A stretch of 38,556 nt of DNA from a marine gamma proteobacterium HTCC2080 (GTDB lineage Bacteria > Pseudomonadota > Gammaproteobacteria > Pseudomonadales > Halieaceae). The notes beneath the pieces were generated by a model that saw only the letters and a list, made by a program, of their open reading frames with translations, was not told where the DNA came from and ran no database searches. Positions 1-38,556 of the stretch are shown here, one piece after another. The stretch spans positions 1-38,556 of the forward strand of contig AAVV01000019.1 in the NCBI GenBank assembly GCA_000169115.1, written 5' to 3'. The first letter of the stretch is position 1. Each line of letters begins with the position of its first letter. A program made the position numbers and the translations under genes.

Positions 1-359
1 TTCCCGCAATAGTAGGCCTGACAGGCGCAGGCTGTTTGCTCTACGCCGGCCTTTACTCCACCTCGCCCTATATGGCCGTGGCACTACTGTCGCTGTGTTT
101 TGCCTCAACTCAATTTGCTGAGGGCGCTTTTTGGTCGGCGCAAACCTTTGTTGCCGGGCCCTATACCGCGCCCGCCTGTGGCTTGATGAATACCGGTGGT
201 AACGCAGCTGGCATTGTTGTGGCACCCCTCATGCCTTTTTTGGCACAACACATAGGGTGGGTCGCTGCGCTTTCGACCGGCTCAGTTGTGGCATTTACGG
301 GTGCGCTACTTTGGCTATTTGTTCGCGTCGATCGCCCTTTTCAACCACAGACGGCTTAA
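1..359 (+). CDS. MFS transporter, ACS-family type, C-terminal part
   Basis: The reading frame is open from the left edge, so the start lies outside the window and only the last ~118 residues are seen. They form about three hydrophobic helices. The segment GLMNTGGNAAG, followed by a helix ending near IGW, is typical of the second half of anion:cation symporter (ACS) family MFS carriers, such as hexuronate, galactonate or phthalate carriers. It would sit in the inner membrane and import an organic anion by cation symport. The substrate cannot be read from this part. It is followed 184 bp later by a dioxygenase on the same strand, which may use the imported compound. That link is inference. Confidence 0.8.
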   Translation, partial: PAIVGLTGAGCLLYAGLYSTSPYMAVALLSLCFASTQFAEGAFWSAQTFVAGPYTAPACGLMNTGGNAAGIVVAPLMPFLAQHIGWVAALSTGSVVAFTGALLWLFVRVDRPFQPQTA

Positions 360-543
360 GTCACAGACTCTTACCACAGCGCCGCAACCCTCGCCCTACA
401 ACACCGCTAGCCCCAGAGCACTAAGACCGCCGATAACGCGCTTGTGACCCGTCGAAGCCCTGTTTACCATGATCAAAAGCAATCACTGCCCTGAACGGGG
501 CTTAATCGCACCGACCGTATCAATGGGTCGGTTAGGAGCCACC

Positions 544-1335
544 ATGATTCCAAGATTTAAAGCAGACCAGGAGCAGCATAAGTGGCTTGATGCCCTACTA
601 GAGGTCGGCGCTATTATTATCGAGGAAGTGGCGCCCCCCGGCAGCATTGAAACCTTTAATCGTGATCTACAACCTGAATACGAACGCGTGGGTGCAGGTT
701 TTCAAAATGATTTTAATGGCTACCGAACGCGCCGGGTTGGCGGTATCGCCGAGCATTCAGAAGAATTTCAAACGCTGTTTACTCATCCTGATGTTTTGGC
801 TCTAGCGAATGGGGTTCTGGGCCCTCGCTGCGAAAACATTCGTGTTGGCAGCACGACGGCTATTGAAATTTTACCCGGTGAAGATGCCCAGATTCTCCAC
901 GCCGATGACACCATTTATCCAAAAGAATACCTCCCTTTCGAGGTCCAGATTTCTGTGCTTTGGGCGCTTGATGACTTCACTGAAGAAAATGGTGCAACCC
1001 GGGTCATTCCCGGATCACATCTCAGTGGCCCGCATCCTGATGATGCCGAGCAGACGAGCTATCCTGCAGAAATGCCCCGGGGATCGATGGTTGTTTATCT
1101 GGGATCGACACTTCACGGCGGTGGTGCAAATCGCAGCGATAAGCCTCGAAGGGCACTGGTCAATACTTATGCCTTAGGCTGGCTGCGACAAGAAGAAAAT
1201 CAGTACCTAACCCTGCCCAGCGACGCTGTGGCGCAACAATCCGATGACGTTAGAAGACTGCTAGGCTTTCAAGTCCACGGCGCAAATCTTGGCGTCTGGC
1301 CGCAAGACCCAGACGGTAAGTGGTTTGAGTCCTAA
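544..1335 (+). CDS. Phytanoyl-CoA dioxygenase (PhyH) family Fe(II)/2-oxoglutarate oxygenase
   Basis: The protein has 263 residues. It is a cytosolic non-haem iron oxygenase that should hydroxylate an organic substrate using O2 and 2-oxoglutarate. The iron triad is visible as His119-x-Asp121 (LHADD) and His191 (STLHGGG), with a candidate 2-oxoglutarate-binding Arg near 202. Other PhyH hallmarks are the NGATRVIPGSH segment and the following PRGSMVVYLGS strand. The ATG at 544 is preferred because AGGAG at 534-538 lies 5 nt before it. An in-frame ATG at 469 would add 25 residues without such a site. The substrate is unknown. The gene sits between an MFS carrier and a membrane protein that begins inside or just after it. 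Confidence 0.85.
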   Translation: MIPRFKADQEQHKWLDALLEVGAIIIEEVAPPGSIETFNRDLQPEYERVGAGFQNDFNGYRTRRVGGIAEHSEEFQTLFTHPDVLALANGVLGPRCENIRVGSTTAIEILPGEDAQILHADDTIYPKEYLPFEVQISVLWALDDFTEENGATRVIPGSHLSGPHPDDAEQTSYPAEMPRGSMVVYLGSTLHGGGANRSDKPRRALVNTYALGWLRQEENQYLTLPSDAVAQQSDDVRRLLGFQVHGANLGVWPQDPDGKWFES

Positions 1336-2218
1336 CCCCTTGGTGGAATCCTCATCCCCTACACACCCATCCTCTGGCGGCCCGTTAAACTGGCAGTCGC
1401 GGTATCAGCAATACATAAAATGGCCTATTTATAGCCTGCTGTTTTTAAACTTCCTCCTGTACGTGCTCGAAGACTCTCGGACTCTGTCACGACAAGGCTA
1501 CGAATCGATCTGGGACATCACCTCAGCCTATGCCAACTCACTGGATGTGGCGGCCTGGTTTGGTTTATTGCTGGTATTTGAGATCGAGACATATTGGCAA
1601 CACATATATGCGATCCGTCGGGTGCGTTGGCCCTTGAATCTGATGCGCTTGGCGTGCTTTGGTGTACTGGCGCATACTTTGGTGGTTTATACCGGCGAAT
1701 TCCTCAATGTTCTTGAACCCACAAAACTAGCGTTAGCAGAGGCATTTTGTGGCCAAGACAACGTTACGCTTTACGAGCTACACAATCAGGTCTACACGAC
1801 CTTAGCCCCCCAAGCCTGCACTGACCGTCTAGCCACCGGAGAATTGACATTTTTATTGAACGCCACCACCGTAATGTCCGATCAGGGTTGGCGTATTGCA
1901 CTTAACCAGGCACTGGTCTCACTGATTGAGTGCGCTTCGTGGCTTGCAGCAGGTGCAGCCTTTGCAACTTCAGCTTTTTTAAAACGCCGGCAGACGTATA
2001 CCGGCCGGCTCGCAGCTTTGGTGCGTCATACGCCCCATGTCAGCTACTGCCTGATTGTTGGCTGTGCACTAAGCTGGGGCTGGTATGGCAAATATCTTTA
2101 CACCTACGACAGCCTACTCTGGCTAGGTGGCTTTGCCATGATTGAAGCTAACCTATCAACTTGGCGGCAGCGTATTCAGCAGCTTTGGGGTGGGCACGGC
2201 TTTCAGCCGAAAAGCTGA
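1325..2218 (+). CDS. Uncharacterised multi-pass membrane protein
   Basis: I do not recognise the family. About 290-309 residues are predicted, depending on the start. The frame opens at a TTG at 1289, and further TTG/GTG codons lie at 1325, 1340 and 1343. None has a strong ribosome site, so the start is uncertain and the gene overlaps or abuts the dioxygenase upstream. Hydrophobic segments follow a short polar N-terminus: one near YSLLFLNFLLYVL, one near VAAWFGLLLVFEIE, one near LACFGVLAHTLVVY, one near ASWLAAGAAFATSAF and one near YCLIVGCALSWGW. This suggests five or so membrane helices. A loop with two cysteines (FCGQD and QACTD) could be periplasmic. It is probably co-transcribed with the PhyH gene. 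It ends 14 bp from the facing Rieske gene. Confidence 0.6.
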   Translation: MSPNPLVESSSPTHPSSGGPLNWQSRYQQYIKWPIYSLLFLNFLLYVLEDSRTLSRQGYESIWDITSAYANSLDVAAWFGLLLVFEIETYWQHIYAIRRVRWPLNLMRLACFGVLAHTLVVYTGEFLNVLEPTKLALAEAFCGQDNVTLYELHNQVYTTLAPQACTDRLATGELTFLLNATTVMSDQGWRIALNQALVSLIECASWLAAGAAFATSAFLKRRQTYTGRLAALVRHTPHVSYCLIVGCALSWGWYGKYLYTYDSLLWLGGFAMIEANLSTWRQRIQQLWGGHGFQPKS

Positions 2219-2232
2219 CCGTAAGGAAGGCT

Positions 2233-3489
2233 CTAAACGACCTCAGACAGCGTGTGCAAATACCAGTGAATAAACTGCTGCAGGGTTTCTTCGAACTCGG
2301 AATGATAAGGGCCAGGCTCGAAAAAGCGGGAATTAACGCCCAGACTATTACGCGTAATGATGTATTCATCTTCCAGCGTCGTGTGGTGCCACAGCCAGGT
2401 AAGCTTCTCAAGATCATAGTCTTTACCCTCAACCGCATCACCGCGGACAAACCAAACGAGCTCCATATCAGACTCGGTCAGTGAGCGCGGTAAAAACCGG
2501 TAGAGCACGCAGTGATCAGGATAATTCAGCATAAAGCTGAGGGGGCCCATCTGAAAGTCGCCGGCCCCGCCGTCGTAATCCTGAAACTGCCCCATGAGTG
2601 GCGCTACGGGCTGGCCATCTTGACTACCGGTTACAAAGCCCTCGTACAAACCGTAACGCATGGTATGGGCGCACGTACCAAAGTTATCCGCGTCGAGATA
2701 AATCTGGGTATGGGTTTGGGAGATACCATTGATACCTGTCTTGGCATCGGAATTTTCCAGCATTTTGGCCACAACCGGCGCCGACTTCTCTTCTAGGTCT
2801 TTTAAGGTGTGCAGCCGCGCGTATGCCCTATGTGAGGTTGCACAGTGGTAGCACTCTAAATAGTTTTCAATGGCGAGCTTCCAGTTGGCCTGAACACGAT
2901 AAGTCTGTCGATGAGCCACCTTGGCATTGGCTAAATCATAGGCGCCTAGGGGAATACGCATTTTATCGAGGGAGGCCACCAGGTCAGCAGCATTAGGGTC
3001 GCAATTGATAAAAACCATGCCCATGTACTCGACACAGCGAACCGCCTTCAAACCCAACTGGGTTTTATCGAAGTCCGGCATGATGTGGGTCTCGCGTGCG
3101 GCTTTAAGCGAACCATCTAAGTCGTAGACCCAACCGTGATAGGGGCAGACAAACGTTTTTCGGTTGCCTGTTGTCGCCTCGCAAACCCGCGAACCACGGT
3201 GGCGGCAAATGTTATGCATCGCCTTGATCGAACCATCTGTGGTTCGCACGACGATAATGGCATCCTCGCCAATCTCTAGCAGCTGGTAGTCACCGACATT
3301 GGGGATCTCGCTGGTGTGCAATGCGTAAATCCAGCTTTTAAAGACCAAGTGCTCTAGCTCGAGCTCATGAACAAGGTGCGAGCGATAAAAATAGGGGTCA
3401 ATGGCGTAGTCGGGGCGTAATTGCTCAGCAGCGAGCTTCTCACGCAGCTGATCGGTTGAGTCATCGACATGTGTGGCAATAACAGACAT
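2233..3489 (-). CDS. Rieske-type oxygenase alpha subunit, quaternary-ammonium-oxygenase-like
   Basis: A 418-residue oxygenase component. The Rieske [2Fe-2S] ligands are Cys95-x-His97 and Cys115-x2-His118. The catalytic domain has ENYLECYHC...H, giving Glu212 as the residue bridging to the iron centre and His215 and His220 as ligands, with an acidic third ligand likely in LEDEY near 373-375. A Glu in place of the usual Asp at the bridging position is, from memory, a feature of the GbcA/CntA-type oxygenases that demethylate or cleave betaines and carnitine. A methylated or quaternary amine is therefore the best guess for the substrate. It is the last gene of the operon. No ferredoxin reductase is nearby, so electrons must come from elsewhere. 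The ATG at 3489 has only a weak ribosome site. Family is sure; substrate is inference. Confidence 0.88.
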   Translation of the reverse strand: MSVIATHVDDSTDQLREKLAAEQLRPDYAIDPYFYRSHLVHELELEHLVFKSWIYALHTSEIPNVGDYQLLEIGEDAIIVVRTTDGSIKAMHNICRHRGSRVCEATTGNRKTFVCPYHGWVYDLDGSLKAARETHIMPDFDKTQLGLKAVRCVEYMGMVFINCDPNAADLVASLDKMRIPLGAYDLANAKVAHRQTYRVQANWKLAIENYLECYHCATSHRAYARLHTLKDLEEKSAPVVAKMLENSDAKTGINGISQTHTQIYLDADNFGTCAHTMRYGLYEGFVTGSQDGQPVAPLMGQFQDYDGGAGDFQMGPLSFMLNYPDHCVLYRFLPRSLTESDMELVWFVRGDAVEGKDYDLEKLTWLWHHTTLEDEYIITRNSLGVNSRFFEPGPYHSEFEETLQQFIHWYLHTLSEVV

Positions 3490-3504
3490 AACAGTTACCC
3501 AGGC

Positions 3505-3518
3505 ACTCCTGTAGGAGT
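3505..3518. other. Inverted repeat between the GcvT-like and Rieske genes
   Basis: ACTCCT and AGGAGT face each other with a 2-nt centre, in the 35-nt gap between the two operon genes. As RNA it could form a short hairpin just before the Rieske gene. It may damp transcription or shape mRNA processing. No T-run follows, so it is not a convincing terminator. Confidence 0.3.
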
Positions 3519-3524
3519 CGCTAT

Positions 3525-4709
3525 TTAAAAAGGAGGGGCCGGTGTTTGCCGCCTTCGCTTGGGGTTAAACAAGGGGCCGTCAATAACGCGACACGGTGCG
3601 AGCATCCGCGTCCAATGAAGCTCCCGCTGGTAATAGATTTCGGCGACCAACTCATCCCCAACCGCTCCGTGGGGCATTTCAAGCTGAGCGTAGGCAATGT
3701 TGGACTTCACCGTAGGACACCAGGCAGCGGAGGTAACGGTGCCCACCACTTTATCGCCCTTCATAATGAACGAGTGCTCCGCTGGCTTGTTACCCTCGAT
3801 ATCGAGCATGGCAAAGCGGTACCGGGAGCCTTTGGCTTTTTCGGCAAGCAGTGCCGAGCGGCCATTAAACAGGGGTTTAGAGAAATCGACCAACCACTCT
3901 AGACCCAACTCAAAGGGGCTTCGAGTGCGGCCATTGCGCACAACTTCTTCAGCCGGAACAAAGTCGACGTGAGCCTGAATAAAACCCGCTTCAATGCGAG
4001 CCATATCCAGAGCATAAGAGCCAATCGGTTTAATGAGATATTCACGGCCGTGCTCAAACAACTGATCCCACAAGGCCTCTGCCTGAGCAGGCGCTACCCA
4101 AACCTCATAGCCCAAATCTCCGGTGAATCCGGTACGGCTCACCATCATTGGTGCACCTTCAAAGGTAAAGTGCGCAATACCAAAGGGCTTCAACTGATCC
4201 AAGCCTGTACAACCTAGCAACGTAAGAATCGTGCAAGAGGTTGGGCCCTGCACGGCCAGCCCTGCCAGGTCTTCGCTTTCGTTAGTAATGGTGACGTCAA
4301 AACCGAGCGTGCACCAAGCTAACCAGTCATCAGCGCGCTGGTAGGAACACAACCTGAAATCCTGCTCACCCAGGCGAAAGATGGTGCCATCGTCCATGAC
4401 CTGACCCGCATCATTGCACCACACCGCATAGCCCACACGATTGATCCCGAGCTTGCTGACGTTACGCGTTACCATGCGATTGAGATATGCCTCTGCATCG
4501 GGACCGGTAATGCGGTATTTATTCATGGGTGATAAATCGAATACGCCCGTAGTACTGCGAATCGCGAAGTATTCAAGTTCGACATCAAAGTAGGCATTGG
4601 GGGTTGTGTAACCCATCCAATTGCCCCAGTCATTCATGTCGCACATCGCCTCAACCCGTGAGTGAAACGGGGTAGGCAGGAGCATAATGTCTCGGCTTGA
4701 GGTAATCAT
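3525..4709 (-). CDS. GcvT-fold aminomethyltransferase-like protein
   Basis: A 394-residue protein with the full folate-binding GcvT layout: N-terminal domain from about residue 20, and a C-terminal barrel from about 280. Landmarks are KYRITGPDAEAYL, GQVMDDGTIFRL with the conserved Asp, LAVQGP, and RTGFTGDLGYEVW with the folate-region Glu. The family moves one-carbon units between a methylated donor and tetrahydrofolate (GcvT, DmdA, LigM/DesA, and the C-terminal half of sarcosine or dimethylglycine dehydrogenases). No other glycine-cleavage gene is nearby, so it is not part of that system. Its ATG overlaps the stop of the upstream flavoprotein by 4 bp (ATGA), and GGAG lies 7 nt before it, so translation is coupled. 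In this context it likely captures C1 units from an N- or O-methyl group. Confidence 0.85.
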   Translation of the reverse strand: MITSSRDIMLLPTPFHSRVEAMCDMNDWGNWMGYTTPNAYFDVELEYFAIRSTTGVFDLSPMNKYRITGPDAEAYLNRMVTRNVSKLGINRVGYAVWCNDAGQVMDDGTIFRLGEQDFRLCSYQRADDWLAWCTLGFDVTITNESEDLAGLAVQGPTSCTILTLLGCTGLDQLKPFGIAHFTFEGAPMMVSRTGFTGDLGYEVWVAPAQAEALWDQLFEHGREYLIKPIGSYALDMARIEAGFIQAHVDFVPAEEVVRNGRTRSPFELGLEWLVDFSKPLFNGRSALLAEKAKGSRYRFAMLDIEGNKPAEHSFIMKGDKVVGTVTSAAWCPTVKSNIAYAQLEMPHGAVGDELVAEIYYQRELHWTRMLAPCRVIDGPLFNPKRRRQTPAPPF

Positions 4710-6265
4710 GCAAAGGCTCCTTGCTTAATCATTTCCTTAGCGGCGTTACGACCCGGCAAGCCCATAAGGCTGCCCCCCGGATGAGCGCCAGCACCGCATA
4801 AAAACAAACCATCAATCGTAGTCTTGTATTGGGTAGAACCCGGGAATGGGCGCATCATGAGTGCCTGGTCAATCGACAACTCACCGTGATGCCAATTGCC
4901 TCCGGTCATACCGTAGGCCGCCTCAAAATCGGGTGGTACGAGTAATTCGGAAGCGACAATCTGCCCTTTGATACCCGGCGCATAAGCTTCGAGTTGCTCA
5001 ATAAGGTTATCGAGCACCGCCTGGCGATGCGCTTCCCATCCGCCTTTGGGTGCGTAGGGCAGGTAGTGCACCAGCGCTGTTAAAACATGCTGACCACTCG
5101 GTGCAAGACTCGAGTCTTCGATACTGGGAATACTAATATCAAAGACCTGCTTGGGACCGCACTCCGCGTACTTCATAGGGTTGAAGGCGCTCTCGATAGC
5201 ATCCATGGTCGGTGCAATAACTAACCGTTGAGACAGGGCTGCGGTATCAAGCCCCGAAAACGCCGGCAAATCTGACAACGCAAGGTGGAGCTTCGCTGTG
5301 CCGCTTCGCGTCCGGTATTGGGCAGCGCGACGGGCTGTTCCCGTCTCAAGGCGCTGGTAGCCCAGCAGATCACGGAAAGTCGTGGTCGGATCAGCACTTG
5401 AGATCACCGCCTTGGCCCGCAGCGTTGTGCCATCAGACAAAGTGACCCCGCAAACACGATCGCCCTCTTTCACGATTGCCTGCACGGTGCTGCCTAAGCG
5501 AACAGTCGCGCCGTGGGTCTCAGCAACCTTTTGCAGCGCATCGCCAAGGGCACCCATACCGCCCATGACCTGGACAACACCCTTGGATTGCAGTTGGTTG
5601 CCCAGCGCGCGATGCAGATAGGTATAAACGGTGTTGGGCGAACGCGGCCCCATGTTGGTGCCAGTAATCGCGTCTAAAGCCAAGGCAGCCTTGAGGCCCT
5701 CATGATCGAAATTTTCATTCATCACATCATAGATATTGATCAACACAATGCGCATGAGGTCCTGCATGTTGGTCTTGCCCATGAGCTTGAGACCCAGACC
5801 CAGCTTCATCAAGGTCAGACGGTCAGGCCAGTTGGCGTCCACCAGCTTGGGCGCGCGGCCGCGATACAGTTTAAGCATCAGCTTGCCAAAAACATCCATC
5901 TGCTTACGAAAGGCCTGAAAAGCGGCCTGGTCTTTGGTCCCAATACCTGCACCACGCAGAAAGTCGCCGTCGATACTCAAATGATCACCATCGGCTTGCA
6001 GTGCCACCGTGCGCTTGCGAGCACCCACCTTTAGGCCCGCCGCTTCAAGTCCCAGATCCCGGACAATGGCATCGTCCAGCTGGTACAGCCACTGGGCGCA
6101 ATCGGACATTCGGAATCCCGGCGCTACTTCCCGAGTGCTCGCGCAGCCACCAGCTTGATCCCGGGCGTCTAAAATTAGAACCCGCTGACCCGCCTTGGCC
6201 AGATAAGACCCACAAATCAATCCGTTGTGGCCGGCACCTATGATGATCGCATCATAATCAGTCAT
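4706..6265 (-). CDS. PYROXD2/CrtI-type FAD-dependent oxidoreductase (second of pair)
   Basis: A 519-residue flavoprotein of the phytoene-desaturase-like superfamily. The N-terminal FAD site is IIIGAGHNG, with the acidic ribose-binding residue in LILDARDQAGG. The C-terminal FAD motif is LCGAGAHPGGSLMGLPG. Length and motifs fit the PYROXD2-like branch rather than true carotenoid desaturases, and no carotenoid biosynthesis gene is near. The frame could begin at 6328, but the ATG at 6265 has GGAGGTT at 6278-6272, 6 nt before it. That start gives an 8-bp overlap with the upstream paralogue. The reaction is unknown; oxidation of a C-N or C-C bond is plausible. Confidence 0.85.
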   Translation of the reverse strand: MTDYDAIIIGAGHNGLICGSYLAKAGQRVLILDARDQAGGCASTREVAPGFRMSDCAQWLYQLDDAIVRDLGLEAAGLKVGARKRTVALQADGDHLSIDGDFLRGAGIGTKDQAAFQAFRKQMDVFGKLMLKLYRGRAPKLVDANWPDRLTLMKLGLGLKLMGKTNMQDLMRIVLINIYDVMNENFDHEGLKAALALDAITGTNMGPRSPNTVYTYLHRALGNQLQSKGVVQVMGGMGALGDALQKVAETHGATVRLGSTVQAIVKEGDRVCGVTLSDGTTLRAKAVISSADPTTTFRDLLGYQRLETGTARRAAQYRTRSGTAKLHLALSDLPAFSGLDTAALSQRLVIAPTMDAIESAFNPMKYAECGPKQVFDISIPSIEDSSLAPSGQHVLTALVHYLPYAPKGGWEAHRQAVLDNLIEQLEAYAPGIKGQIVASELLVPPDFEAAYGMTGGNWHHGELSIDQALMMRPFPGSTQYKTTIDGLFLCGAGAHPGGSLMGLPGRNAAKEMIKQGAFA

Positions 6266-7874
6266 CAGCATAACCTCCGGGCACGGTGTTGGGTTGCTTG
6301 AGATCCATAAGAATTTCCCGCGCCGCATTGGCTCCGGGCGCGGCCATCACGCCGCCTCCCGGGTGGGTTCCAGAACTGCACATGTACATACCTTTAATAG
6401 GGCCGCGGTATTGGGCATAACCCGGAAAGGGTCGGTTGAACAACAATTGATCGAAGGTCAGCTCACCCATGAAAATGTTGCCTTCAGTAAGTCCTACCTC
6501 CGCTTCAATTTCCCGCGGCGTTCGGGTTTCGCAGTGAAGAATAAGGTCTTTGAAATTGGGGCTGTACTTTGCAATTTGGTCGATCACCGACTTTTCGAAA
6601 CCGTCTTTATCTTCGTCCGTCCAATCACGTCCTTCGACCTTTGGTGGCGCATATTGCACAAACACCGACATCATGTGCTTGCCGGGGGGCGCCATCGTGG
6701 GATCCGTTAGCGACGGAATCATCATGTCCAAGTAAGGATCCTTAGACCATGTTCCATTTTTCCAATCGTCATAAGCACGTTCTTGACGCTCGAGTGAGTC
6801 GCTGAAATGTAGGTCCCCCGCCATAAGCTTGCTGCGAGGGTCGAGGCCGTCAAAGGTTGGCAAGCCATCGAGGGCAATATTCAGCTTGCCCGAAGAGCCT
6901 CGAATCTTGAAGTTTTGGGCCTTCTGAATCACGTCATCAGGCAGATCTTTGGGATTAATAATATCGAGGAAGGTGCGTTTCGGATCGAGGTTAGAGACCA
7001 CGATATCGGCGTGGTACTCGGTGCCGTCCTTCAGAGCGACGCCTTTAGCCTCACCACCTCTGACGATGATTTCATCGACGTTGGCATCACAAATAATCTC
7101 GCCCCCGTAAGAGAGGAACGCCTTAGACAGTGCATCGGCGACCGCCCCCATTCCGCCCCGAGCAAAACCCCAGGCTCCGACGTTGCCATCAACATCGCCC
7201 ATATAGTGGTGCAACAGTACATAGGCTGTGCCCGGAGAATAAACCCCCAGTGCCGTGCCAATAATTCCGCTCCCGGCAAGGTGCGCCTTTAACACGTCTG
7301 TCTCAAAATATTCGTTCAGGTAGTCACCAACACTTGCCGTCCAAAATTTAATGGTATCGAGCAAGCCTTCTTCACCCATGGAAGTAAACGACTTGGCAAA
7401 TTCGATCAGGTCGCGTAAATCCCGCAGCTTCAGTGAAGTGGGATCAGGCGCAGTCTTCAACAAGTAAGGACGAATGAGTTTGGTTTGGCGACTCGTATCG
7501 GCCACGTAGCGGTCGTAGGCGTTGGCGTCGCGTTTCGAGTGGCGTGCAATCTCGCGATAGTGACGATCATGATCACTATAGCTGCCCAGGTGATCGCCGT
7601 TTTGCATGAAGGTAGCGCCGCCTCCAAAGGGAACGACTTGAAGTCCGTGGCGCGGCAGCTCGAGGTCGCGGGTGATCTCGGGGCGCAGCAAGCTGGCAAC
7701 ATAAGAGCAGTTGGAGTAGTACCAACCTTTATGCAGCTCACGGCTGACTGTGGCACCACCGATGTAGGGATTACGCTCTAACACAGCAACCTTGAGACCC
7801 GCCTTAGCGAGGTAGGCGCCATTGGTGAGGCCATTGTGGCCGGCACCAATAACAATAGCGTCATACTTATTCAA
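6258..7874 (-). CDS. PYROXD2/CrtI-type FAD-dependent oxidoreductase (first of pair)
   Basis: A 538-residue paralogue of the next gene, with the FAD site IVIGAGHNG, a second signature near VLERNPYIGG, and the C-terminal motif MCSSGTHPGGGVMAAPG. It begins at TTG (7874), supported by GGAG at 7884-7881 with a 6-nt spacer; no in-frame ATG fits better. It is the first gene of the four-gene operon and lies opposite the BetI-like regulator, with the palindrome at 7940-7953 in the shared control region. The two flavoproteins probably either form a heteromer or act at successive steps. Their substrate cannot be read from sequence. The common database label phytoene desaturase would be misleading here. 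Confidence 0.85.
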   Translation of the reverse strand: MNKYDAIVIGAGHNGLTNGAYLAKAGLKVAVLERNPYIGGATVSRELHKGWYYSNCSYVASLLRPEITRDLELPRHGLQVVPFGGGATFMQNGDHLGSYSDHDRHYREIARHSKRDANAYDRYVADTSRQTKLIRPYLLKTAPDPTSLKLRDLRDLIEFAKSFTSMGEEGLLDTIKFWTASVGDYLNEYFETDVLKAHLAGSGIIGTALGVYSPGTAYVLLHHYMGDVDGNVGAWGFARGGMGAVADALSKAFLSYGGEIICDANVDEIIVRGGEAKGVALKDGTEYHADIVVSNLDPKRTFLDIINPKDLPDDVIQKAQNFKIRGSSGKLNIALDGLPTFDGLDPRSKLMAGDLHFSDSLERQERAYDDWKNGTWSKDPYLDMMIPSLTDPTMAPPGKHMMSVFVQYAPPKVEGRDWTDEDKDGFEKSVIDQIAKYSPNFKDLILHCETRTPREIEAEVGLTEGNIFMGELTFDQLLFNRPFPGYAQYRGPIKGMYMCSSGTHPGGGVMAAPGANAAREILMDLKQPNTVPGGYADD

Positions 7875-7939
7875 GGCATTCTCCGTCTTACAATCAAGTA
7901 AGTGGAGTCTGCCATGCTCGTCTTTAGCCGTCCACTATG

Positions 7940-7953
7940 AATGAACGTTCATT
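7940..7953. promoter_or_regulatory. Perfect 14-bp palindrome, likely operator of the BetI-like repressor
   Basis: AATGAACGTTCATT reads the same on both strands. It lies 66 bp before the TTG of the flavoprotein operon and 66 bp before the GTG of the TetR-type gene, so it sits exactly midway in the divergent region. TetR-family regulators bind such compact dyads, and BetI sites as I recall them share the TGAACGT core. One repressor dimer here could control both directions. The site is seen directly; its binding partner is inferred. Confidence 0.6.
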
Positions 7954-8019
7954 TATAGATTGCCATTTATTACTATATTGATAGAGTAAGCGAGAACCCG
8001 GCAGCGATTATTTTTTTCA

Positions 8020-8685
8020 GTGACAGTAACCTCACCAACAACAGCATCTCAAAAGGCCGAAAAAAAACCTCGGCAAATGCGCTCGCGCTCGGAGCGACGG
8101 TTGCAATTAATCGACGCGACTATTCGCTGCATTGCCCAACATGGACTGTCTGCCACCACTATGCAGCTGGTCACCCGTGAGGCTGGACTAAGCCTGGGTA
8201 TCGCGAACCTGCATTTTCAAAGCAAAGAAAACCTGCTTGCTGAGACGCTGCGTCATGTCACTCGGGAGTACAACGATGGCTTACTGGCCATTCTGACTCC
8301 AGAAAACAGCACTTCTGACGGCTGCCTTGCCGATACGCTTGAACGGCTACTAGACTTTCAGTTGAGCCATGGCGTCACCCAGCGGCAAAAGATGGCGGTG
8401 TGGTTTGCTTATTATGGGGAGGCTAGTGCTCGTCCGATCTATCAAAAAATCTGCTCCAGCAGCGATCGCTTGTCGATGCAAAAGGTGGAGGAGCTGTTTG
8501 CTGCCATCGTTAACGAAGGCGAATATAAAGATCGCGACCCCCAACAGCTGGCGACAGGCTACCTGGCGTTGATCGATGGTTTGTGGCTCAGCCTGCTGGT
8601 CGCACCGCGAGTATTAACCAAAGCCAGGGGCAAAGATGTGGCTAGGGCTTATTTACAGCAGGCCTTTCCTAAACACCTCAATTAG
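8020..8685 (+). CDS. TetR-family regulator, BetI-like
   Basis: A 221-residue DNA-binding regulator. The N-terminal helix-turn-helix spans roughly residues 25-70 (RRLQLIDAT, then TMQLVTREAGLSLGIANLHFQSKENLL) and is close in pattern to BetI, the choline-responsive repressor of betaine synthesis. The C-terminal ligand domain also resembles BetI (VWFAYYGEASARPIY and LALIDGLWLSLL). It starts at GTG 8020; the ATG 20 codons later is an alternative, and neither has a strong ribosome site. It is divergent from the flavoprotein-GcvT-Rieske operon and most likely represses it and itself through the palindrome between them. The ligand is probably the pathway substrate, perhaps a quaternary amine. The last codons lie in a 12-bp tandem duplication. 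Confidence 0.85.
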   Translation: MTVTSPTTASQKAEKKPRQMRSRSERRLQLIDATIRCIAQHGLSATTMQLVTREAGLSLGIANLHFQSKENLLAETLRHVTREYNDGLLAILTPENSTSDGCLADTLERLLDFQLSHGVTQRQKMAVWFAYYGEASARPIYQKICSSSDRLSMQKVEELFAAIVNEGEYKDRDPQQLATGYLALIDGLWLSLLVAPRVLTKARGKDVARAYLQQAFPKHLN

Positions 8686-8702
8686 CACCTCAATTAACAC
8701 CT
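8674..8702 (+). repeat. 12-bp tandem duplication across the TetR gene stop codon
   Basis: Two near-identical 12-bp units, CACCTCAATTAG and CACCTCAATTAA, are followed by a third partial CACCT. The first unit carries the TAG stop and the second an in-frame TAA, so the duplication leaves a backup stop. It looks like a recent slippage event with no coding effect. Confidence 0.7.
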
Positions 8703-8796
8703 AGGCGCGTAGCTGGTGTGTGGCTACTTACCCTTTTGAACTATCCCACGAAGGTTTAAACAAAGCCGCAGACTTGGCATCTTGGATAAATGCGTT

Positions 8797-9365
8797 TTAA
8801 CGACTGATGTTATTGGGCGGAACGTAATCAAAAATAAAATTAACGCGACCTTCACTACCCTTGTTCATTACGCTGTGCTGCTTCTGATTGTTAATTTCAT
8901 AGACATTACCAATTTGCATACGCTGCGGGCGTCCATCAATCATAAAGCGCACCCGTGGGTTGCTGGATATCGGAATATGAATACGGTGACCGTGATGGAA
9001 GGACGGATGCTTATCGTTGTGGGGTTTAATAACGCCACCCGCCTGTAACCTTGCGGCCATGGCGCGAATAATCGTGCCGCCTGGCGGATAGTGATCCTCT
9101 AAAATTTGTGCATCAGAGGCACCGCCTCTTCGGCGAGTAAATCCCAACCCACTTCTTTGGATACTTCAATATTAGGCCAGCCATGCCCATCGGTGAATAC
9201 CAGCACCACCGACTGGGTGTGCGCATGCACTTCGTACTCGAGCTGACGAAACTCGTTGCCTGCCCAAGCTTCCTCGGGTAGAGCCAATATTTTGTCGCGC
9301 AGAGGCTCAATGGTATAAGACCCTAAGTCTTTTATGGGTACGCCAATATCCATGGTCACCAACAA
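8797..9365 (-). pseudogene. Aspartyl/asparaginyl beta-hydroxylase-like gene, frameshifted
   Basis: Two overlapping frames together encode one protein of ~190 residues of the aspartyl/asparaginyl beta-hydroxylase family, a 2-oxoglutarate Fe(II) oxygenase. The first frame runs from about 9365/9353 to a stop at 9099-9101 and ends VPLMHKF. The second continues with ILEDHYPPGG, the metal/cosubstrate segment GGVIKPHNDKHPSF, RIHIP and a later His in HSVMN, ending at 8797. One extra base in the A/T run at 9101-9107 would join them as PLMHKILEDHYPP. It is either a recent single-base deletion or a sequencing error. A GTG at 9359 (AGGA 7 nt upstream) or the ATG at 9353 may be the start. All catalytic residues are intact in the second part, so decay, if real, is recent. 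Confidence 0.8.
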
Positions 9366-9491
9366 TTCCTAGTTAATGTGTGATGATGGCGGCTATTCAG
9401 ATGACGATCAAGTTAGGTAACCCTTAAGATCCACTCAAACGACAATGACAATTAAGGTGCTTCAGTACCTACAAGCGACCAAGGAGTTACC

Positions 9492-10799
9492 GTGCAGCGA
9501 GCTATCCTCTTTTCTCTATCGTTAATGCTTCTGGCACCAACAGTCATTGCAGAGCGATTGGCTCTGGTACCTGATGCTCTCATCGACGGGCTCAGTGACA
9601 AGCCACAAAAAAATCGGGCAGTCTTGATCGAGGGAGACACCATCGTCGATGTGGTCAACGTTGACACACTGACACCCGATGTCCGCCAGATAACACTGCC
9701 GGGGCAAACCTTGATGCCGGGCTTAATCAACGGACACGAACATCCGCTGATTTATGGTGATAATTATCAGAACGTCCATTTATCGGGTTCCTCTGCTTAC
9801 AAAACCCTACTAGGGCTCGCGGCGCTGCAAGGCATGCTGCAACACGGCTGGACGACGGTAAGAGTAATGGGTGACGCCGACGTCTATTTCGGTAATCAGG
9901 ATATCGCCCGGGCGGTCAGTGAAGGCGTACACCAAGCACCGCGTATTACCGGAGCTGGCCACTATTTATCGATCACTGGGGGTGGCGGAGATATCAACTA
10001 TCTCTCTCCCGAACAAGCCATGATCAGCGACGGCTATATTGTTGATGGCGCCATGGAAGTGCGCCGCGCCGTGCGGCGAGAGATCAAATTTGGGTCTGAC
10101 TGGATCAAGATTTTAGTCACTGGTGCCTTTCACTCGGTGGGCGACGACCCCAAAAACGTTGCCTTCAGTCCCGACGAACTCGCTGAGGCAGTGGCAGAAG
10201 CTAATAGGCACGGCGTACCCGTGGCGGCCCATGCCCATGCCAACGCTGGCATCAATCAGGCCATTGAAGCCGGTGTGCGCTCTATAGAGCACGGCACGTA
10301 TCTGGACGCGCATTCGATAGAGCTGATGGTCGAGCACGGTACTTTTCTGGTGCCCACCATATACGTCGGTGATTATTACGCCGGTACCGATAAATTGCTG
10401 GCGCAAGAAAAAAACGACGACGTTTATCTCAATTACCGCGACGAGTGGCTGAGCTTAATAGGGCAGGCCCATCGCGCGGGGGTCAAAGTGGTGGTGGGTT
10501 CTGATCTCGGTGGCTACAACATTGATCCCAGAGCCTACGCTCGTGAGATTGCCGTGCTAACAGAAGCCGGCCTATCTCCTATGGCGGCAATTAAAGCAGC
10601 AACCTCGGTCGCAGCAGATATGCTTCAGTGGAGCGGGCAAGTAGGTTCGGTACAGGCCGGGCGATGGGCGGATCTTATTGCTGTTTCCGGAAATCCTCTC
10701 ACTGATCTGTCATTACTTGAGAACCCAGCGTTTGTGATGAAAGGCGGGGAAATCGTACGCTGGGATGAGGCACCACAACAAAGTGCGTCGTACCCCTAG
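9492..10799 (+). CDS. Exported metal-dependent amidohydrolase (imidazolonepropionase/prolidase-like)
   Basis: A 435-residue hydrolase with a signal peptide ending near VIAER, so it is probably periplasmic. The amidohydrolase-superfamily metal centre is complete: His82-x-His84 (NGHEH), Lys206 (DWIKILVTG, likely carboxylated), His247 (AAHAHA), His267 (SIEHG) and Asp338 (GSDLGG). This arrangement fits the subgroup that includes bacterial Xaa-Pro/Xaa-Arg dipeptidases and imidazolonepropionase-like enzymes. It should hydrolyse an amide or peptide bond; the substrate is unknown. The GTG start has AAGGAG at 9481-9486, 5 nt before it. It is a single gene between a broken hydroxylase and a facing MFS carrier, 37 bp from the latter. 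Confidence 0.85.
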   Translation: MQRAILFSLSLMLLAPTVIAERLALVPDALIDGLSDKPQKNRAVLIEGDTIVDVVNVDTLTPDVRQITLPGQTLMPGLINGHEHPLIYGDNYQNVHLSGSSAYKTLLGLAALQGMLQHGWTTVRVMGDADVYFGNQDIARAVSEGVHQAPRITGAGHYLSITGGGGDINYLSPEQAMISDGYIVDGAMEVRRAVRREIKFGSDWIKILVTGAFHSVGDDPKNVAFSPDELAEAVAEANRHGVPVAAHAHANAGINQAIEAGVRSIEHGTYLDAHSIELMVEHGTFLVPTIYVGDYYAGTDKLLAQEKNDDVYLNYRDEWLSLIGQAHRAGVKVVVGSDLGGYNIDPRAYAREIAVLTEAGLSPMAAIKAATSVAADMLQWSGQVGSVQAGRWADLIAVSGNPLTDLSLLENPAFVMKGGEIVRWDEAPQQSASYP

Positions 10800-10835
10800 C
10801 GCTACGCTATCGGCCACATGAAAGCAGGCAATCAA

Positions 10836-12011
10836 TTACTGGGGCGATGCCGCAGTACGCGTACGGGTGGCTAAATAGCTGAGCGTGTAGATCAGCAATG
10901 CTGTCGCCGAAGCACCGGCACAAAGAATAAATATGCCGTCATACCCAGCGCCCCTTTCCAGCAAAAATGACGCCACGAGGGGACCCAGCATTTGACCTAG
11001 ACCCTGAGCGCCGGGAATAAAGGCCGCGGCACTGCCCGTTCGATCTGCGGCAGAGACCCCTCCCATTTGGTAGACGTCGATAAATATCCAGAGAAAATTA
11101 AACATCGCGACGCTGAGGATGAAATATCCGGCAGAGACATCAACGGCGAGCAATCCCACGGCAATTACCATCAATACGAAGGTCACCAGAACGGGTCGAT
11201 CGTGATCAAAATGTCGAAGCACATACATTGCCCCGAAACAGCCGACAAATGACAACAGCACACTCCAGGAAATCACCTGAGCGGCCCAATCACCATCGAG
11301 TCCACCGGCCTCCGCCGCGAGCTCAATATTGGACCAATAAGCGCCAATGTTGACGTACGCGACAACGATCGCAAAAATACCAACCCACGCCAAAGCACCG
11401 GGGCGCTGTTCGTCACTGGCTATTGCAAACTCGGGCCTGGCCTGTTTCTGAGACGGCATGAAACCCACAAACGGTAGTGTCACGACGTAGGTCGCAATAA
11501 AGAAAATATAAATACCCGTCATGCTCAAATGAGGTATCAGCTGCAACTCGATAAACTGCGAAAACGCAAAAGCCAGCAACATCCAATTAAAGGCTTCCCG
11601 AGGCTTAGAGCGAGCCCCCAGACCCGCCACAGCGACAGCGGTGTAAAGTCCGGCACCGAAGCCTGCCAATGTTCGCAGAATCAGCATCGCCGAGTAGTCG
11701 GTAAAGTAAATGCATAGCCAGTTAGCGGCTATGGCAATGGCAATGCCGGCATAAATCAGAGCACGCCGACCTAATCGACTTATGAGAAAGCTCACCGCCA
11801 CCGATCCTAAAAAAAGACCTAACAGATCCGAGGAAGCCACGCGGTTCACCTCGACATCACTAAAACCCAGCTGATCCACCCAAGCGCTGTTTATAGCTGG
11901 CAAAGCAACAAGCACGCTATAACCCACCAGCGCCATGTAAAGGCTGAGTAAAAATGTGCCTTTACTATCAAAAGGATTTTGACTGGCCGTCGAGCTATCT
12001 GCTGTGGGCAT
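10836..12011 (-). CDS. MFS transporter
   Basis: A 391-residue polytopic inner-membrane protein with about twelve hydrophobic segments and the short loop signature SRLGRRALIY between helices 2 and 3, typical of the major facilitator superfamily. It starts at ATG 12011. No specific subfamily is recognised, so import or export and the substrate stay open. It is divergent from the TPR-sulfotransferase gene, with 150 bp between them, and convergent with the amidohydrolase. Confidence 0.8.
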   Translation of the reverse strand: MPTADSSTASQNPFDSKGTFLLSLYMALVGYSVLVALPAINSAWVDQLGFSDVEVNRVASSDLLGLFLGSVAVSFLISRLGRRALIYAGIAIAIAANWLCIYFTDYSAMLILRTLAGFGAGLYTAVAVAGLGARSKPREAFNWMLLAFAFSQFIELQLIPHLSMTGIYIFFIATYVVTLPFVGFMPSQKQARPEFAIASDEQRPGALAWVGIFAIVVAYVNIGAYWSNIELAAEAGGLDGDWAAQVISWSVLLSFVGCFGAMYVLRHFDHDRPVLVTFVLMVIAVGLLAVDVSAGYFILSVAMFNFLWIFIDVYQMGGVSAADRTGSAAAFIPGAQGLGQMLGPLVASFLLERGAGYDGIFILCAGASATALLIYTLSYLATRTRTAASPQ

Positions 12012-12161
12012 TAACGCCTATCCTTAGCACGATGCTGTGAGTTAGATGACAGACACTCTGGCACTGACATCAACGTATAGCAACCGCAGATCATGCCGCT
12101 GGGCGGGAAATCTGGCACACTACACACGGCCTTAATTTGATGTTCAGGAGCTCGCTTCATT

Positions 12162-14159
12162 ATGGTATCGCAACACCCGAAACGTATCTTTGACCGAGCA
12201 GTTGAGCTCGTCAAAGGCGGTGCTCGGCAAGAAGCCGAAGCGTTGTGCCGCCAAGCCCTGGAGCAAAATCCGGGTGACATCAATTTTGTTGCCCTCTTGG
12301 GCTGGATTCTCGCTGAGAGTAATAAGCTAGAGGAAGCCGAAGAGTTGTTAACCCGTGCGGTGCGCACGACACCGGGCAATGCCAAAGCTCAGGAAGACTT
12401 GGGTACCGTACTTTTGAATCTCAACCGCCCTGAGGAAGCCCTAAGTCATCTCGAACGGGCAAGAGAATTGCGTCCACCTAACGCCCCTTTATTGAGCAAA
12501 CTGGGTGGCGCCTACCAAAAGCTTGGCCGCCTTCAAGAGGCTGATGCAGTTCTCAAGCAGGCCGCGTCAATGTCCCCGGTGCAAGCCAAGTTAGAAGAGG
12601 CAACCCGTTTATTCATTGCCGGTAAATTTAGGGAATCGGAAAAGCTCACCCAAGCCCTAGTCCGTGAGAATCCTGATAACGTCAACGCGGCATTATTGCT
12701 GGCAAGAATCGCCATCATGGCGAAATGTTTTGAGGATGCACGGGTTATTCTTGAGCGCATTACCCAGACCAAACCTCGCTTTGTAGCGGCCTGGCACGAC
12801 CTCGCTACCGTGCTTAAAGAGTTACATCATTACGAAGAGGCTGTTTCCATACTGGAAAACGCTGTCAGTATCGAGCCCAATAACGCCCTCACCCACTACT
12901 ACCACGGTGCGGCTTTGGCCATGGCGGCCAGACCTCAAGACGCTGTCGATGCCTACCGCACTGCTGTAGCACTCGATGCCAAAATACCAGGGGCGCACAT
13001 CGGGCTCGGCCACGTTCTTAAGACGGTGGGGGACCAAGAAGGCGGCATCGAAGCCTACCGCCAAGCCATTGAGCTCAGGCCCAATTTTGGCGAAACCTAT
13101 TACAGCCTCTCCAATCTGAAGACCTTTCGCTTCCAAAGCAGCGAAATTGAAGATATGCAAACGCGCCTAGCGAACGACAAGCTACCCGTTGACTGCCGGG
13201 TTCACTTTGCGTTCTCAATCGGCAAGGCATTTGAAGACGAAAAGCAGTACGACAACGCCTTTGAGCACTACGCCCTGGCCAATCGACTTCACCGAGATAG
13301 CATTGCCTACGATCCGGTTCAGACCGAGGTCGCCCACCGACGCATGTGCGAAATTTTTGATGATGAGTTTTTTGCTCGCCATCGCGCGGGTGGCTATGGC
13401 TGCGAAAAATCAGACCCAATCTTTATCGTAGGCCTACCCCGCTCTGGGTCAACGTTATTAGAGCAAATTCTCGCCAGTCACTCCCAGGTGGATGGCACCA
13501 GTGAGCTTCCTGATATTTCAATGATCGCCCAAGGTCTCACGGAACCTAAAACGGGTCGAGTTTTCCCAAGCTGTATGACAGATATAGCACCAGAGGAATT
13601 AGCCCGGCTGGGGCAGCAGTACCTGACGCAGATCCAGCGGCACCGGGGAAACAGCCCCTTCTTCACTGATAAGATGCCCAATAACTTTGCTTACACCGGC
13701 TTTATTAAGGCGATTCTTCCCAACGCTAAAATTATTGATGCCCGACGCCATCCCATGGATAGCTGCTTCGGTTCTTTCAAGCAGCATTTTGCGAAGGGGC
13801 AAACCTTCACCTACGACCTTTTTGAGCTGGGTGAGTTTTACCTTGAGTACGACCTAATGATGGCGCATTGGAACAAGGTATTACCGGGGCAGGTATTGCG
13901 AGTTCAGTATGAGAATGTAGTAGAAAATCTCGAAGACGAGGTAAAACGCATTCTGACCTTTTGCGAATTGCCCTTCGAGGAGGGCTGCGTGAATTTTCAT
14001 GAAACCGAGCGTGCGGTTCGAACGGCGAGTTCCGAACAAGTGCGCCAACCCATTTACAAAGGGGCACTCGCCACCTGGAAGCGTTTTGGAACCCACCTCG
14101 ATGAGCTGCGGGAAATACTGAGCCCCGTGCTTCCTGAAGAAGACAGATTGAACAGCTGA
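12162..14159 (+). CDS. TPR-repeat sulfotransferase fusion protein
   Basis: A 665-residue protein in two parts. Residues ~5-320 are consecutive tetratricopeptide repeats (LGWILAESNKLEEAEELL, LGTVLLNLNRPEEALSHL, LGGAYQKLGRLQEADAVL and more). Residues ~415-650 are a sulfotransferase domain: the PAPS 5'-phosphosulfate loop GLPRSGSTLLEQIL at 424-437 and the 3'-phosphate region ARRHPMDSCFGS at 527-538. The enzyme should transfer sulfate from PAPS to a protein, glycan or small molecule bound through the TPR part. Such fusions are common in marine Proteobacteria but their acceptors are mostly unknown. AGGAG lies 11 nt before the ATG. The stop overlaps the next start by one base (TGATG). Confidence 0.88.
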   Translation: MVSQHPKRIFDRAVELVKGGARQEAEALCRQALEQNPGDINFVALLGWILAESNKLEEAEELLTRAVRTTPGNAKAQEDLGTVLLNLNRPEEALSHLERARELRPPNAPLLSKLGGAYQKLGRLQEADAVLKQAASMSPVQAKLEEATRLFIAGKFRESEKLTQALVRENPDNVNAALLLARIAIMAKCFEDARVILERITQTKPRFVAAWHDLATVLKELHHYEEAVSILENAVSIEPNNALTHYYHGAALAMAARPQDAVDAYRTAVALDAKIPGAHIGLGHVLKTVGDQEGGIEAYRQAIELRPNFGETYYSLSNLKTFRFQSSEIEDMQTRLANDKLPVDCRVHFAFSIGKAFEDEKQYDNAFEHYALANRLHRDSIAYDPVQTEVAHRRMCEIFDDEFFARHRAGGYGCEKSDPIFIVGLPRSGSTLLEQILASHSQVDGTSELPDISMIAQGLTEPKTGRVFPSCMTDIAPEELARLGQQYLTQIQRHRGNSPFFTDKMPNNFAYTGFIKAILPNAKIIDARRHPMDSCFGSFKQHFAKGQTFTYDLFELGEFYLEYDLMMAHWNKVLPGQVLRVQYENVVENLEDEVKRILTFCELPFEEGCVNFHETERAVRTASSEQVRQPIYKGALATWKRFGTHLDELREILSPVLPEEDRLNS

Positions 14160-15097
14160 TGCCGAAATTACCCAAGTTTATTGCGACATCGGTGGTCAGG
14201 GGTTCTGAAAAGGGCCAAAGTCATGGTGGTGTTTTCCTCATCGACTTTGATAACCAGCAGGTAGACCAGAAGATAGACTGGAATACCGGTGACATTGACT
14301 TCTCGGGTCGGGGCTGGGACCGCGGGCTTCGCGGCATCGAGTTTACCGACGATGAGCTCTGGATTGCGGCCAGCGACGAACTGTTTTGCTACACCCCTGA
14401 CTTTCAGCTGGTTGGTTCATACCGAAACCCCTACTTACGCCACTGCCATGAGATTAGCCGGCGCGACCATTTGCTTTTTCTCACCTCTACCGGCTTCGAT
14501 TCACTTCTAGCCTTCAATCTGAATACACGGGAATTCGTCTGGGGCGTTTATTTCTCAAAAGACGGCCGTCAATGGGTGGCACAAGCCTTTGACCCGAGGG
14601 TACAGGGAGGGCCTGCCTTCACAAATTCGTACCACATCAATATGGTCAAAGTTAACCAAGATGGTATCTATTTAAGCGGGCTCAACACCCAGGCACTGCT
14701 GGCGCTATCGGCAGACCTAGCAGTTACCGAGTTCTGCAACCTTCCCAAGGGTTGTCATAACGCTCAGCCTTTTGAAGACGGTGTGCTGTTTAACGACACC
14801 GGGGCAGACGTGGTGCGCTATGTCTCCCCCAACGCACAGGGCTGTGCCGTACCGGTACCCGGCTTTGATCCTGAAACACTCGAGTATCGCGGCGTCGATG
14901 ACAGCCGAATTGCTCGCCAAGGCTTCGGCCGGGGCCTGTGCGTCGTTAATGATCAATTGGTTGCAGCGGGCTCTAGTCCCTCTACCGTTGCTATTGTTGA
15001 TGTCATAGCAGGCAAGCGCCTGACAGCCGTCAATCTAACTCTTGATATCCGCAACGCTATCCATGGTCTGGAATGCTGGCCCCATCGTTGGTCGTGA
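14159..15097 (+). CDS. Uncharacterised protein, possibly beta-propeller (DUF4915/TIGR03032-like)
   Basis: A 312-residue soluble protein without signal peptide. It is rich in short strand-turn units (GVFLIDFD, LWIAASDELFCYTPDF, LLFLTSTGFDSLLAFN, IYLSGLN, GVLFNDTG, LVAAGSSPSTVAIVD), as in a beta-propeller. It has conserved-looking His-containing motifs (RHCHEI, SYHIN, KGCHNAQP, IHGLECWP). The pattern recalls the TIGR03032/DUF4915 group, an assignment from memory and not certain. Its ATG shares one base with the TGA of the sulfotransferase gene, so the two are translationally coupled and made together. It may bind, modify or present the sulfotransferase substrate. A strong terminator follows 38 bp after the stop. 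Confidence 0.65.
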   Translation: MPKLPKFIATSVVRGSEKGQSHGGVFLIDFDNQQVDQKIDWNTGDIDFSGRGWDRGLRGIEFTDDELWIAASDELFCYTPDFQLVGSYRNPYLRHCHEISRRDHLLFLTSTGFDSLLAFNLNTREFVWGVYFSKDGRQWVAQAFDPRVQGGPAFTNSYHINMVKVNQDGIYLSGLNTQALLALSADLAVTEFCNLPKGCHNAQPFEDGVLFNDTGADVVRYVSPNAQGCAVPVPGFDPETLEYRGVDDSRIARQGFGRGLCVVNDQLVAAGSSPSTVAIVDVIAGKRLTAVNLTLDIRNAIHGLECWPHRWS

Positions 15098-15128
15098 AAC
15101 GTCGCTGTTCTGAATAATCGCAGGTCAT

Positions 15129-15157
15129 AAAAAAAGGGCGCCAAAGGCGCCCTTTTT
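15129..15157. terminator. Bidirectional rho-independent terminator
   Basis: A 7-bp GC-only stem, GGGCGCC (15136-15142) and GGCGCCC (15146-15152), with an AAA loop, is flanked by seven A on the left and five T on the right. It can end transcripts from both the sulfotransferase pair (+) and the TonB-dependent receptor (-), which converge here. Confidence 0.92.
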
Positions 15158-15174
15158 CTGTCAGTCGTTGCAGC

Positions 15175-17583
15175 CTAGAAGGCTTTTCTGACCGTTAGTG
15201 AGTAGTTCCTGGGCCGAATAACCGAAGAACTGTTGCGCCCCCAGACGGTATCAAAATCACTGGTATCTTGATAAGTAATACCGCGCTCATCGGTCAGGTT
15301 ACTAAAGCGCAGCTGGGCCTGCCAATCACCACTCTCGAAGGACAAAATGGCATCGGTAATGTCGTAATCGCCCTGGACACGCTGGGGTGACGTGAAGCCA
15401 TCGGTCAGCTGGTTCAGCGACTCACCCACATAGCTGTGTTGCAAGCGAACACCTACTTCACCGCCAAACATATTGATGCCTGAGTAGTCGGCATAGAGGT
15501 AATAGCTGGTATCGGCAAACAACGGCAGGCTTGATTGAGCTTGCAAGCCCGAGGGTACTTTGCCGCCTTGAGCACGAGGTTCATCATAGAACTCCTGGCC
15601 ATTGACATAAGCATCTTGAATATCAGTCAGGTTTACCCCAATTTCCAGGTTCTCAGTGACCAGTGCCTTGAGCTCAAAATCGAAGCCCTTAACCGTAGCG
15701 TTGCCCACGTTACCCACCACAATCTGGAAGGGAATATTGCCGTATAGCGGATCGCCATTTTCATCTTGCACACTGAAGGTGCCCAGCGCGTTACTGGGGT
15801 CCACCACCTCAATCTGCATGTCATTCCACTTCATGGTGTAGTAGACCGCGTTAAACACGACGCGACCATCGAAGAACGATGACTTCAGACCAAACTCGGT
15901 ATTTTCAAGAATATCTGACTGGTAATCGACAGGAAGTGTTGGGCCGCCTCGGTCCAGACCGCGACCCCGGTTAGTACCACCCACCCGGAAGCCCTCGGAA
16001 TAAACGCCGTAGACCATCACGTCTTCGAGCACCTGTAACTCAAGACCATACTTTGGAATGAAACCATCATCCGAGGCGGTTCGGTTGGGCAGCTGCTGAT
16101 CCACTCGGGCGTCAGGGCGCTCCACCGTGTAGCTCAACTCACGATCCACTTCGTACCATCGGCCTCCAAGTATGGCCGTTAATCGATCCTCAATAAGAAC
16201 AACATCCATCTCACCAAAAACGGCTTTATCAGTTCTGTCGGTCGCTTGGTAAGAGTTCCACCAAGCATCGGTGGGGGCAATACCCGGGTAGTAGTAGCTC
16301 CAGGTCTCGAATGCCGTGGAGTTACGATAGTCATCTACGTAGGTATAAAAGTCCCAAAACTCTTCAGACTCCTGCCAAAAACCGCCCAGTGTCCAGTTAA
16401 TTCGATCAGTACTACCCGACAGGCGTATTTCCTGAGTCAGGCTTTCATTGTTTTGGTCGTTAACGAGGTAGCCCGTGGGGTCCAAACCAAAATCGTAAGT
16501 TGCATAGCCGTAATAAAGGCCGAAGGCATAGTGAAAATAAGCCGCGTAAGACTGAGTGTCGTGAACATATAAGGTATCTCGATCGTAATACGACGTCGCT
16601 GACACCAACTGAGCAAAACCTAGGTCGCCTTCTATCACCAGACTGGTTTGCAACCACTCATCGGTGCGTGTTTCTTGGACAAATTTGATGGTCTCAAGGT
16701 CACCGACGCTGGGGTCGTAATCATTGAAGCCATCAGACTCGAGATCCTGATAGTTTGCCGTCGCAGTGACGCTCCAGTTATCGTTAACCAGCCAGCGAAT
16801 CGACGCGCGAGCCCCGAGCCAGTTCACCTCATTAATATCTTCACCGACCATACCGCTGTTGTCTTTCTGGCCACCCAAGCCTGAACCAAAGACATCATCG
16901 ACAACGGTGCTGCCCAAAACGTTATCAATAAATCCGGCATCCCGGGCACTGAAACCCGCCAGCCTGATCGCGACAGAATCGCTCAAGGGTATGTTAACGG
17001 CACCATCTAATTCATAGCCGGTTCCGCCATCTGAAGTGCTGGAAACACCGGCACCGATATTCGCACTAAAGGCATCGGGATCGGGCTTGTTGGTGATCAC
17101 TCGAATAGCACCACTTTGTGATGATGCGCCATAGAGTGTGGACTGTGGGCCTGCTAATGCCTCAATACGGGCAAGATCGACGGGGTAAATATCGGGCGCC
17201 ATCGAGGTCATCGACATGGGCTGTTCGTCGAGGTAAATAGCAGCGGTAGGATCAACTAAGAAGCCGCCCCCGTCACTCACACCACGGAAGACGATGGTGT
17301 TCTGGCCGGGGGAAGTGGTCTGAATGTTTAAGCCCGCGACTTGTCGGGAAAAGTCTTCAAGGGTGGTAATACCCTGCTTCTGAATGTCTTCGCCGGAGAG
17401 TGACTGCACCATCATTGGGATGTCTTGGGAAGATTCTGCCCGTTGACGTGCGGTTACAACAACTTCCTCTAATTCAGCACTAAAGGTCATACCCGGGGCG
17501 GTTGCGCCGATCGCGGCGGCAACGCCCGCGGCGATGGCTGAAGGGTGAAAACGACTGTCTTTCTTTGATAAGTCAGATGTCAT
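15175..17583 (-). CDS. TonB-dependent outer-membrane receptor
   Basis: An 802-residue outer-membrane transporter energised by TonB. It has an N-terminal export segment (~10-36), a TonB-box-like stretch EEVVVTAR at 39-46, a plug domain (~50-170, including IVFRGVSDGGG and PQSTLYGASSQSGAIRVITNKP), and a long beta-barrel rich in aromatic residues ending in ...LTVRKAF with terminal Phe. The sequence type is the broad Sphingomonas/OM60-like receptor group whose substrates (often hydrophobic organics, glycans or complexed compounds) are rarely known. AAGGGA lies before the ATG. It is transcribed alone; the 446-bp leader region holds two CGTTG/CAACG dyads that could be operator sites. The downstream end is closed by the terminator at 15129-15157. 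Confidence 0.92.
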   Translation of the reverse strand: MTSDLSKKDSRFHPSAIAAGVAAAIGATAPGMTFSAELEEVVVTARQRAESSQDIPMMVQSLSGEDIQKQGITTLEDFSRQVAGLNIQTTSPGQNTIVFRGVSDGGGFLVDPTAAIYLDEQPMSMTSMAPDIYPVDLARIEALAGPQSTLYGASSQSGAIRVITNKPDPDAFSANIGAGVSSTSDGGTGYELDGAVNIPLSDSVAIRLAGFSARDAGFIDNVLGSTVVDDVFGSGLGGQKDNSGMVGEDINEVNWLGARASIRWLVNDNWSVTATANYQDLESDGFNDYDPSVGDLETIKFVQETRTDEWLQTSLVIEGDLGFAQLVSATSYYDRDTLYVHDTQSYAAYFHYAFGLYYGYATYDFGLDPTGYLVNDQNNESLTQEIRLSGSTDRINWTLGGFWQESEEFWDFYTYVDDYRNSTAFETWSYYYPGIAPTDAWWNSYQATDRTDKAVFGEMDVVLIEDRLTAILGGRWYEVDRELSYTVERPDARVDQQLPNRTASDDGFIPKYGLELQVLEDVMVYGVYSEGFRVGGTNRGRGLDRGGPTLPVDYQSDILENTEFGLKSSFFDGRVVFNAVYYTMKWNDMQIEVVDPSNALGTFSVQDENGDPLYGNIPFQIVVGNVGNATVKGFDFELKALVTENLEIGVNLTDIQDAYVNGQEFYDEPRAQGGKVPSGLQAQSSLPLFADTSYYLYADYSGINMFGGEVGVRLQHSYVGESLNQLTDGFTSPQRVQGDYDITDAILSFESGDWQAQLRFSNLTDERGITYQDTSDFDTVWGRNSSSVIRPRNYSLTVRKAF

Positions 17584-18029
17584 GACTGGGTCCCTTAAAT
17601 AACTCGTTGTTTTTCAACGTATTTTTTGTCTGTTATAACACCTAGGGCCACTTACATGCCCTTAAATAACGGTGCTCATAGCCCACGTCATCGATGATTT
17701 AACAACGACCCATGGCATTCAACCTTAGTTTTACAACGTTGCAACGGGGAATGCACGGTAAAAATTAATAGAGTTTGCTAAGTTGTGAAAGGCCTCAACA
17801 CTCGACTTCATGGCACAAAATCGCCGCTCTAACCTCAGCCACACGTTATACAGCTCAAGAATGTTGAATAAACCACATCAAACCTCAGGCAGCACTGCGC
17901 TTTAAGGCGACATTGCCCTATTAAAAATGGCCACCGTTTCCAGGGTTTTAAACGTCTGGGGCTGCACCAAAATTTCGTCATTTCGTGGCAAGCGCTCTGC
18001 CTGTAAGAGCCATCAGTTCCTATGTGATT
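17584..18029. promoter_or_regulatory. Non-coding leader region of the TonB-dependent receptor
   Basis: No credible gene is seen in these 446 bp. A perfect palindrome CGTTGCAACG lies at 17737-17746, overlapping CAACGTTG at 17734-17741. A second dyad, CGTTG-TTTTT-CAACG, lies at 17605-17619, just before the receptor start. The shared CGTTG/CAACG half-sites suggest binding of one dimeric regulator at two places. A TATAAC-like -10 element on the minus strand near 17636 could drive the receptor, but I see no good -35. Confidence 0.35.
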
Positions 18030-19244
18030 TTATAAATCTGGCGTCCCGTAGATCGGTAAAGGTGCCGCTCTCAGTCGAACCCAAAGCACCGCCAATAACA
18101 AAACGGGGAACATCGTACAGACCACGACCATTTCCCAGCCCAAATACTCGAGGACTGCCCCAGCGGCAAAGCTTGCAATCGCCGCACTGCCAAACACCGC
18201 GGTATCGTTATAACCTTGCAGTTGAAGCTGCGAATCGGGATGGGCACTCTGAACCAGAAGCGTTGTGCCCCCGACGAACAGAAAGTTCCATCCCGCGCCA
18301 AGCAGAACCATCGCCAGCCCATAGTGCAGTACCGTTTGCCCGGCCAAGGCCGCGGCCATAGTAGCCGCAAAAATAGTGAGGCCTCCCGCAAGCAAAGATC
18401 GAGCACCAAAACGAGCGATCAGCCAGCCAGACACTAACGATGGTAGATACATAGCCAATACATGGGCCCGAACCACGCTAGCAGTGTCGCTCAGGCTGTG
18501 ACCCGCCATGACATGCATCGAAACCGGTGTTGCTGTCATAACGAATGTCATCACCCCTTGGCCTACAACCCCTGCGGCTATGGCAAGCCAAGCCAGTGGC
18601 GGAATGGTGCTCAAGCTGACATTAACAGTCTGGGCAGAGGCATCAGCCGTGTGTCCCTTGCCCCGGAGTGATAATTGGCTCAAAAGAAAAGCGGCCAGCA
18701 CAAAGAGCACCGCGGCACCTACTAGCGCGCCAACAAAACCGCCCTCAGGACGAATTTGCTCGCTTCGAGCCACTAACTCAGGCCCGACAATAGCACCGCC
18801 CACACTACCAAGAAGTAGTAACGACACGGCAGACCCCGCCTGCTTTGGTGTCACAGTTTCCGTTGCCGCAAAACGAAACTGCTGGCTAAATGCCAAGCTG
18901 ATGCCTAAGGTGCCAGTGCCCGCACAATACAAACTGAAGGAACTCAGTGTGAGGCCCCAGTAACCTAGGCCACATGAAAGCACTGCCATCAGCGCGGCAC
19001 TCACAAATCCCGCACGCCGCCCTAAGTGACGCATAAATTGTGCAGCAGGGAACGCTGCAAGCGCAGTACCCAACACCATGAACGATACAGGGAGCGTTGC
19101 GAGGGCTGAATTGGGCGCTAGACGCGATCCAACAATACCCGCCATTGTGACGGTCATAGCCCCCGCAGAAACAAAGATAATCTGGCTGCAGAGCAACAGC
19201 ACCAAATCTCGGTTCAGCAAGCCCCCTCTCAGTTCCGCCTTCAT
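18030..19244 (-). CDS. MFS transporter
   Basis: A 404-residue inner-membrane protein with about twelve hydrophobic segments and an MFS-like loop (RHLGRRAGFV) between helices 2 and 3. It begins at ATG 19244 with a weak ribosome site. The subfamily and direction of transport are not recognisable. It lies upstream of the TonB receptor on the same strand, but the 446-bp gap with putative control sites argues for separate transcription. Confidence 0.78.
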   Translation of the reverse strand: MKAELRGGLLNRDLVLLLCSQIIFVSAGAMTVTMAGIVGSRLAPNSALATLPVSFMVLGTALAAFPAAQFMRHLGRRAGFVSAALMAVLSCGLGYWGLTLSSFSLYCAGTGTLGISLAFSQQFRFAATETVTPKQAGSAVSLLLLGSVGGAIVGPELVARSEQIRPEGGFVGALVGAAVLFVLAAFLLSQLSLRGKGHTADASAQTVNVSLSTIPPLAWLAIAAGVVGQGVMTFVMTATPVSMHVMAGHSLSDTASVVRAHVLAMYLPSLVSGWLIARFGARSLLAGGLTIFAATMAAALAGQTVLHYGLAMVLLGAGWNFLFVGGTTLLVQSAHPDSQLQLQGYNDTAVFGSAAIASFAAGAVLEYLGWEMVVVCTMFPVLLLAVLWVRLRAAPLPIYGTPDL

Positions 19245-19362
19245 GCTCTGGGCAGCTCAGAGTTACATCGTAAAAAAGTCATCGCATATCTCTCTCGCAC
19301 AGCGTCGGAGTATCACGGCCCACTCACTGGAAATTGCCATGGCCTGAGTTTCTGCAGTGAAA

Positions 19363-19381
19363 CCACCAACTGCAGTGGTGG
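19363..19381 (-). terminator. Possible hairpin terminator after the hybrid kinase gene
   Basis: CCACCA and TGGTGG form a 6-bp stem around a 7-nt loop, starting about 31 nt after the kinase stop. On the minus strand only TTTCAC follows, so it is a weak rho-independent candidate. Confidence 0.35.
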
Positions 19382-19411
19382 ATCGTGCCACTGCTTGCAC
19401 ATGTCGGTTCG

Positions 19412-21235
19412 TTAGGCGTCTAAGCGCTCTCGGATACTGCGTAACTCTTCCGTGAACGTTTCAATTTGTATGGGCTTGGTAAGATAGTAATCGCAGCCCG
19501 CGTCCAAGCAGCGGTCAATATCGTCTGCGAGGGCGAAGGCGGTCAATGCCACAACCGGAATATCCGGCCGAACAGCTTTGATATGTCCAGTGGCTTCATA
19601 GCCATCCATAATGGGCATCTGCATGTCCATCAGCACCAGATCGGGTGGTGCACCTGAAGCATTCTGCTCCTCAAAGCAACGCAATCCCTCAAGGCCGTTA
19701 ACGCACTGAGTCATTGTCGCTCCCGCAGCATTAAGTACCACCTCCAACAAAGTCGCTATGGACGCACTATCCTCGCAAACTAAAACCCGCAAGCCTTGCA
19801 ATTGTTTTGTGCCAGGGACGTAGGGCGCTGTTGAAAGCTTAGACGGGCCAACCGCAAATGGATTGGCCTGATGATGCTCAGACCAGTGGCTGCCAGCTGG
19901 TATTTCAACAGGTAGCGTCAAAGTAAACTTCGAGCCCTTGCCCAGAGTTGAAGCTACTACGATGTCGCCCTCTAAGGCTGCGGCAATCTGACGCGATAGC
20001 GCCAACCCCAGCCCAGTACCTTCAATACCGGCCCTATGGTGGGTATCGTGTACTCGACTGAATGGTAAAAACAGGTTTTCCATCTGACCTGAGTCAATGC
20101 CAATCCCGGTATCTAGCACCTCCACAGACAGTATTGCCTTGGCGCCTCGATTTTCTGCCGAAAGGGTCACTTTAATAGAACCCCGTTCCGTATATTTAAT
20201 CGCATTGCTTAAGAGATTAACGATGATCTCTCTGAACTTAAGACTGTCAGTAATAATGGCACTGGGTAACGCACCGCTGACAACGGTCTCTAAGCCCACG
20301 TTTTTGCTGTCTGCGCGTACCCTCAAATTTTCAACGGCAGCAGTTACCGCGGAGAGCAGATTTATAGATTCAAATTTCAGTGACATCTCTCCAGCCTCCA
20401 CTGCAGACATGTCGAGGACGTTACCAATAAGGTCTTGGAGGTAGCGCGCATTTTGAGTGAGCTGGCCCCGCCACTGCTCTTGCTGCTCGGGATCCTTCAC
20501 GCCTTTAGCTAATAGATCGGCAAAGCCAACGATAGCGGTCATTGGCGTTCGTATCTCATGGCTCATGTTGGCAAGAAAATTCGTTTTGGCCACCGAAGCC
20601 GCTTCCGCAGCTAAGCGCGCCTCCCGAAGTTCCTCGGTCTGCATTTCCAGCGCTTGGCGCGCCTCCTCAAGGTGTACGACGGTTTTTTCCAAACGATCCA
20701 TCGTCAGTGCAGTATCAATACGTGTCGAAGCTAAGGAGGCTATGGTTGTGAATAGACGAACATCCTCATCGGTAAAAAATTTGGCCGCGTGATGCTCTGA
20801 ATCAAGAACTCCTATAATTCTACCGTCATGACTGATCGGTACCGCGAGTTCAGATAAGCGAAAATCGTCATCTTCAATATAACGCGGATCAAGGCGCGCA
20901 TCATCGATGCGCTGTACTTCGCCCGTTTGTGCTACGTGACCGACAATACCTTGGCCAACTGGAATGGTTATTTCGTTGAATATTTCCCGGTCCACGGGAT
21001 TTTTGGGACCGTGCGCTGCAACTTGCTTCAGCATCAATCCGTCATCAGCTATCAGGTACACCACACAATCTTCGAAACCTAATTCAGCAATCGCTGTTTT
21101 CGCGATATTCCAAACAATATCCTCTAGCTTGGCCAGACTGGATTGGCGCAGGGTGAATTGGTGAAGAATATCTAGATAGCGATTTCTGGCGATTTCGTCA
21201 GCAGATTCCCGCACTCTGTCAGGGTCTTCCTTCAT
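19412..21235 (-). CDS. Soluble GAF-domain hybrid sensor histidine kinase
   Basis: A 607-residue cytosolic sensor with no membrane helix. In order: a GAF domain (~25-180), a coiled coil (~180-215), a HisKA dimerisation domain with phospho-acceptor His226 in NMSHEIRTPM, an ATP-binding domain with N-box Asn340/Asn344, DTGIGI (375-380) and GTGLGL (406-411), then a receiver domain with the acidic pair Glu488/Asp489, phospho-acceptor Asp537 and Lys587 (LTKP). All catalytic residues are present. GAF domains bind small ligands or haem-like cofactors, so the signal is probably intracellular. No partner regulator is adjacent, so it is an orphan hybrid kinase. Its ATG has no good ribosome site but overlaps the stop of a small ORF by 4 bp, which may provide translational coupling. 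Confidence 0.92.
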   Translation of the reverse strand: MKEDPDRVRESADEIARNRYLDILHQFTLRQSSLAKLEDIVWNIAKTAIAELGFEDCVVYLIADDGLMLKQVAAHGPKNPVDREIFNEITIPVGQGIVGHVAQTGEVQRIDDARLDPRYIEDDDFRLSELAVPISHDGRIIGVLDSEHHAAKFFTDEDVRLFTTIASLASTRIDTALTMDRLEKTVVHLEEARQALEMQTEELREARLAAEAASVAKTNFLANMSHEIRTPMTAIVGFADLLAKGVKDPEQQEQWRGQLTQNARYLQDLIGNVLDMSAVEAGEMSLKFESINLLSAVTAAVENLRVRADSKNVGLETVVSGALPSAIITDSLKFREIIVNLLSNAIKYTERGSIKVTLSAENRGAKAILSVEVLDTGIGIDSGQMENLFLPFSRVHDTHHRAGIEGTGLGLALSRQIAAALEGDIVVASTLGKGSKFTLTLPVEIPAGSHWSEHHQANPFAVGPSKLSTAPYVPGTKQLQGLRVLVCEDSASIATLLEVVLNAAGATMTQCVNGLEGLRCFEEQNASGAPPDLVLMDMQMPIMDGYEATGHIKAVRPDIPVVALTAFALADDIDRCLDAGCDYYLTKPIQIETFTEELRSIRERLDA

Positions 21236-21405
21236 GTAGAGCCGACTCTTTCATCGCTACTTTTCGGGTTAGTCCACCCATCGGCCAACACCAAAAAGCC
21301 AAAAGTGGTCGGCAGTACCAGCCCCTTAATCGCGCCTAACTGTACTGCTTTCATGATGCCAACGCTGCTGCATCTACCGCCGAGAAAAGCGGGGCAGGAG
21401 TACAC
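21232..21405 (-). CDS. Putative 57-residue small protein coupled to the hybrid kinase
   Basis: GTG at 21405 is preceded by AAGGA (21416-21412) with a 6-nt spacer, a better ribosome site than the kinase itself has. The frame runs 57 codons to a TGA at 21234-21232, overlapping the kinase ATG by 4 bp (ATGA). The product has an N-terminal stretch with two cysteines and a central hydrophobic segment, AIKGLVLPTTFGFLVLADG, possibly a short membrane or amphipathic helix, then a polar tail. I recognise no family. It could be an input partner of the kinase or a coupling leader peptide. It could also be chance, given the short length. Confidence 0.4.
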   Translation of the reverse strand: MYSCPAFLGGRCSSVGIMKAVQLGAIKGLVLPTTFGFLVLADGWTNPKSSDERVGST

Positions 21406-21549
21406 AGTTTGTCCTTTCTAAAACAGGCCACAATCGCTAGCTCGCAACTCTTTAACCTCTAATTTTTGAATATTTAACCATCTCACGCTTTAGCAGCCCA
21501 AAGCTCAGGGTAAAACTAATGGTGGACCCACATTAAAGTAACCCGATGT

Positions 21550-22800
21550 TCAGCGGCCATCAATCACAGCCTGAATCAGTGGAATTATCGTTTTTCGAAC
21601 CAAAGCAACAGGGGCTCCTGCATCGTCTCTTGAGTAATCATCAATGGCAACGTAACCCCCAATACCACGCTCCACGTCAATAAAGCTTATGGCGCCAAAG
21701 GCCCCAGGATCGTCATACACACCGGGGTTGTCAGAAGAGATCCACCAACCCATGCCATAAGGCGTGGGATTTATTGATACAACACCACCTCGATCCACCC
21801 GCATACGATCAAGTGCCGCCTGACTTAGGACTTGCTGATCGCCACAAAAGCCGCCGTTTAAATGAACCTGAAGTAACTTAGCGTAATCTGCCAGATTGGT
21901 TATGGCGCCGCCGCCAATATGAGGGTTGCTTTGCCCCGGCAGGCTTTCAACCGTGCCGTTGAAGCTGGTGCCGCCTAAATTAAGCTCCTGCCAGGGATTG
22001 CCAAAAGTAAACACCTCGAGGTCGCAAGGTGCTCCAAGGTATTCATCGACAAGCTGATTCCACGTGGCGTTGGCCGCTATCGCGGCCGTGACACCCGCGG
22101 CTTGCCATTGGCTGCCACCGTAGTCAAAGCTGTCCCCTGCCGATTGACTGCCCGCGAGCTCATTGGTTAACAACTGCTGACCGCAGGCCTCAAATTCGAC
22201 AAAGTCAGACGCCGCAAACGTGCAAAGATGATTGAGGTCCTCCAGCGTCTGCCCAAATGGGTTTCCGTAACTATTGATTGCTGAAAGGCCCGGCATACCT
22301 GTGGTGTTGCTAACCATTTGAACAATAGTTCGGTCGGTATAAACACCCTCGTAGGGCAGCATAGTACTCACCGGCTGGTCTACAGAAAACGAGACGCTAG
22401 AATCTTCATCAAGCGCCAGAAGGGTCATTACCGCAGGTACTTTACTGGTCGAGGCCAACATCACCACGAGATCTTCGGTATGGTCTCCAAAAGTCTCGGT
22501 ATGTAATGTCCCGCCAGCATCAACCACAACGTAGCTGATGCCATCAAAAACCGAACTGGCATCGAGAAAGGACACAAAAGCGCCGTCGACCTCAGAAAAA
22601 TCGAGCCCCGCTATGGGCGGCTGCTCTTCACTTGGCTCATCTTGCACAACAACGCGTAAACTTTGCACCTGACTGAGGAGGGCAGAAAAAAAACTGCTGG
22701 CGGCTGATGCCGAATTTGCCATTGCCAGCATTGAGACAATAAGTGCGCAAAAACTACGCCGAATTAGCCGAGTTCGACCCCTGAGAACCATCCCTCTCAC
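21550..22800 (-). CDS. Exported beta-lactamase-fold serine hydrolase
   Basis: A 416-residue protein of the class C beta-lactamase/esterase/D-peptidase family, with a signal peptide (cleavage near residue 33, NSASA), so periplasmic or outer. The catalytic SxxK motif is Ser117-Thr-Ser-Lys120. A candidate for the second motif is Tyr227 in DYGGSQW, which lacks the usual Asn. The family also includes esterases and transacylases, and resistance is only one possible role. The segment GGGAITNLADYAKLL is also typical. The ATG at 22800 or the one three codons later may be the start. It is a single gene; 144 bp of apparently empty sequence lie between its stop and the small ORF downstream. Confidence 0.82.
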   Translation of the reverse strand: MRGMVLRGRTRLIRRSFCALIVSMLAMANSASAASSFFSALLSQVQSLRVVVQDEPSEEQPPIAGLDFSEVDGAFVSFLDASSVFDGISYVVVDAGGTLHTETFGDHTEDLVVMLASTSKVPAVMTLLALDEDSSVSFSVDQPVSTMLPYEGVYTDRTIVQMVSNTTGMPGLSAINSYGNPFGQTLEDLNHLCTFAASDFVEFEACGQQLLTNELAGSQSAGDSFDYGGSQWQAAGVTAAIAANATWNQLVDEYLGAPCDLEVFTFGNPWQELNLGGTSFNGTVESLPGQSNPHIGGGAITNLADYAKLLQVHLNGGFCGDQQVLSQAALDRMRVDRGGVVSINPTPYGMGWWISSDNPGVYDDPGAFGAISFIDVERGIGGYVAIDDYSRDDAGAPVALVRKTIIPLIQAVIDGR

Positions 22801-22856
22801 TCCCTACAGTTTGATTGATAAAAGGTTTTGAATGTCTACGCGACGGTTACAGGCCT

Positions 22857-24182
22857 TTAATCAGGGGCTGCTGCCAAATCTTCGCGAACATATCGAGCTG
22901 CCATCACGTAGTGAAAGCAAGACCAACAGATCGCCAGGGGTACTAAAATCAATAGCGCGTACCGCAAAGACTCCACACCAAAGCTGGGCTGAAGTAGGTC
23001 ACTGAGCAAGCCCACCGAGGAGGGGCCGGCACCCAGACCAATGATGTTAAGGATGAAGAACAAAATTGCCGAGGCAAGGGCGCGCATTTTTAAGCCCACT
23101 AAACCGTGAACGGTGGCAATGGTTGCGCCCAAATAAGCGTTGGCTAGTACACCAGGCACAACAAGCATCATCAACGCAAAATAAGGATCAGATGTTAAAT
23201 AAATACCAAACTGAAACGGAAAAGAGATCAAGCAGGCCACCGCCGGCATCCACATGTACCAGCGCTTATCGCGTTTACCCAGTCGGTCAGCAATAACGCC
23301 AGAGCCAAACACGCCGATAGCACCACCAACACCAATAACCAGTGCTAACCAAGTGCCCAGCTCACCGGTGGGCATTTGGTAACTGCGAATCATATAAGAC
23401 GCCACCCAGTTAGCAACGCTATAGCCCGCGAAGGCATTCATAGCTGCACCCATGGCCATATGGCGAAAAGAGCGGCGCTGCCATAGCAACGCAATAACGG
23501 TTTTTATCGGAACGTTGCCCGCTTGAACTTTGCGCTTTTCATTGAGTCCTCGAATTGGCTCTGCCATGGTGAAACGCACCAGTAGTGCGAGTAGCACACC
23601 GGGAACCCCCACAATCAAAAACGCCACCCGCCACCCGAAATATTCGTTAAGCCAACCGCCAAACAAAAAGCCAAACAAAATACCGAAACTGACCCCCGAA
23701 GAGTAAAACCCCAGCGCGCCGGCCCTAGACTCGGGGGGAAAAATGTCTGAAATCATCGAGTGGGATGGCGGGCTGCCACCGGCCTCACCAACACCAACGC
23801 CAATTCTAGCGAGTAACAGCTGCCAGTAGTTTTGAGCGAAACCGCTAATGGCGGTCATAAAACTCCAGATAAACAGCGATAACGAAACAATATTGCGACG
23901 ATTACTGCGATCAGCCCAGCTTGCGATAGGCAGCCCCGCTGTTACATAAAACACTGCAAAGGCAAATCCGGTTAACAAACCCAACTGTGCATCACTGAGC
24001 AACAAATCCGCCTTGATGGATTCCTGCAGAATGGCCAAAAGCTGACGGTCGATAAAATTAAAGCTGTAAACCACCGTCAAGGTACCCAACGCGTAGTAGG
24101 CCGCTTTGGGGGTTTGGTAAGGGTTGTGTTCACTGCTGAGCTGGTGACTACCTGAAGTGTCGCGGGCTGGAGCATCTGCCAT
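22857..24182 (-). CDS. Spinster-like MFS transporter
   Basis: A 441-residue inner-membrane carrier with about twelve helices. DRQLLAIL in helix 1, the loop DRSNRRNIV between helices 2 and 3, and the conserved stretch RIGVGVGEAGGSPPSHSMISD are typical of bacterial spinster-type (Spns) MFS proteins, which are frequent in marine Proteobacteria and Sphingomonads. The substrate is unknown; lipids and organic acids are known for relatives. It is divergent from the DmdA-like gene, with 192 bp between the starts, and may carry that enzyme's substrate or product. Confidence 0.85.
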   Translation of the reverse strand: MADAPARDTSGSHQLSSEHNPYQTPKAAYYALGTLTVVYSFNFIDRQLLAILQESIKADLLLSDAQLGLLTGFAFAVFYVTAGLPIASWADRSNRRNIVSLSLFIWSFMTAISGFAQNYWQLLLARIGVGVGEAGGSPPSHSMISDIFPPESRAGALGFYSSGVSFGILFGFLFGGWLNEYFGWRVAFLIVGVPGVLLALLVRFTMAEPIRGLNEKRKVQAGNVPIKTVIALLWQRRSFRHMAMGAAMNAFAGYSVANWVASYMIRSYQMPTGELGTWLALVIGVGGAIGVFGSGVIADRLGKRDKRWYMWMPAVACLISFPFQFGIYLTSDPYFALMMLVVPGVLANAYLGATIATVHGLVGLKMRALASAILFFILNIIGLGAGPSSVGLLSDLLQPSFGVESLRYALLILVPLAICWSCFHYVMAARYVREDLAAAPD

Positions 24183-24374
24183 AAAGTATCCCGTACTTAG
24201 CTGGGTGCCCTGGACCCGAGAGGATCCAAAACACGTTGATTTTTATTGTCTATACCTAGTGCCTAAAAGTGGTATTTTTTACTTATCTGCAGTTCAAAAT
24301 TCGATCGACAAAACGACCTGACGCAGATCACTATCCGCCAAATAAAAATCAAGATGCAGGCGGAGTACCTTACG

Positions 24375-25523
24375 ATGAAAGCAGCCGGAAACCCACCCCT
24401 GATTACATTGGGGCCACGAGTCAGAAAATCTCCTTTTTACGATGCGACTGTTGCAGCTGGGGCTGGCGTGTTTACGATTTACAACCACATGTATATGCCC
24501 TCCAGCTATGGCGATACGCTGTCGGAATACTGGTCGATTGTTGAGGGCGTCAGTCTCTGGGATGTCTCTGCTGAGCGGCAAATTGAAATCAGCGGCCCTG
24601 ACGCCGCGGCCTTTACCCAGCTTTTAACCCCTAGAGATGTAGAAAATTGTCCGGTGGGTCGTTGCCGCTACGTCATCTTCCTCGACGAAAATGCCGGCAT
24701 CGTCAACGACGCGGTCTTGTTTCGCTTGGAGGAAAATCGATTTTGGCTATCGCCGGGAGATGGGGACGTCCTGCTGTGGGCCAAGGCGGCGGCCGCAATG
24801 AGCACCTTAGATGTCACTGTGCACGAGCCCGATGCATCGCCACTGCAGCTCCAAGGCCCACTGGCCCCCCGAGTCGCACATAAATTATTTGGTGATATCG
24901 CCACCGAGTTGGGTTACTACCAATTTCGTGAGGTGACCTTACAGGGTATTCCCTTGGTCCTCAGCCGAACCGGGTGGAGCGGTGAGTTGGGGTATGAGCT
25001 GATTTTGCAAGATGCACAGCGGGGCACCGAACTTTGGGATTTGTGCATGGCAGCGGGCGCAGAGTTTAACATTAGACCAGCCTGCCCTTCGTTAGCGCGC
25101 AGCATGGAAGGAGGGCTTCTATCCTACTGCTCCGATATCACCATCGCCGACAACCCCTTCACCATAGGCATGGATAGACTGCTCGATATCGATAAACCCT
25201 ATGACTACATTGGCAAGGCGGCACTGCAAAAAATAGCGAAGGAAGGCACACCGCGAAAGCTAGTAGGGGCCAATTTTATGGGTGAGCCCGTGCGACCTAA
25301 CGAGCATATGTTACCCGTGAGCGCGGCAGGACACATTGCAGGCCACTTAACGCGATGCGTTTATTCACCGCGGTTGGAGCACAATATAGCCCTCGTCAAT
25401 CTGCCCACTGAATATGCCAAGCCGGGTACGGCTATTGAACTGCACCTGCCTGAGGGTATGCGCCAAGCTGAAGTCGTCGCTTTGCCGTGGTTCCCCGCGG
25501 AGAAGAAAATACCGACTTGGTAA
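24375..25523 (+). CDS. DmdA-like GcvT-family protein (tetrahydrofolate-dependent demethylase type)
   Basis: A 382-residue protein of the GcvT/DmdA fold. Features closer to DMSP demethylase (DmdA) than to GcvT include IYNHMYMP near the N-terminus, LWDVSAERQIEISGPDA, NDAVLFRLEENRFWLS, SPLQLQGP, RTGWSGELGYEL and the SMEGGLLSYCSD segment. DmdA moves a methyl group from dimethylsulfoniopropionate to tetrahydrofolate, but this family also has members of unknown or other demethylase function, so the substrate is unproven. The ATG at 24375 has GGAG at 24362-24365, 9 nt before it; the earlier ATG at 24354 does not. A P1 peptidase follows 122 bp later on the same strand. Confidence 0.78.
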   Translation: MKAAGNPPLITLGPRVRKSPFYDATVAAGAGVFTIYNHMYMPSSYGDTLSEYWSIVEGVSLWDVSAERQIEISGPDAAAFTQLLTPRDVENCPVGRCRYVIFLDENAGIVNDAVLFRLEENRFWLSPGDGDVLLWAKAAAAMSTLDVTVHEPDASPLQLQGPLAPRVAHKLFGDIATELGYYQFREVTLQGIPLVLSRTGWSGELGYELILQDAQRGTELWDLCMAAGAEFNIRPACPSLARSMEGGLLSYCSDITIADNPFTIGMDRLLDIDKPYDYIGKAALQKIAKEGTPRKLVGANFMGEPVRPNEHMLPVSAAGHIAGHLTRCVYSPRLEHNIALVNLPTEYAKPGTAIELHLPEGMRQAEVVALPWFPAEKKIPTW

Positions 25524-25645
25524 GGAAGGCCGAATTCCCGTCGCGGCGCAAAAATGGGTGGCTTTCCTGGCATGAGGTCAGGGCTTTACGCCAGCGCATC
25601 TGGTACCTTCACCTGAAGACATTTTTTCAGGAAGAGGACTCCGTT

Positions 25646-26872
25646 ATGCCAAGGCAATCTACCAAGCGGCAACTGTGCTTCTACGCGAGCCTACCGGTAT
25701 TCCTTTGGATTCTGGGCTTAGCCAACCCGCTTTCAGCAGAGCCCGACCGAGCCCGAGCCCTGGGCATTCCTTTTGCTGGCAAAACTGGACCGCTCAATGG
25801 CATTACCGATGTGCTGGGCGTCGAGGTAGGTCACAAAACGCTGATATCTGGAGAAGGCCCGTTGGTGCGCGGTGTGGGTCCCATTCGTACGGGAGTCACC
25901 GTTATTCACCCCCGGGGAAAAGTCAGTACCGAAGGCGTTTACGGCGGCTGGTTTACCCTCAACGCGTCAGGGGAAATGACCGGCACTACGTGGCTTGAAG
26001 AACGCGGTTTAATCGATGGCCCCATAGGGATCACCAATACCCACAGTGTGGGCATAGTGCGAGATGCCTTCGTAGGCTGGATGGTGGATCAAAAATGGCC
26101 CGCACTTTGGCACGCGCCGATCGTCGCGGAAACTTATGACGGTGCACTGAATGACATTAACGGCCAACACGTAAAACGCCCTCATGTGTACAGCGCACTT
26201 GAACAGGCCACCGCTGGGCCGGTGACCGAAGGCGCCGTGGGTGGCGGCACCGGCATGGTTTGCAACGGATTCAAGGGCGGCATAGGCACCGCTTCTCGTA
26301 TCGTATCAGTGGCAGATCAGTCGTATGTAGTTGGTGTTCTGGTGCAGTGTAATTACAACTGGGGCGGGAAGAGTCTGCGTCTGGGTGATCAGTGGGTCTC
26401 TGAAAAACTACCCGTGGGCGAGCATTGCTACACCGACCCCAGTATAGCCCCCCAAAACCCCTGGTTCCCTTATTGCAGTGGTGCTGAACTCGATAAAGAC
26501 AGTCCCACTCGAGACGGGTCAATTATCGTTGTAGTAGCAACCGATGCACCGATATTGCCTCACCAGTTAAATCGATTAGCAAAGCGACCAGCACTAGCCC
26601 TGGGACGACTCGGTGCTATTAGCAACCCGGGGTCCGGTGATATTTTTCTCGCTTTTTCGACGGGCAATGCCGGAGCAATAAATGAGGATCAATTTAACAA
26701 GGTTGAGCAATTTCCCAACAACGCACTCGACACATTATTTCGTGGAACGGTTCAAGCTACGGAAGAGGCCATCGTCAACGCCATGGTTGCAGCAGACACT
26801 GTGACGGGAGCTGATGGACTCAGAGTACACAGGTTGCCCCACGACGAGGTTCGCGAGCTGTTCTCCCAATAA
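25646..26872 (+). CDS. Exported P1-family (DmpA-type) aminopeptidase
   Basis: A 408-residue self-processing hydrolase of the DmpA/BapA family, with a signal peptide (LCFYASLPVFLWILGLANPLSAEP), so periplasmic. Family members cleave N-terminal D-, L- or beta-amino acyl groups after autocleavage into two chains. The family block FKGGIGTASR, holding the cleavage site and nucleophile region, is present, as are ITDVLGVEVGHKT, RTGVTVI, ITNTHSVGIVRDA and SGDIFLAFSTGN. The ATG at 25646 has GAGGA 7 nt upstream. The frame is open to 25487 and overlaps the previous gene, but that extension is not family-like. It is probably co-transcribed with the DmdA-like gene. Confidence 0.88.
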   Translation: MPRQSTKRQLCFYASLPVFLWILGLANPLSAEPDRARALGIPFAGKTGPLNGITDVLGVEVGHKTLISGEGPLVRGVGPIRTGVTVIHPRGKVSTEGVYGGWFTLNASGEMTGTTWLEERGLIDGPIGITNTHSVGIVRDAFVGWMVDQKWPALWHAPIVAETYDGALNDINGQHVKRPHVYSALEQATAGPVTEGAVGGGTGMVCNGFKGGIGTASRIVSVADQSYVVGVLVQCNYNWGGKSLRLGDQWVSEKLPVGEHCYTDPSIAPQNPWFPYCSGAELDKDSPTRDGSIIVVVATDAPILPHQLNRLAKRPALALGRLGAISNPGSGDIFLAFSTGNAGAINEDQFNKVEQFPNNALDTLFRGTVQATEEAIVNAMVAADTVTGADGLRVHRLPHDEVRELFSQ

Positions 26873-26961
26873 ATAGCCATTGAACTCGGAATCCTATCAG
26901 CCCTTCTCGCAGCTCACCAAACTCACTAAATCAAAGTTTAGGGCTACAGGACATTGCAGCG

Positions 26962-28692
26962 CTAGCGATTACTGACCCAAAGAGATTGGTAGGGCGTCAA
27001 AAAAATCGCGGGTATGGCAGCGTCCAGTGTTTGCCCTGAAATAAGATCATGCCAGTCGTCAGTGACAATTAAATTTAAGGCTGCTACAGATAGCGTTTGA
27101 GTCTGGTCACTCATGTTATAAATACAAAAAATACTCTGACGGCGGTCGGCGCTCTGACGCCAGAATCCAAATAGCGAATCGCCAAGATGCAACGTAAATT
27201 GGGTGGCATTAGGGTGAAAAGCGCCCTGCTTCTTGCGCAGCTGAATTAACTTTTGTAGCGATATAAAAACACGATGATGTATGGATTCGGTGTCTTCAAG
27301 CGCTGCCGTTAGTTCATGCAACGCCCACTGATGCCGATTGATTGATCGATTGTGACCCGTATGAAGAACGCGCTCCATATCGTTGCAAGTACCCAGCAGC
27401 GAATGAAGGTAAAACGCGGGTATACCTTCAAGGCCCAGCATAATGGCATGTGCACAAACAAACCGTTCTATACCTAAATCATCAGCGCCATTAACGGTGC
27501 CACTCAATGCATCAATCAAAGCTATGTTGACTTCGTAGGGCCGGCTCTCACCCTCATCAACCTGACGTCGAGAAATTAAACCTCCAAAGCCCTCAAGAGC
27601 GATAACCATCTGCTCAAGCTCACTTTGACCGAGCAACCCTTCTGCGGGCCTCAACCCAATCCCATCGTGGGACGCAATAAAGTTAAAGTAGGTCGTACCT
27701 GCCTCAGCGGGAGGCATGCTCATCATCCATGCTCGTAAATATTGACTGCTGCCTGTAAGTAACCCGTGAATGAGCAACGGAGGCAGCGAAAAATTATAAA
27801 TGGCATGGGCTTCGTCGGCTTGACCGAAGTAGGACAGATTTTCAGTGTTAGGCACGTTAGTTTCGGTAATTACAATCGCATCTGATTGTGCACATTCAAT
27901 GAGGGTTCGAAATAGCCTCACAACCTCATGGGTCTGCGGCAGATTGATACAACTGGACCCAGAAATTTTCCATAGGAAAGCCACGGCATCCAGCCGAAAA
28001 ATACGCACCCCTGCATCGAGGAGCTGACGAATAATGCTGGAAAACTCCTCAACAACTGCCGGGTTTTGAAAGTCAAAATCGACTTGATCGGCGCTAAAAG
28101 TACACCAAACGGCCTGACTACCCTCTTCTGTTAGTACGGTTTCCAATAGGGCACTAGTGCGAGGTCGAACGACCTGCGAAGCATCGAAATTATCAGGCGG
28201 AACAAAAAAATAGTCAGCCCCCGGATGAATGCCTCGACGAAAATTTTCAAACCAAAACGAACGGCTCGAGCAGTGGTTAAGTACAAGGTCTGCCATCAAT
28301 CGGTAATCAACGGCAATGCGAGTCAGGTCTGGCCAGTCTCCCAGCGATTCGTTGACACTGGAATAGTCTAAAACCGCGAAACCATCATCTGAAGTCCAGG
28401 GATGAAAGGGCAGGATGTGCACCCATGAAATCGTAGTTCCAATACGCTGGTTGAGAAAGTTATGTAATACCTGAAGAGGTTTTTGCTCAGCAGACTGAAT
28501 GGAATCGCCGTAAGTGATGAGTGCTACATCAGTCTCATCCCATAAATTTCTGTGGCATACCGGCGGGATCTGCTCAGGTGTTAGGCGCATGGCCGCAAGC
28601 AGCTTATTTCGCCATTCAATAAGCGCATTGCGACCGAGACGGTCACCATAAAGCCTATTCAGGTGCGTATCGACCCGTTGGGATAAATTCAT
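26962..28692 (-). CDS. GH13_18 sugar phosphorylase, probably glucosylglycerate phosphorylase
   Basis: A 576-residue alpha-glucoside phosphorylase of the sucrose-phosphorylase-like subfamily. The catalytic residues are in place: nucleophile Asp235 (FRLDAVAF), acid/base Glu277 (ITETNVP) and stabiliser Asp343 (ASHDGIG), with the early barrel strand ISWVHILPFHPW. In this context, straight after gpgP and gpgS, the likely reaction is glucosylglycerate + phosphate = glucose 1-phosphate + glycerate, as in Meiothermus silvanus and E. coli YcjM. Its length also suits that group better than true sucrose phosphorylases (~490-500). It lies 9 bp after gpgS. It would recover the solute when stress ends. The family is sure; the exact acceptor is inferred from context. 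Confidence 0.85.
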   Translation of the reverse strand: MNLSQRVDTHLNRLYGDRLGRNALIEWRNKLLAAMRLTPEQIPPVCHRNLWDETDVALITYGDSIQSAEQKPLQVLHNFLNQRIGTTISWVHILPFHPWTSDDGFAVLDYSSVNESLGDWPDLTRIAVDYRLMADLVLNHCSSRSFWFENFRRGIHPGADYFFVPPDNFDASQVVRPRTSALLETVLTEEGSQAVWCTFSADQVDFDFQNPAVVEEFSSIIRQLLDAGVRIFRLDAVAFLWKISGSSCINLPQTHEVVRLFRTLIECAQSDAIVITETNVPNTENLSYFGQADEAHAIYNFSLPPLLIHGLLTGSSQYLRAWMMSMPPAEAGTTYFNFIASHDGIGLRPAEGLLGQSELEQMVIALEGFGGLISRRQVDEGESRPYEVNIALIDALSGTVNGADDLGIERFVCAHAIMLGLEGIPAFYLHSLLGTCNDMERVLHTGHNRSINRHQWALHELTAALEDTESIHHRVFISLQKLIQLRKKQGAFHPNATQFTLHLGDSLFGFWRQSADRRQSIFCIYNMSDQTQTLSVAALNLIVTDDWHDLISGQTLDAAIPAIFLTPYQSLWVSNR

Positions 28693-28701
28693 TGCTAACG
28701 C

Positions 28702-29964
28702 TTAGGCGAGAGCCATCTTTGGGGGTATCGACACGAGGGGTGAATGAGAAAATTCCTTGTGGTCGGCCTCAACAGCATCTACCAACTGCTCAAAAATATC
28801 TGGGATGGCACTGACCACTCGGTTCCATGTTGGAATAAATGGCGCATCCATGGGCTTCTCTAAAAAATGACGACCCGCCTCCATAATGTTTTCAGCAAAA
28901 AGCTCAATGGCCGCTTCCTCACCGTTAATATCAAACTGCAGACCATTCATAATGGCGTCGTTACGATAGGCTTCAGTCAGATCAAGCGCGAGGCGATAGT
29001 AGGTCGCCTTAACCGTTCGGAACGTTTCTTGATTAAAAACCGTGCCCTGAATCGCCAGCTTGCGGAAAATAGATTTGGCAATATCGGTAGACATCCGAGA
29101 CAACCCTGCCGAAGGGTTATCTACAGATAAATCTTGGTGTTTGTGATCGTAGTTACCCGCAATATCGACCTGACAAATACGCTTGTTGTTATTGCTGCGA
29201 TAGACCTCTGAAACAACACCGATTTCTAAACCCCAGTCACTAGGCACTCTCAGGTCACTCAATGCATCTCGGCGAAATGCGAACTCTCCCGCCAAAATAT
29301 AACGGTAGCTGTCGAGGTAGTTGAGGTAAGCCGATTCCCCGAGTACCTGTTTGAGGGCGCGAATCATAGGCGTCACCAAAAGCCTGCAGACCCGACCGTT
29401 AATTTTGTTGTCGGCAATACGCGGGTAATAGCCTTTGCAAAATTCATAATTGAATAAGGGGTGCGCCATGGGATACAGCAACCGAGCTAACAGGCTACGT
29501 TCGTAGGTCAAAATATCGCAGTCGTGGAGTGCCACCGCGTCCACCTGAGCAGTAGCCAACACATATCCCATGCAGTACCAAACATTTCTACCCTTACCCA
29601 ACTCTTTGGGTGCAAGGCCCGCATCGGCGAGACTCGCATCAAGGGCTTGAAGGCGAGGACCATCTTGCCAAAGCACGCGATGGTGCTGTGGCAGATCGGA
29701 AAAAAACGATAACGCGTGACGATATTCGTCGGCGTTGGCACGATCAAGACCGATCACGATTTGCGACAGGTAAGGTACCTGCTTCAGCTCTTCCAAAATA
29801 TTGGGTAATGCGGGAGTTGCGATCTCAGAATAGAGCGATGGCAATACCAAACCCAAGGGGCGCCGTTTGGCATGCTGAACAAGTTCCTGCTCCAGACACG
29901 CTGTGGAACGCTCACCCAGATTGTGCAGCGTAGTGATGCTGCCGTTCTGATAAAAATCGGCCAT
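28702..29964 (-). CDS. gpgS: Glucosyl-3-phosphoglycerate synthase
   Basis: A 420-residue GT-A glycosyltransferase of the GT81 type. It should join glucose from NDP-glucose to 3-phosphoglycerate, giving glucosyl-3-phosphoglycerate, the first step to the compatible solute glucosylglycerate. Visible landmarks are LVLPSLYSE near the N-terminus, the metal-binding DxD in LHDCD (Asp148/Asp150), and the acceptor-region segments NYEFCKGYYPRI and GEFAFRRD. The ATG at 29964 has GGAG at 29975-29972 with a 7-nt spacer; a TTG six codons earlier is less likely. Its start lies 53 bp inside the end of gpgP, in another frame, so translation of the two is linked. Confidence 0.9.
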   Translation of the reverse strand: MADFYQNGSITTLHNLGERSTACLEQELVQHAKRRPLGLVLPSLYSEIATPALPNILEELKQVPYLSQIVIGLDRANADEYRHALSFFSDLPQHHRVLWQDGPRLQALDASLADAGLAPKELGKGRNVWYCMGYVLATAQVDAVALHDCDILTYERSLLARLLYPMAHPLFNYEFCKGYYPRIADNKINGRVCRLLVTPMIRALKQVLGESAYLNYLDSYRYILAGEFAFRRDALSDLRVPSDWGLEIGVVSEVYRSNNNKRICQVDIAGNYDHKHQDLSVDNPSAGLSRMSTDIAKSIFRKLAIQGTVFNQETFRTVKATYYRLALDLTEAYRNDAIMNGLQFDINGEEAAIELFAENIMEAGRHFLEKPMDAPFIPTWNRVVSAIPDIFEQLVDAVEADHKEFSHSPLVSIPPKMALA

Positions 29965-30820
29965 GCCCTCTCTCCTGATCAATAACCTTAATAATGTGTT
30001 GAATTCCCTCTGCCCAACCCGCAGGTCCTTCTAACCTGCTGATGTAAAGCTTTGGGTGATTGTGAGGTTTAGGGGGTTCGTGAACAGGTGAACGAACCAC
30101 CAAAGCGTGGTCAGCAGCCTCGAGCAACTCAAGGTCGTTATTAGCGTCCCCGGCAGCAATGCTGATGGCATCAGAATATAAATCTCTGCAAATTTTTTGG
30201 TGCAGCCAACGCATGGCAGTGCCTTTTCCACCCCCTGCCAAGACATGCAAGAACCGCCCCCCTTCAACAACCTGCAAGCCAAGCTCAGCGGTTGCTTGCA
30301 CGAAGCCAATGCGATCGGCTGCCGACCCCAGCCAGAGCAAGGCTTCACTGTAATGGCGAGCTTGGGCACGTCTCGCTGAAAACTCATCGAGGCCTGTGAC
30401 GGCGCAAACTTGTCGCACCGACATATCGCTCAGTGCGTGAAACCGACCCGACCACTCCCCCGCCAAGCCGGCCAGAAGACCCCGAATATAGCCTCGGGAC
30501 TTGCCCAACACGTGACACCAATATCCTGAAGCACTGGCTGATCCTGGGGGGCGACTCAACCCCCAGGTTTGCGGCACCCAAATCGCGGCGCCGTTTTCCA
30601 CCACAAATGGCCCAGTCATCTCTAAGGTATGACAGAGTAACTGCACTTCAGCATGGGTCTTACTCGTGACGGGAATGACAGGAATATTATGGGCAAGCAT
30701 TTCGAGAAGGACGGCGCCCGCGGGACCAAGACCGTAGTTATCATGGTCTAGCAGCGTGCCATCAAGGTCGGTATAAATAACCGGCGCGCTCAACGGAATC
30801 GCTCCCCGACAGCCCAGCAT
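29912..30820 (-). CDS. gpgP: HAD-type glucosyl/mannosyl-3-phosphoglycerate phosphatase
   Basis: A 302-residue Mg-dependent phosphatase of the HAD superfamily, MPGP branch. The nucleophile motif is YTDLDGTLLD, followed by TSKTHAEV (motif II Thr/Ser), the cap, and GDANNDLELL (motif IV Asp residues). It should dephosphorylate glucosyl-3-phosphoglycerate made by GpgS. The ATG at 30820 is supported by GGAG at 30830-30827, 6 nt before it; the frame stays open to 30973 but the extra residues are not family-like. The C-terminal ~17 residues extend into gpgS. It is first in the gpgP-gpgS-phosphorylase operon, with a sigma-54 promoter some 160 bp upstream. A 31-codon leader ORF overlaps its start. Confidence 0.85.
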   Translation of the reverse strand: MLGCRGAIPLSAPVIYTDLDGTLLDHDNYGLGPAGAVLLEMLAHNIPVIPVTSKTHAEVQLLCHTLEMTGPFVVENGAAIWVPQTWGLSRPPGSASASGYWCHVLGKSRGYIRGLLAGLAGEWSGRFHALSDMSVRQVCAVTGLDEFSARRAQARHYSEALLWLGSAADRIGFVQATAELGLQVVEGGRFLHVLAGGGKGTAMRWLHQKICRDLYSDAISIAAGDANNDLELLEAADHALVVRSPVHEPPKPHNHPKLYISRLEGPAGWAEGIQHIIKVIDQERGHGRFLSERQHHYAAQSG

Positions 30821-30885
30821 GCACCACTCCAGTGCGAAAGCTTCATCGCGGTGCAATCTCCACAATCCTGTTTTTCTTCTCTCAT
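30790..30885 (-). CDS. Possible 31-residue leader ORF overlapping the gpgP start
   Basis: ATG at 30885 has a full AAGGAG (30900-30895) 9 nt upstream. The 31-codon frame ends at 30790, 31 bp past the gpgP ATG in another frame. The product is small and polar, with a Cys-x2-Cys pair (DCGDC). Ribosomes reading it would cross the gpgP start region, so it could tune gpgP translation. No family is recognised and chance occurrence is possible. Confidence 0.3.
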   Translation of the reverse strand: MREEKQDCGDCTAMKLSHWSGACWAVGERFR

Positions 30886-30943
30886 TCGGGGGCACTCCTT
30901 GCCGTGAATGTATCTTCTTACGCTTATTTTTCCGTGAAAAACC

Positions 30944-30955
30944 CTCAACGTTGAG
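30944..30955. promoter_or_regulatory. Perfect 12-bp palindrome in the gpg leader
   Basis: CTCAACGTTGAG is a perfect dyad about 30-40 nt downstream of the start site expected from the sigma-54 promoter. Its position would suit a repressor that blocks elongation or initiation. Its CAACGTTG core also occurs upstream of the TonB receptor (17734-17741). Confidence 0.4.
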
Positions 30956-30992
30956 CAGACAACAGACCGCCAACGAGGTCTTTCGGTAAACT

Positions 30993-31008
30993 CAGCAAGT
31001 ACCGTGCC
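30993..31008 (-). promoter_or_regulatory. Sigma-54 (-24/-12) promoter of the glucosylglycerate operon
   Basis: On the minus strand the sequence AGGCACGGTACTTGCT matches the RpoN consensus TGGCACG-N4-TTGCW at every position but the first T. The invariant GG and GC are exactly 10 nt apart. It lies in the intergenic gap, pointing at gpgP, with a start site expected near 30983 and a leader of about 160 nt. Sigma-54 promoters need an enhancer-binding activator (for nitrogen control, NtrC). Confidence 0.75.
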
Positions 31009-31101
31009 TAATAAAGATGTTTTTAAATTGGAGTGGGATAAATAAAAACCAGAAGGCCGACAAAAACGCGACAGGTGGCGCGCTGACACATCAAGAATCA
31101 G

Positions 31102-32100
31102 CTATTGATACTGAGCACCGGCGAGGCCAGCCAGCACGGTACGGGTTCCCGAGAAAGGACGCCGACCATGCATGACCCGCAAATTATCAATCAGGATCAC
31201 ATCACCCGCCTGCCAAATATGGTCATAGACCTGCTGATAGGCAATGGCGATCATTTCTTTTAGTGCAGGTATGGGCATAGGCGAGCCGTCACCAAAACAG
31301 ACTGAACTGGCGGCAGAGTTGCGTTGGTCTTGCCAACCGGCGAAAGCGGCTACCAGTTGATTGAAAAAGACCTCTGTACCGGTGCTAGTCCGTCGTATGG
31401 CCGGAAGCGCAGGGGTCGTCACCCGTAAATCATCATCCTGCAACCAAACCCAGGTATAGCCCAACTGCTGCAACTTGGTTTCCGCAGCCAATCGAGAAGT
31501 CACACTCAATGTATCGAGCCAACTGCGCCCTTGCCCTGAACCTGCATCAGCCTGCGCCGGCATAGTATGGGTATAGGACACACCCAGATCGCGACATTGT
31601 TTTATAAAACTGGGAAGCTGCCGTTCCAATGCTGCCATTAAATAATCTGACCGACATAAGGGTGTAGCGCCCCCCGATGCAGCAGCTTGTTCACAATAAA
31701 AGAAGAGATAGCGGGGATATAAAGGTGTCTGCGCCATTTCATGGTGTAAAAATATTTCCAGCTCTGGGGGGGCCTCATTGGCTGTAAATACCCGAGGGGT
31801 GCGATTTTTACGTACCGCGTTAGACAATGACTCGGCATAGGTAAAGGGCTGCAACCCGAGGGCCTCAATGCAGCGGTCAAATTCGATATCTCCCCCATCA
31901 GGGAAGCCTCTGAACAAAATGGCGCCCACCTGATCCAACACGGACATCACATCGGTGGCCGTCTCAGACAACCAGTCAGCCAGATGACCTTCCTCTGAAG
32001 GCGTTAGTGCTAGAGCAAAGTCACCCACATCTGTGGCAGGTGCGACTGCAAACGGTGAACCGCATAACAGCGCATCGATGGCTGCATCGGTCTCAATCAT
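31102..32100 (-). CDS. TauD/TfdA-family Fe(II)/2-oxoglutarate dioxygenase
   Basis: A 332-residue non-haem iron oxygenase. The iron ligands are His119-x-Glu121 in LHHEMAQ and His311 in VMHGRRPF, with the 2-oxoglutarate-binding Arg320 (GTRTVLAG). Family landmarks VGAILFRGF and DVILIDNLRVMHGR are present. A Glu in place of Asp in the H-x-D/E motif is seen in several subgroups. Members hydroxylate taurine, aryloxyalkanoates, gamma-butyrobetaine or amino acids. The ATG at 32100 gives an 8-bp overlap with the aldo/keto reductase gene; a GTG at 32133 would add 11 residues. It is the last gene of the symporter operon. The substrate is not known. Confidence 0.8.
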   Translation of the reverse strand: MIETDAAIDALLCGSPFAVAPATDVGDFALALTPSEEGHLADWLSETATDVMSVLDQVGAILFRGFPDGGDIEFDRCIEALGLQPFTYAESLSNAVRKNRTPRVFTANEAPPELEIFLHHEMAQTPLYPRYLFFYCEQAAASGGATPLCRSDYLMAALERQLPSFIKQCRDLGVSYTHTMPAQADAGSGQGRSWLDTLSVTSRLAAETKLQQLGYTWVWLQDDDLRVTTPALPAIRRTSTGTEVFFNQLVAAFAGWQDQRNSAASSVCFGDGSPMPIPALKEMIAIAYQQVYDHIWQAGDVILIDNLRVMHGRRPFSGTRTVLAGLAGAQYQ

Positions 32101-33073
32101 AAATGGGATAGAAACTCCCAAAGGCTTCTTCACAAAATAGCCCCGGATCGTTAAAACGTCGGTTCCGATTCAACGCGCTGATAGCGTTCATCTCTGCATC
32201 ACTGAGGCTGAAATCAAAAACGTCAATATTCTCGCGCAAACGTTCGAGCTGACTGGTTTTGGGTATCACCGCGGTACCGCGCTGTAAGCCCCAACGCAGT
32301 AACACTTGTGCCGAGCTACGCTGCAAGCGCTCAGCAGCGGCACAAACAACCGACTCATCCAGCAAACACTCCTGAGCCTCTGCCATACCCAGCTCAAGGT
32401 AGGATAATGATCCCAGAGGGGAAAAAGCCGTTACTGCCATGTCGTACTGATGAGCTAAGCGAATCAAACGCTCTTGGGTTAGATACGGGTGCGACTCTAC
32501 TTGTAGCAGTGCTGGGGGCCTGCGAGACGATGCGATCAAATCATGGAGTAATCCGGTATTGAAATTGCAAACACCAATTTCTTTTACCAAACCTGCTTCT
32601 ACCAACCCCTCCATAGCGCCCCATGTTTCTGCGATCGGCACTAAATCGGGCTCCATACGCGGCACTTCAGCCGTAGGATCGTAAATCCACTCGGGTGGGT
32701 AGCGGTCTGAAAAATCGACATACTTAAGCGCAATGGGAAAGTGGATGAGGTAAAGGTCAAGGTAATCTAGACCAAGGTCCCTCAAGCTACGTTCACAAGC
32801 CGCTCGGACATGCTCTGGGCGATGAAAGGTATTCCACAGTTTTGAGGTCACCCACAAATCGTCTCTGACGACATCGGTAGTTTTTAGCACCTGACGCAGC
32901 CCCTCACCAACCGCCTCTTCGTTACCGTAGTCTGCTGCGCTGTCTACATGGCGATAGCCAGCTGCCACCGCATCGACCACCGTACTGGCCACAGACTGCT
33001 CGGGCAGCTTCCACAAACCCAAGCCAAGAGTAGGCATGTGTCCGGCACCCACCTGAATACGATCTTCAACCAC
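32093..33073 (-). CDS. Aldo/keto reductase, xylose-reductase-like
   Basis: A 326-residue NAD(P)H-dependent carbonyl reductase with the (beta/alpha)8 aldo/keto reductase fold. The catalytic tetrad is Asp44, Tyr49, Lys78 and His111. The cofactor segment IPKTSQ...LREN is present. The loop after His111 (HFPIALKYVDFSDRYPPEW) resembles fungal xylose reductases (AKR2 type), which reduce aldoses to polyols. It starts at GTG 33073 with a GAGAGG-like ribosome site. It follows the Gfo/Idh gene by 61 bp and overlaps the dioxygenase gene. With the symporter and Gfo/Idh enzyme it suggests processing of a sugar or polyol. Confidence 0.87.
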   Translation of the reverse strand: MVEDRIQVGAGHMPTLGLGLWKLPEQSVASTVVDAVAAGYRHVDSAADYGNEEAVGEGLRQVLKTTDVVRDDLWVTSKLWNTFHRPEHVRAACERSLRDLGLDYLDLYLIHFPIALKYVDFSDRYPPEWIYDPTAEVPRMEPDLVPIAETWGAMEGLVEAGLVKEIGVCNFNTGLLHDLIASSRRPPALLQVESHPYLTQERLIRLAHQYDMAVTAFSPLGSLSYLELGMAEAQECLLDESVVCAAAERLQRSSAQVLLRWGLQRGTAVIPKTSQLERLRENIDVFDFSLSDAEMNAISALNRNRRFNDPGLFCEEAFGSFYPIYD

Positions 33074-33134
33074 GATTAACGCCTCTCCAGTAATTAAACG
33101 GCCTGCAATACCCTTATGATCTCACAGCTCCTCG

Positions 33135-34328
33135 CTAAGATGGCCAGCTCACCTGCTCCTGAGCACAAAATTCATCCATTAGCACAGCGTGACCTGTCAC
33201 AAGAGAGTGTTGGGCCGCACTGGCTATCAATAAAGACTTAAAACCTTGGGCGGGAGTTGCCGCATCGACCCTATCGCCCTCTAGCTGGGCCACAAAAGCC
33301 AAATGCTCAAAAAAAGTAGCACCGCTATGTCCGCTCACTTCAATGGCTGAGGGGTAGGTCACTAGGGTGCCATCGTAAGAGGGATGAGCCGCAACCTCGA
33401 CTTGAATTCTTGCAGAAGACTCAACTCCAGGGCGAAAGCTTGATGACTCACTCGCCACAAGCCGGCCCTTATCACCCGTCACAACTAGCTCCTCGTAGAG
33501 CTCCTGCGCAAACATGTTGAGGGTAAAGTGCGCGAGTGTCCCGTTATCGTAGGTGATCGTGACGAAGGCGTGATCATCAATATCAGACCGCATACCCTCG
33601 TGCTCAAAATCAAGAAAATTGACCGCCCTGCCTCCCTGAGCGTAAACCTTCACCGGTGCCGCATCGACGGCTAGGTTGATCAGGTCAAAGTAATGGCAAC
33701 ATTTTTCAACCAGAGTTCCCCCCGAGTATTGATTAAATTTATTCCACTCACCCACCTTGTTTAAAAATGGCGGCCTGTACTCTGCCATAGCAACGGTGCG
33801 CACTGTGCCTAACGCCTTCTGAACGCGGATCGCGTGAAAGGCCTCGACATACTGTGCTTTAAACCGGTATTGCATGCCTAACTGAACGAACGTGGGGCAG
33901 GCCTTTGCCATGGTCACCATTCGCTGTGCGTCTGTAAGTGAAGTCGCCATAGGTTTTTCCAGGAAGATGGGTTTATCCGTCTTCATAAGGCGCTCAAAAA
34001 TCGCACTATGGGTAAAATTTGGCGTCGCTATTAAATACGCATCGACATTATCGTCAGAACATAAGGCGTCTAAAGATGTGTAAGCCGCTAACGGTTTTTG
34101 CGTCAGTGCCTGATACTCCCGCTGAGCATGCTCCAAACTAGGAGGGTGTTCATCATAAACCCCCTGAATGCGCACCCGTCCTAACAGTAGCGCCACTCTT
34201 AGGTGCTCGCGTCCCATCATGCCCAGACCAACAATCGCCAATCGAGGCCCTCGACTGCCATCACCACGTGCCAACCAAGCGTCGGTGGCGAGTTGTTTCG
34301 ACGGCACTGAAAAAAATCGTGGGTTCAC
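33135..34328 (-). CDS. Gfo/Idh/MocA-family oxidoreductase
   Basis: A 397-residue NAD(P)-dependent oxidoreductase. The Rossmann site is IVGLGMMGREH near residue 32, preceded by an unusually long ~28-residue N-terminus. The family Lys motif is FLEKPMAT, with the substrate-side GGTLVEKCCHYFDL holding a likely catalytic His. Members oxidise or reduce sugars, inositols and amino sugars. The GTG start overlaps the symporter stop by 4 bp (GTGA), so translation is coupled. It probably acts on the solute imported by that symporter. The substrate is not identifiable. Confidence 0.85.
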   Translation of the reverse strand: MNPRFFSVPSKQLATDAWLARGDGSRGPRLAIVGLGMMGREHLRVALLLGRVRIQGVYDEHPPSLEHAQREYQALTQKPLAAYTSLDALCSDDNVDAYLIATPNFTHSAIFERLMKTDKPIFLEKPMATSLTDAQRMVTMAKACPTFVQLGMQYRFKAQYVEAFHAIRVQKALGTVRTVAMAEYRPPFLNKVGEWNKFNQYSGGTLVEKCCHYFDLINLAVDAAPVKVYAQGGRAVNFLDFEHEGMRSDIDDHAFVTITYDNGTLAHFTLNMFAQELYEELVVTGDKGRLVASESSSFRPGVESSARIQVEVAAHPSYDGTLVTYPSAIEVSGHSGATFFEHLAFVAQLEGDRVDAATPAQGFKSLLIASAAQHSLVTGHAVLMDEFCAQEQVSWPS

Positions 34329-36043
34329 TTGTTAAGCCTCCAGTGATCTTTGCGCCACCTTAAGCCACGGAAATACCACCAGACGCCAATATTAAAAACA
34401 ATCACTGCTATTAGACATGGGACAAAATAGTGACTTAAACCTCCGACCAGCCCCAGGGGTGAAAACAGCAAATAAAGTGACAAAACGCAGGATAGCAAGG
34501 TCGTTGCACAGGGAACGGCATAATTCCAGGGACTCAAATCTAAGGTCTTTTGCTGGTGGTATATCCAAGCCTCTGTTCGAGGCCGCCATAAGCCGAGAGT
34601 CAGCATTATGGCAACCTCAATAGCGAACAACACCGCATAGAGATGAAGAAAATGCAGGGGTACCTCTTCCTTAAACAAAAATTGCATGCAACCGTAGGTG
34701 AGAACATGGAAAACAATAACAACCTTCGCTGCCACGGCGGGCACCTTGCGAGTAAACAGACCGACAATAACAATGGCTATAACCGGGATATTATAAAAAC
34801 CGGTGAATATCCTGATGATCTGCCAAAGTCCATCGGTCGCAAACTGAAGCATAGGCGCGACTAAAAAAGAAAACAGTGCGATGACAATGCTCGCACGCTT
34901 CGCGACTTTAATACGCTGAGGGTCAGTCAGCACTCTTCCCTTAAGAGGCTCCCACACGTCGAGGCAAAATAACGTAGCTGCGCTATTTAAAAGCGAATTG
35001 AAGGAGCTGAATACGGCACCCAGAAGCACCGCCAAAAAGAATCCCCAGGCGTAGCTGGGCAAGACATCCCGCACAAGCTGTGGGTAGGCGAGATCGATCG
35101 ACGCCAACTCAGAGCCGTATAAGTGAAAGGCAATAACGCCGGGAAGCATCATTAAGAAAGGCACCAGTACTTTAAAAAATCCCGACAGCAATACGCCTTT
35201 TTGCCCCTCGGCTAGGTTTCGTGCCGCCAAAGTTCGCTGAATGACATACTGATTTGCGCACCAATAAAAGAGGTTCGCGAAAACCATGCCAGTGAAAAGC
35301 GTGGCAAAAGGTGTCGGGTCGTCTGAGCTGCCTATCGCATTGAGCTTATGGGTCTCGGACGTCACGACAGTGCTAAGCCCACTGACCACGCTGCCATCGC
35401 CCAGCAGCGCCAACCCCAGTAGCGGTATGGCAAGGCCCATGATCAATAGACCTATACCATTTATCGTGTCAGATACCGCAACCGCCTTGAGCCCACCAAA
35501 GACGGCATACATGGCCCCGGTAACACCAATCACCACCACAGTTAAAGGCAGAGCCCATTCATCGTTGATGGCCAATAACTCGGGAATAGCAAATAGTTTC
35601 ATTACGGCTAGGGAGCCCGAGTACAAGACACTAGGAATCGTCACCAGACCGTATCCAAGCATAAACAAGATCACGGTCATACGCCGGACATCATCATCAA
35701 ACCGCTGATTTAAAAATTCAGGAAGGGTGGTAAAAGCACCGGCTAAATACCGAGGTAAAAAAATAAAGGCCATAAATACTGTGGCAACAGCCGCCGTGAC
35801 CTCCCACGCCATACTGCTTAAGTTAAAGCCATAGGCCGAGCCGTTTAGCCCAATCAACTGTTCAGCAGAGAGATTGGTTAATAACAACGAGCCCGCAATA
35901 ATTGGCGCACCAAGACCTCGCCCCGCAAGAAAATAGCCGTCAGAAGACTCCGTCTCACCCCGAGTCTGGCGATAGGCAATAAAAGCCACCAAGCCCATAA
36001 AAAACAGACAGCTCAGAAGTGTGAACGTTATGTCGTAGCCCAT
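34325..36043 (-). CDS. Sodium:solute symporter (SSS/SLC5), YidK-like
   Basis: A 572-residue inner-membrane Na+ symporter with about thirteen or fourteen hydrophobic segments. Sequence features such as GYFLAGRGLGAP, NLSAEQLIGLNGSAYG, and the loop NLFYWCANQYVIQRTLAARNLAEGQKG closely follow E. coli YidK and the SglT-like sugar branch. The likely cargo is a sugar, polyol or related compound. The ATG at 36043 begins a typical first helix. The frame is open to 36100, but that adds a basic stretch unlike the family. It is the first gene of a four-gene operon with Gfo/Idh, aldo/keto reductase and dioxygenase. Confidence 0.88.
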   Translation of the reverse strand: MGYDITFTLLSCLFFMGLVAFIAYRQTRGETESSDGYFLAGRGLGAPIIAGSLLLTNLSAEQLIGLNGSAYGFNLSSMAWEVTAAVATVFMAFIFLPRYLAGAFTTLPEFLNQRFDDDVRRMTVILFMLGYGLVTIPSVLYSGSLAVMKLFAIPELLAINDEWALPLTVVVIGVTGAMYAVFGGLKAVAVSDTINGIGLLIMGLAIPLLGLALLGDGSVVSGLSTVVTSETHKLNAIGSSDDPTPFATLFTGMVFANLFYWCANQYVIQRTLAARNLAEGQKGVLLSGFFKVLVPFLMMLPGVIAFHLYGSELASIDLAYPQLVRDVLPSYAWGFFLAVLLGAVFSSFNSLLNSAATLFCLDVWEPLKGRVLTDPQRIKVAKRASIVIALFSFLVAPMLQFATDGLWQIIRIFTGFYNIPVIAIVIVGLFTRKVPAVAAKVVIVFHVLTYGCMQFLFKEEVPLHFLHLYAVLFAIEVAIMLTLGLWRPRTEAWIYHQQKTLDLSPWNYAVPCATTLLSCVLSLYLLFSPLGLVGGLSHYFVPCLIAVIVFNIGVWWYFRGLRWRKDHWRLNK

Positions 36044-36485
36044 AAGGGATACCCCTATTTTATGGAGCACTACCCTACGCAGGCGGAGGGCGCCGAGCAA
36101 TGCCTGCCGAGTTCAATAACGGTGAATAATCTTACTAACGAGCTACTTTTCGGCAATGATAAAAGCCGCCCATCAAAGGTCAAAGATGAAAGCGGTCCCA
36201 TAAGCAGCAAAGGCAATCGTCGATAAGATGACACCCGTAGGCGCGCAGTGCGTCGACAAGTTATTACCTAGCCCATAGGCGGCTTTGACCAGCCTTTGGT
36301 ATGTACTGCTAAAGACATTGATGCAATAACGTATTGAACGTGACCCGCATCTTGTGTTTTTTGTAACTGTCACCGATGAGTGAAAATGACAGACAGTTCG
36401 CACGCGGGATTATTAGAGCAGTTATCGTTGACCCTGATATTTTCGCGCGCCTGTTTTAAAAGCGCGTCTTGTACCGACCGCTATT
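36044..36485. other. Intergenic region between symporter and IYD-like gene
   Basis: I see no convincing gene in these 440 bp; short frames on both strands lack ribosome sites and family features. A GC-rich inverted repeat (CGCGC near 36446-36450 and GCGCG at 36462-36466) surrounds a TTTTAAAA stretch. Promoters for both divergent genes must lie here or in the adjoining repeat. Confidence 0.4.
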
Positions 36486-36569
36486 GGTATCGGTATCGGT
36501 ATCGGTATCGGTATCGGTATCGGTATCGGTATCGGTATCGGTATCGGTATCGGTATCGGTATCGGTATC
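36486..36569 (+). repeat. (GGTATC)14 hexanucleotide tandem repeat
   Basis: Fourteen perfect, uninterrupted copies of GGTATC (84 bp), followed by one changed copy, GGTATT. It ends 43 bp before the GTG of the IYD-like gene. Any -35 element for that gene would fall inside the array. Such perfect arrays change length by replication slippage, so this is a candidate variable-number locus affecting promoter architecture. It is not a coding repeat: the frames through it give only Tyr-Arg or Ile-Pro dipeptide runs. Confidence 0.95.
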
Positions 36570-36571
36570 GG

Positions 36572-36605
36572 TATTATCGATAATATGCTGACTCCTTTAA
36601 AAGGA
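36572..36605 (+). promoter_or_regulatory. Palindrome, putative -10 and ribosome site of the IYD-like gene
   Basis: A perfect 14-bp palindrome TATTATCGATAATA (36572-36585) directly follows the repeat and contains a -10-like GATAAT (36579-36584). Next is TCCTTTAAAAGGA (36593-36605), an inverted repeat whose right arm AAGGA is the ribosome site, 7 nt before the GTG. Pairing of the arms could mask that site. Functions are inferred. Confidence 0.45.
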
Positions 36606-36612
36606 ACCAACC

Positions 36613-37305
36613 GTGGACTACGACTACGACCCAATTCCTCTAGCCAATCAACCACAGCTCACCGCCGCTGAGGGGCTAGCGCGCAGCAACCAATACCTTG
36701 AGCACATGAGCAGCCGGCGAACAATACGCCAGTTTTCGTACCAACCGGTTCCCAAGGAAATCATTGCCACAGCTGTTCGTGCAGCGGGCACCGCCCCATC
36801 GGGGGCCAACCATCAGCCCTGGCATTTTGTATGTATTCAAGATCCCAATATTAAGCGGGAAATTCGCCTTGCAGCCGAGGCCGAGGAACGCGCCTTCTAT
36901 GAGGGCAAAGCCGGTGACAATTGGCTTCAGGATCTTGGCCCTTTGGGTACTGACGCCCAAAAACCTTTTTTAGAAACCGCCCCATGGCTCATTGCTATAT
37001 TTGCTGAGCGCTACGGTGTAGACGTTGACGGTAAAAAACGAAAAAACTATTACATTTCAGAATCGGTCGGCATCGCCACGGGGTTTTTAATATCCGCCTT
37101 GCACACCGCGGGTCTGGCCACCCTCACCCATACGCCCAGCCCTATGAAGTTTTTAAACCGTATTTTGGGGAGACCTAGCAACGAACGGCCCTTCATACTG
37201 ATGGTTGTAGGATACGCCGCTGCAGATGCACAGATACCCCGAGCCGCCACGGTAAAAAAGGCGTTTGATGAAATCACTACCTTCGTCGAACCCTCGTCAC
37301 CTTGA
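36613..37305 (+). CDS. Nitroreductase-fold flavoprotein, iodotyrosine-deiodinase-like
   Basis: A 230-residue FMN enzyme of the nitroreductase superfamily. SSRRTIRQFS and GTAPSGANHQPWHF bind the FMN phosphate and substrate. The region Glu92-x3-Tyr96 followed by Lys117 matches in spacing the Glu157/Tyr161/Lys182 triad with which mouse iodotyrosine deiodinase grips the zwitterion of halotyrosine. NYYISESVGIATGFL and THTPSP also follow that subfamily. The likely reaction is reductive dehalogenation of iodo- or bromotyrosine, useful in sea water; activity on other substrates is possible. Unlike the animal enzyme it has no membrane anchor. The start is GTG with AAGGA 7 nt upstream. The hexamer array lies just upstream. 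Confidence 0.85.
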   Translation: MDYDYDPIPLANQPQLTAAEGLARSNQYLEHMSSRRTIRQFSYQPVPKEIIATAVRAAGTAPSGANHQPWHFVCIQDPNIKREIRLAAEAEERAFYEGKAGDNWLQDLGPLGTDAQKPFLETAPWLIAIFAERYGVDVDGKKRKNYYISESVGIATGFLISALHTAGLATLTHTPSPMKFLNRILGRPSNERPFILMVVGYAAADAQIPRAATVKKAFDEITTFVEPSSP

Positions 37306-37456
37306 CGAGCATTACCATGGCCATGCGCCGCTTTAAGCTCAGGTTATAGCGATCGGTGTTCACTGCCACAAAATGCATTGAGCCGCGTCCGATTCCCCAG
37401 GGTATCGAATAACTAAGATGCCACAGGTTGGCGCTAGGCTAGGTCTTTTTACTGCG

Positions 37457-38556
37457 CTAGAGGTCACCTATCCAGTTACCGTGAAATCCGGGTGGTATCC
37501 GGTGTGGAATATGAATACACGCCACCGGGCCATCAGCAATGGCTTGAGCATTTAGAATGCGCAGCTCGGTTGTGTCGGATTCCGTGTTAATCACGTAGCC
37601 CAACAACCACCCCTCGCCCTCTGCAGCTTCGTCGGTAGCGGGAACAAAAACAAACTCTCCGCCAATATCCTCATAGCCAAACGGATACTCCTGCCGTTGA
37701 CCGGTGCTCAGATTGTGGTGAAACAAACTGTTGGGCTGAGCAAAATTGGAAACCGGCGAACTTGGTAAGCCCACCGTCCAGGTGTGCTGATAAGGCTGGC
37801 CGAAAAACCGCTCGTCTATCCGGGGGAACTCCTGAGGTGTCGCATCGAGGGTGCTTCGGGTCACCTGCCGTTTGCTCAAGTCTATTTCCCAGCGCTCTAA
37901 GCCAATTGGCTGACCGTTAGGGCCATCAGGGCCATGGGCAAACATGGTTTCATACACCGCTGCGTCGATGACCACTGTGTTTTCGTCAGTCTCAAAACTG
38001 TTAGCAACGTGAAATAACCAGCAAGGATCTACCTCGCACCACACAACCTCATCAGCGGTGCCGGATCGTGGCAGCAAACCTACACGTGCGGAGCGCTCGT
38101 CATCCCATCGATACGGAAATTTAAAACCCTTCGCCATAGCGGCCAAAGACAGCGTGACGGGCAGGTCGAAAATAACCACGAAATTTTTTGTCAGGGTGCA
38201 CTCATGAATGGACGGTCCATCGGATACGGGTATTTTTAGCTGCCTAAGGACTTGTCCTTCACGATCAATCGCTACGTGGCAGACATGATCAGGCATCAAC
38301 GGGGAATAGGTGATGGCATGCCATTCTCCCGTCAACGGATCCTCATGGGGATGCGCCGTAAACGGGCTTGTCAGTGCACCATCAAAATCGGTATACGCCA
38401 CAGTATCAAGATCACTATTTAACTCTACCGGGGTCGCTCCAGCTTCAACCAGAGCCAATATCCGGCCACCCAACCGCATAACATTTGTATTCACCGTATC
38501 ACCCGGGCCGGTGCGCGGGCCCGGTGCCGCAGGCGGCCCGCCCGCAGCCTCGAGGG
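37457..38556 (-). CDS. Carotenoid cleavage oxygenase (RPE65/CCO family), N-terminus outside window
   Basis: At least 366 residues are seen; the frame stays open through the right edge, so the GTG at 38494 is an internal codon and not the start. The stretch NTNVMRLGGRILALVEAG is a family hallmark normally found some 100 residues into the protein. The four iron-binding histidines are present, counted from that GTG: His48 (TAHPH), His97 (SIHE), His162 (LFHVANSFE) and His338 (GFHGNW). Members split a C=C bond of carotenoids, apocarotenoids or lignin-derived stilbenes using Fe(II) and O2. The C-terminus is complete (family size ~460-490). The substrate is unknown. It converges with the IYD-like gene with 151 bp between them, where I see no clear terminator. 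Confidence 0.9.
   Translation of the reverse strand, partial: LEAAGGPPAAPGPRTGPGDTVNTNVMRLGGRILALVEAGATPVELNSDLDTVAYTDFDGALTSPFTAHPHEDPLTGEWHAITYSPLMPDHVCHVAIDREGQVLRQLKIPVSDGPSIHECTLTKNFVVIFDLPVTLSLAAMAKGFKFPYRWDDERSARVGLLPRSGTADEVVWCEVDPCWLFHVANSFETDENTVVIDAAVYETMFAHGPDGPNGQPIGLERWEIDLSKRQVTRSTLDATPQEFPRIDERFFGQPYQHTWTVGLPSSPVSNFAQPNSLFHHNLSTGQRQEYPFGYEDIGGEFVFVPATDEAAEGEGWLLGYVINTESDTTELRILNAQAIADGPVACIHIPHRIPPGFHGNWIGDL

What the first reader, a model, noticed from the sequence alone, without database searches (positions are those of the whole stretch)
2233..8685. Uncharacterised demethylation-like module: Rieske oxygenase + GcvT-fold protein + two PYROXD2-type flavoproteins + BetI-like repressor
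Four genes overlap or nearly touch, two with coupled starts, so they act together. The Rieske enzyme has the quaternary-amine type iron signature, the GcvT-like protein can take up a one-carbon unit, and the regulator looks like BetI, which senses choline. Together they suggest oxidative removal of N-methyl groups with C1 capture by tetrahydrofolate. The role of two CrtI/PYROXD2-type flavoproteins in such a pathway is not described as far as I know, and no reductase for the Rieske enzyme is present.
Basis: partly seen in the sequence, partly recalled or inferred. Interest (0 to 1): 0.75.

Follow-up and report, generated by a model that had tools for sequence, protein, structure and literature searches.

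The report
Two-flavoprotein plus folate-protein demethylation operon
A bacterium carries a compact, widely conserved gene set that looks built to strip methyl groups from nitrogen compounds and hand the released carbon to the vitamin folate, using flavoproteins related to carotenoid enzymes in an unexpected role.

Summary
A tight four-gene operon (two CrtI-superfamily flavoproteins, a GcvT-fold protein, a Rieske oxygenase) runs divergently from a TetR regulator. One start needs correcting: flavoprotein B probably begins at 6265, not 6328.

The Rieske protein groups with stachydrine demethylase (Stc2) rather than with the three aromatic oxygenases sampled. It is not the core, however. The constant unit is a triad: flavoprotein A, flavoprotein B, GcvT. 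It is complete in 66 of 80 named loci, and the other 14 are cut by contig ends. The Rieske gene is an optional partner (20 of those 66).

The GcvT protein keeps the residues aligned with Asp96 and Glu195 of T. maritima GcvT. Neighbours that recur in some lineages are polyamine-type ABC transporters, class III aminotransferases, a gamma-glutamylputrescine-synthetase-like ligase, agmatinase and PurU.

Best reading: an oxidative N-demethylase of dimethylglycine-dehydrogenase logic, rebuilt from CrtI-type flavoproteins. The Rieske enzyme would open quaternary N-methyl amines. The triad would oxidise the remaining N-methyl groups and pass the carbon to tetrahydrofolate.

The substrate is unknown; methylated lysine- or polyamine-type cations fit best. 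No activity is shown. My paper searches listed no description of the triad.

The parts
2233..3489 (-). Rieske non-haem iron oxygenase alpha subunit, Stc2/GbcA-type (418 aa); likely ligands C95, H97, C115, H118; H215, H220, D374; likely bridging E212 (roles recalled from the family)
   Evidence: D374 read from the alignment to 3vca
3525..4709 (-). GcvT-fold protein (394 aa), closest solved relative the C-terminal part of TMAO demethylase; D107 and E202 aligned with T. maritima GcvT D96 and E195, invariant in 20 of 20 aligned
4706..6265 (-). Flavoprotein B, CrtI/amine-oxidase superfamily (519 aa from the likely start 6265; frame open to ATG 6328)
6258..7874 (-). Flavoprotein A, CrtI/amine-oxidase superfamily (538 aa, TTG start); 73% mean column identity over 32 sequences
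7940..7953 (.). Palindrome AATGAACGTTCATT, possible TetR operator; palindromes of the form AATG...CATT in 13 of 24 divergent TetR/flavoprotein A spacers read, the window's included
   Evidence: not significant in the window alone
8020..8685 (+). TetR-family regulator with BetI-type C-terminal domain (221 aa), divergent
   Evidence: tblastn hit to it in 41 of 66 complete triad loci
1289..2218 (+). Possible accessory: uncharacterised membrane protein (no Pfam hit, no PDB fold match at E 0.001) whose relatives in several genomes lie beside triads

Best explanation
The operon is a catabolic N-demethylation module. The Rieske enzyme hydroxylates an N-methyl group of a quaternary (trimethyl-) ammonium substrate, and the hydroxymethyl collapses to formaldehyde plus the tertiary amine (inferred from the Stc2/GbcA/CntA kinship). 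Flavoproteins A and B, probably working as a pair, oxidise the remaining N-methyl groups to the iminium (inferred from the amine-oxidase/CrtI superfamily). The GcvT-fold protein binds tetrahydrofolate and takes the one-carbon unit as 5,10-methylene-THF (inferred from the conserved folate-site carboxylates and the kinship to the TMAO-demethylase domain). This is the logic of dimethylglycine dehydrogenase and heterotetrameric sarcosine oxidase with a different flavoprotein. The TetR protein represses the operon until substrate is present (inferred). The likeliest substrate class is a medium-sized cationic N-methyl amine of the methylated lysine or methylated polyamine type, not glycine betaine. 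Shown: gene order, superfamily membership, residue conservation, position of the Rieske in a tree, co-conservation. Inferred: every catalytic step, the complex, the regulation and the substrate.
For: Triad A+B+GcvT complete in 66 of 80 named loci; the other 14 have under 2.3 kb before GcvT, and 13 of those still show B. In a 293-genome order sample 28 of 28 flavoprotein A hits of 689 bits or more have GcvT within 6 kb. Order A-B-GcvT in 62 and B-A-GcvT in 4 of 66. GcvT D107/E202 invariant in 20 of 20; closest solved relative is the C-terminal part of TMAO demethylase (4e-53). Rieske in a clade with Stc2, ECYHC motif. Rieske and triad co-occur in 14 genomes (17 triad, 16 Rieske, of 293; Fisher 3e-19, not corrected for kinship). 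C1 partners: in G180 a Rieske orthologue adjoins PurU and a molybdoenzyme related to formate-dehydrogenase-like ones; PurU in 5 of 100 loci, two of which (L046, L071) are the same place. Amine partners: ABC transporter clusters in 33 of 66 complete loci, class III aminotransferase 18, glutamine-synthetase-like ligase closest to gamma-glutamylputrescine synthetase 10, agmatinase 4; a trimethylamine-methyltransferase-family gene beside a 44%-identical Rieske in Leisingera. Fold of A: carotenoid desaturases, then NicA2, putrescine oxidase, MAO among the best 50. Outside bacteria, PYROXD2 variants associate with N6-methyl- and N6,N6-dimethyllysine (PMC9730628, PMC7878905, passages).
Against: No activity, complex or substrate is shown. 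46 of 66 complete triad loci have no cluster-4 Rieske in the DNA held, and 33 of 66 no transporter cluster; PurU is in 2 and agmatinase in 4 of 66. The Rieske occurs without the triad in G180 and G261. The window's own genome shows no PurU by one search (best hit partial, 35%). No Rieske reductase is next to the operon. The nearest solved folds of A by score are carotenoid desaturases, not amine oxidases. PYROXD2 kinship was not tested by sequence; one study links PYROXD2 to hydroxyhexadecanoylcarnitine instead (PMC9320943), the rare-variant signal in PMC7878905 vanished after conditioning on a common variant, and in PMC13352909 the PYROXD2 locus lost significance when adjusted for diabetes in one cohort. 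Neighbour sets vary between lineages, so the substrate may vary.
Confidence: 0.6

Rival explanations
1. The operon degrades glycine betaine / dimethylglycine / sarcosine, a lineage-specific replacement of the GbcAB-DgcAB-Sox route, under a choline-sensing BetI-type regulator.
For: GbcA is the best NCBIfam model of the Rieske (292 bits) and TetR_C_6 is BetI-type.
Against: Both miss their curated cut-offs (292 vs 670; 102.7 vs 201.3 bits). A different Rieske with ECYHC exists elsewhere in the genome (own_L001). Neighbours in relatives include polyamine-type transporter, aminotransferases, agmatinase and a gamma-glutamylation-type ligase, which glycine betaine does not need.
Confidence: 0.13
2. 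The GcvT protein performs redox-neutral demethylation (DMSP or O-methyl type, like DmdA/LigM) and the flavoproteins act on the carbon skeleton, for example desaturating it.
For: DmdA, LigM and DesA models also hit; acyl-CoA dehydrogenase (21 of 66) and NDP-forming CoA ligase (18 of 66) recur next to triads; A is nearest to desaturases by fold.
Against: DmdA model 127 vs cut-off 410 bits, while another protein of this window (24354-25523) scores 343.5 for DmdA; the closest solved relative is the TMAO-demethylase domain.
Confidence: 0.15
3. The flavoproteins are CrtI/CrtO-type isoprenoid enzymes and their adjacency to GcvT and Rieske reflects lipid or pigment modification.
For: CrtO and crtI_fam are the best NCBIfam models; 4dgk is the best solved relative of both by sequence and 4rep of A by fold.
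Against: Far below the cut-offs (291 and 240 vs 1000; 118 and 133 vs 238 bits); I recognised no isoprenoid gene among the cluster representatives that I read, which are a part of all neighbours.
Confidence: 0.06

Closest known systems
Dimethylglycine dehydrogenase/oxidase and heterotetrameric sarcosine oxidase
   Same: FAD amine oxidation coupled to a GcvT-fold domain that gives 5,10-methylene-THF (mechanism recalled); their GcvT parts align with the window protein (1e-20 to 4e-27)
   Different: There the flavin domain is DAO-type (recalled); here it is a pair of separate CrtI-superfamily proteins, 34% identical to each other, and GcvT is a free protein; no GcvT-flavoprotein fusion in 100 loci plus the window
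Trimethylamine N-oxide demethylase (Tdm)
   Same: Closest solved relative of the GcvT protein (9q59, 4e-53) and best NCBIfam hit (272 bits)
   Different: Tdm is one long chain (763-position model, matched only at 388-760); the triad GcvTs form their own clade (0.979); cut-off 1100 not met
Stachydrine demethylase Stc2 and glycine betaine monooxygenase GbcA
   Same: Rieske clade with Stc2, ECYHC motif, full-length alignment
   Different: GbcA cut-off missed; no adjacent hybrid-cluster NAD(P)-dependent oxidoreductase, which two plasmid Stc2-like genes have. That 3vca is Stc2 is recalled
Human PYROXD2
   Different: Sequence kinship not tested here; the human protein is at the mitochondrial inner membrane (PMC13352909, passage), and no GcvT partner is known to me

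Membership tests
Stc2/GbcA/CntA quaternary-amine Rieske oxygenases | Grouping with a known member apart from aromatic-ring oxygenases | tested here: met
   FastTree: clade of window + Stc2 + 3n0q, support 0.966. The tree was rooted by me on BenA, an HcaE-like protein and an RW1 dioxygenase, the only named aromatic ones sampled; CntA entered with its first half only
Stc2/GbcA/CntA quaternary-amine Rieske oxygenases | Glu (not Asp) bridging residue in E-C-Y-H | tested here: met
   31 of 31 cluster-4 ORFs (30 distinct) including the window's; also in Stc2 and CntA; Asp in BenA and the HcaE-like protein. A Glu at this place also occurs in other Rieske types of the set. That it bridges is recalled
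GbcA (NCBIfam NF058607) | Curated score cut-off 670 bits | tested here: not met
   292 bits
BetI choline-sensing repressor | Curated cut-off (TIGR03384 201.3; NF001978 118 bits) | tested here: not met
   102.7 and 99.8 bits
Glycine cleavage T-protein | Curated cut-off (TIGR00528 235.85; NF001567 300) | tested here: not met
   155.4 and 211 bits
GcvT-fold THF-dependent C1 acceptors | Folate-site carboxylates aligned with T. maritima GcvT D96 and E195 | tested here: met
   D107 and E202, invariant in 20 of 20; the role of these residues is recalled
TMAO demethylase | Long two-part chain and cut-off 1100 bits | tested here: not met
   394 aa, 271.8 bits
DmdA DMSP demethylase | Cut-off 410 bits | tested here: not met
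   127.2 bits
CrtI/CrtO carotenoid enzymes | Cut-offs TIGR02734 238.1, NF045689 1000 | tested here: not met
   A 117.9 and 290.8, B 133.3 and 239.5 bits
CrtI/amine-oxidase flavoprotein superfamily | GxGxxG FAD motif and fold | tested here: met
   G10, G12, G15 invariant in A (32) and B (31); AF2 model of A (pLDDT 83.5) matches 4rep (TM 0.77 by query, 0.84 by target), then other CrtI-like, NicA2, putrescine oxidase, MAO; B not modelled
PYROXD2 | Sequence kinship to human PYROXD2 | not testable with these tools
   no PYROXD2 model among the hits listed (best 25 shown) and no PYROXD2 chain among solved-structure hits listed
THF-coupled N-demethylase | Amine-dependent methylene-THF formation | not testable with these tools
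   needs purified proteins

The most novel reading that the evidence does not exclude
The triad is a new class of folate-coupled N-demethylase, in which a CrtI/PYROXD2-type flavoprotein pair replaces the DAO-type flavin domain, and it is the bacterial counterpart that explains human PYROXD2: it removes methyl groups from free methyl-lysine-type (or methyl-polyamine-type) cations, after a Rieske oxygenase opens the trimethylated form.
Probability: 0.27. Interest if true: 0.85.

Novelty: new variant of a known kind. Interest (0 to 1): 0.6.

Why it matters
Folate-coupled demethylation of dimethylglycine, sarcosine and TMAO feeds one-carbon units into metabolism (recalled). A second, differently built solution in Gamma- and Alphaproteobacteria, and a few Betaproteobacteria by record title, would open a new route for methylated nitrogen compounds. 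It would also give PYROXD2-type flavoproteins a testable reaction, amine N-methyl oxidation with the carbon passed to THF; in my listings human PYROXD2 is linked to methyllysine by association only. Named isolates hold it (HTCC2148, Kiloniella laminariae, Hoeflea, Shinella).

Tried and rejected
Homarine-degradation operon: considered from memory; searches listed no paper on it, and the gene set does not match what I recall. Glycine betaine route, DmdA-type chemistry and carotenoid enzymes: see rivals. Gene fusions as proof of a complex: no GcvT-flavoprotein fusion; the 981-aa ORF of L112 matches a flavoprotein only in its second half. Viral contigs: no relative by six peptide patterns of P0002. 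Window palindrome alone: not significant (85 of 2000 shuffles of the spacer hold an arm of 7 or more; 69 of 100 shuffles of the window hold a site with at most one mismatch); only its recurrence counts. Promoter/terminator scan: at or below chance. Window membrane protein 1289-2218: AF2 model (pLDDT 78.4) has no PDB match at E 0.001 or better. Papers: ten searches; of these 32, 60, 61, 95, 96 and 109 bore on such a module, PYROXD2 or candidate substrates, and none of the titles and abstract starts listed describes this triad; lists were cut at 8-20 rows. Read by passages only: PMC7878905, PMC13352909, PMC9730628, PMC9320943.

Full report
What is there. The window is the whole of contig C7 of its genome (38,556 nt). 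On the minus strand four genes run in one direction: flavoprotein A 7874-6258, flavoprotein B 6265-4706, GcvT-fold protein 4709-3525, Rieske oxygenase 3489-2233; a TetR gene 8020-8685 runs away from them. B's first ATG is at 6328, but GGAGG stands 8 nt before the ATG at 6265, where the protein also begins to resemble A's start; I take 6265. B and GcvT share ATGA, A and B overlap by 8 nt, GcvT and Rieske are 35 nt apart.

Families. Pfam and NCBIfam place each protein. The Rieske protein's best model is GbcA (292 bits, cut-off 670). The GcvT protein's best is TMAO demethylase (272, cut-off 1100), ahead of GcvT (211 and 155) and DmdA (127). A and B are best hit by CrtO (291 and 240, cut-off 1000). 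The regulator is hit by BetI models below their cut-offs. Each protein therefore belongs to a known superfamily and to none of the curated families that hit it.

The core is a triad. In 293 genomes of the order sample, 28 of 28 flavoprotein A hits of at least 689 bits have the GcvT gene within 6 kb; of 28 GcvT hits of at least 360 bits, 27 have A nearby, and at the one exception, in G113, GcvT lies 977 bases from the contig start. Of the eight A-like hits between 391 and 558 bits that I compared, six have no GcvT nearby, so more distant relatives of A do occur alone. The order is A-B-GcvT in 62 and B-A-GcvT in 4. By record titles hosts are Gamma- and Alphaproteobacteria with a few Betaproteobacteria, many named only to class or phylum. 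Plasmids of Shinella, Rhizobium, Parasedimentitalea and Fuscovulum carry the same three genes in a row in the four records I opened of seven with a match above 59% identity. A is the most conserved (73% mean column identity over 32 sequences), B less so (52% over 31). The window's genome has a second triad on contig C17, beside a glutamine-synthetase-like gene and a DAO-type oxidase.

The Rieske partner. It groups with Stc2 and 3n0q with support 0.966 in a tree that I rooted on BenA, an HcaE-like and an RW1 dioxygenase. All 31 cluster-4 Rieske ORFs (30 distinct) carry ECYHC, as Stc2 and CntA do; BenA has Asp. Cluster-4 Rieske genes lie in 20 of 66 complete triad loci. In the order sample 16 genomes have the Rieske and 17 the triad (counting G113), 14 both; 12 of 18 Rieske loci lie within 20 kb of a triad gene, for G113 judged by its GcvT on the same contig; G180 and G261 have the Rieske without the triad. 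In G180 the Rieske gene overlaps a PurU gene (348 bits, cut-off 286), which overlaps a molybdoenzyme gene; relatives of that enzyme in G261 and L061 hit formate dehydrogenase alpha below cut-off (235 and 238 vs 666 bits). That is the expected fate of demethylation carbon. In Leisingera caerulea a 44%-identical Rieske stands beside a trimethylamine-methyltransferase-family gene (354 bits, cut-off 525), an OYE-type flavoprotein, an agmatinase and a transporter.

Folate site. Aligned with T. maritima GcvT, D96 corresponds to D107 and E195 to E202; both are invariant in 20 of 20 triad GcvTs. The 12 triad GcvTs in a tree of 31 GcvT-fold sequences form one clade (0.979).

Neighbours (of 66 complete loci; flanks vary up to 10 kb; clusters are joined at 35% identity, so some members may be unrelated in function): TetR by tblastn 41, any ABC transporter cluster 33, acyl-CoA dehydrogenase 21, class III aminotransferase 18, NDP-forming CoA ligase 18, GntE/GSA-like aminotransferase 13, glutamine-synthetase-like ligase 10, DAO-type oxidase 8, aldehyde dehydrogenase 8 (named by eye), agmatinase 4, PurU 2. 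NCBIfam names are from one representative each: agmatinase, PurU and aminotransferase PRK07036 pass their cut-offs; the ligase (gamma-glutamylputrescine synthetase 215 vs 650) and the transporter's binding protein (PotF 329 vs 636) do not.

Regulation. The TetR/A spacer holds AATGAACGTTCATT. Of 24 such spacers read, the window's included, 13 hold a palindrome of the form AATG...CATT and 11 another one or none (my reading). This suggests, but does not show, the operator.

Mechanism. A and B keep the FAD motif; the model of A resembles carotenoid desaturases first and amine oxidases (NicA2, putrescine oxidase, MAO) next. Together with a folate-binding-type protein and a quaternary-amine-type Rieske enzyme, the simplest account is stepwise N-demethylation with C1 capture on THF. 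Another study names hydroxyhexadecanoylcarnitine (PMC9320943). These are associations, and kinship of A or B to PYROXD2 was not tested.

What stays open: the substrate, the electron acceptor of A/B, the reductase of the Rieske enzyme (best own-genome candidate 28% identical on contig C9), and why two flavoproteins are needed. The window's genome shows no PurU by the one search made, so its C1 unit would leave another way.

Noticed in passing
window 24354-25523 (+): A second GcvT-fold protein, closest to DMSP demethylase DmdA (343.5 bits, cut-off 410), followed by an S58-family peptidase gene 25487-26872.
   Followed up: partly
window 1289-2218 (+): Uncharacterised membrane protein family (no Pfam, no PDB fold match at E 0.001); relatives sit beside triads in G000 C17, G241, G280 and G068; own genome has three copies, two beside triads; other relatives lie elsewhere.
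   Followed up: partly
window 12162-17583: TPR-sulfotransferase gene, a 312-aa protein without Pfam hit and a TonB-dependent receptor; relatives recur beside triads in other loci (TPR-sulfotransferase 7, receptor 4, 312-aa 4 of 66).
   Followed up: partly
window 8797-9147 (-): Gene of 116 aa where most relatives beside other triads have 171-216 aa (looks like an aspartyl beta-hydroxylase, recalled): seems truncated or split here.
   Followed up: no
window 469-1335 (+): PhyH-type dioxygenase beside the membrane protein gene; one other locus (L066) has a relative.
   Followed up: no
window 26962-36100 (-): Apparent sugar cluster: alpha-amylase/sucrose-phosphorylase-like protein, phosphatase-like protein, GFO/IDH/MocA oxidoreductase, sodium:solute symporter.
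   Followed up: no
L155:6421-10725: Overlapping genes for Rieske, PurU and a formate-dehydrogenase-related molybdoenzyme in G180, without a triad in that genome: possible independent demethylation unit.
   Followed up: partly
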